The position numbers and the translations under genes were made by a program. 48,124 nt of DNA from Bacteroidales bacterium (GTDB lineage: Bacteria; Bacteroidota; Bacteroidia; Bacteroidales; Paludibacteraceae): contig JAAYQF010000070.1 of assembly GCA_012519425.1 (NCBI GenBank), positions 1 to 48,124 of the forward strand. Direction: 5' to 3'. Every line of letters starts with the position of its first letter. Position 1 is the stretch's first letter. This document shows positions 1 to 48,124 of the stretch, piece after piece. The notes below the pieces were generated by a model, which made no database searches, was not told the DNA's origin, and worked only from the letters and a program-made list of their open reading frames with translations.

Positions 1-2
1 TA

Positions 3-1709
3 CATAGTTTCCGAACTACTTCCGGAGTATATGCCGGACTTGAGGGCGGATATTCTACCGTTAAAAAATTAGGAGGTTGGGAATCGCTTGACTGTGAGTT
101 AAGGGGGCATTCTGTTGGGCATATTTTATCTGCCTTAGCCTATTTATATGCTTCCACAGGCGATGATAAATACAAATTTAAATCAGATAGTCTGATAATC
201 GGATTAGCAGAAGTGCAAAATGCATTTTTGAAAATGGGATTAAATGGCTATCTAAGTGCATATCCTGAAAATTTAATCAACAGAAACATTGCAGGTCAGC
301 GAGTTTGGGCTCCCTGGTACACATTGCATAAAATTTATTCCGGCCTAATTGACCAGTATCTTTACTGCGATAATAATGAGGCATTAGAAATTGTTACAAA
401 AACTGCAAAATGGGCTTTTGATAAATTATCTCCATTGAGTGAAGAGCAACGAAAGTTAATGATTAGAAATGAATTTGGAGGAGTAAATGAATCTTTTTAT
501 AATCTCTATTCTATTACCGGAAATGAAAATCATTTGAAACTTGCCAGGTTTTTTTATCATGATGAGGTACTCGAGCCACTGTTAGAGAATGATTTCGATT
601 TGTATTTCAAGCATGCCAATACTTTTATACCCAAATTGATAGGAGAAGCGCGAAATTACGAATTGTTTAACGTAAGTAAATCGAGAAAAATGGCAGAAAC
701 ATTCTGGAATGAAGTGATTAACTACCAGACATTTTGTACCGGTGGAAACAGCAGCAAAGAGAAATTCATCCATCCAGATAAAATTTCCGAAAACCTGACC
801 GGATATACGCAAGAATCCTGCAATACGTACAACATGTTGAAATTGACACGCCACTTGTTCTGTTGGGATGCAAATCCAAAATATGCAGATTTTTATGAGC
901 GTGCACTCTACAATCATATTCTTGGACAACAAGATCCCGAATCGGGAATGGTTTCTTATTTTTTACCACTACTTCAGGGTGCACATAAGGTTTACAGTAC
1001 TTATGACAAATCATTTTGGTGCTGTGTAGGAACCGGATTTGAAAATCACTCTAAATATGGTGAAGCAATTTATTACCACACAAACAACAGTCTCTATGTT
1101 AATCTTTTTATTCCATCCGAATTAAACTGGGGTGAGAAAGGTATAAAAATAAGACAAGAAACCGATTTTCCGGAAAATGGAAAAGTAAAATTAATAATCA
1201 GTTCTGAAAAACCTGTGAACTTTGCTTTGAATCTACGTTATCCTGATTGGGCAAGAAATGTGGAAGTTAAGGTAAATGGCAAAAAAAATAAAATCATCCA
1301 ACAGCCTTCAAGCTACATCCGGATTAATCGAAAATGGAAAAATGATGATTGCGTAGAAATCAACTATCCAATGTATTTGCATGTATCTGAATCAAATGAT
1401 AATCCTGACGTCTTTGCTATTACATACGGACCTTTAGTTCTTGCCGGAGTGATGGGAACGGAAGGAATGACAGGATCGGCACCCTTTTCAAATCCGGATT
1501 TGCACAATGATTATTATACATACGATTACCACGTTCCCCAAAATATTACAACCGGCTTAAAAATAGACAAGAAGAATCCGGATCAATTTATCAAACCTAT
1601 TGCAAACGAAAAATTGGCTTTCAAAGTTTTGGATGAAAACATTCGTCTGGAACCTATTCACAAAATTCACCAACAACGTTTTGTTGTGTATTGGAACTTA
1701 ATAAAATAG
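3..1709 (+). CDS. GH127-family beta-L-arabinofuranosidase (DUF1680), 5' end outside window
   Basis: The frame is open from base 3, so the gene starts left of the window; the GTG at 213 is internal. The visible 568 residues start with HSFRTTSG and run through CELRGHSVGHILSALA, which is conserved family sequence, so roughly 80-150 residues are missing. The metal and catalytic region of the family is present. A Glu codon at 759 (KEKF) fits the acid/base position, an E-x-C motif (QESC, codons 813 and 819) and a Cys pair (FWCC, 1020-1025) match the zinc ligands and thiolate nucleophile known from HypBA1. The family removes terminal beta-L-arabinofuranose from plant glycans. The TAG stop is followed directly by the ATG of the next gene, so the two are surely co-transcribed. 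The family assignment is firm; the substrate is inferred. Confidence 0.9.
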   Translation, partial: HSFRTTSGVYAGLEGGYSTVKKLGGWESLDCELRGHSVGHILSALAYLYASTGDDKYKFKSDSLIIGLAEVQNAFLKMGLNGYLSAYPENLINRNIAGQRVWAPWYTLHKIYSGLIDQYLYCDNNEALEIVTKTAKWAFDKLSPLSEEQRKLMIRNEFGGVNESFYNLYSITGNENHLKLARFFYHDEVLEPLLENDFDLYFKHANTFIPKLIGEARNYELFNVSKSRKMAETFWNEVINYQTFCTGGNSSKEKFIHPDKISENLTGYTQESCNTYNMLKLTRHLFCWDANPKYADFYERALYNHILGQQDPESGMVSYFLPLLQGAHKVYSTYDKSFWCCVGTGFENHSKYGEAIYYHTNNSLYVNLFIPSELNWGEKGIKIRQETDFPENGKVKLIISSEKPVNFALNLRYPDWARNVEVKVNGKKNKIIQQPSSYIRINRKWKNDDCVEINYPMYLHVSESNDNPDVFAITYGPLVLAGVMGTEGMTGSAPFSNPDLHNDYYTYDYHVPQNITTGLKIDKKNPDQFIKPIANEKLAFKVLDENIRLEPIHKIHQQRFVVYWNLIK

Positions 1710-4454
1710 ATGATGAAGACTGCCATAACAATATTATTTACCCTGCTTTTTTGCGTCAATTTGTTTTCGCAAAACATTCCCCTTCCCACTGATTTACCTC
1801 AAGGGCATCCCAGGCTTTTGACAAATAATTCAGAAAAAGAGCGTATAAAAGATCTGATAGAAAATGAAGCTTGGGCAAATAACGTAATGAAAGGAATTTT
1901 AGACCGGATAAATCCTTACGTAGAAAAAACCAATTCACAACCGGATTGGCTTTATTCGCGCCTGATGATGTATTGGAAAAGCAAGGCTACAAATGTCTAT
2001 ATTAACGGAGGGATCTATTCTCACGCCGATGGAGAAGCTCCGCTACCGACAGTCCGTTTTGGAAGCACACGCGGAATAAGCAGTTCATTCAAACGTCCAA
2101 AAATTGAAGACATAATCCCATATATGGATGATTCCAAAGGAGTTTACTTTCATAATTCGGCCAAAGCCGGACGTCCGCTTGAATGGACAGAACAGCAAAA
2201 CATTTCAGGGGGCAGCATTGAAAGCGTAAATGAAGAGATCATGCGGATTGCTAAGGATGCGTCATTTGTTTATTGGCTGACAGATGATGAAAGTTATGCC
2301 CGACTTGCTTTCGGTGTTTTTGACACCTACCTGATGGGGATGTATTATAGAACTGAGCCCAAGGACATTTCAAACGGACATGCCCAAACACTGGTCGGAC
2401 TTTCAACATTTGAAGTTATTCAAGAGCGGATTTTAAACGAACTGTCTTATACTTTTGATTTTTTGCACGGATATATTGTGGACAATTATCCCGAAAAGAT
2501 TGAAAAATATGTTGAGACATTGAAAAAATGGATTGATATTTCGATAAAAAACGGTGTCCCGCACAATAACTGGAATCTGCACAAGTCAAGGTTCATCCTA
2601 AAAGTAGCCATGGTGCTTGAAGACAACGAAAACTACAAAGATGGAAAAGGACGCGAATACTATATCGATTATATATTAAACAGAACTTCGGCCCGCCAAT
2701 GGTCGTTGACCAAATTTATGGAGTTTGGATATGATTTCAATACAGGTGTCTGGAATGAATGTCCCGGCTATGGCATTGGAGTAACGAATGACCTGACCAA
2801 TTTTATCCTTGACTACGACAATACTTTTAATCAAAACTTATTGGAATACACGCCTGTGATAAGAGAAGCTGTAAGAGTTTTGCCTCAATATTTATTTCCG
2901 AACGGAGATATCACGGCTTTTGGAGATACATATTATGGAAAATTAAGAACGGAAGCAATTCTTGATTTGATTCGCCTGGCACAGAAATACAAAAACAGAA
3001 ATGATGAAGTTGAATTCACCAGGATGTTTCGGCTTTTTGGTTCGGCTTCAAAAAATCAGAAAGAACAAAATCCAAATCTTCCGGCTCAAATCACTTCCTT
3101 TTTTACTTTGAAGCCACCAAAACTGGATGAAGGCATTCCCGCAGGAGAATTAAAAGATTATGTAACACAGACATTTTATGCTCCAAATGTAAGCTGGTTT
3201 GTTCAGCGAAACGAAATGGATAAAGAAAATGGATTGATGATCTCGCAAGCTGCCTCTCAGGGTAATCATGCTCATTCAAATGGCATTTCAATGGAGCTTT
3301 ATGGAAAAGGATATGTGCTTGGAGCAGAGTCCGGAATTGGTTCTTCCTATTTTGAAAAACCATACTTAGAATTCTATTCTCAATTTCCGGCACATAATAC
3401 GGTAATGGTTGACGGAATCTCAAAATATCCTGAAATGTTGAGCAATCACTCATTCGACCTGCTTTCCTGCTTTCCCGAGGCTGGTGCAAAATCTGAAAAT
3501 TATACTGAAATTTCTTATTCTGAGGTTTGTTTTCTCGAACCGGAAAGCAGAAGCGATCAAAACAGATTGCTGAGCATTGTCAGAACCGGAGAAACGACGG
3601 GATATTATGTTGATATTTTCAGGTCGAAGAAGCAACGTGGCGGAGATAAATTCCATGACTATTTCTATCACAATTTAGGTCAAGACCTTCAAATCCTTGA
3701 CAAGGACGGAAATGAGATGGATTTGACTCCGAGTGATGAAATGGGATTTGCAGGTGGTCATTTGTTTGCACTGGATTACATGTGGGATAAGAAATCAGTA
3801 AAGACAGACCAGGATTACCAAGCAATTTGGAAAATGAGCATGCCCGACAACAATCATATTTATATGAATCTTTGGATGAAAGGATATAAAGGACGTGAAA
3901 TTTTTGCAATCAAATCTCCTCCGACCAAGGCATTTCGTGCAAATCATAACTTGCCCTACGACGTGTTGAATGAACCATTCCTCACTATTTCTGCCCGTCA
4001 GCACGGAGAAGCCTGGAATCATCCTTTTGTAAGTATTTTTGAGCCAACCACCGAAAACGAGGGAAGGTCGATTGTTGAAATCAATTCATTCGTAGCTGAT
4101 AATGATTCTGAAATATCTCCTGACTTTGTAGGATTGGAAGTTAAAAGCAAATCGGGCAGGAAGGATTACATATTTTCTTCAACTAAAGATGAAAAAGTAT
4201 CCTACAACGGCATTACAACCAATGGAACTTATTCTGTGATAAGCGAAAACAATGGAGATTTTTATTTTTTTCTGGGTAATGGCAAATTTCTTCGAGCCAA
4301 AACTTTCACAATTCAATCCGCTGAAAACAACAATGTTATACTCAAATATACAAGCGGTAATTACTACATAAGTTGTGAAAAGCCTGTATCAGTCAGAATA
4401 AACAAAAAGAGAATTAAACTTAGTGCAGTTGAAAACTTAAAATTAAATTTATGA
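1710..4454 (+). CDS. Heparinase II/III-fold polysaccharide lyase-like protein
   Basis: A 914-residue exported protein. Residues 1-21 form a signal peptide ending LFSQ, with the mature part starting near NIPLP. The N-terminal half looks like an alpha/alpha toroid, with HNNWNLH near residue 285 and PNGDITAFGDTYYG near 395. The C-terminal half is beta-rich with the heparinase II/III signature GNHAHSNGISMELYGKG near 518 and AHNTVMVDG near 561. Families with this fold (PL12, 15, 17, 21, 33, 37) cleave uronic-acid glycosidic bonds by beta-elimination and leave an unsaturated uronate. The GH88 gene three places downstream would remove that sugar, which supports true lyase function. The gene starts at the base after the GH127 stop and overlaps the GH43 gene by 4 bp. 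The PL family and substrate cannot be fixed by eye, and heparin itself is not implied. Confidence 0.8.
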   Translation: MMKTAITILFTLLFCVNLFSQNIPLPTDLPQGHPRLLTNNSEKERIKDLIENEAWANNVMKGILDRINPYVEKTNSQPDWLYSRLMMYWKSKATNVYINGGIYSHADGEAPLPTVRFGSTRGISSSFKRPKIEDIIPYMDDSKGVYFHNSAKAGRPLEWTEQQNISGGSIESVNEEIMRIAKDASFVYWLTDDESYARLAFGVFDTYLMGMYYRTEPKDISNGHAQTLVGLSTFEVIQERILNELSYTFDFLHGYIVDNYPEKIEKYVETLKKWIDISIKNGVPHNNWNLHKSRFILKVAMVLEDNENYKDGKGREYYIDYILNRTSARQWSLTKFMEFGYDFNTGVWNECPGYGIGVTNDLTNFILDYDNTFNQNLLEYTPVIREAVRVLPQYLFPNGDITAFGDTYYGKLRTEAILDLIRLAQKYKNRNDEVEFTRMFRLFGSASKNQKEQNPNLPAQITSFFTLKPPKLDEGIPAGELKDYVTQTFYAPNVSWFVQRNEMDKENGLMISQAASQGNHAHSNGISMELYGKGYVLGAESGIGSSYFEKPYLEFYSQFPAHNTVMVDGISKYPEMLSNHSFDLLSCFPEAGAKSENYTEISYSEVCFLEPESRSDQNRLLSIVRTGETTGYYVDIFRSKKQRGGDKFHDYFYHNLGQDLQILDKDGNEMDLTPSDEMGFAGGHLFALDYMWDKKSVKTDQDYQAIWKMSMPDNNHIYMNLWMKGYKGREIFAIKSPPTKAFRANHNLPYDVLNEPFLTISARQHGEAWNHPFVSIFEPTTENEGRSIVEINSFVADNDSEISPDFVGLEVKSKSGRKDYIFSSTKDEKVSYNGITTNGTYSVISENNGDFYFFLGNGKFLRAKTFTIQSAENNNVILKYTSGNYYISCEKPVSVRINKKRIKLSAVENLKLNL

Positions 4455-6124
4455 GAATTATCAGTATTGCAATATTGCTTTTGATAAACTCCGGTTTTTC
4501 TTTTTCTCAAGCTTTCAGATCGAAAGTGTGGGTTGCAGACCAGGGCAATGGTACTTATAAAAATCCTGTCTTGCATGCCGATTATTCAGATCCGGATGTG
4601 ATCCGTGTAGGCGAAGATTATTATATGACCGCCTCAAGTTTCAACTGTGTACCCGGTTTGCCTATTCTTCATTCAAAAGATTTGGTGAATTGGGAGATTG
4701 TCAATTATGCTTTGCAAGATTTAAACTTAGATGGAGTTCCTGCAGGATTTTTTGACAAACCTCAACATGGGAAAGGTGTCTGGGCACCATGCATACGATA
4801 TCATAAAGGAGAATACATGATATATTGGGGAGATCCTGATTTTGGTATTTACGTGGTCAAGACGAAGGACATTTTAGGGAAATGGGATAAGCCCATACGC
4901 GTAATGCCCGGAAAAGGAAGAATTGATCCTTCTCCACTTTTTGATGATGATGGTAAAGTGTATTTAGCGCATGCCTGGGCCGGAAGCAGGGCAAGATTAA
5001 ATAGCATCATCACAGTTTGTGAGATGAATTCAGAAGGTACAAAGGTGATTGGGGAAGAAGTTTTGATATTTGATGGAAACGATGGAATTAATCATACCAT
5101 TGAAGGCGGAAAATTTTACAAGAAAAACGGATTTTATTATTTGCTGGCCCCGGCGGGAGGTGTTGCAGCAGGCTGGCAATTGGCTTTACGGTCGAAAAAT
5201 ATTTACGGGCCATATGAAGCCATGCGGGTTCTTGACCAGGGAAGCACCAATATTAATGGTCCTCACCAAGGTGGTTTGGTAGAAACACAAAATGGAGAAT
5301 GGTGGTTTTTACATTTTCAGGATAAGGGTGCTTACGGACGGATAACACATTTGCAGCCTGTTAATTGGCAAGACGATTGGCCTGTAATGGGTATTAATGC
5401 TAGAAAGTATTGTGGTGAACCTGTACTGTCTTATAAAAAGCCGGTGGCAGGGAAAGACCATCTGATTGTAACACCAAAAGAAACGGATGAATTTGATGCT
5501 CCGAAACTTGGACTACAATGGCAATGGCATGCAAATCCCAAACAGTCTTATGGGTTTACGAGCAGCAATGGTTATTTAAGAATGTACGGACAGTATTATC
5601 CCGAAAATTTTATCAACTTTTGGGATATTCCGAACCTACTCCTGCAAAAATTTCCGGCTGAAGAGTTTTCCGTTAAAACAAAACTCTCAGCAACATTACT
5701 CAACCCGGGTGATAAAACCGGATTGATCATCATGGGGCTGGATTATACCTACTTAGCATTAACTAAATCAGAATCGGGCTATGCACTTGAATACACATCT
5801 TGTAAAGATGCTGAGGACAAAACACCTCAGAGTGTTATTTCAAGAACTGATTTAACTCAAATAAAGGAAAATATAAAATATAACCATGCTACACCTATCC
5901 CTGATGTTACAATATACCTGAAAACGGATGTAAGTAAAGGTGGTGTTTGTTGTTTCAGCTACAGTTTGGATGGTAAGAAGTATGTCAAACTTAGTCCAAA
6001 CTTCACTGCCCGTAAAGGGAAATGGATTGGGGCAAAAGTTGGCATATTCATCATGAATGACCAAGAAAACAGCAGTCGTTCATGGGTAGATATCGATTGG
6101 TTTAGAATTGAAAAATATAATTAG
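4451..6124 (+). CDS. GH43 family glycosidase (beta-xylosidase / alpha-L-arabinofuranosidase type)
   Basis: 557 residues, with a signal peptide over residues 1-20 (INSGFSFSQ). The five-bladed propeller motifs of GH43 are in order: NPVLHADYSDPDVI with general base Asp47, GRIDPSPLFDDDG with the pKa-tuning Asp159, and HTIEGGKFY with general acid Glu218. Residues about 340-557 form a concanavalin-like beta-sandwich of the GH43 C2 type (EFDAPKLGLQWQWHANP onward), common in the long GH43 subfamilies. The protein should act outside the cytoplasm on xylosyl or arabinofuranosyl links. It overlaps the preceding lyase gene by ATGA, a translational-coupling arrangement, and lies 16 bp before the GH88 gene. 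Family and catalytic residues are clear; the sugar specificity is not. Confidence 0.9.
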   Translation: MRIISIAILLLINSGFSFSQAFRSKVWVADQGNGTYKNPVLHADYSDPDVIRVGEDYYMTASSFNCVPGLPILHSKDLVNWEIVNYALQDLNLDGVPAGFFDKPQHGKGVWAPCIRYHKGEYMIYWGDPDFGIYVVKTKDILGKWDKPIRVMPGKGRIDPSPLFDDDGKVYLAHAWAGSRARLNSIITVCEMNSEGTKVIGEEVLIFDGNDGINHTIEGGKFYKKNGFYYLLAPAGGVAAGWQLALRSKNIYGPYEAMRVLDQGSTNINGPHQGGLVETQNGEWWFLHFQDKGAYGRITHLQPVNWQDDWPVMGINARKYCGEPVLSYKKPVAGKDHLIVTPKETDEFDAPKLGLQWQWHANPKQSYGFTSSNGYLRMYGQYYPENFINFWDIPNLLLQKFPAEEFSVKTKLSATLLNPGDKTGLIIMGLDYTYLALTKSESGYALEYTSCKDAEDKTPQSVISRTDLTQIKENIKYNHATPIPDVTIYLKTDVSKGGVCCFSYSLDGKKYVKLSPNFTARKGKWIGAKVGIFIMNDQENSSRSWVDIDWFRIEKYN

Positions 6125-6140
6125 AAAAAAATTATAAAGT

Positions 6141-7352
6141 ATGAAGGTAATTAAAATAACAGCTATTATTTTTTTATTTTTTTTGATAGCTTCGGGTTGT
6201 GCCAATGAAAATGTACAAATCAAGTTTGACGTCGACTCAAACTTAAGATACTGTCATAACCAGGCTCAACGTACTTTAACTGAAATAGGAGACACCACTT
6301 TAATACCGCGAAATATCCTGAAAGATCAGCAACATTGGAATCTTTATCCTGCGGTAATAGGAGAATGGACAGCGGGTTTCTGGCCGGGCATTCTATGGTA
6401 TGTTTATGAAAATTCGAAAGATGAAAAAATTAAAGCTTCTGCAATTCATTATACAGAACTTCTTTATCCACTGAGCAAATTACCTGCATATGATCACGAT
6501 TTGGGTTTTCAGCTCTTTTGCAGCTATGGTAATGCATTCAGATTGACCGGGAATGGAGAATACAAACAGATCATCCTCAATGCAGCAGACACATTGGCTA
6601 CATTATTTAATCCTGTAGTCGGTACAATTTTATCCTGGCCGCGAGAAGTAAAACCTAGAAATTGGCCTCATAATACCATTATGGACAACATGCTTAATCT
6701 TGAGATGCTTTACTGGGCATCGAAAAATGGAGGGAATAAGGAACTTTATAATATTGCTACAAAACACGCTGAAACCACGATGAAGAACCATTTCCGTCCT
6801 GATAACAGCAGCTATCATGTAGCAGTTTATGATACCATAAACGGTGAATTTATTAAAGGAGTAACGCACCAGGGATATGCTGACAATACGATGTGGGCAC
6901 GTGGTCAGGCATGGGCTATTTATGGCTACACTGTTGTGTATAGAGAAACAGGAGATAAAAAATTCTTGCGTTTTGTAGAGGGTGTTGCAGATAAATACTT
7001 GGATAACTTGCCGGAAAATGAATACGTCCCTTTTTGGGATTTCAATGCTCCGAACATCCCCAATGAGCCTAAGGATGCCTCGTCAGCAGCTATTACAGCG
7101 TCGGCGCTTTTAGAGCTATCTCAGTTGGAAGATGATGAAATAAGAGCGTCCAAATACAAACAAGCCGCAACCAATATGCTCATTGAACTGTCAAGCGACA
7201 AATTTCAAAGTGGAGAAAGCAAGCCTTCTTTTTTGCTCCATTCTACCGGACATTGGCCTAACAAGTCGGAAGTGGATGCCTCAATAAATTATGCTGATTA
7301 CTATTATATTGAAGCTTTGACAAGGTTCAAAAAATATAATTCAGATAATTAA
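6141..7352 (+). CDS. GH88 unsaturated glucuronyl hydrolase, lipoprotein
   Basis: 403 residues, close to the family's usual length plus a leader. The N-terminus has a lipobox (IASGC, Cys20) followed by ANENVQ, which lacks the acidic run seen on the SusD and FAS1 lipoproteins here and suggests a periplasm-facing lipoprotein. The body shows the GH88 (alpha/alpha)6 barrel motifs: EWTAGFWPGILWYVYE, YDHDLGF (Asp118/Asp120), NTIMDNMLNLEMLYWA with Asp182 in the place of the second catalytic Asp, HQGYADNTMWARGQAWAIYG, and WDFNAPN followed by PKDASSAAITASALLEL. The family hydrates the 4,5-double bond of unsaturated uronates released by lyases. It is the last gene of the first operon; I see no clear terminator after it. 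Annotation is firm. Confidence 0.92.
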   Translation: MKVIKITAIIFLFFLIASGCANENVQIKFDVDSNLRYCHNQAQRTLTEIGDTTLIPRNILKDQQHWNLYPAVIGEWTAGFWPGILWYVYENSKDEKIKASAIHYTELLYPLSKLPAYDHDLGFQLFCSYGNAFRLTGNGEYKQIILNAADTLATLFNPVVGTILSWPREVKPRNWPHNTIMDNMLNLEMLYWASKNGGNKELYNIATKHAETTMKNHFRPDNSSYHVAVYDTINGEFIKGVTHQGYADNTMWARGQAWAIYGYTVVYRETGDKKFLRFVEGVADKYLDNLPENEYVPFWDFNAPNIPNEPKDASSAAITASALLELSQLEDDEIRASKYKQAATNMLIELSSDKFQSGESKPSFLLHSTGHWPNKSEVDASINYADYYYIEALTRFKKYNSDN

Positions 7353-7589
7353 AGTAAACCCTGCGTAAACCATCACATCATTCCTTGTTCGACTTTTATA
7401 TTTTTATCATGACCTTCTAAAATATATTCATACACAATTTGAACTAGGTAACGAATAGTCCAAATAAGAAATTCTAATTCCTGAGGTCACTCACTATCAT
7501 CTTATTACCATTATGCATTGGTAAAAGAGATCGGTTTCAATTCAGATTAAAAACATAGAAATAATTTCGAAAACTGAATATCAATATTT

Positions 7590-7621
7590 TTTGACACTTA
7601 TTTTTTATTGCAATACATTTC
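7590..7621 (+). promoter_or_regulatory. Possible upstream promoter, Bacteroidetes type
   Basis: TTTG at 7590-7593, then exactly 20 nt, then TACATTTC at 7614-7621, which matches TAnnTTTG at all but the last base. It lies about 100 nt upstream of a better match, so it may be a second, weaker promoter or chance in AT-rich DNA. Confidence 0.35.
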
Positions 7622-7690
7622 TGATTTCCAGCAAAGTAACAATTTCTTTTTTGTGTCAATAAATTTTAGCATTTATTAGCTCAATCGAAA

Positions 7691-7722
7691 TTTGTGCAAG
7701 CTCACAACTATAAATATATTTG
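7691..7722 (+). promoter_or_regulatory. Bacteroidetes sigma-factor promoter for the central PUL operon
   Basis: TTTG at 7691-7694, a 20-nt spacer, then TATATTTG at 7715-7722. Both boxes match the Bacteroidetes -33/-7 consensus perfectly. Transcription would start near 7729 and give a leader of about 237 nt before the ATG at 7967. It separates the first enzyme operon from the outer-membrane block. Confidence 0.7.
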
Positions 7723-7966
7723 ATTGTCGAAAGATAAAATTATAAAAATGATGAAATACACGTATCCTGAATAAGTACCGGAGAGTCTATGTTTATCATG
7801 AAAAGCAATGAATTTCTCAAATCAAGTGCAAGATAAAGCGGAAAATCATCAATTACATTACCTGAAAAATAAGAATTTATTTACTTATGTCAGAATCAGA
7901 TACAAGCATAAACTTATTTAAAATTATTATTTGGAGTTATTATTTAATTATTTAAATTTTACAATC

Positions 7967-10528
7967 ATGAAAAAAACTACATTTTTAATGATTCTTGCAG
8001 TCATATTTGCAAGTAATCTTGTGGTACAGTCTTCGGCTCAAGATGCTGTACATGGTATAAACGGATACTATGCGTATACCGCAAAACAACTGGAGAGTGA
8101 GAATATAATGGAGCTTGATAACAACGGAAAGAAACTTGCCGCATGGTCATCTGCGATGTCTTATGAGAATGGATATTTAAAGGTGCAAATGGGGGTCAAT
8201 AATGTAGAACTAAAAAACGATGGAGATACCCGGTATTTTGATTTCAGGACAGGAATAAGATTGAAAGAGAGTGTAGCCGGGCAAGGTAATTTGACTATCA
8301 CAAAAGAATATCCGGTTGTTGCATTCAAGTTCAGTATGCCCTTTAACAACGAAAGAGTGAGTGGACATGATTATATGGAGCCTGAGTTCCGTTGGTATAA
8401 TCCCGTAACGGGAGCAAAAGAAAGAATTCCACTGGGAGGTTTAGACAATAATGGTCGTAAACGGTTAGTTGAACAGTATCTTTATTTGAGGGATGTAAAC
8501 GGGAAAGATTCCCTAAAATTCAATACCCGGATTCTCAGTAATGGGGACACCACGATGTGGGCTTACCGGGTGGATGATCCCTTGGCAGAAGTAGTTTACT
8601 TTTTAGACTTTTCAGAAGTTTTTCTATTGGAAGACTATCAGGAATACGATAGGTTCAAAACCAGTGGTTTTTCTTTTGGTTTCTTTGCCAGGGCAGATAC
8701 TCTTAAGACCACGGCGGTTTACGGAGATGCTGAAAATCCGACAAAGATAACCGGTTATACAGCATCAGAAGAAACCAAATCAAAGGATGAACTGCCTACT
8801 TATTATTTCAAATGGCTACGTACATTTAAAAGCAAGGAGGAATTCAAAGAGTTTGTGTCTTATAACAATGGCGATGGAAATGATCCTCGTACAGACAATC
8901 AATTGTTGTTAAATACACGACTTTACCATGCCAATGAGTTTTTAACAAACTATAAGTTTGCCGACGAATCAGTAAAAACTCCTTTCCAATCAAGTTTCGA
9001 TGAAGCAACTGCTATTTATCAGTCAACACCTCCCAATGACGATAAGGAATCGGCCGAATACAAAGCCTGGGATCAACAGGTCCTTGATGCCATAGATGAT
9101 TTGAATGAAGCCCAATCTTTATTTTTGAGTACAATAGCATTAACTATTGACGATTATTATAATACGATAAAAACTGCCGACGAGTCGTATGGAATTATTT
9201 TAGGCGCAGAAACAACCATCGGAAGTCTGTCCGGTCGTCCGCTTACTGTTGGTGCTGCTGATGTAGCTACCGGATTTGTATTCAATGAAATTGGTGAAAT
9301 AAACGGACAGAGAGCTTATAAGTTAATTACTTCCGAGGGAACGGTAGTAGTTGCTGACGACAAAACTTTGATGCTGGTTGCTCCGGGTCAGGAGACTGCC
9401 AATAATACAGCCAGTTTCGTATTCTCCAACAGAGCCGACAATGAATATCCTAGTTTTGACATGAAAGTAGGGTCGAAATTTTACTATGTAGGAGATGATA
9501 ACACATTGAAAATGATTGATGCTCTCCCGGATGCAGACGCTCTTGACGAATTATATTCTTATTTGTTTATTGTTTCTGAAGGTGTTTATGATAACAGTGG
9601 CAATGAGTCGGCAACGAATCCTGACTTTTTGTTCTCCGGTTGGGAATTCGATGCAGATTCCAAGACCATAGACAACGAACGCCTGACTTTACCGGAAGCT
9701 GAAAGAACTCGTTATGACGGTTGGGGTCAACAACGTTGGAGAATGTATACCACATTTACAGTGGAAGATGTTGATGGAGCCAGCTGTTTAGCCATGCGCG
9801 CTGCACCCACATATTACGATGCTCTTGATGCAGCACGGGCCACTCCTCTTACAACATCGTTTCCGGTAGGTGTAGCGATGGCCCGGGAGCATGGAGTCTA
9901 TTCCACCGATGTTCAGCGTGATCCTGATGGAGGTGTCCGTGACTCTACCTATATAGTTTATTTTAATGCCTACACCCGTCGTTATCTTGCTATGAAGTGG
10001 GGGTCTCCATCACCTGATGTTACACTTGATATACTTACTTTCTATCTTCCTCAGGATAAGGGAAATCTTGTAGTTACCGCTAATAATATTGCCGGACAGA
10101 AGGGTGATGTGATCTATTGGGATATACTTAAATTAGGTGCCCCGTATGGAGATAAAGGATACCCGGCTCAATTTATCTCTTTCGGCAATGTACAATCTCC
10201 GGATGATGTTGTTTATTTGGATTGGGTACGCACTTATTCCAGTGTTGATGAAATACCTGAAGAAACCTTCTCTTTCGGAGGAAGTGGTGTTAATACATTG
10301 AATGACAACAGTGCTGTTCAGATTTTTTCACCGGCATCCGGAATGATCGAGATCAAGTGTAATACTGCTAAAGCATCGACTGTTACTGTTTATTCTGTCA
10401 ATGGGTCAATCGTTGCTCAACAGAGTTTTAATTCTACGGTAACTATACCGGTGAATCAAGCAGGTTTTTACATTGTTAGTGTATCATCTGACAACCAAAA
10501 ACACATCGGTAAAATTATTGTTCGATAA
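7967..10528 (+). CDS. Large exported protein with two related domains (DUF4979-like) and a T9SS-like tail
   Basis: The frame is open from a TTG at 7931, but the ATG at 7967 starts a clean signal peptide (MKKTTFLMILAVIFASNLVVQSSAQ), giving 853 residues. Two segments resemble each other: one closes with YFKWLRTFKSKEEFKEF near residue 290, the other with YLDWVRTYSSVDEIPEE near 755, and each has a long beta-rich stretch before this end motif. From memory this resembles the DUF4979 type of Bacteroidetes proteins; I could not search. The middle (about 410-545) contains KFYYVGDDNTLKM and could be a lectin-like module. Residues about 782-853 look like a T9SS type A sorting tail (VTVYSVNGSIV, then AGFYIVSVSS and KIIVR). 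No catalytic motif was recognised; surface glycan binding is a guess from its place ahead of the SusCD block. Confidence 0.75.
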   Translation: MKKTTFLMILAVIFASNLVVQSSAQDAVHGINGYYAYTAKQLESENIMELDNNGKKLAAWSSAMSYENGYLKVQMGVNNVELKNDGDTRYFDFRTGIRLKESVAGQGNLTITKEYPVVAFKFSMPFNNERVSGHDYMEPEFRWYNPVTGAKERIPLGGLDNNGRKRLVEQYLYLRDVNGKDSLKFNTRILSNGDTTMWAYRVDDPLAEVVYFLDFSEVFLLEDYQEYDRFKTSGFSFGFFARADTLKTTAVYGDAENPTKITGYTASEETKSKDELPTYYFKWLRTFKSKEEFKEFVSYNNGDGNDPRTDNQLLLNTRLYHANEFLTNYKFADESVKTPFQSSFDEATAIYQSTPPNDDKESAEYKAWDQQVLDAIDDLNEAQSLFLSTIALTIDDYYNTIKTADESYGIILGAETTIGSLSGRPLTVGAADVATGFVFNEIGEINGQRAYKLITSEGTVVVADDKTLMLVAPGQETANNTASFVFSNRADNEYPSFDMKVGSKFYYVGDDNTLKMIDALPDADALDELYSYLFIVSEGVYDNSGNESATNPDFLFSGWEFDADSKTIDNERLTLPEAERTRYDGWGQQRWRMYTTFTVEDVDGASCLAMRAAPTYYDALDAARATPLTTSFPVGVAMAREHGVYSTDVQRDPDGGVRDSTYIVYFNAYTRRYLAMKWGSPSPDVTLDILTFYLPQDKGNLVVTANNIAGQKGDVIYWDILKLGAPYGDKGYPAQFISFGNVQSPDDVVYLDWVRTYSSVDEIPEETFSFGGSGVNTLNDNSAVQIFSPASGMIEIKCNTAKASTVTVYSVNGSIVAQQSFNSTVTIPVNQAGFYIVSVSSDNQKHIGKIIVR

Positions 10529-10548
10529 TTAAACTCTCAGAATAACAT

Positions 10549-10663
10549 CGAGGGTGTATCAAAAATTAATTATTCGTCGCTGAGAGGATTGCTTAAAATC
10601 ATGCTTAGGCTCAGCACGGATAAAGGGACATCCAGGCAGTTTTTGATATGCCCTCGTTTTTTT
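10549..10663 (+). terminator. Long-stem terminator or attenuator with a 74-nt loop
   Basis: CGAGGGTGTATCAAAAA at 10549-10565 pairs with TTTTTGATATGCCCTCG at 10640-10656. All 17 positions pair in RNA, two of them as G-U wobbles, and seven T follow (10657-10663). The 74-nt interior has its own inverted repeat (GCTGAG and CTCAGC), so the whole may fold as a branched hairpin. It sits between the gene ending at 10528 and the FAS1-SusCD block and may limit read-through into that block. Confidence 0.65.
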
Positions 10664-10713
10664 AAATGCCTCTTTTTACCTCTTATCTAATTTTTTGACA
10701 AAACATTAATAAA

Positions 10714-12666
10714 ATGAATAAAATACCACAAAAGCTATGCGTTCTCTTGCTGATTAGTCTCTTTTGGGGATGCCTTGACTCGGATGATGTTGGTGATAAC
10801 TTTGTCACTTTTGAGGGAAAAGTTATTTCAACTTATTTGGAAGAAAATCCTGAAATTTTCTCCGATTTCACAGAGATGTTGATAAAGGTAGAGGCCTTTG
10901 AATTATTGAAATCGTATGGGAAATATACCTGTTTTATTCCGACCAATGAAGCGGTGCAGAATTATTATACTCAGCGAAATACTTCGTTAGAGAACCTGAC
11001 CAAAAAAGAACTTAAAGAACTTGTTTTCTATCACCTGATTGATGGAGAAAAAAACAAATCGAAAAATTATTTTTCTCGTGATTTTATTATTGGTTCTATT
11101 GATACGCAGAATATGGTTGGACGCTATATTTATACCAGTTTTGAGCCTCAATCAGCATCTTGGATCGTTAATAATAGTGCAACAATTATTCAATCCGATA
11201 TGGAACTGAGTAATGGTGTTGTACATGTGGTGGATAAAGTTTTAGAGGGGAATAATGATTTGTTGCCCGATATGTTAAAAGCTAATAAGCGTTTTTCAAT
11301 TTTCTCTGCAGCATTAGAGGCTACAGGCCTGAGGGAAATTATGTTACTGATTGACGATCCGAGTTATGTAGCACCCCTCACACTTCCTAATGGAAGTCCA
11401 ATCACAGACAGGGAACATTATCCTAAAAGTAAAGTATACGGCTTTACAATTCTTGCCGAGAGTGATAGTATTATGAAATTACGGGAGGGTATTACTGATT
11501 TAGACGGATTACGCCAATTTGCCAAAGAAGTATATCCGGATTATACCGATGAGGATGAGACAAGTCAAGGAAACAGTTTGAATCGTTTCGTGGCATATCA
11601 TATCATTCCGGCAAAGATACGAAGTAATCGTTTTGTATTAACTTATGGTTATATTTCGGAATTCGAGTGGTTTGACAGCCAGCGCAAACAAGAAATTTGT
11701 TATGATGGGAGATACACGATTGAACAGTACCACATACCTATCGCAGGTGATGCCTTGATCCATTTTCAAAAAGGCAATATCATTAATACCGACCGAAATG
11801 TATTTATGGAAAACTTGACATCTTCAGACGAAGTAATACGAATCCTGACGATGGAAAGTGATCTGGATTGTCAGAACGGGATATTACATTCTCTCAACAA
11901 TATGTTAGTCTACGATAAGTATGTGATTGAAACCGTATTGCATCGCCGTATCCGTATGGACTTTTCAACGTTTTTGCCTGAGTTGATCAATAATGACGTG
12001 ATTGCTTACGCAAATAAATATAATCAATGGCATCGGATAATTCCCGATGATTATTGTGCAAAGCTGAAGTTCAAGGAGAAACGTCCCAAAGTGTATATGA
12101 AATATATGGCTCCTAATGTACACCCTTACCTGCATGGAGATGAAATTATGAGCTATGGTTTTAGCGATGTGACATTTACCATCGGACCAGTTCCACCGGG
12201 AACCTATGAAGTTCGTTTTGGGTACCATTCAAGTCCGGGCACTCGAGGAATAACACAGATTTATTTAGATGGCGTTCCTTGTGGGGTTCCTTTGGATATG
12301 CGTTTAACAAATACAGCAGCAGATATTGGATGGGAAATAGATTATCATACTGTTTCTCTTATGGGAGAAAGTGGTGGGAACCCTGATGATCCTTACGGGT
12401 ATGAAAATGATAAGAGTCTTCGAAATCGGAATTTTATGAAAGCACCCGACTCGTACACCGGGACTGTTTTTTATCAAAATACTGATAATAGGCTTTACAC
12501 AGCCCGACAGGCAAACAATGATACACGCTATATCGTAAAACGAAATCATAATCATTTAGGGGGAACAATGGAGATGAGATTCGTCCAAATGTTGGATGGA
12601 GACTGTCTTTATGATTATGTGGAGTTCATGCCGGTTGACCTGATAGAGGATGAAGATACACATTAA
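10714..12666 (+). CDS. Fasciclin (FAS1) domain surface lipoprotein, two FAS1 domains plus C-terminal beta-sandwich
   Basis: 650 residues with a lipobox at LFWGC (Cys20) followed by LDSDD, an acidic run like those used for surface export in Bacteroidetes. FAS1 domain 1 covers about 35-180 with the H1 box GKYTCFIPTNEAV (69-81), YH motif VFYHLI (about 104) and H2 box NGVVHVVDKVL (about 167). FAS1 domain 2 covers about 190-405 with YGFTILAESDSI, VAYHII and NGILHSLNNML. Residues 430-650 are different, beta-rich (PPGTYEVRFGYHSSPG, QIYLDGVPCGV), like a galactose-binding or carbohydrate-binding sandwich. It is the first gene after the hairpin at 10549-10663 and 26 bp before a second FAS1 gene. Likely role: glycan capture or adhesion at the SusCD complex, inferred from context only. 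Confidence 0.82.
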   Translation: MNKIPQKLCVLLLISLFWGCLDSDDVGDNFVTFEGKVISTYLEENPEIFSDFTEMLIKVEAFELLKSYGKYTCFIPTNEAVQNYYTQRNTSLENLTKKELKELVFYHLIDGEKNKSKNYFSRDFIIGSIDTQNMVGRYIYTSFEPQSASWIVNNSATIIQSDMELSNGVVHVVDKVLEGNNDLLPDMLKANKRFSIFSAALEATGLREIMLLIDDPSYVAPLTLPNGSPITDREHYPKSKVYGFTILAESDSIMKLREGITDLDGLRQFAKEVYPDYTDEDETSQGNSLNRFVAYHIIPAKIRSNRFVLTYGYISEFEWFDSQRKQEICYDGRYTIEQYHIPIAGDALIHFQKGNIINTDRNVFMENLTSSDEVIRILTMESDLDCQNGILHSLNNMLVYDKYVIETVLHRRIRMDFSTFLPELINNDVIAYANKYNQWHRIIPDDYCAKLKFKEKRPKVYMKYMAPNVHPYLHGDEIMSYGFSDVTFTIGPVPPGTYEVRFGYHSSPGTRGITQIYLDGVPCGVPLDMRLTNTAADIGWEIDYHTVSLMGESGGNPDDPYGYENDKSLRNRNFMKAPDSYTGTVFYQNTDNRLYTARQANNDTRYIVKRNHNHLGGTMEMRFVQMLDGDCLYDYVEFMPVDLIEDEDTH

Positions 12667-12692
12667 GTATGTAATCATTAAATGAGGACAAA

Positions 12693-15182
12693 ATGGTGAA
12701 TATTAAGAATTTAATAAAAATAGCTTTGCTTTCTCTGCCTATTTATTGTCTTTTCTTTTCTTGTTCCGACAAGTTCGATGAATGGGAAAACCATGAACCT
12801 GATTGGCTGGGAGAAAATATTTATGACTATTTGAAATCAAGAGGAGATTGCAATTACTACGTTCGTTTAATAGAAGATTGCGGATATAAAGAAACCATGC
12901 AGCGTACAGGTAGTAATACACTCTTTTTTTCCAGTGATGCAGCATTCGAACGCTTTTTTCAGAACAACGCAAGTGGAATCAAAAGTTATGAAGAATTTTC
13001 CGATGTTTTTAAAAACATGCTGCTTAGATTAAGCATGTTAAATAATGCCTATTTAATAGATCGTTTGTCGTACAATGAAAAAGGAAGTTTGGCCTTTCGA
13101 AGAACTACGTATTTGCAACCAACGGATACAATCCCACTTGTAAATTGGTCAGAACTCCCCAAGAATCCTTACTTTTCAAAATTTTCAGGGGAAGATATTT
13201 TCCTATTACAAGATCACACGCAATGGACATTAGTCCAGTTTTTTCCAAGTATATTAAAAGGCAAGAATATTTCAGATGAAGATTTCGCCTTTATTACCGG
13301 AGAGATAAGGGAAGAAAATGATGCATTCCTCTATAACTCCCGTATTATAGCCCGTGATATTGTTTGTAAAAACGGATATTTACATGAGATGGATGAGTTA
13401 TTACTTCCACCTGATAATATGGCTCAATATATACGGAAAAATAAAGAGGTTAGCATTTTTAATAGTTTAATGGATCGTTTTGCTTATCCGGTTCCCTATA
13501 GTTTTTCAGAGCTTACGGGAGATACAATTTTTTCACTCCGTTATTTTAATAGTTCAACCGTAATGCCACTTACTACAGATGGGTCAGGGAAATTATCCGA
13601 AGGGTTGCTTTACTATGACCCGGGATGGAATAAATTCCAGGCAACAGTAAATTCACCTCAACAGGAAATGTGGGAAACTGATATGGGTGCAATGTTAGTT
13701 CCAACAAATGAGGCCATGCAAGCCTATTTTTCTCCCGGAGGAGAGGGAGAAGAAATATATAATGCTTTTGGCGGGTCATGGGATAATGTTCCGACCTCTA
13801 TCGTTGCGGATATAATTGCAAACCATCAACGCTATTCTTTTATAAATTCACTTCCAAGTCGATTCAGTTCAATGAAAGATGAAGCGGGTTATGACATAAC
13901 AATAAACAAAGACGAAGATATAAAAGAGACATTCATTGCTCGTAATGGATTGATCTATGTGGTAAATAAAGTTTTCCCACCTTTAGACTACAGGACTGTG
14001 ATGGGTCCGGTGAAGGTAGACCAGGATACTCGCATATTTAATTTGGCTATTGGTGATTCCTATTGTCAGTTTAAATATTATTTAAGATCGATACAAAACT
14101 TATTTCAGTTCTTTGTTACTCCCGATTTAAGCATGATTGATTACTTAGATCCTGTATCACTGGGATATACTGACGATAAAAAAGCCCGGTGGAGATTTGC
14201 TATAAACGAAAGTGGTAATATAATCGCAAGAAGATATAATGCTATAACCGGGGAAAGACTAACGGGTTCGGATTCAATTGTGACTGAAAAGAACATTATT
14301 AAAAATCGTCTGGAGGACATTCTAAATCAACAAACTATTATTGGAACAATTAACCATGGTCAGGAATACTACATTACTAAAGGAGGAGCTCCTCTGAGAG
14401 TAAAGGGAAATAGCGTGGGAAACCTTGTAGTTGGAGGAGGAAATATTGAGCAAGATAAGGAGCTTCAGATAATAAAAACGTATGAAAATAAAAGTAACGG
14501 CTCTACTTATTACCTCAGCGGAATAGTGGAAAGCGCAACGGTTTCAGTTTATAGAACATTAGCCAATCATACTGAATTTAGCGAGTTTTTCCGTCTGTGT
14601 AATGCTTCCTGGCCGGAAGGGGCTGATATGGATATATTTACCAATCTTACCACTGATCGGAAACGTGCACTAGATTCTAAAGTTAAATTTTTTGACCTGT
14701 TTAACTATACTATTTATGTTCCAACCAATCAAGCAATTCAAAATGCCATTACATCCGGAATTATTCCCGATCCGGATAAAATAAGTGAATTGGCCGGAGG
14801 AGATTTGGAAATAGAATATGAATTGTATGATAAATTAAGACGTTTTCTACGTTATCATTTTCAAGATAATTCAGTCTTCATTAAAGGTGAGATCTTGAAT
14901 AAAGCTGAGTATAAAACAGCAACAATCAATAATAAGGAGCATTATGACCCGAACTACCCATTAAATAAGTTTTTTCCAATAAGAGTTACACATGATGGTG
15001 ACAATATTACTTTGTACACTCACAAAGGAGGGACTGCTAAAGTAATAAAAGATAATAATCTATATAACCTAATAGCCAGAGACATTGTTGTAAATCACAG
15101 TTCAACGATCAATGCTACACAAATCGAAACTTCCTCTTGGGTTGTGATTCATCAGGTTGACGATGTGCTTTTGTGTGAATAA
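12693..15182 (+). CDS. Fasciclin (FAS1) domain surface lipoprotein, about four FAS1-like domains
   Basis: 829 residues with a lipobox at LFFSC (Cys24) followed by SDKFDE. FAS1-like units can be followed by their H1 and H2 boxes: GSNTLFFSSDAAF (about 73) with NGYLHEMDELLL (about 228), GAMLVPTNEAM (about 332) with NGLIYVVNKVF (about 419), a degenerate third unit (about 445-625) with long beta-rich insertions, and FNYTIYVPTNQAI (about 670) with WVVIHQVDDVLL at the very C-terminus. Unlike the other two FAS1 proteins it ends on a FAS1 domain and lacks the C-terminal sandwich. It lies 25 bp before susC, so it is co-transcribed with it. Function by analogy only: an accessory surface glycan-binding protein in the place of SusE/SusF. 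Confidence 0.8.
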   Translation: MVNIKNLIKIALLSLPIYCLFFSCSDKFDEWENHEPDWLGENIYDYLKSRGDCNYYVRLIEDCGYKETMQRTGSNTLFFSSDAAFERFFQNNASGIKSYEEFSDVFKNMLLRLSMLNNAYLIDRLSYNEKGSLAFRRTTYLQPTDTIPLVNWSELPKNPYFSKFSGEDIFLLQDHTQWTLVQFFPSILKGKNISDEDFAFITGEIREENDAFLYNSRIIARDIVCKNGYLHEMDELLLPPDNMAQYIRKNKEVSIFNSLMDRFAYPVPYSFSELTGDTIFSLRYFNSSTVMPLTTDGSGKLSEGLLYYDPGWNKFQATVNSPQQEMWETDMGAMLVPTNEAMQAYFSPGGEGEEIYNAFGGSWDNVPTSIVADIIANHQRYSFINSLPSRFSSMKDEAGYDITINKDEDIKETFIARNGLIYVVNKVFPPLDYRTVMGPVKVDQDTRIFNLAIGDSYCQFKYYLRSIQNLFQFFVTPDLSMIDYLDPVSLGYTDDKKARWRFAINESGNIIARRYNAITGERLTGSDSIVTEKNIIKNRLEDILNQQTIIGTINHGQEYYITKGGAPLRVKGNSVGNLVVGGGNIEQDKELQIIKTYENKSNGSTYYLSGIVESATVSVYRTLANHTEFSEFFRLCNASWPEGADMDIFTNLTTDRKRALDSKVKFFDLFNYTIYVPTNQAIQNAITSGIIPDPDKISELAGGDLEIEYELYDKLRRFLRYHFQDNSVFIKGEILNKAEYKTATINNKEHYDPNYPLNKFFPIRVTHDGDNITLYTHKGGTAKVIKDNNLYNLIARDIVVNHSSTINATQIETSSWVVIHQVDDVLLCE

Positions 15183-15207
15183 TTTTAATGCTTATTGAAA
15201 TTGAAAT

Positions 15208-18200
15208 ATGAAAAAAATTATAAATAAAACAATTGTACTCACAACTCTGCTATTGATATACTGTCCCCTGTTTGCACAGATTGACAATGTTGTAAGTGGG
15301 AGAGTAACTTCTATGGTTGATAACGAGGTTTTGATAGGTGTTTCTGTAACGGAGATAGATGCCACGAATAGAGTTATTGGCGGAACTGTAACTGACCTGA
15401 ATGGTGATTACGTATTACACATGAAAAACAGAGCCAATAAAATAGAGTTTTCTTATATGGGCTATAAACCTCAATCTGTTAAAATTACAAACTCTTTAAA
15501 AATCAATATTAAACTTGTCGAGGATGAAAAAATGCTTGAAGAGGTTCTTATAACAGGTCGTACTCAGGTATATGACGGGGGATTGAGTGTTAAACAACGA
15601 GAAATTAGTATGGCCATATCAAAAATTGAAGCCAAAGAATTTGAGAATATTTCGGTCTCTTCTGTCGATGAAGCTTTACAGGGTCGTATAGCCGGACTTG
15701 ACATTGTGAGTTCGGGTTCTCCCGGGACCGGATCGGCGATGCGTATCCGTGGAGTGACGTCTATTACGGGTAATTCACAGCCATTGGTAGTCGTAAATAA
15801 TATTCCGTTCAGTGGTGAGATGGCTTCTGATTTTGATTTTACGACAGCAAATGAGGATCAGTATGCCGAACTGTTGAATGTAAATGTGGATGATATCCAG
15901 GAAATAGTGGTATTAAAAGATGCTGCCTCCACAGCTATGTGGGGTTCTCGGGGTGCTAATGGGGTTTTGATGATCACTACAAAAAAAGGAGCAAAAGGAA
16001 GAACAAGGGTACAATATTCATATAGGCTATCGGGCAAAACTCAACCTGCCGGAATGACTATGCTTTCCGGTGATGATTATACCATGTTGATGAAGCAAGC
16101 TAATTTTAATAGAACATTGGCAGGTAATGAGACTCCCCGACTTGTTCCTGAGTATAATTATGATACTTCTTTTCCTGAATATCACAACTTTAATAAAAAT
16201 ACAGATTGGGTAAGTGCAGTTACACAAACAGGTTGGACTCATGATCATTATCTAACCATAAGTGGAGGTGGGGAAAGAGCCCGGTTTCGCGTTTCCGGAG
16301 GGTACTTTGATGAAACAGGTACAGTTATCGGACAAGATATGAAACGCTATTCCTTTCGTTCTGATTTGAATTACTATATTTCTGACCGGTTAAGAATTGA
16401 TTCGGAGTTTCAGTTTACCCAGTCAACAACAAACCGGGATTATACTGATGGTACTTTTAGAGAGTCCATTTTGGATATCGCATATAGAAAGATGCCCAAT
16501 GTCAGCATTTTAAAATTCACTCAAGATGGAATGATGACTCAAGATTATTACAATATTCGTTCTGATTCTGATTTGGATGCCGGACAAAAAAACTTATTAA
16601 ACCCTGTAGCTTTAGCTAATTTAGCCGAAAATCAAGTGAAAAATACGACTATCTTACCAACAATGAGATTATCGTATGACATCATCGAGCCAACATTCTC
16701 GTCTTCTTTTCGTTATTCCGGCTATGTTTCATTGGATGTAAGAAACTCAGAAACCAATAAGTTTTTACCAGGAGAGGTCTCTAATCTTTCATGGGATAAT
16801 TCAAGTGTGAATTATGCGACGGGAGTTTCTACAGAAAAACAGTCTGTGATGACAGAAAATAAATTGACATACATTACTTCGTTCGAGGACAAACATAGTA
16901 TTCAGGCTTATTTAGCCGTCAATAGTTCCACAAGTCAATCAAATGGTCAAACGATTGAATCGTATGGGCACCCCGGAAGCAATCTTTCTTCTCCAACCTC
17001 TGAAGCGTATATGAGAAACTTTGAAAACCACTTTGATAAAGATAGGTCTATTAGCGCATTAGCCAGAGCTCATTATGTGTATCTGGGGCGTTATATAGTA
17101 GATGTCAATATGCGGATGGATGGCTCAACGAAGTTTGGTCCGAATAATCGTTATGGCTTCTTTCCCGGAATCTCAGCCAAGTGGATAATTTCTGACGAGA
17201 TGTTTATGAGTAGTTTTTCTGAATGGTTGACTTTATTCGCAATTCGTCCCAGTTGGGGAGTTTCCGGCAATCAACCCGGAGCCAATTATCTTTATCATAG
17301 TAGATATACTCCTGATAATGTTGGCTACATGGAAATGTCAGGAACTTATCCCAATTCAATTAAAATTTCTAATTTGCGCTGGGAAAAAGTAAAATCACTC
17401 AACTTGGGTTCTGATTTGGAACTGTGGGAAGGCATGTTTGCTGCTTCGTTTGATTATTATAAAAAACGTACAACAGATATGTTATTCCGAAGTATGGATA
17501 TACCTACTACTACCGGATTTTCTCAAATATCCTATAAAAATGCAGGAACAATGGATAATGAAGGTTGGGATTTGGAACTTTTTTGTAACAGATTATTACA
17601 AACGAGTAATTTTTCGATGGACTTTTCCTTAGTTTTTGGTCGGTCAAAGAATACAATTATTGAATTGGATCCGTTGATTTTAGCCAAATACAATGACCCT
17701 GGATCAAGTGTAGATAATGGAAGATATCTTTCCCGGTTACAAGAAGGAAATTCATATGGATCTATCTACGGGTTTCGCTATAAAGGTGTTTACCAATACA
17801 GCTATAATAATTATAAAGCAGGAGAAAGAGAAAATGCGCCGGTCGCACGCGATGCCAATGGTAATGTAATGCATGACAATAATGGCGTGGCCAAACCCGT
17901 GTATTATAAATATGCGTCAACCAAATATCAGTTTCAAGGGGGTGATGTGATTTATGAAGACATTAATAATGATGGTTCTATCGACGAATATGATATTGTT
18001 TATCTTGGAAATTCAAATCCTAAACTGACTGGAGGTTTTGGAACCGTTGTGCGTTATGGAAATCAAGATGCATCGAAATTTGGTAGTTTCTCTGCTAATT
18101 TATTTTTTAATTTTCGCTATGGGAATAAGATTGTAAACAGGGCACGCATGAACGCTGAAAACATGTACACCGACAACAATCAAACTACGACAACGAATTG

Positions 18201-18531
18201 GCGATGGAGAAAAGAAGGTGATATAACAGAAGTCCCCCGTGCCGTTTATAATCAAGCCTATAATTGGCTGCCCAGCGATCGCTATGTAGAGGATGGTTCT
18301 TTTCTGCGTCTGAAGTATCTGACAGTTCGATATTCATTTCCTAAACACTGGATTACCCTGGTGGGATTATCTCAGACCAGCCTTTACCTAACAATTAATA
18401 ATGTGTTTTGCTTAACTAAATATTCAGGGGTCGATCCTGAAGTAGGGTATGGTAATTTTGGAGTATCAACGGATAATTCATCGACGCCAAGGGCTAAGAG
18501 TTGGACTTTTGGTATTAATACAACATTTTAA
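15208..18531 (+). CDS. SusC/RagA-family TonB-dependent outer membrane transporter (first pair)
   Basis: 1107 residues, normal for the family. A signal peptide (residues 1-23, ending PLFAQ) precedes a carboxypeptidase-D regulatory-like domain (about 27-105: VSGRVTSMVDNEVLIGVSVTE), a TonB-box-like EEVLITG (about 111-117) and a plug with SSVDEALQGRIAGLDIVSSGSPGTG and MRIRGVTSITGNSQPLVVVNNIPF, all typical of SusC. A Ca-loop-like DINNDGSIDEYD lies near 918, and the barrel ends in phenylalanine (FGINTTF), as outer-membrane barrels do. It imports oligosaccharides with the SusD encoded next; the stop TAA overlaps the susD ATG by one base. Confidence 0.95.
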   Translation: MKKIINKTIVLTTLLLIYCPLFAQIDNVVSGRVTSMVDNEVLIGVSVTEIDATNRVIGGTVTDLNGDYVLHMKNRANKIEFSYMGYKPQSVKITNSLKINIKLVEDEKMLEEVLITGRTQVYDGGLSVKQREISMAISKIEAKEFENISVSSVDEALQGRIAGLDIVSSGSPGTGSAMRIRGVTSITGNSQPLVVVNNIPFSGEMASDFDFTTANEDQYAELLNVNVDDIQEIVVLKDAASTAMWGSRGANGVLMITTKKGAKGRTRVQYSYRLSGKTQPAGMTMLSGDDYTMLMKQANFNRTLAGNETPRLVPEYNYDTSFPEYHNFNKNTDWVSAVTQTGWTHDHYLTISGGGERARFRVSGGYFDETGTVIGQDMKRYSFRSDLNYYISDRLRIDSEFQFTQSTTNRDYTDGTFRESILDIAYRKMPNVSILKFTQDGMMTQDYYNIRSDSDLDAGQKNLLNPVALANLAENQVKNTTILPTMRLSYDIIEPTFSSSFRYSGYVSLDVRNSETNKFLPGEVSNLSWDNSSVNYATGVSTEKQSVMTENKLTYITSFEDKHSIQAYLAVNSSTSQSNGQTIESYGHPGSNLSSPTSEAYMRNFENHFDKDRSISALARAHYVYLGRYIVDVNMRMDGSTKFGPNNRYGFFPGISAKWIISDEMFMSSFSEWLTLFAIRPSWGVSGNQPGANYLYHSRYTPDNVGYMEMSGTYPNSIKISNLRWEKVKSLNLGSDLELWEGMFAASFDYYKKRTTDMLFRSMDIPTTTGFSQISYKNAGTMDNEGWDLELFCNRLLQTSNFSMDFSLVFGRSKNTIIELDPLILAKYNDPGSSVDNGRYLSRLQEGNSYGSIYGFRYKGVYQYSYNNYKAGERENAPVARDANGNVMHDNNGVAKPVYYKYASTKYQFQGGDVIYEDINNDGSIDEYDIVYLGNSNPKLTGGFGTVVRYGNQDASKFGSFSANLFFNFRYGNKIVNRARMNAENMYTDNNQTTTTNWRWRKEGDITEVPRAVYNQAYNWLPSDRYVEDGSFLRLKYLTVRYSFPKHWITLVGLSQTSLYLTINNVFCLTKYSGVDPEVGYGNFGVSTDNSSTPRAKSWTFGINTTF

Positions 18532-20081
18532 TGATAATTGACATGAAAAATAGATTAACTTATATTGTTCTCTTAATAATTTTATCTATTTCATTTCCCT
18601 CTTGTGATGATTGGCTAAGTATAAAACCGGAAGGAGATATCGTTGAAGATGATTTTTGGCAATCAGAAGCAGACGTGAAAGGCATGGTTATGTCGGCATA
18701 TCGCTTCCTGTCGTCAGCCAATACAATGAACCGGATAGTAATATGGGGAGAATTTCGATCTGACAATATTTCGCTTGAAAGTTCTGCCAGCAATGATGAA
18801 AGAAATATTTTCAATGTAAATATTTTGCCTGCAAATGGGCTTACATCTTGGGGTGATTTTTACAAGGTAATAAATATTTGTAACTTGATTCTTGAAAAGG
18901 CTCCTGCTGTAAGAGAACGTGATTTGGATTTCTCTGAAAATTCTTTAAATAACTATTTAGCTGAAGCTTTGACTATTCGTTCTCTCTGCTTCTTCTATTT
19001 GGTTAGAGTTTATGGGCGTGTTCCTTTGGTATTGGAGGCAACAATTTCCGAAAATCAAAATATGGATTGTAGACAATCGGATGAAAGCGTTGTTCTGGAA
19101 CAAATTATTAAAGATCTGATTTTAGCCGAAGAATATGCAGCTATTCAATGGGAATCAAACGCCTTGACAAAAGGGAGAGTTACTCGCAATGCTGTAAGAG
19201 CCTTATTAGCTGATGTGTATTTGTGGAATATGCAGTACGACGAATGTATAAATGCTTGTGATAGAATTCTGGATGATAAGTCTGCAATGCTTGAGTTGGT
19301 TGACGGGAAAACTATGTTTTCTGATGTTTTTGGACAAGGAAATTCAACTGAGAGTATTTTTGAACTCAATTTTTCAATAAACGGACAACGAAATGATGCG
19401 ACTGCAAGTCTGTATGGAAATCCTCAAAAAAATAGAAGTCCGCATGTAAAGGCTTCTCCGGGATTATATAATTCTTACAAGACCGTCGATCAATTGGATA
19501 TTAGGGGTAAAGATTTTCTTGGAAGTTCCAACCGGGGATACAGAATATATAAATATGAAGCCGTTTCTTCTCTTTCTGATTTTTCGGAAGAAGCTTCTTT
19601 CCCTCAAGGGTATTACAGATCCGCTTCATCTACTTCTAATTGGATTTTTTACCGTTTACCCGATATCTATCTCATAAAAGCAGAGGCTTTGTCTGAAAAA
19701 GAAGGAGCTTCAGAAACTGATTATAGAGAGGCCCTAGCCCTGGTAAATCTTGTTTATGAACGAGCTACCCTCAACAATGATTCTTATTTATTTGATAATT
19801 ATTCTTCCGGGGTAGCAATTAAAAAATTGATATTGGAAGAAAGAAGAAGGGAATTTGCTTTTGAAGGGAAACGCTGGTTTGATTTATTACGAAAAGTACG
19901 TAAAGAAGAAAGTACTATTGATACCTGGAATATTTTGGCCCTCAATTATGAAGAAAATGTAGAATTAATACGAGCTAAATTGTCTAACAAGAACGCATGG
20001 TACCTTCCGGTTAATCAAAATGAAATGTCGCTTAATCCAAACCTGGTACAAAACCCGTTTTATCAGGTGTCAGGGTATTAA
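18531..20081 (+). CDS. SusD/RagB-family glycan-binding lipoprotein (first pair)
   Basis: 516 residues. The ATG at 18531 overlaps the susC stop; a second ATG at 18543 would give the more usual MKNRLTYIV start, and both lead to the same lipobox (FPSC, Cys25 from the first ATG), followed by DDWLS. The family signatures are present: CDDWLSIKPEGDIVEDDFWQSEADVKGMVMSAYRFL at the N-terminus, a TPR-like helical region (EALTIRSLCFFYLVRVYGRVPLV), and the C-terminal RREFAFEGKRWFDLLR motif. It is the lid and binder of the upstream SusC barrel. It is 8 bp from the following FAS1 gene. Confidence 0.95.
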   Translation: MIIDMKNRLTYIVLLIILSISFPSCDDWLSIKPEGDIVEDDFWQSEADVKGMVMSAYRFLSSANTMNRIVIWGEFRSDNISLESSASNDERNIFNVNILPANGLTSWGDFYKVINICNLILEKAPAVRERDLDFSENSLNNYLAEALTIRSLCFFYLVRVYGRVPLVLEATISENQNMDCRQSDESVVLEQIIKDLILAEEYAAIQWESNALTKGRVTRNAVRALLADVYLWNMQYDECINACDRILDDKSAMLELVDGKTMFSDVFGQGNSTESIFELNFSINGQRNDATASLYGNPQKNRSPHVKASPGLYNSYKTVDQLDIRGKDFLGSSNRGYRIYKYEAVSSLSDFSEEASFPQGYYRSASSTSNWIFYRLPDIYLIKAEALSEKEGASETDYREALALVNLVYERATLNNDSYLFDNYSSGVAIKKLILEERRREFAFEGKRWFDLLRKVRKEESTIDTWNILALNYEENVELIRAKLSNKNAWYLPVNQNEMSLNPNLVQNPFYQVSGY

Positions 20082-20089
20082 TAAAAATA

Positions 20090-21745
20090 ATGATTATGAT
20101 ACAAATAAAAAATATAACCAGATATATTGTTGCTTACTCTCTGTGCATCTTCCTGTTTTTAGCATGTCAGGATAAGTATTGGGACGATCATTACAATCCT
20201 AATAATGAATTTAATGAAAAAACATTACTTCAATTGGTAGAGGGAGAGCCCAATTTATCAAAATTCAACACAATGTTGAAAGAAGCACAAATGGATTCTA
20301 TCTTGATGACATCACAATCTTTCACCATATGGGCGCCAACTAATGAAGCTTTAGAAGCCTATACATCTTCTGATAAAGAAATGGCAACACAAGTTGTAAA
20401 GAATCACATCGCCCGTTTTGTTTATTCTCCTGCAGATTTGGATGGTGAAAATGCCATTCGAATAAAAATGTTGAATAACAAATATCAAAATTATACCCGA
20501 CGTGCTGATGGTATATATATGGCAAATACAAAAGTTATTTCAAAAACCCGAATAGCTTCAAATGGTGTGCTTCAAGTAGTCGATAATCTTTTTGAATTAA
20601 ATCCCAGTCTGTGGGAAATCATGATTGAGGGGGAGAATACGGACTCAATAGCGAAATATCTCACGGCTTTTGACGAATATATTTTCGATCCGGTTGCAAG
20701 TACGCCTATCGGAACAGATGAACTAGGACAAAGTATTTACGATTCCGTGTTTATTCATCGAAACAAATGGCTCTCTCTCTTTGGTAGAATTGAGAAAGAA
20801 GATAGTGTTTATATGGCTATAATACCTACCAATTCCGCTTGGAATGAAGCTTTCACAAGAATTAATCCTTATTTTAGAACTATTGGTGAAATGCTTGAAG
20901 AAACAATAAATCAGTCAACTTATATTACTACTCGCGAGTATTTGATGGGGGATGAAATAGCTGATTCTTTGCAATTCAACCATACGCGAGAAACGATTGC
21001 TCAAGATTTAATATTCCGGCAAAAATCAGATAATATCCCGAATGACTCTCTTATTTCAAGTAATGGGAATGTGTTTTATGATCCGGGTTATTTATTTTCT
21101 GACGCAACTTACACCAATGCCAGTAATGGTTGGGCTTATATGACAGATAAATTATTACATAAACCAAAAGAATCCTGGCACAAAAGAATCGAATTAGAAG
21201 CAGATCAGTGTTTATCTCGTTTCAGATATGCCACAGTTGTTACCCGAAATGTAAAAGAGGATGGAAATTATTTTCACCAGGTCTCGGGAGCAAAATTTTT
21301 GGAGATAAGTAATACAAGCACTAATCCCAATATGCAACCTTATGCTATCTTTAATATCCCGAATACTTTGGCTGCTAAATATGATATCTATTGTACGTTC
21401 GTACCCTTGGAGTCTTACGAGGTAGGGAAAGCAGATACAACTAAGGTACGGTTTACGCTGAATTATGTTCATGAAGATGGAAAGATGCACGAAGATCCTG
21501 TGATTTCAAAAGATCCCATTAGTGGAGAAGTGTATACAACTAATCCACGCGGCATGACTAAACTTTTGGTAGCTAAAGGATTTAAATTTCCATTTGCCAA
21601 CTTCACAAATTCTCGTTTCGAAGAAAAAACTCAGCGGATAAATGTTTTGTTAAAGGTACAAACTAATGTGTCCAATACCGAAACTAGTAAATATAATAGG
21701 ATATTGCGAATTGACCGATTGATTTTGGAACCTGTAAATGAATAA
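20090..21745 (+). CDS. Fasciclin (FAS1) domain surface lipoprotein between the two SusCD pairs
   Basis: 551 residues, lipobox FLAC (Cys26) followed by QDKYWDD. FAS1 domain 1 spans about 35-170 with QSFTIWAPTNEAL (about 77), VVKNHIARFV and NGVLQVVDNLF (about 158). A second FAS1 unit spans about 180-355 with DSVYMAIIPTNSAW (about 240) and NGWAYMTDKLL. Residues about 365-551 are beta-rich (AKFLEISNTSTNP, YDIYCTFVPLESY, RFTLNYVHEDGK, NRILRIDRLILEP), resembling a galactose-binding-type sandwich and similar in layout to the protein at 10714. It is 8 bp after susD-1 and 11 bp before susC-2, so it is part of the same transcript. Its position suggests it serves one or both transporters. Confidence 0.82.
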   Translation: MIMIQIKNITRYIVAYSLCIFLFLACQDKYWDDHYNPNNEFNEKTLLQLVEGEPNLSKFNTMLKEAQMDSILMTSQSFTIWAPTNEALEAYTSSDKEMATQVVKNHIARFVYSPADLDGENAIRIKMLNNKYQNYTRRADGIYMANTKVISKTRIASNGVLQVVDNLFELNPSLWEIMIEGENTDSIAKYLTAFDEYIFDPVASTPIGTDELGQSIYDSVFIHRNKWLSLFGRIEKEDSVYMAIIPTNSAWNEAFTRINPYFRTIGEMLEETINQSTYITTREYLMGDEIADSLQFNHTRETIAQDLIFRQKSDNIPNDSLISSNGNVFYDPGYLFSDATYTNASNGWAYMTDKLLHKPKESWHKRIELEADQCLSRFRYATVVTRNVKEDGNYFHQVSGAKFLEISNTSTNPNMQPYAIFNIPNTLAAKYDIYCTFVPLESYEVGKADTTKVRFTLNYVHEDGKMHEDPVISKDPISGEVYTTNPRGMTKLLVAKGFKFPFANFTNSRFEEKTQRINVLLKVQTNVSNTETSKYNRILRIDRLILEPVNE

Positions 21746-21756
21746 TAGAGGTAGTT

Positions 21757-24700
21757 ATGAGAAAAATAATTTACAACACACTTGTGAGCTTCTTATTTGC
21801 TTTCTTGTTGCATTCAACAGTTGTGGCACAAGAGACGGTCGAGGTAAAATTGATTGCTAAGTCATTTCCTTTGGAGGTGACAGGAACTGTTGAAGATGCG
21901 GTGAGTGGAGTTCCTTTACACGGCGTAAGAATTGAAGTAAAAGGTATATCTTCCGCAATAACCAATGAAAAAGGGGAATATAAAATAGGTGTTCCTTATA
22001 ATTCGGCTGTTTTATCTGTCTATTTTGATGGATATCAAGAACGACAGATCCCTGTTCGTGGAGAAACAGTGAAAAACATTTTACTTTTTCACGAAGTGTT
22101 TTCCTCCCTAAAAGAAAAAAGGGAAGCATCTATCTTAACTCCGGCATTGGTTATTGATGACGAGATTCAGACTCGTTTCGCAGATGATATTCGTACCATA
22201 TCTCGTTCTGCATCACCAGCTGTCGGAGCCAACATGTTTGTTCGTGGATTCAACACATTAAACACAAATACACAGCCACTGGTTGTCCTCGATGGAACAG
22301 TTTGGGATAATTCCGTCGGTTATGGTTCCGTTTTCTCCGGATTTTATATGAATCCATTGGCAAGTATTGATGCTATGGATATCGAATCTATCGAAGTGAT
22401 TAAAAATGCTTCTTCTATTTATGGTAGTAAGGGAGCAAACGGAGTTATTTTGATTAAAACAATCCGTAGCAGGACAGAAGTAACTAAAATCTCGTTCGAT
22501 GCTATGTTTGGCTCTAATTTAAAACCGAAGTTTCTGCCGGTTATGGATGCTTCTCAATACCGTACATATGCAAGTGAGATTATGAAGGGCATAACTTCAG
22601 AAGATTTTATCGAACAAGCAGAAAATACTTTCTTGAACGTTGATCCGTCAAAGTTAAATTATTCCACATACCACAATGAAAACAATTGGTCAGATGATAT
22701 TTTTCGTGTAGGCAATACTCAACGATATAATTTCAATGTGAAGGGAGGTGACGATATAGCCAAGTACGCTGTTTCACTTGGATATGCAAGTGCACTCTCA
22801 CCAATTAAAGAAACTGATTACAGCCGGTTAAACACACGAATCAATTCTGATATCAATCTCTCCAAAGTCATTAAACTTGGAACGGATATTTATTTTACCC
22901 GGCAGTCCAGAAAATTATTTGATGACGGAACCGAGGAGCGGACTTCCCCAAGCTTTCTGTCACAGATAAAATCTCCTTTCCTTGTCGGTTACAACTATAC
23001 AGCTTTGGGTGATAAACTGACTAATAATTTGGCTGACAGTGATGTGCTGGGAATCTCAAATCCTTTGGCAATACTCGATCTGGCTAAAGGAAAAAATCAA
23101 CAGTATAAATTAGGAATAAGCATTTTTGGTGACTGGCAGATATTAAATTATTTAAAGCTGAATGCCCGTTTTAGTTCCGCATTAGAGAACACGAAAGAAC
23201 ATTATTTTATACCAATGAAGGGAGTTCAGGGCTATTACAATGAACGGCATCGGTATATTGAAAATACAATAAAAAATAAGTCTTTCAGTCAGCTCTCACT
23301 CTTTGGAGAAATGAGTATCGCCTATGGCAAAGTATTTTTAGATAAGCATAATTTAAGCGCTTCAGCCGGTATGCGGATTTATTCGAATTCGTTGGAATAT
23401 ACGTTCGGTGAAGGACATAATTCAGGTGATGACAAGAAAACCAATCTGTCAAACAGCTTAGCATATAAAAAGTTGGAAGGAGCGGACGATGATTGGAATT
23501 CAGCTTCTCTATTCATGAATGTTCATTATTTGTTTCAGGAGAAATACGATTTATGGTCAACTTTTGCAATGGATGCCTCCTCTCGTTTTGGAAATGAGAC
23601 AAAGGACGGATTCCGGATGTTAGGAGGTTCCTGGGGGATATTCCCTTCTGTAGGAGCAGCCTGGACCATTTCCAGTGAGCCTTTTATGAAGTCGCTACCT
23701 TTTGTTTCTCTGTTACGCGTATTTGCCGACTATGGATTAACAGGAAATGATGCTATCGGAAATTTATACCGATATTCCTATTTGCGACCAATCAATTATT
23801 ATGGTGTGGCTACAGGTTTACAGATTGATAACCTCGGTAATGAAACCTTGCAGTGGGAAACGACAACAAAATCTAGCTTAGGGGCTGAAATTGGTTTGTG
23901 GAATGATCGAATCCGGCTTTCAGGTGATATTTATAAACATCAAACAAAAAACTTGTTGACAGTGAAAGAAGCACATCGGGCAACGGGTCGTTCGTATTAT
24001 TGGAGTAATGATGGGGAACTACAAAACACAGGCTTTTCACTGGGTGTAGGACTTAAACTGGTAAACTTAAAAGATTTGAAATGGAGTCTGGAGGCAACTG
24101 CGGCCCATTATAAAAATAAAATAACAGCATTGCCCGATGGTGACTACGTTACCTCTGTTCTTGGAGGTGAAATACTCACTTCTGTAAACAATCCTGCAGG
24201 TCTTTTCTACGGTTATAAAACTCATGGTGTTTTTGCTTCGAATGAATTGGCCAAAGCAGCTTATCAAGGAGTAGGACTGAAAAAACAAAATGAAGATGCA
24301 TCTTATTCATATTTTATGGCAGGGGATATTCATTTTGAGGATCTTGACGGGAACGGAATTATCGATGAAAAGGACCGCCAGATAATTGGAGATCCAAATC
24401 CACTTCTGACGGGTTCCTTGTTGAATAGTTTCTCAGTGTGGCTCTTTTCCTTGAATGTCCACTTCACCTATTCGATAGGTAACGATGTGTACAACCATCA
24501 TCGTATGTTGCTGGAAGGCGGAAATAGTTTCTTCAACCAAAGCATGAGTCTGCTGAATCGATGGAAAGCTGAAGGACAAATAACTGATGTTCCAAAAATC
24601 ACTTATGGTGATCCCATGCAAAATGCTCGTTTTTCAGACCGATGGATTGAGGATGGTTCATTCCTGAAATTAAAAGAGATACGTTTGATCTGTAATGTTC

Positions 24701-24888
24701 CGGTTAATGTTTCTTTTTTGAGTGGAATTACTCTTTGGATGTCTGGTACAAATCTTTATACCTGGACCAAATACTTAGGTGTAGATCCGGAAACTTCAAT
24801 TAGTTCATCAACTCTATATCAAGGAATAGACAATGGTTTATTATCCTATGGACGCTCGTATTATCTTGGAGTGAAAGTCAATTTTTAA
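21757..24888 (+). CDS. SusC/RagA-family TonB-dependent outer membrane transporter (second pair)
   Basis: 1043 residues with a signal peptide ending TVVAQ, a carboxypeptidase-D regulatory-like domain (about 38-110: VTGTVEDAVSGVPLHGVRIEVKG), a plug (about 135-245) with MFVRGFNTLNTNTQPLVVLDG and IESIEVIKNASSIYGSKGANGVILI, and a barrel ending in VKVNF. Ca-loop-like DLDGNGIIDEKDR lies near 864. It diverges from the usual plug: the LQGRxAG motif seen in the first SusC is absent, replaced by FADDIRTISRSASPAVGAN, and no clear TonB box precedes the plug. It is paired with the SusD 21 bp downstream. Family assignment is firm. Confidence 0.93.
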   Translation: MRKIIYNTLVSFLFAFLLHSTVVAQETVEVKLIAKSFPLEVTGTVEDAVSGVPLHGVRIEVKGISSAITNEKGEYKIGVPYNSAVLSVYFDGYQERQIPVRGETVKNILLFHEVFSSLKEKREASILTPALVIDDEIQTRFADDIRTISRSASPAVGANMFVRGFNTLNTNTQPLVVLDGTVWDNSVGYGSVFSGFYMNPLASIDAMDIESIEVIKNASSIYGSKGANGVILIKTIRSRTEVTKISFDAMFGSNLKPKFLPVMDASQYRTYASEIMKGITSEDFIEQAENTFLNVDPSKLNYSTYHNENNWSDDIFRVGNTQRYNFNVKGGDDIAKYAVSLGYASALSPIKETDYSRLNTRINSDINLSKVIKLGTDIYFTRQSRKLFDDGTEERTSPSFLSQIKSPFLVGYNYTALGDKLTNNLADSDVLGISNPLAILDLAKGKNQQYKLGISIFGDWQILNYLKLNARFSSALENTKEHYFIPMKGVQGYYNERHRYIENTIKNKSFSQLSLFGEMSIAYGKVFLDKHNLSASAGMRIYSNSLEYTFGEGHNSGDDKKTNLSNSLAYKKLEGADDDWNSASLFMNVHYLFQEKYDLWSTFAMDASSRFGNETKDGFRMLGGSWGIFPSVGAAWTISSEPFMKSLPFVSLLRVFADYGLTGNDAIGNLYRYSYLRPINYYGVATGLQIDNLGNETLQWETTTKSSLGAEIGLWNDRIRLSGDIYKHQTKNLLTVKEAHRATGRSYYWSNDGELQNTGFSLGVGLKLVNLKDLKWSLEATAAHYKNKITALPDGDYVTSVLGGEILTSVNNPAGLFYGYKTHGVFASNELAKAAYQGVGLKKQNEDASYSYFMAGDIHFEDLDGNGIIDEKDRQIIGDPNPLLTGSLLNSFSVWLFSLNVHFTYSIGNDVYNHHRMLLEGGNSFFNQSMSLLNRWKAEGQITDVPKITYGDPMQNARFSDRWIEDGSFLKLKEIRLICNVPVNVSFLSGITLWMSGTNLYTWTKYLGVDPETSISSSTLYQGIDNGLLSYGRSYYLGVKVNF

Positions 24889-24909
24889 CCTATAAATAAT
24901 AAACAGAAA

Positions 24910-26550
24910 ATGAAAAAGTACCTTATTATTATATTTTCAGGAATTTTATTTACATTCAATTCGTGTCACGACTTCTTCGAGTCCGACTCGACTAATGTCA
25001 GTATTACTAAAGGTGATACTATTGGAACAGAAAGGGAGGCTCTCTATGCTATGTCGGGAATCTTACAACATTTACAAGTCATCGGTGACAATTGGGTCAT
25101 TGCCAATGAATTGAGAGGGGATTTGCTAGCCGTAACTCACAATTCATCACAAGATTTGTGGGACATTTACAATTTTGAGGTAGAACCGACCAATTCTTAT
25201 CTGAATGACAGGGAATTTTATGCGCTTATTAATGATTGTAATTATTTGATTAAATATGTAGATACAACGAAGATTGTCCAAGATGAGAAGATTCTTAAAA
25301 GGTATATGTCGGCCACAAAATCTATCCGTGCCTGGGCATATATGCAAATGGCCATGATCTATGGACAAGTATATTATTCCACGGAACCCATATTGGATGC
25401 AACACAGGATATGTCGAAGTTACCAAAAATATCTATGGATGTTTTGGTCGATTCTTTATTGGATGATTTATCTCCTTTGAAACCGGTGGATAATACGATT
25501 GAACATTTCCCGGGTTATTTTGGAGAAAATACAGAAGATTACTTCATTCCGATAAGATTGGTGCTAGGTGATTTGTATCTATGGAAAAAGGATTATTATA
25601 ATGCGGCACTAATGTATTATCAACTTATTTTAACCAAGCGATTGGTGCTTAGTTCTTCTTTTCAAAACAAATGGAAAGATAATCAATTTCTGGAATATGG
25701 TACATTGACCTGGCGGCAACTTTTTCTCAATAGCGGAGAGGTGGTGTCTAAAATAAGATATACTGACGATTATGCGGAAAGTGTGACCATTTTAAGTAAA
25801 ATATTCAGCCCTGAATACTATTGGCTTGCTCCTTCTTTGACTGCAATCAGTAATTGGGAATCTCAAACATATGTTGAAACGGCAACAAGGACCACAGCAG
25901 GTGATTTAAGGGGACGGATAAATTCTTCTGGTCCAAATAAAAATGCAGGTTCCTATTATTCTGACAATTTGGGATCAAGTACTATAGAAGAGATTCTATA
26001 TCCTGTAGTAAGCAAGTATGAATTCAATAATAACACAACATACTTATGTCGTGCTTCGCAGGTTTATCTAAAATATGCCGAAGCTGTAAATCGCTTAGGA
26101 AAGCATTATCTTGCCTTAGCTGTACTAAAAAAGGGATTGAATAGAGAATCTTTGACCAGTCTGGTTTCCCAGTCTGAGCTCGCAGGTAATGAACCGTTCC
26201 TTGATTTTGGACAAAACACCCCATATTTAGCCGATTTGTTTAGCGCGAATAAAGGAATACAAGAAAGAGGTTGTGGAAATGTCGGTTTGCTATCAACATC
26301 TATCCCTACGGGTGTTGATACATTAATTTGGGTAGAAGATCAGATTATCATGGAAGCAGCTTTGGAAAATGCATTCGAAGGTAATCGCTTTGTTGACCTG
26401 ATGCGTGTAGCGAACCATAGGGACGACCCATTGTATCTTGCTAAAATGGTCGCTTCTAAATTCCCTCCGGGACAAAAGGAGGCTATGGAACAAAAACTAT
26501 CGGATAAGGAAAACTGGTTTTTCCCTGAAAGTGAAATGAAAAATCAATGA
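24910..26550 (+). CDS. SusD/RagB-family glycan-binding lipoprotein (second pair)
   Basis: 546 residues, lipobox FNSC (Cys19) followed by HDFFESD. The SusD layout is present but divergent: an N-terminal DFFESDSTNVSITKGD, a TPR-like stretch KSIRAWAYMQMAMIYGQVYY (about 137-156), and the C-terminal EDQIIMEAALENAFEGNRFVDLMRVANHRDDP with a final WFFPESEMKNQ. It follows the second SusC by 21 bp and precedes the lyase-like gene by 38 bp, so the operon probably continues. The tryptophan- and tyrosine-rich segment near residues 295-330 may contribute to ligand contact; this is a guess. Confidence 0.92.
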   Translation: MKKYLIIIFSGILFTFNSCHDFFESDSTNVSITKGDTIGTEREALYAMSGILQHLQVIGDNWVIANELRGDLLAVTHNSSQDLWDIYNFEVEPTNSYLNDREFYALINDCNYLIKYVDTTKIVQDEKILKRYMSATKSIRAWAYMQMAMIYGQVYYSTEPILDATQDMSKLPKISMDVLVDSLLDDLSPLKPVDNTIEHFPGYFGENTEDYFIPIRLVLGDLYLWKKDYYNAALMYYQLILTKRLVLSSSFQNKWKDNQFLEYGTLTWRQLFLNSGEVVSKIRYTDDYAESVTILSKIFSPEYYWLAPSLTAISNWESQTYVETATRTTAGDLRGRINSSGPNKNAGSYYSDNLGSSTIEEILYPVVSKYEFNNNTTYLCRASQVYLKYAEAVNRLGKHYLALAVLKKGLNRESLTSLVSQSELAGNEPFLDFGQNTPYLADLFSANKGIQERGCGNVGLLSTSIPTGVDTLIWVEDQIIMEAALENAFEGNRFVDLMRVANHRDDPLYLAKMVASKFPPGQKEAMEQKLSDKENWFFPESEMKNQ

Positions 26551-26588
26551 AATATAAGTACCATTTAATCACTTAATAAGTAGAAAAA

Positions 26589-29300
26589 ATGAAAAAACTA
26601 TTTAATACACTATTGTTGCTCTTATTATTGGTTCTACCAATGAATAGTATAGCACAACGGAAATTTATTCATCCCGGTTTGACTTATACTCAAGCTGATT
26701 TGGACCGAATGAAAGCTATGGTTCATGCACGTCAAGAGCCTTTTTATTCAACTTATCAAGCAATGCTTAGAGATGGATTTTCCCAAATAGGGAATGGAGA
26801 CTATGCGGATATAACTCAAATAAAAGAAGGAAAGTTTAATGGAACTATTGGAGCAGACGGTCGCCGTGCTCATGATTTAGCACTGTTGTATCATATTACC
26901 GGTAATAAAGCTTATGCAGATGATGCCGTTAAGCGTATTAATCGCTATAATAATTTGACTAATGCCAGTAGTAGGGGAACTGCTCCGCTCGATAACGGGA
27001 AGATATACATGTTGATTGAAGCTGCAGAACTATTAAGAGATTACGAGGGTTGGGAAGCGGAAGATCAAGCTGCATTTAAGAAGATGCTGGTTTATCCATT
27101 TTATAGTACAACAAAGACAGCCGAGAGTCATAAAAATTTAAATGATGATTTAAATGACGTATCGTTTTATTGGAATATTTATCAATTTGATCCGGGACGT
27201 TTTGGAAATCAAGGCCTTTTTGCTGCCCGGGGTTTACTGGCAATGGGCGTCTATCTGGATAACGATACGATATATGATAGAGCATACCGTTATTTGGCCG
27301 GATTACCGGCAAGATTGGATGACTATCCCTACAAACCGGGACCGCCAACTCAGGGAACAAAGATCAAAGAATCAGAGTATTCTATCGATTATAACGTTAG
27401 CTGGCCATCAACTTTTTCAAGAGATAATCAATACCATTCGGATGAGGTTTTGCAATATTACATCTTTCAAAACGGACAGTGCCAGGAATCCAGTCGTGAT
27501 CAACCACACACTATGGGTGGACTCGGAAATTATACCGCCATTGCCGAAATAGCCTGGAATCAAGGTGATGATATTTATGGTTGGTTAGATAACCGCATAC
27601 TGTTGGGCATTGAATATAGCACCCGTTATAATCTTTCTGCCGTACAAACTTATCCCGATCAGCAAATTGCCTGGGAAATCAATGGGTATTCAAAAAACGA
27701 AAAAGATTGCACTTTCGAGAATGGGTTGTTTTATCAGGCAGTCTCTCGTTCAAAACGCTGGGAGTCGGTATCGATCAACCCTCAAGGGAGAGGAAGTGCT
27801 GTGACGGGGACCGGTGGTTGGAAAACTCAGGCTTTACAACACTATAAGACAAGAGTGGGACTTCCGGAAAAGAATACTCGTTGGTTACAACGCTCCTGGG
27901 ATTATATGATGAAAACTCATGGCCTTGAAAATTGGGGTGCTGCTCCTAATTGGTATTATGAATGGACCGGTTGGGGAACGCTGACTAAGTACAGAACAGA
28001 ATGGATGGCCGGAGATCCCGGTTCCTGGAACGAAAAGGTACGGGAGTCTTTTATACCCGTAGCTCCATGCACAATTAAGGCTGTAGACTATGATTACTTT
28101 GCCGGAAATGGACAAGGAAGAACCTACAACAATATAGGAACATCAAAATCCACAATCTACAGAACAGATGGAACAGTTGAAATAAGTGCTGATGGTGAAG
28201 ATTTTGTGCTCACGGATATGCAGGCTAATGAGTGGATGAACTATACTGTTGTTTTCCCCGCATCAGAAGGGAATACTACTGCAGCACTAAAGTCCAAATA
28301 TAATATCTACGTAACTTACAGAGCATCAGAAGACGGAGCTAAGCTTTTTGCATCTGTGGATAATGGTATAAAGAATGGAAAAGAACTTCAAATGACCACT
28401 GCCTGGACCGAACGTTGTTTGGGTACTTTTGAAGTGGAATGTGGTGCCGGGGTAATTCGTATTTATGTGAAAGGTAAAGACAATGTTCTTCAATTGAAAA
28501 GCATACGGGTAGAACCACTTGAACTAAATGAATTGGTTACAATCAATTTGACAGAGAAGGCAAAATCGGTTAAAGTATACGATGCTTCGAATAATGATGT
28601 CTCAAATTCCTATCAGAATTCGATAATATTTGCTACGGATAAAATTTTTGATGTCCCGATAAATCTGGGACATCAAAAATTTCTTGTTTACGATTTTGGA
28701 GAAGAGGGGTTGGATATTAGTAGCATTACTTTCTACAATGATGGGAAAATAATGGATACAAGAGAACAAGCCTTTGTGTTGGGATCGACCGAGGGAGGAA
28801 CATATAATTCTGCGTGGAATAATTCTGCAAAAAAAGATATTATGCGTACGAATAATACAATTCAAGGAAATTGCCCTATAATAGATAACTCATGGATAAC
28901 CGAAGGTGGAGCAATTGGCTCTTATAAGGTTGGACCACTAGGCAAATACCGCTACTTTGGCGTGTATAATTGGTCAGCCGCCTGTAATATCTCAGAGGTT
29001 GAAGTCCAATCTATCCAGAATACCAAATATTCTGAACCCGACATGGAACCTTCCGCAGAATGGGACGATGAAGATACATCCATTGAAATCAATAAAAAGA
29101 ATAACACACCATCACTGGCAATAAACGGAAATCAGGTAACTGTGGAAGGAGCAGAATGGATAAAAGTTTATTCGCTAACAGGAGCTTTACAGACTGTTGT
29201 CAAAGGTGATTACGTAATCTTACCCTCCGGTTTGTATATCCTGAAAACAATCGTTGACGACTCACTTCAATCTTACAAGGTGCTAATTCAAGCTGAATGA
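26589..29300 (+). CDS. Alginate-lyase-superfamily protein with CBM6-like module and T9SS-like tail
   Basis: 903 residues with a signal peptide (ending NSIAQ). Residues about 25-400 form an alpha-helical lyase domain of the alginate lyase superfamily (PF05426 type, PL5/PL38-like): HPGLTYTQADLDRMKAMV at the start, NGQCQESSRDQPHTMGGLGNY near 298-318 and WEINGYSKNEKDCTFENGLFYQ near 361-382. Residues about 490-640 look like a CBM6/CBM35 sandwich (FVLTDMQANEWMNYTVVFP, YNIYVTYRASEDGA, LQLKSIRVEPLEL). Residues 835-903 look like a T9SS type A tail (IKVYSLTGALQ, PSGLYILKTIV). Related enzymes depolymerise uronate polymers such as glucuronan or alginate; the substrate here is open. It fits the GH88 enzyme upstream, which would process unsaturated products. 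Confidence 0.8.
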   Translation: MKKLFNTLLLLLLLVLPMNSIAQRKFIHPGLTYTQADLDRMKAMVHARQEPFYSTYQAMLRDGFSQIGNGDYADITQIKEGKFNGTIGADGRRAHDLALLYHITGNKAYADDAVKRINRYNNLTNASSRGTAPLDNGKIYMLIEAAELLRDYEGWEAEDQAAFKKMLVYPFYSTTKTAESHKNLNDDLNDVSFYWNIYQFDPGRFGNQGLFAARGLLAMGVYLDNDTIYDRAYRYLAGLPARLDDYPYKPGPPTQGTKIKESEYSIDYNVSWPSTFSRDNQYHSDEVLQYYIFQNGQCQESSRDQPHTMGGLGNYTAIAEIAWNQGDDIYGWLDNRILLGIEYSTRYNLSAVQTYPDQQIAWEINGYSKNEKDCTFENGLFYQAVSRSKRWESVSINPQGRGSAVTGTGGWKTQALQHYKTRVGLPEKNTRWLQRSWDYMMKTHGLENWGAAPNWYYEWTGWGTLTKYRTEWMAGDPGSWNEKVRESFIPVAPCTIKAVDYDYFAGNGQGRTYNNIGTSKSTIYRTDGTVEISADGEDFVLTDMQANEWMNYTVVFPASEGNTTAALKSKYNIYVTYRASEDGAKLFASVDNGIKNGKELQMTTAWTERCLGTFEVECGAGVIRIYVKGKDNVLQLKSIRVEPLELNELVTINLTEKAKSVKVYDASNNDVSNSYQNSIIFATDKIFDVPINLGHQKFLVYDFGEEGLDISSITFYNDGKIMDTREQAFVLGSTEGGTYNSAWNNSAKKDIMRTNNTIQGNCPIIDNSWITEGGAIGSYKVGPLGKYRYFGVYNWSAACNISEVEVQSIQNTKYSEPDMEPSAEWDDEDTSIEINKKNNTPSLAINGNQVTVEGAEWIKVYSLTGALQTVVKGDYVILPSGLYILKTIVDDSLQSYKVLIQAE

Positions 29301-29533
29301 ATGTGATCATTATCTGGCAAAAGAGTCGTACGAACAATGCCTTCTTTCATATCATATCCGTTGTTTTTGATTATCTAACCAGCCCGATTTGTTTACTTCT
29401 AACCGGATAAAATTAAAAGCATCTATGAGAACCAATCAACAAGGATATGTAAAACAACCACCAATATTTGTTGATAAAAACCAGAAAACGTATCAAAACG
29501 TTTTTAATGCACGACGGGTTAATAGTATTAATT
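29301..29533 (+). other. Intergenic spacer before the beta-helix gene
   Basis: 233 bp without a gene. It holds a 10-bp perfect palindrome AAAACGTTTT at 29495-29504 (within a repeated AAAACGTATC/AAAACGTTTT pair), reminiscent of LacI-family operators with a central CG, but with no further support. No convincing TTTG/TAnnTTTG promoter pair and no clear terminator were seen. Confidence 0.4.
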
Positions 29534-31561
29534 ATGTGTAATCTCAAAAATCGAAAAAAAATATTTCTCTATATTTTTATAATACTGTGTTGCTTGTCAA
29601 AAACGACCCTACAAGCACAAAACGATGTTGTTCACGCATATAAACCATTTATCTTCAGTAATATAGGACCAAGTGGTACGCCCTTTCCTTCACATGTGAG
29701 AAATGATGTTGTATCCACACGCTTTAGCGTTAAAGTCTCCGATGTTGATGTGGCTGCCATACGTTACGATAATACTATCAACGGCAACCAGTATAATATG
29801 GATGTTGCCCGCTTTGCCTCAAGTAGTCGGACACCTAAAATTGAAATCAGCGTTATAGGTGAAAGCGAAATCAACAGTGTTACCATTCATCCGGTACGTT
29901 TTTATCCTCAGGAGTCGTTGACGATCAGTTCCGACCGAAGAAAGTTAACATTTAAAATGGCTGAGAACCTGCCATATGCTATCGTTATCATCAATGGTAA
30001 TGATCCACAAGATGCCTCCGGTACAAATCCGCAATTAACGTTAATAAATGATCCTTTGGAAGATCCGGAGAAGAAACCTTCGCTTAATGCACCTAATGTG
30101 CTTAACTTTAAGACGTTTTCTGAAAATTATTTGCGGGAAAATCCAATTAAGGATACAGTCGGACAGGTGTGTCGTCCTGCCGGCAGTGTTACGGATGCCA
30201 GCCTGAATGATGAGAGGCTTTTTACCTGGAATCATGGAGTCGGCCACTTTGTCTCTTACACAAGTAAAATAGTTGCATTCCCAAATTTGAGGGCAAGAGA
30301 CCGTAACGATCTGTCTGATGCCTTGCAAGCTGCTTTGGAGAAGATTAAAAATACACCGGAGCTCAATACACTGTACATTCCTGCAGGTGTTTATCTCTGG
30401 TCGGGTCTAAGGATACACAACTGGAACGGAGATGTCAATAAAGGCGGTAAGCCACTTTTCGTCTATACCGACGAAAACGCACTTATGATAAACCGTCAGA
30501 AAGAATGCCGCGAGGCAATCGAGCCGGCGGTCTATATCGCATACTCCAGCTTTGTAACGGTTTCCGGCCGCGGCATGCACGACGGACAGGGATGCCTCTC
30601 CTTTTCAACCGATAGGAAAGATGCCAGGAATACTCCGCACCAGGGTGGAGTTGTACTAAAAAAATCCAAAAACATCACTTTCAATGACACTTATTTACGC
30701 GACAGTCAGCAGTGGAACTGGGAAACACATGATGTGGAAGATGTTGATTTTAATAATATCAAGGGGCTTTCTCCTTACAATCATGCGTGGCTTGATGGAC
30801 TTAATCTTTCAAGTGGCAAGAACATAACTGTCAACGGATCCATAACCTTGGGAAATGATGATGTATTTGCTACGGGTCATTACAATCCTTCTAACGAATT
30901 TCCTATGCGTACTTATGCAGAGAACAAGTCGATAAACTTAATTAATACAGATGCAAACACTGATGAGATACGCAATACGTTTGCGGCTGCCGGTGTTTAC
31001 AATAAAGATCGTCTTCATTGGAGCAACGCTGACACTGAAAATATATGTGTTAAAAATGCAATTGGATGGACGCGTATAGCGCACTGTATCCGTGCCGGGC
31101 TCAATACTAAAATGGACAATTCTCAAATTGATTCGTGTGACAGAGTGCTAAAAGGTTTCATCTTTGATAATTTTCATGCTGTAGTTGGTAGAAATGCAGG
31201 TGGAGATATACGATTCCATAATTACAACGCTTCTAAATGCTGGCCGACTTATGAAAAAATTGTTATTAAAAATAGTTCGTTTTGGAAATCCGGGAATGAA
31301 TGGGTTCTAATAAATACTACGGCTGACAGCAGTCAGATGATTGAACATTTTGAAATGCAAAATCTCTATTTTGTAAAGCCGATTGAAAATCCCTCCGCAA
31401 CATTTATTGGTATCAAGAACCTGACTGTTAAGGAATTTTACTTAGGAGGCTATCGTATTTTGAGACGAGAATCTTCGGGCATCTCAGACAATCTGATTCA
31501 TGTATCAAACTTTACAGACGATTTTATTTTATCAGATCCTCAAATGGATGTGAATCAGTAA
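29534..31561 (+). CDS. Secreted right-handed beta-helix glycosidase-like protein (GH28/GH49-like)
   Basis: The frame is open from a TTG at 29468, but the ATG at 29534 gives the best signal peptide (KNRKKIFLYIFIILCCLSKTTLQAQ) and a 675-residue protein. An N-terminal beta-sandwich (about 30-190: RNDVVSTRFSVKVSDVDVAAIRYD) precedes a parallel beta-helix from about 260 (LYIPAGVYLWSGLRIHNWNG, PAVYIAYSSFVTVSGRGMHDGQG). The active-site pattern of pectinase-type helices is visible: HAWLDGLNLSSGKNITVNG with Asp421, and LGNDDVFATGHY with Asp442-Asp443. This layout, with an N-terminal sandwich, recalls GH49 dextranase-like enzymes as much as GH28 polygalacturonases. Polysaccharide hydrolysis outside the cytoplasm is likely; the exact family and substrate are unresolved. 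Confidence 0.75.
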   Translation: MCNLKNRKKIFLYIFIILCCLSKTTLQAQNDVVHAYKPFIFSNIGPSGTPFPSHVRNDVVSTRFSVKVSDVDVAAIRYDNTINGNQYNMDVARFASSSRTPKIEISVIGESEINSVTIHPVRFYPQESLTISSDRRKLTFKMAENLPYAIVIINGNDPQDASGTNPQLTLINDPLEDPEKKPSLNAPNVLNFKTFSENYLRENPIKDTVGQVCRPAGSVTDASLNDERLFTWNHGVGHFVSYTSKIVAFPNLRARDRNDLSDALQAALEKIKNTPELNTLYIPAGVYLWSGLRIHNWNGDVNKGGKPLFVYTDENALMINRQKECREAIEPAVYIAYSSFVTVSGRGMHDGQGCLSFSTDRKDARNTPHQGGVVLKKSKNITFNDTYLRDSQQWNWETHDVEDVDFNNIKGLSPYNHAWLDGLNLSSGKNITVNGSITLGNDDVFATGHYNPSNEFPMRTYAENKSINLINTDANTDEIRNTFAAAGVYNKDRLHWSNADTENICVKNAIGWTRIAHCIRAGLNTKMDNSQIDSCDRVLKGFIFDNFHAVVGRNAGGDIRFHNYNASKCWPTYEKIVIKNSSFWKSGNEWVLINTTADSSQMIEHFEMQNLYFVKPIENPSATFIGIKNLTVKEFYLGGYRILRRESSGISDNLIHVSNFTDDFILSDPQMDVNQ

Positions 31562-31637
31562 TATAACCCCATGGTGCATTTATGAAATAATAGTAAAAAA
31601 GGTTATTACACGTACGAGTTACATAAAAAAATTAAGT

Positions 31638-33272
31638 ATGAAGACTAAACTATTAACTGCTTTTGCAGCAATCGTATTAACCACAGGGGCATTGGCTCAA
31701 TCAGTTGATGTAAATATAAAAGGGGAAAAATTTGATCCTTTTTGGAGTAAATGTGTGGGTGCCGGGCGAGCTAATGAAGCTTTGCGTACTAGTTGGATGG
31801 AACAAATGGCATTGATAAAAGAGCATTGCGGGTTTGAGTATGTTAGATTCCATGGCTTGTTTCATGATGATATGTATATTTATTTTCCGGGAAAAGATGG
31901 TTCCGTTACTTATAATTGGCAATATGTGGACGATGTCTTTGATCGTTTATTAGACATAGGAGTAAAACCTTTTGTTGAATTAGGATTCTTTCCTAAAGCA
32001 ATGGCTGCCGAAAATAGTAAAGTGCAGTTTGCTAGCGGATGGAGAGCTAACATATCATTAGACAGAAATAACTTTGGCAAATGGCATGATTTGGTGAAGA
32101 ACTTCACCAAACATTGTGTAGATCGTTATGGAATAGAGGAAGTTATGACCTGGTATTTCGAAGTATGGAACGAACCCAATCTGAACCCTGGCTTCTTTGA
32201 TGGAACAAAAAGTGATTATTTCCGCTTGTATAAAGAGGCAGCATTGGCAGTGAAAAGTGTTGATACTCGTTTACGTGTAGGAGGACCTTCAACCAGTAAC
32301 TTTGTGGCAGATAAACGCTATGAAGGAGAAATTTATGATCATAAAAAGTCTTTGTTCTATAAGGACGATGTAATTAATCAGCAGGAATGGGAATCTCCTT
32401 GGATGAAAGAATTTCTGGAGTATTGTACAAAAGAGAACCTCCCAATAGACTTTGTTACTACGCACCCCTATCCAACTGATTATGCTTTGGATCCGGAAAG
32501 CGGTCGTTCAAGAGGTGCAACACGCTATGTTGATTCGACTAAAGATGATATTATGTGGTTACGTAATCTATTGGCAAAAAGTAAGTACCCGGATGCTGAA
32601 ATACATCTTACAGAATGGAGTACCAGCCCCAATAGCCGTGATTGTATGCACGATCATCTTCCCCCGGCAGCTTACATAATGAAGGTAAATTTAGACTGTA
32701 TAGGACTCACTAATTCACTTTCTTATTGGACTTTTACGGATATCTTTGAAGAAAAGGGTGGAGGTGAAACCATTTTCCACGGGGGCTTCGGTATGATTAA
32801 CTTTCAGGGCATTATAAAGCCTTCTTTTCATGCCTACCGTATGCTTAATCAGTTAGGCGATGAAAAGCTGTTCTATTCGGAACCTCTTTTTGTCAGTCGT
32901 TCTTCTAAAACAGACAAAATAGTAGCTGTTGCCTACAATTACCCAAAAGAATATGAGATGACTGTTCCTAAAGCAGGAGATTGTGGCAGATACATGGAAA
33001 ACGTATCACCCAAATCCTTAAACTTAGAGCTTAGAGGTTTGAAACCTTTTGCTGTTTTCGAGATAGAAACATTAGATAACGAGCATGCCAACGTGATCAG
33101 GGATTATGAAACTATGGGAAAACCTCATTCTCCTAGTAGAAAACAAATAGCTTTTCTGAAAGAAAAAGGAAAAGCAACTAAGAAAGAAATGGTGAAAGCT
33201 GATGCTAATGGGATCCTAATGGTTAGCAGACAAATTGCTCCGTGGAGCTGTGTTTTGATCAGAGAATTGTAA
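31638..33272 (+). CDS. GH39 family glycosidase
   Basis: 544 residues with a signal peptide (LTTGALAQ). The TIM barrel shows GH39 motifs: FEYVRFHGLFHDDMYIY near residues 71-90, the acid/base in EVWNEPN (Glu179), THPYPTDYA, and the nucleophile in LTEWSTS (Glu326), followed by SYWTFTDIFEE. A C-terminal beta domain (about 400-544) follows, as usual. GH39 contains beta-xylosidases, alpha-L-iduronidases and enzymes that release galactosyl-arabinofuranose from arabinogalactan proteins. With GH127 and GH43 in the same locus, an arabinose- or xylose-containing side chain is the likely target. It is the last gene of the polysaccharide locus, 91 bp from the tRNA-Lys gene on the opposite strand. Confidence 0.92.
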   Translation: MKTKLLTAFAAIVLTTGALAQSVDVNIKGEKFDPFWSKCVGAGRANEALRTSWMEQMALIKEHCGFEYVRFHGLFHDDMYIYFPGKDGSVTYNWQYVDDVFDRLLDIGVKPFVELGFFPKAMAAENSKVQFASGWRANISLDRNNFGKWHDLVKNFTKHCVDRYGIEEVMTWYFEVWNEPNLNPGFFDGTKSDYFRLYKEAALAVKSVDTRLRVGGPSTSNFVADKRYEGEIYDHKKSLFYKDDVINQQEWESPWMKEFLEYCTKENLPIDFVTTHPYPTDYALDPESGRSRGATRYVDSTKDDIMWLRNLLAKSKYPDAEIHLTEWSTSPNSRDCMHDHLPPAAYIMKVNLDCIGLTNSLSYWTFTDIFEEKGGGETIFHGGFGMINFQGIIKPSFHAYRMLNQLGDEKLFYSEPLFVSRSSKTDKIVAVAYNYPKEYEMTVPKAGDCGRYMENVSPKSLNLELRGLKPFAVFEIETLDNEHANVIRDYETMGKPHSPSRKQIAFLKEKGKATKKEMVKADANGILMVSRQIAPWSCVLIREL

Positions 33273-33362
33273 AAACAAGAGAGTGCCATTTTTGTGGTTG
33301 TTTCACCGGTGCGCTCAGCAATAATTTTTTCCAATTGCACTTGCTCGTCAGGTCTCATAAAG

Positions 33363-33435
33363 TGACCCCGCTGGGGTTCGAACCCAGGGCCCACAGATTA
33401 AGAGTCTGTTGCTCTACCAACTGAGCTACGGAGTC
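33363..33435 (-). tRNA. tRNA-Lys (anticodon CTT)
   Basis: A 73-nt cloverleaf on the minus strand. Acceptor GACTCCG (33429-33435) pairs with CGGGGTC (33364-33370) with one G-U wobble; D arm GCTCAGTTGGTAGAGC; anticodon loop CTCTTAA with CTT at 33400-33402; T arm CTGGG-TTCGAAC-CCCAG; discriminator A at 33363. CCA is not encoded. It lies at the junction between the polysaccharide locus and housekeeping DNA. Confidence 0.95.
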
Positions 33436-33457
33436 AGTAATTTGTAATTTGTGACTG

Positions 33458-33489
33458 CAAAGTTAAAAAAATATTTTATTTATCTCAGA
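33458..33489 (-). promoter_or_regulatory. Promoter of tRNA-Lys
   Basis: Read on the minus strand: TCTG at 33489-33486 (one mismatch from TTTG), a 20-nt spacer, and a perfect TAACTTTG at 33465-33458. The predicted start of transcription, near 33451, is about 16 nt before the tRNA 5' end. Confidence 0.6.
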
Positions 33490-33521
33490 AATTCTCCTTA
33501 CTTTTGTGCAATTGTTTAGTT

Positions 33522-33734
33522 GAGAACAAAGACAAATTAACTAAGAACGAAGAAGAACAAAGAACAAAGATAATAGAACAAAGATAAAAGAACAAAGACG
33601 CAAAGACAAATTAACTAAGAACTAAAAACGATGAACTAAAAACTGAACTCGCGACCCCGGAACACGAAACCCGTTAACTTCTCTAACTTCTTTTACTTCT
33701 TTAACTTCTCAGCTACTAACTACTAACTACTAAT
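33522..33734 (+). repeat. Modular low-complexity repeat, copy A
   Basis: A stretch of AACAAAGA-like units (33522-33610), then CTCGCGACCCCGGAAC (33648-33663), TAACTTC-type units (33674-33710) and TAACTAC units (33715-33731). The order of modules is the same as in copy B, but the core is more diverged. It fills the space between tRNA-Lys and the PspC gene. Confidence 0.8.
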
Positions 33735-33772
33735 TAAAACACAAGTCTACAAATACTTAAAAAATATTATTT

Positions 33773-33961
33773 ATGAAAAAGAAATTACGCCGTTCACGCG
33801 ACCAAATGATAGCCGGAGTATGTGCAGGTCTTGCAGAGTACTTAGATATTGACGTTACATTAGCCAGAGTTGGTTATGTACTTTTATCCATTCTGTCAGC
33901 CGGCTTTCCCGGAACGCTACTTTACATCATTTTGTGGATAGTGATGCCAAAAGCAGTTTGA
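33773..33961 (+). CDS. PspC-domain small membrane protein
   Basis: 62 residues, essentially one PspC domain: a basic N-terminus (MKKKLRRSRDQ), MIAGVCAGLAEYLDIDVTLARVGYVLL, and a single membrane segment ending LLYIILWIVMPKAV. Short stand-alone PspC proteins are common in Bacteroidetes and are linked to envelope stress or membrane protection; no phage-shock genes are near. It is flanked on both sides by repeat copies A and B; copy B begins right after its TGA stop. Confidence 0.88.
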   Translation: MKKKLRRSRDQMIAGVCAGLAEYLDIDVTLARVGYVLLSILSAGFPGTLLYIILWIVMPKAV

Positions 33962-33988
33962 TGAACGAAGAACAAAGACAAAGAACGA

Positions 33989-34030
33989 ATTGTTGAACTG
34001 TTTAATTGTTGAACTGTTTAATTGTTGAAC
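33989..34030 (+). repeat. Tandem repeat, 16-bp unit, 2.6 copies
   Basis: ATTGTTGAACTGTTTA occurs perfectly at 33989-34004 and 34005-34020, followed by a partial ATTGTTGAAC to 34030. Confidence 0.9.
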
Positions 34031-34082
34031 AAAGAGCAAAGAGCAAAGAATAAAGACTAAGACCACGCGACTACGGAACCCA

Positions 34083-34144
34083 TAACTTCCTTAACTTCCC
34101 TAACTTCCCTAACTTCCCTAACTTCCCTAACTTCCCTAACTTCT
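34083..34144 (+). repeat. Tandem repeat, 9-bp unit TAACTTCCC
   Basis: Five perfect TAACTTCCC units at 34092-34136, preceded by TAACTTCCT and followed by a truncated TAACTTCT. Confidence 0.92.
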
Positions 34145-34179
34145 TAACTACTAACTACTAACTACCAACTACTAACTAC
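34145..34179 (+). repeat. Tandem repeat, 7-bp unit TAACTAC
   Basis: Five 7-bp units, four TAACTAC and one CAACTAC (34166-34172), directly after the 9-bp array. Confidence 0.9.
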
Positions 34180-34222
34180 TTAACTTCCCCATCTCTTCGT
34201 TCATCGTTCTTAGTTCAATAAA

Positions 34223-35221
34223 TCATCTCCTCCTCAATATTATCCAAATAATTATCGGTGCACCAAACAATGCACTGATGGTGTTGATGGGCAGGGTATA
34301 AGTGGGTATTTGTGAGATGATGTCGCATAGCAATATCAAAGCGGAGCCTATCAGGACGGATGCCGGGATGAGTGTTTTATGAATGGAGCTTTTAAAAATT
34401 CCCCTGGCAATATGGGGTACCGCAATGCCTACAAAGGCTATGGGACCGGTGAAGGCGGTGATGCTTCCTGCTAATATTCCTGTTGCGATGACAATTAATA
34501 TCCTTGTACTTTTTATGTTGACTCCTAAAGCTTTTGCGTAGTTTTCTCCCAAAAGCAATCCGTCTGCATTTTTATGTAAAAACACTGCTAAAGCAAGTCC
34601 GATCAAAACAATTGGAATGAGAATTTGTAGGTTTTCGCGGGTGACTGCACTCAAACTTCCAAAAGTCCACAATATGAATAATTTAATGGCGTCGGGATTG
34701 GAAAAGTACTGCAAAATGCTGACGATGGAGCTGGCAATGGTCCCAAACATGATACCCACAATCAGCAGTGAAGCAGCACTTTGTAGTTTGTAGGAAACAC
34801 CTATCACCAACAGTAATACGAATGCAGCACCAAAGACTGCCGAAAGGACGAGCCCCCAACTGCTGTTGGTCCAGAAGGCAGGTAAAAATGAAGCGCTCAT
34901 CATAGTGATGGCTACACCGAGGCTGGCGCCTGAACTTACCCCCAAAATATAGGGGTCAGCTAATGGGTTGCGGAAAAGTGTTTGCATCAGTAAGCCCGCA
35001 ACCGACAAGGCAGCTCCTGCCAGGATAGCTGCGATGGCCTTTGGCATCCTGAAATTGAAAATGATTTCAGAATGAATGGGGTCAGTTGGATTGCCGGTGA
35101 GGGTAGCCACCAGTTCCCGCCAAGGAATTTTAAAGCTTCCAACCGACAGATCAAGCAGAAACAGCAATAATGTAGCTATCAATAAGGGGATAAAAATCCA
35201 GTAGTTTTGTTTTTTTGTCAT
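34223..35221 (-). CDS. FecCD/BtuC-type ABC transporter permease
   Basis: 332 residues from the ATG at 35221; a TTG at 35245 would add eight residues and is less likely. It is a polytopic protein with about ten membrane segments and the FecCD signatures: RMPKAIAAILAGAALSVAGLLMQTLFRNPLADPYILGVSSGASLG, SLSAVTRENLQ, GENYAKALGVN and FTGPIAFVGIAVPHIARGIF. Such permeases import iron siderophores, haem or cobalamin together with a periplasmic binding protein and an ATPase. Neither partner is next to it here, so it either works with components encoded elsewhere or is a remnant of a broken operon. It is convergent with the PspC gene and divergent from the methyltransferase gene. Confidence 0.92.
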   Translation of the reverse strand: MTKKQNYWIFIPLLIATLLLFLLDLSVGSFKIPWRELVATLTGNPTDPIHSEIIFNFRMPKAIAAILAGAALSVAGLLMQTLFRNPLADPYILGVSSGASLGVAITMMSASFLPAFWTNSSWGLVLSAVFGAAFVLLLVIGVSYKLQSAASLLIVGIMFGTIASSIVSILQYFSNPDAIKLFILWTFGSLSAVTRENLQILIPIVLIGLALAVFLHKNADGLLLGENYAKALGVNIKSTRILIVIATGILAGSITAFTGPIAFVGIAVPHIARGIFKSSIHKTLIPASVLIGSALILLCDIISQIPTYTLPINTISALFGAPIIIWIILRRR

Positions 35222-35440
35222 GCTTTTGAAAGTACTTTTTTTCAAACACCTCGCTGTCTTTTAGTTGAAAATTTGTTTTGAGACAGCCCCAAAAATACAA
35301 ATTTTGTTGCATCTTTATCTGCAAATCGTAAAATTTTATCTTTTATAGGATAGGCAAAAGGTAAAATTGGTCTTGATCAACCCCATACAGTGTTTGGAAA
35401 ATTATTGCTATCTTTAACCGCTTACTTAAATCATCAAACC
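35222..35440. other. Divergent intergenic region between permease and methyltransferase genes
   Basis: 219 bp. On the minus strand a TATTTTTG (35297-35290) could be the -7 box for the permease, but the nearest TTTG is 24 nt upstream, a poor spacing. A GCTGTC/GACAGC inverted repeat (35251-35287 region), like half of a terminator but without a T-run, lies in the permease leader. TATCTTTA near 35409 is a weak candidate for the methyltransferase gene. Confidence 0.35.
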
Positions 35441-36121
35441 ATGCTTAAATTAGTATTACTCTTACTTTTAGTGAATCTGTTTCAGTCGGATGAACGACAA
35501 GCAGAAAGGGAGCACATGGTGGTTCATCAGATTCAGGATAGGGGGGTAAAAGATGAATTGACCATTGAGGCCATGAGAAAAGTGGACAGACACAAACTTG
35601 TTCCTTCGGAGGTGAGGCATCTTGCCTATCAGGACAGACCATTGCCCATAGGTTTCGGACAAACCATTTCACAACCTTATATGGTTGCTTATATGACTGA
35701 ATCCATCCGTCCCGGGGAAAATTTCAAAGTACTTGAAATAGGGACCGGTTCGGGATATCAGGCAGCCGTTCTTGCTGAAATTGTGGCTGAGGTTTATACG
35801 GTAGAAATTGTTGAGGACCTCGGAAAGCGTGCAGCCAATGATCTCCGGGATATGGGATATCAAAATATCCATTTTAAAATTGGTGATGGCTATTATGGCT
35901 GGCAAGAACATGCTCCTTATGATGCCATCATAGTAACGGCTGCTTCAGAGCAAGTTCCTCCTCCACTTTTAAAACAGTTGAAGGACGGCGGCAGGATGAT
36001 CATTCCCGTCGGTTCGCCTTTCATGACACAGCAACTGGTAATTGTAGAAAAGAAAGGCAAAAGGATACGAAGTCGTAATCTGATGCCTGTAAGATTTGTA
36101 CCTTTCACCAGAAGCAAATAA
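35441..36121 (+). CDS. Protein-L-isoaspartate O-methyltransferase with N-terminal signal or anchor
   Basis: 226 residues from the ATG at 35441; the frame is open from a GTG at 35390, but that extension would hide the hydrophobic N-terminus MLKLVLLLLLVNLFQS. PCMT motifs follow: LTIEAMRKVDRHKLVP, YQDRPLPIGFGQTISQPYMVAYMTE, SAM motif I VLEIGTGSGYQAAVLAEIV (about residues 98-116), DAIIVTAASEQVPPPLLKQLKDGGRMIIPVG. The enzyme family methylates L-isoaspartyl residues in damaged proteins using S-adenosylmethionine. The hydrophobic leader suggests export or anchoring, where SAM supply is a puzzle. It lies 21 bp before the membrane protein gene at 36143, likely one operon. Confidence 0.9.
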   Translation: MLKLVLLLLLVNLFQSDERQAEREHMVVHQIQDRGVKDELTIEAMRKVDRHKLVPSEVRHLAYQDRPLPIGFGQTISQPYMVAYMTESIRPGENFKVLEIGTGSGYQAAVLAEIVAEVYTVEIVEDLGKRAANDLRDMGYQNIHFKIGDGYYGWQEHAPYDAIIVTAASEQVPPPLLKQLKDGGRMIIPVGSPFMTQQLVIVEKKGKRIRSRNLMPVRFVPFTRSK

Positions 36122-36142
36122 AACCTTAACTGTATTTTCTCC

Positions 36143-38521
36143 ATGCAAAAATGTGCATTTGAAAAAAGAATCCGCCCGGCATTGTTTATCCACTCACTGT
36201 CAGTTATCGGTTTTCAAATTATTCTGATGAGGGTCCTGTCGATCAATCAATGGGATCACTTTGCGAACATGATCATTGGAATTGCGATGTTGGGCTTTGG
36301 CGTCAGTGGTTCTTTGTTAGCTGTTTTTAAAGAAAAGATCATGACACATGCGCGCCTGCTGATGCCTCTGTTGATGATTTTAAGTGCTATTTGTATGCTG
36401 GGCTCATACAGACTTACGCAAAATCAAGCACTTGCCTTCGATACTTTTTTGGTGTTTTCTTCATTCAAAGAACTGTCTAAGCTTGTCCTTTTCGTCGGAC
36501 TGTATTTCCTGCCTTTTTTTTCTGCATCACTGGCTATTGGAATTATTTATGTCGAAAACGTACAGGAAATAGGGAAACTATATTTTGCCAATTTGCTGGG
36601 TTCCGGTATTGGAGGGGCTTTGGGACTTTCACTGCTTTATTTGTTTTTTCCGCAAAATGCCCTTTTGGCGATAGCTTTGCTTCCGGTGATAGCCTCTTTA
36701 TTTCTATTTGAGCATCAATATCAAAAAGTTTTAAAAGCAGCCTATTTGTTGTTTTTTGTTTTTATGATTTGGGGAGTAATTAAACCAATGTCCCCGCTTC
36801 CTTCTCAGTATAAGGGTATTTCCAAGACCATGCTCTTGCCTGATGCAAAAATAACGACAACCACAACCGGTATTGCTGCATCGGTACAGATCGTAGAATC
36901 TGATTACCTCAGATATGCTCCCGGAGTGAGTTTGAATTATTTTGGAGAATTACCGGTCAAGCCGTTGGTTTTTGTGAATGGGAATGCTGTGGGCTCTATT
37001 CCCAACTATCATCAATCAACAGCTGATGTATTGGATTTTTCTACTTATAAGTTGCCCTATCTGATCCATAACCCAAGAAGTGTAGCGGTAATTTCGGGAG
37101 GAACGGGGATGTTTACGGCTCAAGCTCTTAGAAATGGTGCGGAAAATATTCATGTGTTTGAGCCGAATATCGACTTAATTCGTGCGATGGAGCAATGGCA
37201 TTTCAATAAAAATCCTTTAGTTTATGATGCTGAAGGCGTCTCTTTGCACCAGGTCGAGGCACGTTCTTTTCTCCCGGGCAGTGACCGGAATTTCGATTTG
37301 ATTGTGCTGCCAACCATCGGTTCTTTTGACGGCACCTCCGGCATGACAGCATTGCAGGAGAATTATCACATGACCATTGAAGCACTTGATTTGTATTGGC
37401 AAAAACTGACAGATGACGGAAGTCTTGCCGTTACCGTTTATACCGATTTTCCCCCACGGGCACCGTTGAAAACGATCTATGCCCTGACTACGCTTTTAAA
37501 GTTACACGATATTACTGATCCGCGTGACCATATTGTGGCTATCAGGAGTTGGACATCCATTAGCTATCTGGTTTCCAAAAAGGCTTTTACGGAGTTTGAT
37601 GTTCAGCATATCAGGACTTTTTGTGCCGATAATAGCTTCGACCCATTGTTGTTACCCGGAATTACTCAGGCAGAAAGGGCACATCATAATTATCTTGAAA
37701 AAGAAGATTTGTTTACTTTTACAGACCTTATTCTTGAAAATGAGACCTCCTTTTTAGCCGATTACCCTTTTTATGTTGAACCCGCTGTTGATGATAAACC
37801 TTATTTTTCGCGATACATTAAAATAGGTAAGCTCAAAAAGATCCGGCAAGTCTATCCCGGAAATGAAATACCCTTTTTGGAGCCTGGATATGTTGTGGTG
37901 TGGGTGACTTTCATCGTGATTGTAATTTTGTCTGTTGTTTTTATTTTACTTCCTGTTTCCAGGTTGAAAAAGAACAAAGGAAGACTTCCTGTTTTGTTTT
38001 ATTTCGGCGCTTTGGGACTGGGCTTCATGTTGATTGAAATCATACTCATTCAAAGATTTACATTATACTTCGGACAACCTGTTTTTGTCGTCTCCTTTGT
38101 GTTAAGCATCCTGATGGTCGTTTCAGGCATAGGAAGTTACTGTTCTCACAAGCTTACACCGGGCGGAAAATTTCACCTTTTAATTCTTCTTGCGATTTCC
38201 TTGCTCACATTTATATATGCTGTATTTCTTACGAATTTATTGCAGGTAACTGTCGGTGCTCATATTTTAATAAAAGTGTTGATCGCCACTATAATAATCA
38301 GTTTGCCGGCATTCTTGATGGGTATGCCTTTCCCCCTCGGCCTAAAATTATTAAATACGAAACATCAGGATAAAATAGCCTGGGCATGGGGAATAAACGG
38401 ATTTTTATCGGTTGTTGCAACCCCGCTTGCCCTCATCCTGGCAGTCGAATCCGCTTCATTTACCGTATTGATACTGGCTTCACTAAGCTATCTCATAGCG
38501 TTGGTTGCGTCGCTATTTTAA
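36143..38521 (+). CDS. Polytopic membrane protein with central spermidine-synthase-like (Rossmann) domain
   Basis: 792 residues. About six membrane segments (residues 10-220), a soluble central domain (about 230-575), and another set of about six segments (about 585-790). The central domain has a methyltransferase-like nucleotide loop, VAVISGGTGMFTAQALRNGAENIHVFEPNIDLIRAM (about 312-347), aligned with the spermidine synthase GGGdG...vEid pattern, and DLIVLPTIGSFDGTSG where true synthases carry a catalytic Asp (usually VDSSDP). That Asp is not apparent, so polyamine synthesis is doubtful. The C-terminal part has LGLGFMLIEIILIQRFTLYFG and MGMPFPLGLKLL, typical of the large SpeE-like membrane family. 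It is transcribed with the methyltransferase gene upstream. The function is unknown; a SAM-related membrane role is inference. Confidence 0.8.
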   Translation: MQKCAFEKRIRPALFIHSLSVIGFQIILMRVLSINQWDHFANMIIGIAMLGFGVSGSLLAVFKEKIMTHARLLMPLLMILSAICMLGSYRLTQNQALAFDTFLVFSSFKELSKLVLFVGLYFLPFFSASLAIGIIYVENVQEIGKLYFANLLGSGIGGALGLSLLYLFFPQNALLAIALLPVIASLFLFEHQYQKVLKAAYLLFFVFMIWGVIKPMSPLPSQYKGISKTMLLPDAKITTTTTGIAASVQIVESDYLRYAPGVSLNYFGELPVKPLVFVNGNAVGSIPNYHQSTADVLDFSTYKLPYLIHNPRSVAVISGGTGMFTAQALRNGAENIHVFEPNIDLIRAMEQWHFNKNPLVYDAEGVSLHQVEARSFLPGSDRNFDLIVLPTIGSFDGTSGMTALQENYHMTIEALDLYWQKLTDDGSLAVTVYTDFPPRAPLKTIYALTTLLKLHDITDPRDHIVAIRSWTSISYLVSKKAFTEFDVQHIRTFCADNSFDPLLLPGITQAERAHHNYLEKEDLFTFTDLILENETSFLADYPFYVEPAVDDKPYFSRYIKIGKLKKIRQVYPGNEIPFLEPGYVVVWVTFIVIVILSVVFILLPVSRLKKNKGRLPVLFYFGALGLGFMLIEIILIQRFTLYFGQPVFVVSFVLSILMVVSGIGSYCSHKLTPGGKFHLLILLAISLLTFIYAVFLTNLLQVTVGAHILIKVLIATIIISLPAFLMGMPFPLGLKLLNTKHQDKIAWAWGINGFLSVVATPLALILAVESASFTVLILASLSYLIALVASLF

Positions 38522-38583
38522 TTTTGCTTGTAATTGAAGATTATCTTGTAAATTTGGGGGTTGATTGTTTTGGAAAGTTAAAT

Positions 38584-38760
38584 TGAAGAAGTTAAAGAAG
38601 TTATAAGAAGTTAGGGAAGTTAAGGAAGTTACGCGTTCCGTAGTCGCGTGGTCTTAGTCTTTATTCTTTGCTCTTTGCTCTTTGCTCTTTTGTCTTTGTT
38701 CTTTCGTCTTTGTTCTTTTGTCTTTGTTCTTTGTTCTTTATTCTTTTGTCTTTGTTCTTA
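38584..38760 (-). repeat. Modular low-complexity repeat, copy C (inverted)
   Basis: Reverse orientation relative to copies A and B. GAAGTTA-type units (38584-38630) precede the core GTTCCGTAGTCGCG (38635-38648) and then CTTTGCT and TTCTTTGT units up to 38760. The 50 bases 38635-38684 are the exact reverse complement of 34030-34079. It stands directly upstream of mutS2. Confidence 0.88.
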
Positions 38761-38770
38761 TTTCATCATC

Positions 38771-41242
38771 ATGCTTTATCCCTCAGATTTCGAACATAAA
38801 ATAGATTTTATTTCCATCAGGAAAATACTCAAAGAGAAGTGCATTTCTTCTTTGGGTAAGGAAATGGTGGATGATATCTGTTTTTCAACCGATCATGGTC
38901 TGATTGAGAAACAACTGAACCAAACGAATGAATTGTTGTGTTTGATGCAGGAATCTGTGGAAGATTTGCCCATAGGTGATTTTTTTGATGTCAGGCATGG
39001 CTTGGCAAAAGTGGGTTTAGAAGGTTTGTATTTGGATGAAAATGAAGTCTTTGAACTTAAAAGGGCGTTGGAGGCAGTTCGAAAATTAGTACACTTTATC
39101 AGTTCGCAAGAGCAGGAAAGATATCCTCATCTGTTTGAGTTGACTCGTGGTGTACAATTATTTCCGGAGATTATCAGGAAGATAGATGGCATTTTAGATA
39201 AGTTTGGGGAAATAAAGGACAATGCCTCTTCGGATTTGGGACGCATCCGAAAGGAAATGCACAATGTGCAAAATTCGGTTTCACGTATTTTACAGACGAT
39301 ATTGCGGCAGGCACAAGCGGATGGTTTTGTGGAAAAGGATGTGCAACCCACCATGCGGGACGGTCGTTTGGTGATTCCTGTTTCTCCCGGTTATAAAAGA
39401 AAGATTTCGGGTATTGTCCATGATGAGTCGGCAACAGGTAAAACAGTGTATGTAGAGCCGGCGCAGGTGGCGGAAGCAAACAACCGTATTCGTGAGTTAG
39501 AGGGTGAAGAACGCAGGGAGATCAGGCGTATTTTGATTGAGCTGACCAATTTTCTTCGTCCTTATTTTGATGACATCCTTCAATCTCAATATTTTTTGGG
39601 GAAAATAGATTTTTTACGTGCGAAATCCCTGTTTGCCATACAGATCAATGCCATCAAGCCCAATGTGGACAATAGTTGCATCATTGAATGGAATAAAGCC
39701 ATACATCCGCTTTTATATCTTTCTTTTCAAAAGCAACAGAAAAAAGTTGTGCCATTGGACATAGTCTTGAATGATCAGCAACGCATTTTATTGATTTCAG
39801 GACCCAATGCCGGTGGGAAATCCGTTTGTCTGAAAACAGTTGCCCTGCTTCAATATATGTTACAATGCGGATTATTGATACCGCTCCATGAAAGCAGTCG
39901 TTGCGGCATCTTTGAAAGGATATTTATAGATATAGGTGATGAGCAATCCATTGAAAATGATCTATCTACCTACAGCTCGCATTTGCTGAATATGAAATAC
40001 TTCATACGCAACAGTCAGGCTCAGACGCTATTGTTGATAGATGAATTTGGAACAGGCACCGAGCCCATGATTGGCGGAGCATTGGCAGAAGCGACTTTAG
40101 AACGTTTTAACAACAATCTGGCTTTTGGGGTGATTACCACCCATTACACCAATTTGAAGCATTATGCCGAAGATGCAGAGGGTATTGTAAATGCGGCGAT
40201 GTTGTACGACAGGCATCATATGCAGCCCTTATTTCAGTTGGCAATTGGCAATCCGGGTTCTTCCTTTGCCGTTGAAATTGCGCGTAAAATTGGTTTGCCC
40301 GAAGATTTGATTGCAGATGCTGCCGGGAAGGTTGGGGTGGAGCATTTGGATTATGATAAGCACCTGCAAGATATCGTCAGGGATAAAAGATATTGGGAAA
40401 AAAAGCGGAAGGAAATTCGACAGAAGGAGAAAAAGTTAGAAGAAACTTTGTTAACTTACGAAAAGCAAATAGAAGAACTCAACAAACAGAAAAAAGAAAT
40501 CACCCAAAAGGCCAAACAGGAAGCCCAACAACTTTTGGCTGATGCCAATGCCAAAATTGAACAAACCATCCGGCAGATCCGGGAAGTGCAGGCTGATAAG
40601 GAAAAAACAAAATCCATTCGAGAGGAATTGCGACAATTCAAGGAAAATGTTCAGGAGCAATTGCATAGTGAAATCAAACCTATAAAAAAAGGAAGAATAT
40701 CTTCTGCTCACGCATCTGCAGCAAAGAAAAAATCTAAAAAAACTGCGGGCTTGTCGGCTGACAAAGCTGAAGAGTTTCAAATAGGAGTTGGTTCACAGGT
40801 GCGTTTGAAAGGGCAGCAAACTGCGGGGACGGTGTTGGAGATAAAGAATAAATTAGCAACAGTCGCCTTCGGACAGTTAAAATCGACCGTCAAATTGACA
40901 GAGTTGGAATTGGTCGGTGGTCGAAAGACTGCTAAAACTGATCACCAAACCAGTAAGTCGGGAAATGTAATAGAAAACGTTCGCCATCGCAAACTCAACT
41001 TTAAATCAGAGATTGATGTACGTGGCATGCGTGGCGATGAAGCCCTGCAGGCAGTGATGTATTTTATCGATGATGCCATGATGGTAGGCGTCCAATCAGT
41101 CAGGATTTTACATGGCACGGGCACCGGTGCATTGCGACAAATGATCCGGCAATATCTTGGTACAGTGCCTGGTGTTCAGTCGTATCACGATGAGCATATA
41201 CAATTGGGTGGTGTGGGGATCACAGTAGTAATATTGGAATAA
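38771..41242 (+). CDS. mutS2: Endonuclease MutS2 (MutS-like ATPase with Smr domain)
   Basis: 823 residues from the ATG at 38771. The frame stays open to 38648, but those 41 codons are the translated repeat copy C (Phe/Leu/Cys-rich) and are not protein. Order: N-terminal MutS lever and clamp region, Walker A GPNAGGKSVCLKTV (about 344-357), Walker B LLIDEFGTGTEPMIGG (about 420-435), THYTNLKHYAED, a charged coiled coil (about 530-640: KKRKEIRQKEKKLEETLLTYEKQIEELNKQ), a basic linker, and a C-terminal Smr domain (IDVRGMRGDEAL, RILHGTGTGALRQMI, to the end). MutS2 proteins act on branched DNA or stalled ribosomes. All hallmarks are intact. Confidence 0.95.
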   Translation: MLYPSDFEHKIDFISIRKILKEKCISSLGKEMVDDICFSTDHGLIEKQLNQTNELLCLMQESVEDLPIGDFFDVRHGLAKVGLEGLYLDENEVFELKRALEAVRKLVHFISSQEQERYPHLFELTRGVQLFPEIIRKIDGILDKFGEIKDNASSDLGRIRKEMHNVQNSVSRILQTILRQAQADGFVEKDVQPTMRDGRLVIPVSPGYKRKISGIVHDESATGKTVYVEPAQVAEANNRIRELEGEERREIRRILIELTNFLRPYFDDILQSQYFLGKIDFLRAKSLFAIQINAIKPNVDNSCIIEWNKAIHPLLYLSFQKQQKKVVPLDIVLNDQQRILLISGPNAGGKSVCLKTVALLQYMLQCGLLIPLHESSRCGIFERIFIDIGDEQSIENDLSTYSSHLLNMKYFIRNSQAQTLLLIDEFGTGTEPMIGGALAEATLERFNNNLAFGVITTHYTNLKHYAEDAEGIVNAAMLYDRHHMQPLFQLAIGNPGSSFAVEIARKIGLPEDLIADAAGKVGVEHLDYDKHLQDIVRDKRYWEKKRKEIRQKEKKLEETLLTYEKQIEELNKQKKEITQKAKQEAQQLLADANAKIEQTIRQIREVQADKEKTKSIREELRQFKENVQEQLHSEIKPIKKGRISSAHASAAKKKSKKTAGLSADKAEEFQIGVGSQVRLKGQQTAGTVLEIKNKLATVAFGQLKSTVKLTELELVGGRKTAKTDHQTSKSGNVIENVRHRKLNFKSEIDVRGMRGDEALQAVMYFIDDAMMVGVQSVRILHGTGTGALRQMIRQYLGTVPGVQSYHDEHIQLGGVGITVVILE

Positions 41243-41248
41243 AAATAT

Positions 41249-41279
41249 TTTGTTTGTTTATAAAAAATACTTACCTTTG
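41249..41279 (+). promoter_or_regulatory. Promoter of the higBA pair
   Basis: TTTG at 41249-41252, a 19-nt spacer and a perfect TACCTTTG at 41272-41279. Predicted transcription start near 41286, about 18 nt before the toxin ATG. Confidence 0.65.
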
Positions 41280-41280
41280 C

Positions 41281-41291
41281 CGTTACTAACG
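41281..41291 (+). promoter_or_regulatory. Palindrome overlapping the predicted higBA start site, candidate HigA operator
   Basis: CGTTACTAACG is a perfect 5+5 palindrome around one base, placed between the -7 box and the toxin start codon. HigA-type antitoxins repress their own operon by binding such sites. The role is inferred from position only. Confidence 0.5.
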
Positions 41292-41303
41292 TAAAACAAT
41301 ACT

Positions 41304-41585
41304 ATGATAATTTCGTTTGGATCAAAAGAAACTGAAAAGATATGGAGGGGGATACGAAGTTTAAAACTTCCCATTGAAATACAGGATATAGCGAGAAGAA
41401 AGCTGAGAATGTTGAATAACTCTCAAACTATAAATGATTTAATGGCACCTCCATCCAACAGGCTTGAGAAATTATCCGGTACATTAAAAGACTACTATAG
41501 CATTCGTATCAATAACCAGTGGCGTATTATTTTTAAATGGGAAAACCGGCATGCGTTTGAAGTAGAAATTATTGATTATCATTAA
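41304..41585 (+). CDS. higB: HigB/RelE-family toxin
   Basis: 93 residues, a typical single-domain mRNA interferase of the RelE/ParE superfamily: MIISFGSKETEKIWRG at the start, LPIEIQDIARRKLRMLNNSQTINDL, MAPPSNRLEKLSGTLKDYYSIRINNQWRIIFKWENRHAFEVEIIDYH at the end. The YSIRINNQWRIIFKW motif is the catalytic strand of HigB proteins. The antitoxin gene follows 10 bp later, the reversed order (toxin first) normal for higBA. It has its own promoter directly upstream. Confidence 0.93.
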   Translation: MIISFGSKETEKIWRGIRSLKLPIEIQDIARRKLRMLNNSQTINDLMAPPSNRLEKLSGTLKDYYSIRINNQWRIIFKWENRHAFEVEIIDYH

Positions 41586-41595
41586 AAAACCGATT

Positions 41596-41910
41596 ATGAG
41601 TACTTTAAGAAACATACATCCCGGGGAGGTATTATTGGAAGAATTTCTAATTCCTCTTGAGATAACGGCATATCGACTGGCCAAGGACACAGATATTCCT
41701 CAAACACGTATTTCGCAAATCCTCAAAGGTAAAAGACGAATTACTGCTGATACTGCAATGAGATTCAGTTCCTATTTTGGCAATACACCTCAATTTTGGT
41801 TAGGACTGCAAGCTGATTACGATATTGAAGAAGAAAAAAGAAATAATGCAGCGGTATTTCAAAGAATCAGACAGCGTAGAAAAACGATGGATACTGTCTG
41901 TGAAGGCTGA
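41596..41910 (+). CDS. higA: HigA-family antitoxin, HTH-type regulator
   Basis: 104 residues from the ATG at 41596; a TTG at 41572 would overlap the toxin gene and is unlikely. It begins with the family signature NIHPGEVLLEEFLIPLEITAYRLAKDTDIPQTRISQILKGKRRITADTAMRFSSYFGNTPQFWLGLQ, an XRE-type helix-turn-helix covering about residues 20-70, then a charged tail (YDIEEEKRNNAAVFQRIRQRRK). It should neutralise the upstream toxin and repress the pair by binding the promoter palindrome. Confidence 0.93.
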   Translation: MSTLRNIHPGEVLLEEFLIPLEITAYRLAKDTDIPQTRISQILKGKRRITADTAMRFSSYFGNTPQFWLGLQADYDIEEEKRNNAAVFQRIRQRRKTMDTVCEG

Positions 41911-42020
41911 TAGATCAGAATTGTTTTCAATTGTGCACGAGCAAAAAGTAAAATGCATACGGGTTTATACCACTATTAAAAACCACAAAAAAATCATTTT
42001 AAATCCTCAAAAAATAATCG

Positions 42021-42028
42021 TATCTTTG
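42021..42028 (+). promoter_or_regulatory. -7 element of the enolase promoter
   Basis: A perfect TATCTTTG; a weak TTTT at 41997-42000 sits 20 nt upstream in the -33 place. The predicted leader of about 65 nt holds a small 6-bp hairpin, ATCGGT (42038-42043) with ACCGAT (42051-42056). Confidence 0.6.
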
Positions 42029-42082
42029 TGTCCGCAAATCGGTTATTCTTACCGATAAACATGTCAAGGAACATATTTATAA

Positions 42083-43381
<1,299 letters not shown>

Positions 43382-43428
43382 GTTATTACTGACATAAATT
43401 ATTATGTCGTTGAATTATATGAAAGAGG

Positions 43429-43461
43429 GGCTGTCTCGTTTTTTGAGACAGCCTTTTTTTT
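43429..43461 (+). terminator. Intrinsic terminator after enolase
   Basis: GGCTGTCTC (43429-43437) and GAGACAGCC (43445-43453) form a 9-bp stem with a 7-nt loop, followed by eight T (43454-43461). A second small palindrome, GACATAA/TTATGTC at 43391-43408, lies between the stop codon and this hairpin. Confidence 0.92.
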
Positions 43462-43514
43462 AAAAAATCATCAGAATTTATAATTGTCAGACTGACATTT
43501 CCACAATATTTTTT

Positions 43515-43522
43515 TAACTTTG
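43515..43522 (+). promoter_or_regulatory. -7 element of the phoH promoter
   Basis: A perfect TAACTTTG; no good -33 box is seen. The TTG that would extend the phoH frame upstream (43520) lies inside this element, which supports the ATG at 43559 as the start. Confidence 0.5.
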
Positions 43523-43558
43523 GAGATTAAATTTAAACGCTCTAAAATTGATAATAAC

Positions 43559-44884
43559 ATGAATTCCAAAAAGAACTTTATCCTCGACACTAATGTAATT
43601 CTGCACGATTACAAATGCATTCACAATTTTGAAGAAAATGATATTTATATTCCGATAGTTGTGTTGGAAGAGTTAGATCGTTTTAAGAAGGGAAATGAGC
43701 AAATCAACTATAACGCCAGGGAGTTTGCGCGCGAGTTGGACTTTTTGGCTAATGAGCAATTGTTTAAGGATGGCGTAGAAATAGGGGAGGGAATGGGTAA
43801 ACTTTACATTCATATTACCACCGAATATCCTTCAATCATTTCCAAGGCATTTCTTGAAAAAACTCCGGATCACAGTATCTTGGCAGCGGCTCTGCAGTTG
43901 AAAACCGAGAAAAAAGATATGAAAACCATCTTGGTATCCAAAGATATCAATTTGCGGATGAAAGCGCTTTCATTGGGTATTCCTGCGGAAGATTACATCA
44001 ACGATAAGGTTACCAATCATAATATTTTTGATAAGAATCATGAGGTTTATGAAAATGTGTCTTCTGAATTAATTGATGAGTTATACGGACCGGCCGGAGA
44101 AATTCCGGTTGATTCATTGGAGTTTGCTTCTGATATTGAACCTCAAGAATGTTTTATACTGAAAAGTAATCGTTCCAGTGTGTTGGCGAGATATGTATCC
44201 CAGACGGGCATGATCCGCCGGATCACGAAAGAGAGATGTTATGGAATAGATCCACGCAATGCTGAACAGGCTTTTGCTTTGAATGTATTGATGGATGATG
44301 AAATTAAATTGGTGGCACTTACCGGTAAGTCCGGAACGGGTAAGACTTTGTTGGCACTTGCAGCGGCTTTGCAAAAACATGAAACTTACAAACAAATTCT
44401 ATTGGCACGGCCGATAATTGCTTTGGCTAACAAAGATCTCGGATATCTTCCCGGCGATGAAAAACATAAAGTTGCTCCTTATATGCAGCCACTATTCGAT
44501 AATCTGAACGTCATTAAAAATCAATTTTCCTATCAGGGAAGGGAAGTTCGTCAGATTGAAGAAATGCAACGCAATAACCAGTTGGTCATAGAAGCGTTGG
44601 CATATATCAGGGGTAGAAGCTTAAGCGAAACTTATTTCATTGTTGATGAAGCACAAAACCTGACCCCTCACGAAATAAAAACCATCATCACCCGTGCAGG
44701 AGAAGGGACGAAGATCGTATTTACCGGTGATGTTCATCAAATAGATTCTCCTTATTTGGATATGTATTCTAATGGCTTGGTGTATATGATTGATCGTATG
44801 CGCGGGCAAGATATTTTTGCGCACATCAATTTGATCAAAGGTGAAAGAAGTTATTTGTCGGAATTGGCAAGTAATATCTTATAG
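43559..44884 (+). CDS. PIN-domain and PhoH-ATPase fusion protein (PhoH2/YlaK type)
   Basis: 441 residues. Residues about 5-140 form a PIN ribonuclease-like domain (KNFILDTNVILHD with acidic residues, IPIVVLEELDRFK, TPDHSILAAAL, ILVSKDINLRMKA). Residues about 220-441 form a PhoH ATPase with Walker A ALTGKSGTGKTLLALAAAL (near 255) and Walker B YFIVDEAQNLTPHE (near 361), plus KIVFTGDVHQID and GERSYLSELASNIL. PIN-PhoH fusions are thought to be RNA-targeting ATPase/nuclease proteins. It is a single-gene unit after the enolase terminator with its own -7 element. Identification is secure; the biological role is known only in outline. Confidence 0.95.
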   Translation: MNSKKNFILDTNVILHDYKCIHNFEENDIYIPIVVLEELDRFKKGNEQINYNAREFARELDFLANEQLFKDGVEIGEGMGKLYIHITTEYPSIISKAFLEKTPDHSILAAALQLKTEKKDMKTILVSKDINLRMKALSLGIPAEDYINDKVTNHNIFDKNHEVYENVSSELIDELYGPAGEIPVDSLEFASDIEPQECFILKSNRSSVLARYVSQTGMIRRITKERCYGIDPRNAEQAFALNVLMDDEIKLVALTGKSGTGKTLLALAAALQKHETYKQILLARPIIALANKDLGYLPGDEKHKVAPYMQPLFDNLNVIKNQFSYQGREVRQIEEMQRNNQLVIEALAYIRGRSLSETYFIVDEAQNLTPHEIKTIITRAGEGTKIVFTGDVHQIDSPYLDMYSNGLVYMIDRMRGQDIFAHINLIKGERSYLSELASNIL

Positions 44885-44987
44885 GTTTGTAATGAGCTTG
44901 TTTGCGTTACAGGTAAACAATCATATGTACACATCCGCTCACTGCAAATTTTACATGGCTACTTAATAATAAATAAACAATAACCGT

Positions 44988-45848
44988 ATGAAAAAAGCTA
45001 ACAAGATTATTATTGCAGCAGCTACAATTGTGTTGGTAGTGTCTGCATTGTTTTTCGTGCTGAGGTTAAAGTCCACACAATCTGTCCTGGTTGAAAATTT
45101 CAGTTTGCTTGATACGGTTTATCTTTCTGTGGAAGATCCCGACTTGGGCAATATGACTATCGAGTTGAATGTTGATTTTCCTGTTAATCACGCAGACGAA
45201 AATGTTTTAAGCAATCTGAAAAGTTCTATTATTTCGAAGTTGTTTGGTGATGATTTTACTGATTGTCCCGAAGATTCTTTGTTGAAGGCTTATGCTGCCT
45301 TTTTAGGGAAAGAATACATAGACAACAATGCTGATTTTGCTAAAAGAATTACCGAAGGTAGTCTGTTGTCGTTTGACAATGCCATTATACTAGACGCTTC
45401 TGCACTATATGATGACCAGCATATTTTTTCTTATGAAATATCCTGGTTTTTTGATTTTGGAGGTGCCCATCCTAATAGTGCTCATTTTTTTTACAACTTT
45501 GATTTAGAGGATGGTAGTATAATCACTGAAGATGAAATTTTTATTGAAGGATATCAAGCTGAATTGACAGCAATCATTAAAAGCAAACTCTTGAGTGATT
45601 TAAATGTCGATGAAGATACAGACCATATGACGACTCTTGAAGAATTTAACTATTGGCCGGAGGATATCAAACCCAATGGTAATTTTTACATCCATAAGGA
45701 AGCAATTACCTATGTTTTTAATCCCTATGAAATTGCTCCGTATTATATGGGTGAAACCGAGGTGATTTTGCCTTATCAGCTCATTGCTCATTTGATGAAG
45801 AGTGGGAATCCGTTGGAGTATTTGGTGGTGGGGAAAGGTGATAAGTAG
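44988..45848 (+). CDS. DUF3298-type membrane-anchored protein (RsiV/PdaC C-terminal-like)
   Basis: 286 residues with one N-terminal membrane segment (IIIAAATIVLVVSALFFVL) that acts as signal or anchor. The C-terminal half shows the DUF3298 pattern: YEISWFFDFGGAHPNSAHFFYNFDLEDGSIITEDEIFI near 150-187 and ITYVFNPYEIAPYYMGETEVILPYQLIAHLM near the end. An upstream part of the DUF4163 kind fits residues about 35-140. Such domains occur in envelope proteins such as anti-sigma factors and deacetylases; neither function is shown here. No partner gene is adjacent. A repeat copy (D) starts at its stop codon. Confidence 0.8.
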   Translation: MKKANKIIIAAATIVLVVSALFFVLRLKSTQSVLVENFSLLDTVYLSVEDPDLGNMTIELNVDFPVNHADENVLSNLKSSIISKLFGDDFTDCPEDSLLKAYAAFLGKEYIDNNADFAKRITEGSLLSFDNAIILDASALYDDQHIFSYEISWFFDFGGAHPNSAHFFYNFDLEDGSIITEDEIFIEGYQAELTAIIKSKLLSDLNVDEDTDHMTTLEEFNYWPEDIKPNGNFYIHKEAITYVFNPYEIAPYYMGETEVILPYQLIAHLMKSGNPLEYLVVGKGDK

Positions 45849-45907
45849 TTGGTAGTTAGTAGATAGTAGTTGAAGAAGTTAGAGAAGTTAGAGAAGTTAA
45901 GGAAGTT
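45846..45907 (-). repeat. Modular low-complexity repeat, copy D (inverted, second half only)
   Basis: GTAGTTGGTAGTTAGTAG-type units (the TAACTAC module reversed) followed by GAAGTTAGA and GAAGTTAAG units (the TAACTTC module reversed). The AACAAAGA and core modules are absent. It begins at the stop codon of the DUF3298-type gene and ends 25 bp before purC. Confidence 0.75.
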
Positions 45908-45932
45908 ATTTACAATTTACAATTTTTAGTTA

Positions 45933-46880
45933 ATGAAATCACTTGTTCATACCAATTTTCAGTTTGAAGGTCAGACACATGTTTATCACGGTAAAGTTCG
46001 TGATGTTTATACAGTTAAAAATGATCTGTTGGTCATGGTAGCAACTGATAGAATATCGGCTTTTGATGTGGTCCTCCCGAAGGGAATTCCCTTCAAAGGA
46101 CAGATGCTCAACCAGCTTGCTGCTAAGTTTTTGGATGCCACATCCGATATTGTTCCCAATTGGAAATTGGCGACTCCCGACCCCATGGTGACGGTTGGCT
46201 TGCGTTGCCAGGGTTTTCCTGTCGAAATGATTGTGCGCGGCTACCTTTGCGGTAGTGCCTGGCGCGCGTACAAAAGCGGGGTTAGAGAAATTTGTGGTGT
46301 GACCATACCGGAAGGGATGAGGGAAAATCAGAAGTTTGATAAACCCATCATCACGCCAACGACCAAGGCTGAATACGGACTGCATGATGAAGATATTTCC
46401 AAAGAAGAAATATTGAAACAGGGCCTGGTCTCTCCGGAAGATTATGCGCTTTTGGAGCAATATGCCATGGAATTGTTTATGCGTGGTTCTGAAATTGCTG
46501 CTCAAAGGGGTTTGATCCTTGTGGACACCAAGTATGAATTTGGAAAGCGAGACGGGAAAATTTATCTGATTGATGAGATACATACCCCGGACTCTTCCCG
46601 ATATTTTTATGCTGATGGTTACCACGAAAGATTTAAAAAAGGGGAAGCGCAAAAACAATTGTCCAAGGAGTTTGTGAGAGAATGGTTGATGGCTAACAAC
46701 TTCCAGGGAAAAGAGGGACAGATTGTACCTGAAATGACTGATGAAATAGTGACCGGTATCAGCGACAGATACATTGAGTTGTACGAAAATATCACTGGGG
46801 AAGTATTTGTGCGTGCCGATACTGACCATATCACTGACCGCATTGAGAAAAACGTAAGTTCGTACCTAAAAACAGTCTAA
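45933..46880 (+). CDS. purC: Phosphoribosylaminoimidazole-succinocarboxamide synthase
   Basis: 315 residues. It joins CAIR and aspartate with ATP in purine biosynthesis. Motifs: [44 protein letters not shown] at the start, [30 protein letters not shown] and [17 protein letters not shown] with the substrate-binding residues. The length fits the longer Bacteroidetes/eukaryote-like form. It stands alone, directly after repeat copy D. A 296-codon open frame on the opposite strand is a shadow of it. Confidence 0.97.
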
Positions 46881-46906
46881 ATAGTTTTCAGATTAAAAAA
46901 AATGTC

Positions 46907-46914
46907 TATCTTTG
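46907..46914 (+). promoter_or_regulatory. -7 element of the tRNA-Ser promoter
   Basis: A perfect TATCTTTG, with TTTT at 46885-46888 as a weak -33 box. The predicted start, near 46921, is about 19 nt before the tRNA. Confidence 0.6.
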
Positions 46915-46939
46915 CACCGCTTTACAGCAAGGTGACTAA

Positions 46940-47024
46940 GGAGAGATGGCAGAGTGGTCGATTGCGGCGGTCTTGAAAACCGTTGAGCTGCGAGGCTCCG
47001 GGGGTTCGAATCCCTCTCTCTCCG
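46940..47024 (+). tRNA. tRNA-Ser (anticodon TGA)
   Basis: An 85-nt class II tRNA. Acceptor GGAGAGA (46940-46946) pairs with TCTCTCC (47017-47023); anticodon TGA at 46974-46976 in loop CTTGAAA; long variable arm GAGCTGCGAGGCTC; T arm GGGGG-TTCGAAT-CCCTC; discriminator G. CCA is not encoded. Confidence 0.95.
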
Positions 47025-47072
47025 CTGAAGGCTTGGATTTATATCATGCAATACCCAATACAGTCTGTGTCC

Positions 47073-47657
47073 ATGTCCATCCCCAAAATAATAACCATCA
47101 TAACCCTTTTGCTGTCAATTCTTTCTTGTTGCTCTACAAGAACCACCAATCGTTTGCAATCGCAAACCGATGTGGAGAAAAGCGAACAATCTGAACAATA
47201 CAAAACCGGCAAGGTCATCAAAGTCTTAGATGGCGATACCTTTGAGTTGCTTATGGAAGGCAATGAGACAGTCAAAGTGAGAATGGAAGGTATTGATGCG
47301 CCCGAGGGAGGAATGCCTTATTACAGGGTGGCTAAAAACTATTTATCTGACCTGTGTGCAGGCAAAGAGGTGACCATCGAAATTAAGGAAAAAGATCATT
47401 ACGGTCGTTACATAGCCTTAACCTATTTGGAAGATGGCAGGGAGTTGAGTCATGAAATGGTTCGGGCGGGTTTAGCCTGGCATTACAAACAACACGATGA
47501 TCGCCAGTCTTTGGCAGACCTGGAAATTGAAGCAAGAGAAGCTAAACGCGGATTGTGGAAAGAGAAAAATCCCATGTCACCCTGGACCGCCAGAGGATTA
47601 CGTAGAAAGGGTGTTTCCACCAAGGACTCCTTCAATATTCAGGGAGATAATCAGTAA
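47073..47657 (+). CDS. Thermonuclease-like (SNase) lipoprotein
   Basis: 195 residues from the ATG at 47073 (an ATG at 47046 would add nine). The longer open frame runs into the tRNA-Ser gene and is not real. A signal with lipobox LSILSC (Cys19) leads to an SNase domain (about 45-165). The catalytic set of staphylococcal nuclease is conserved with the same spacing: KVRMEGIDAPEG gives Arg70, Asp75 and Glu78 (for Arg35, Asp40, Glu43), and DHYGRYIAL gives Arg112 (for Arg87). VLDGDTFEL supplies the other Ca-binding Asp. The end LWKEKNPMSPWTARGLRRKG is typical. It likely degrades extracellular or periplasmic nucleic acid. It converges with queG, overlapping it by 7 bp. Confidence 0.92.
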   Translation: MSIPKIITIITLLLSILSCCSTRTTNRLQSQTDVEKSEQSEQYKTGKVIKVLDGDTFELLMEGNETVKVRMEGIDAPEGGMPYYRVAKNYLSDLCAGKEVTIEIKEKDHYGRYIALTYLEDGRELSHEMVRAGLAWHYKQHDDRQSLADLEIEAREAKRGLWKEKNPMSPWTARGLRRKGVSTKDSFNIQGDNQ

Positions 47658-48124
47658 ATTGTGTTTTTGATCCTGTTCAAGTCAGCTCTTCTTACGGCAG
47701 AATACTTAAAGATGGTATCAAATGTTTCCTGTGTCATTTCCAACCAATCTTTCTTCGTCAATGTGTAAATCTGGGGAGTTGGCTCTAATTCAGGGTGGTT
47801 GTGTGGATGGGCAAAGCGTTTGTTCCAGGGACAAACATTGATGCAAACATCACAACCCACTATCCAGCCGTTGAGTTTGTTTTTTAAGTCTTCGGGAATG
47901 GGCGATTTAGCTTCTACAGTGAGGTAGGAGATACATTTGCGGGCATCCATGTTGCTGCCACTGAGAGCTCCGGTAGGACAAGCATCCACGCATTTGGTAC
48001 AATGACCGCAACTGAAAGGTACTGGTTTGTGGTCGGATTCGACTTCTACATTCAGCATCAAAATACCAATCGATATACTCGACCCGAATTTTTTGGTGAC
48101 TAAAAGTTTATTGCGGCCAATCCA
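47651..48124 (-). CDS. queG: Epoxyqueuosine reductase QueG, C-terminal part (5' end outside window)
   Basis: The minus-strand frame is open to the window edge, so the gene continues to the right; the TTG at 48061 is internal. The visible 157 residues start WIGRNKLLVTKKFGSSISIGILMLNVEV and carry the two [4Fe-4S] motifs CGHCTKCVDACPTGAL and GCDVCINVCPWNKRF, separated by ARKCISYLTVEAKSPIPEDLK, and end FKYSAVRRADLNRIKNTI, as QueG does. The enzyme reduces epoxyqueuosine to queuosine in tRNA. The cobalamin-binding N-terminal half is not in view. It overlaps the convergent nuclease gene by 7 bp. Confidence 0.95.
   Translation of the reverse strand, partial: WIGRNKLLVTKKFGSSISIGILMLNVEVESDHKPVPFSCGHCTKCVDACPTGALSGSNMDARKCISYLTVEAKSPIPEDLKNKLNGWIVGCDVCINVCPWNKRFAHPHNHPELEPTPQIYTLTKKDWLEMTQETFDTIFKYSAVRRADLNRIKNTIY

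Follow-up and report, generated by a model that had tools for sequence, protein, structure and literature searches.

Organisation of the gene block

The window, by which is meant the whole 48,124-nucleotide stretch of Bacteroidales DNA that was analysed, contains a block of seven genes at positions 10714–26550 in the order 2×FAS1, 4×FAS1, SusC1, SusD1, 2×FAS1, SusC2 and SusD2, with each reading frame open across its coordinates. The components, together with a neighbour that lies outside the conserved cassette, are as follows:

10714..12666, + strand: FAS_M, a 650-aa lipoprotein with two FAS1 domains and a C-terminal part of ~240 aa (Pfam Fasciclin E 3.2e-23; aligned with 21 relatives)
12693..15182, + strand: FAS_L, an 829-aa lipoprotein with four FAS1 domains, the third weak (Pfam Fasciclin E 1.6e-16; alignment of 22)
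15208..18531, + strand: SusC1, a 1107-aa SusC with N-terminal extension, plug and the TonB-box-like LEEVLITG (Pfam, TIGR04056; clade support 1.0)
18531..20081, + strand: SusD1, a 516-aa SusD lipoprotein, presumed lid of SusC1 (Pfam SusD_RagB, SusD-like_3)
20090..21745, + strand: FAS_S, a 551-aa lipoprotein with two FAS1 domains and a C-terminal part of ~190 aa (Pfam Fasciclin E 1.5e-14; alignment of 20)
21757..24888, + strand: SusC2, a 1043-aa SusC with N-terminal extension, its TonB-box/early-plug segment unrecognisable (Pfam, TIGR04056)
24910..26550, + strand: SusD2, a 546-aa divergent SusD lipoprotein (Pfam SusD_RagB E 5.5e-9, SusD-like_3)
26589..29300, + strand: neighbour outside the cassette, 903 aa, weakly alginate-lyase-like (PF05426 22.5 bits, cut-off 22.2)

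An earlier, sequence-only reading had described two SusCD pairs with three FAS1 lipoproteins, separated by gaps of 38 bp or less. The gene set is confirmed by the open reading frames, Pfam and TIGR04056, and the distances calculated from the coordinates are, in gene order, 26, 25, −1 (an overlap), 8, 11 and 21 bp; the gaps are thus 26 bp or less within the block, with 38 bp between SusD2 and the next gene. Pfam detects SusC-type plug and carboxypeptidase-regulatory domains in both 15208–18531 and 21757–24888, and the SusC and SusD homologues lie side by side, as expected of a PUL (Pfam, TIGR04056). A scan for sigma-70-like promoters gave 69 sites against 62.8 expected and is uninformative. A Bacteroidota-type promoter pattern occurs 7 times in the window, where 2.8 occurrences would be expected, and none of these lies in the 185 bp preceding the block. 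One such match, at 7691–7722, precedes the gene at 7931.

Recurrence and gene order

With the SusC1 sequence alone, at an identity of at least 33%, 45 named loci were found in Bacteroidaceae, Prevotella, Paraprevotella, Geofilum, Chitinophaga and Salegentibacter. They reveal a conserved order, FAS_L-SusC1-SusD1-FAS_M-FAS_S-SusC2-SusD2, which is present in full in 28 of the 45, and FAS_L is directly upstream of SusC1 in all 44 that have upstream sequence. Of 33 SusC loci that served as controls and are on average about as long, only 2 contain any FAS1 reading frame. When all 68 loci are taken together, FAS_L is directly upstream of SusC1 in 67/67 with upstream sequence, and the full canonical order is seen in 42, while 14 of the other 26 are truncated where their contig or stretch ends. 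Adjacent cassette genes overlap or are no more than 100 bp apart in 340 of 353 cases. FAS_M is absent after SusD1 in L039, L073, L075, L085, L099 and L103, and FAS_S is absent in L093, L102 and L106, so some of the parts are dispensable. Cultured carriers of the cassette include Geofilum rhodophaeum (L084) and Paraprevotella clara (L065).

The sequence-only reading had named the lack of recurrent FAS1–SusCD linkage in other genomes as grounds for its own rejection; the linkage recurs, and with a conserved order. The block in the window is one copy of this seven-gene outer-membrane uptake cassette in a rearranged form, in which FAS_M stands at the front instead of in its usual place after SusD1. 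This rearrangement is an addition to what had been noted before, as are the C-terminal stretches of FAS_M and FAS_S described below.

Two types of SusC

A tree built from 76 sampled SusCs places the SusC1 proteins in a clade with a support of 1.0 and the SusC2 proteins in one with 0.999; both together are supported at 0.987. By this tree, SusC1 and SusC2 belong to separate sister clades and represent two fixed types. Six of the seven proteins (FAS_L, SusC1, SusD1, FAS_M, FAS_S and SusC2) co-diverge across 45 cassettes, with r values of 0.76–0.95 for all 15 pairs that partly reflect species relatedness and were equalled in 0 of 500 permutations.

Both SusC proteins of the window pass the TIGR04056 cut-off. 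SusC1 has the N-terminal extension, TonB box, plug and barrel, its LEEVLITG being picked up by a wider TonB-box pattern and missed by a stricter one. SusC2, which scores 560 bits against a cut-off of 368, has the SusC barrel and N-terminal extension, and no TonB box was detected between the extension and the plug by either pattern; its Pfam plug match covers only profile positions 38–107 and its best TIGR04056 stretch begins at position 125. Across the copies, the strict pattern is found in 2/53 SusC2, 44/62 SusC1 and 25/34 control SusCs. A TonB-box matrix scores higher than the shuffle level of the respective group in 3/53 SusC2, in 33/34 controls and in only 31/62 SusC1, so that the contrast leans more on SusC2 versus the controls. 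SusC2 therefore seems to be without the TonB-powering motif, although, this being a negative sequence result, its box may be divergent or relocated. As no box was found, SusC2 is termed SusC-like, with no claim of TonB dependence. The motif matters in Bacteroides thetaiotaomicron Bt1763, where, in the part of the source available, TonB-box mutants have growth defects similar to those from loss of SusD (PMC7782687).

These observations bear on the idea that the block encodes two independent TonB-powered SusCD importers of one PUL that take up different fragments, with the FAS1 proteins as shared glycan-binding lipoproteins. In its favour, the block holds two complete SusCD pairs separated by short gaps, and both SusCs pass the TIGR04056 cut-off. 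However, 51 of 53 SusC2 have no TonB box recognisable by pattern, and the pairs are fixed types in a fixed order that co-diverge, which leaves the idea rather unlikely. For these same reasons the earlier suggestion, in which the two transporters handle different fragments of one glycan, is a poor fit, and the sequences do not point to a pair of equal importers that are each powered independently.

The missing box was also considered as a feature unique to FAS1 cassettes, and this was rejected, as other tandem second SusCs are without it too. Six close SusC pairs were read in relatives: the second SusC has no canonical box in 4/4 contiguous SusC-SusD-SusC'-SusD' sets, and the two non-contiguous pairs keep the box in both SusCs. 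In the genome of the window, two tandem second SusCs also have no canonical box by the wider pattern. Because box-less second SusCs recur in these other contiguous tandem operons, the pairing of a powered with an unpowered SusC may be a general Bacteroidota design.

The FAS1 lipoproteins

The window proteins exceed the gathering score of PF02469 and so belong to the FAS1 (fasciclin) family, and PF02469 is matched at E 0.01 or better by 22/22 FAS_M and 20/20 FAS_S. An iterated domain profile gives two units in FAS_M (residues 36–178 and 184–400), four in FAS_L (41–239, 241–430, 434–613, which is weak, and 617–827) and two in FAS_S (44–169 and 172–357), in agreement with the two and about four units counted previously. 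The lipobox cysteine followed by acidic residues, also noted previously, is seen in all five window lipoproteins (C-LDSDD, C-SDKFD, C-DDWLS, C-QDKYW and C-HDFFE). Across the copies, a lipobox is present in 60/67 FAS_L, 57/58 FAS_M and 55/57 FAS_S, and 47, 49 and 50 of these, respectively, have an acidic residue at +2 to +6. By sequence pattern, the FAS1 proteins thus carry the lipobox and acidic surface-export signal of SusE/SusF-type proteins. Their proposed role as replacements for SusE/F holds as far as position is concerned, since they occupy the place taken by SusE/F-type lipoproteins in other loci, and the glycan-binding or complex-forming part of that proposal is plausible.

FAS_M and FAS_S each possess a non-FAS1 C-terminal stretch of ~190–240 residues. 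In profile searches, that of FAS_M weakly matched modules from enzymes that degrade xanthan, namely 7ehg, the xanthan-binding module MiXBM, and 6f2p, a xanthan lyase entry. With a deeper alignment the E value for 7ehg went from 0.0005 to 0.6 and that for 6f2p from 0.022 to 0.0096, so that the apparent hint of carbohydrate binding was mostly weakened. The FAS_S stretch gave nothing credible in profile searches with a shallow or deeper alignment; a deoxyguanosine kinase-like match (E 0.0009) disappeared in the deeper alignment and was dismissed as chance. The two C-termini show no credible mutual alignment (probability 12 and 11). DUF5108 touches 2/22 whole FAS_M proteins at E 0.01 and 5/41 C-terminal parts at E 0.1.

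FAS1 is chiefly familiar from proteins involved in adhesion, and FAS1 proteins are usually classed as adhesins. The cassette members could likewise be adhesins, for a particle, host or neighbouring cell, that are encoded in PUL operons and stand outside the import machine. Periostin and TGFBIp are indeed their best profile matches, and a FAS1 protein is interpreted as an adhesin in the portion available of a marine-symbiont paper (PMC10199937). An adhesin, though, would have no need to be linked in a fixed order to a single SusC clade, nor to co-diverge with SusC1 as the FAS1 proteins do (r 0.91–0.95), and we regard this explanation as improbable. The genome of the window has 10 FAS1 genes (nine by Pfam and a tenth, on C67, by similarity), all of them in or beside three FAS1-SusCD blocks; this confinement, along with the recurrence in other Bacteroidota, indicates that the arrangement is more than chance.

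Neighbouring enzymes and cargo

In the window, enzymes are linked to the block on both sides, as in a PUL: GH127, GH43, GH88-like, GH39, weak GH28-like and lyase-like. The cassette is here combined with uronic-acid/arabinose-type enzymes. Downstream of it in several relatives are PF11790, GH95, GH31, GH3, GH92 and an arabinofuranosidase, and the upstream neighbours are mixed, with housekeeping genes among them (71 of 91 upstream proteins scanned). A common substrate for all copies was rejected, and because the neighbours differ between copies the cassette is not tied to one glycan. The C67 copy of the same genome has a single recognised enzyme alongside, a GH88, which weakens the view of a glycan as cargo. 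A non-glycan cargo (a peptide, glycoprotein or cofactor), with the carbohydrate enzymes being incidental, would suit that copy, the mixed upstream genes and the SusCD-like RagAB, which in the excerpt available is linked to protein uptake, but is very improbable given the carbohydrate-active enzymes that accompany the cassette in the window (GH127, GH43, GH39) and in several relatives.

A proposed composite uptake machine

We give roughly even weight to the proposal that this old seven-gene cassette encodes one composite outer-membrane uptake machine with FAS1 lipoproteins. SusC1-SusD1 would be the TonB-powered pedal-bin importer, whereas SusC2-SusD2 would be a diverged second barrel-and-lid, probably not itself TonB-powered, that acts as a partner, as a docking base or as a subunit that holds substrate, perhaps within a SusC1/SusC2 heteromer that replaces the usual SusC homodimer. 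Exposed at the cell surface, the three FAS1 lipoproteins would play the part of SusE/SusF: their FAS1 tandems would serve as spacers and protein–protein contacts, and the extra C-terminal stretches of FAS_M and FAS_S are candidates for glycan-binding domains. Such a machine may pair with different enzymes at different loci, with a glycan as its probable cargo. A more specific form, put forward tentatively, has a division of labour in an asymmetric SusC1D1-SusC2D2 heteromer. SusC1 alone would be TonB-coupled, SusC2 would be an ancient duplicate that has become a passive or regulatory barrel after losing the TonB box, and the three FAS1 lipoproteins would form an external scaffold.

Nutrient uptake in Bacteroidota is dominated by SusCD systems, and to our knowledge there is no agreed explanation for loci with two SusCD pairs. 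A cassette of conserved order across the phylum, with fixed SusC roles and one SusC seemingly without the power-coupling motif, makes the question of why there are two directly testable. It also gives FAS1 proteins a concrete place in nutrient import.

Comparison with known systems

The starch Sus system, SusC-SusD-SusE-SusF, likewise encodes extra surface lipoproteins with SusCD; the cassette differs by its FAS1 tandems and second SusCD pair, and SusE/F are, as far as we know, not FAS1 proteins. The xylan cluster XusA-XusB-XusC-XusD has two SusCD pairs in tandem, as in the cassette, and no FAS1 proteins that we know of. Periostin and TGFBIp share the FAS1 fold and have four FAS1 domains, as FAS_L has (four matched stretches), but unlike FAS_L they are animal matrix proteins with no SusCD link.

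A FAS1-domain protein is drawn inside a marine Bacteroidota PUL of Gramella, as in the cassette, where it appears in the accessible text as a single label in a figure legend with no cassette described (PMC4891872). The SusCDE of Flavobacterium johnsoniae was purified as SusCD with a structurally unrelated surface lipoprotein of the same locus; it has one SusCD pair and the term FAS1 was not found in that paper, in contrast to the two pairs and FAS1 proteins of the cassette (PMC12611786). In known utilisomes, as far as the extract available describes them, SusCD dimers are assembled with surface lipoproteins (PMC7618045). The levan and dextran utilisomes of B. thetaiotaomicron resemble the cassette in that a single locus encodes a SusC barrel, a SusD lid and surface lipoproteins, one of which binds glycan there. 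They contain, in that extract, a dimer of a single SusC type together with an SGBP and a GH, whereas the cassette encodes two SusC types, two SusD types and three FAS1 lipoproteins (PMC7618045).

The FAS1-rich SusCD block

The sequence-only reading had described a FAS1-rich tandem SusCD block in the window, and its open reading frames and domains are confirmed as stated. The block contains three types of fasciclin lipoprotein, here called FAS_M, FAS_L and FAS_S, of 650, 829 and 551 amino acids with two, four and two FAS1 domains, respectively. In all five lipoproteins of the block the lipobox cysteine is followed by acidic residues. Intergenic gaps within the block are at most 26 bp, and the next gene, which encodes a weakly alginate-lyase-like protein, begins 38 bp after its end. 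Upstream are found GH127, heparinase-like (under the Pfam cut-off), GH43, GH88-like and T9SS-sorted proteins, whilst lyase-like, weakly GH28-like and GH39 genes lie downstream.

Features of the window
10714-26550, plus strand: block of seven genes in the order FAS_M, FAS_L, SusC1, SusD1, FAS_S, SusC2, SusD2
7931-10528: 865-residue protein, separated from the start of the block by 185 bp; it has a T9SS sorting tail and, apart from that, no Pfam match at E 0.001
33565-33610, minus strand: two overlapping Bacteroidota-type promoter pattern matches within a TTTG-rich repeat

FAS1 matches (E 0.001) in the genome containing the window (2.39 Mb, 142 contigs, 94.7% complete) are confined to three contigs, each with the same kind of block. 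On contig C67 three FAS_M genes, one of them on the opposite strand, stand beside a single cassette (locus L037, 7114-15957) and precede FAS_L-SusC1-SusD1-FAS_S-SusC2-SusD2. The copy on C13 has this same six-gene order, with FAS_M absent within the part read.

Recurrence of the cassette

FAS1 is present in 18 of 40 genomes, the window's own included. Twenty stretches were picked for holding FAS1 matches and so provide no test of linkage; where complete, their order is FAS_L-SusC1-SusD1-FAS_M-FAS_S-SusC2-SusD2, with FAS_M after SusD1, so that the window copy, with FAS_M in front, is a rearranged one. Six of the copies among these stretches belong to one relative, G004. FAS1 matches outside cassettes also exist among the relatives: the FAS1 proteins of G028, G038 and G039 are 196-317 residues long and have no SusCD beside them within the short stretches read, and G006 and G010 gave fragments only. 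A simpler set, SusC-SusD followed by one FAS1 protein, occurs in G005, G008 (SusC incomplete), G022 and one G002 locus. The single FAS1 protein has about 200 residues (540 in L190), and no second SusCD adjoins the set within the stretch read.

The simpler SusC-SusD-FAS1 system
L188, 7942-13198: SusC with TonB box
L189, 128-5274: SusC with TonB box
L191, 4491-5990: SusC incomplete
L190, 3201-9710: FAS1 protein of 540 residues

Linkage was tested with the SusC1 alignment as the only query against a collection of 84,980 species genomes, from which the best 80 of at least 308 relatives were taken. SusC1 identity reached at least 33% in 45 of these 80 loci (L060-L101, L103, L104 and L129), and FAS_L lies directly upstream of SusC1 in all 44 that have upstream sequence (L091 starts inside SusC1), whereas a FAS1 ORF was found in only 2 (L107, L128) of the 33 control loci, the nearest non-cassette SusCs among the 80; mean locus length was alike (19.9 versus 20.4 kb). 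FAS1-SusCD linkage thus recurs in other genomes, a condition for the earlier reading to stand. The full canonical order is present in 28 of the 45. Among the other 17, contig ends interrupt nine (L066, L067, L072, L076, L087, L089, L091, L098, L104), FAS_M is missing from five (L073, L075, L085, L099, L103) and FAS_S from one (L093); SusC2 is split over two ORFs in L061, and in L068 an antisense ORF was called at the expected place of FAS_M. Weaker matches (29-30%) in Sphingobacterium phlebotomi (L102) and Parapedobacter composti (L106) belong to a reduced cassette without FAS_S.

Carriers include rumen Bacteroidaceae and Prevotella MAGs, Paraprevotella clara, Geofilum rhodophaeum, and Chitinophaga, Chitinophagaceae, Sphingobacteriales and Salegentibacter records. 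With the own genome excluded and at most six candidates scored per genome, near-full-length FAS_M matches (at least 590 of 613 positions) were seen in 7 of 395 sampled genomes of the phylum. For the order, 17 of 198 sampled genomes have a match that covers 480 positions or more. Of these matches, the locus in G030 was read for neighbouring SusCD.

Automatic annotation often puts a 'fasciclin domain-containing protein' next to SusC/SusD, and annotators may therefore already know of this linkage. Among open-access papers, taking the top-ranked matches for broad queries and every match for narrow ones, neither this cassette nor SusCs without a TonB box were described, the nearest mention being the label FAS1 in the legend to a figure of a Gramella PUL (PMC4891872).

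Across 45 cassettes holding all of FAS_L, SusC1, SusD1, FAS_M, FAS_S and SusC2, pairwise distances are correlated for all 15 pairs of proteins, with r from 0.76 to 0.95, values that include a contribution from species relatedness and were equalled in none of 500 permutations; SusD2 was excluded because few full-length copies were available. In a FastTree phylogeny that sampled roughly one in three cassette SusCs and one in two controls, together with other own-genome SusCs (76 in all), SusC1 (n=23) and SusC2 (n=19) form separate clades (support 1.0 and 0.999) that join each other (0.987) against the 34 other SusCs, as would be expected from one old duplication.

SusC2 and the TonB box

The position of this box in Bt1763 is between the N-terminal extension and the plug, and its loss is reported to act like loss of SusD (PMC7782687). 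At that site a strict box pattern matched 25 of 34 control SusCs, 44 of 62 SusC1, where some matches are plug residues (e.g. LEGIQVSS), and 2 of 53 SusC2, after 2, 5 and 3 sequences, respectively, were dropped for a missing plug landmark. The pattern is imperfect, missing the window SusC1 motif LEEVLITG, which a wider pattern detects. With a matrix built from the controls, scores surpassed the 95th percentile of shuffled sequences from the same group in 33 of 34 controls, 31 of 62 SusC1 and 3 of 53 SusC2, the last being about the chance expectation (3 of 53). In the window SusC2 the Pfam plug match begins at position 38 of 107, and in half of 56 SusC2 N-termini no other common motif was seen by eye.

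Of 22 own-genome SusC homologues with a readable N-terminus (L156-L177), 17 carry a box-like motif by the wider pattern, with L160 and L161 judged by eye, as was L173, where the pattern picked plug residues; no such motif is seen in the remaining five, namely all three SusC2 and a further two SusCs that stand second in tandem pairs. On its N-terminal sequence, SusC2 is without a recognisable TonB box, a testable and surprising feature.

Proposed mechanism and comparison with known systems

The earlier interpretation, with FAS1 lipoproteins as SusE/F stand-ins and two transporters taking different fragments of one glycan, is partly supported: FAS1-SusCD linkage recurs, but two powered importers fit poorly with a SusC2 that has no recognisable box. 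SusC1-SusD1 would be the powered importer and SusC2-SusD2 a fixed partner, probably without its own power, whilst the FAS1 lipoproteins may fill the SusE/SusF position. The C-terminal part of FAS_M weakly matches, as best profiles, modules of xanthan-degrading enzymes. Downstream neighbours in relatives (20 proteins: 19 of 38 listed plus one of L046) include PF11790 (GH128-like), GH95, GH31, GH3, GH92, arabinofuranosidase, BNR and T9SS-sorted proteins, and those upstream form a mixed set (71 of 91 proteins, with 25 of 95 families listed); as neighbours vary between copies, the cassette is not bound to one glycan. In four relatives (L140, L149, L151 and L152) the first gene after SusD2 encodes an 823-936-residue protein without any enzyme domain at E 1e-5; each has an Ig-like PF16640 match, which in three of them falls short of the cut-off.

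Tandem SusCD loci are known, for example Xus. In contiguous SusC-SusD-SusC'-SusD' sets without FAS1, the second SusC' also has no canonical TonB box, showing degenerate forms such as LVQVAF, and both own-genome examples lack the N-terminal extension too. The non-contiguous pairs L195 and L197 retain TonB boxes in both SusCs.

Second SusC' of tandem sets without FAS1
L186 (own contig C49), 9553-12357
L187 (own contig C84), 10690-13572; second SusD incomplete
L192, 6115-9150
L193, 2370-5378
L194, 6155-9259
L196, 6197-9250

In published accounts, the SusCD dimers of the levan and dextran utilisomes assemble with surface lipoproteins encoded at their own locus (PMC7618045), and a SusCDE complex has been purified from F. 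johnsoniae (PMC12611786).
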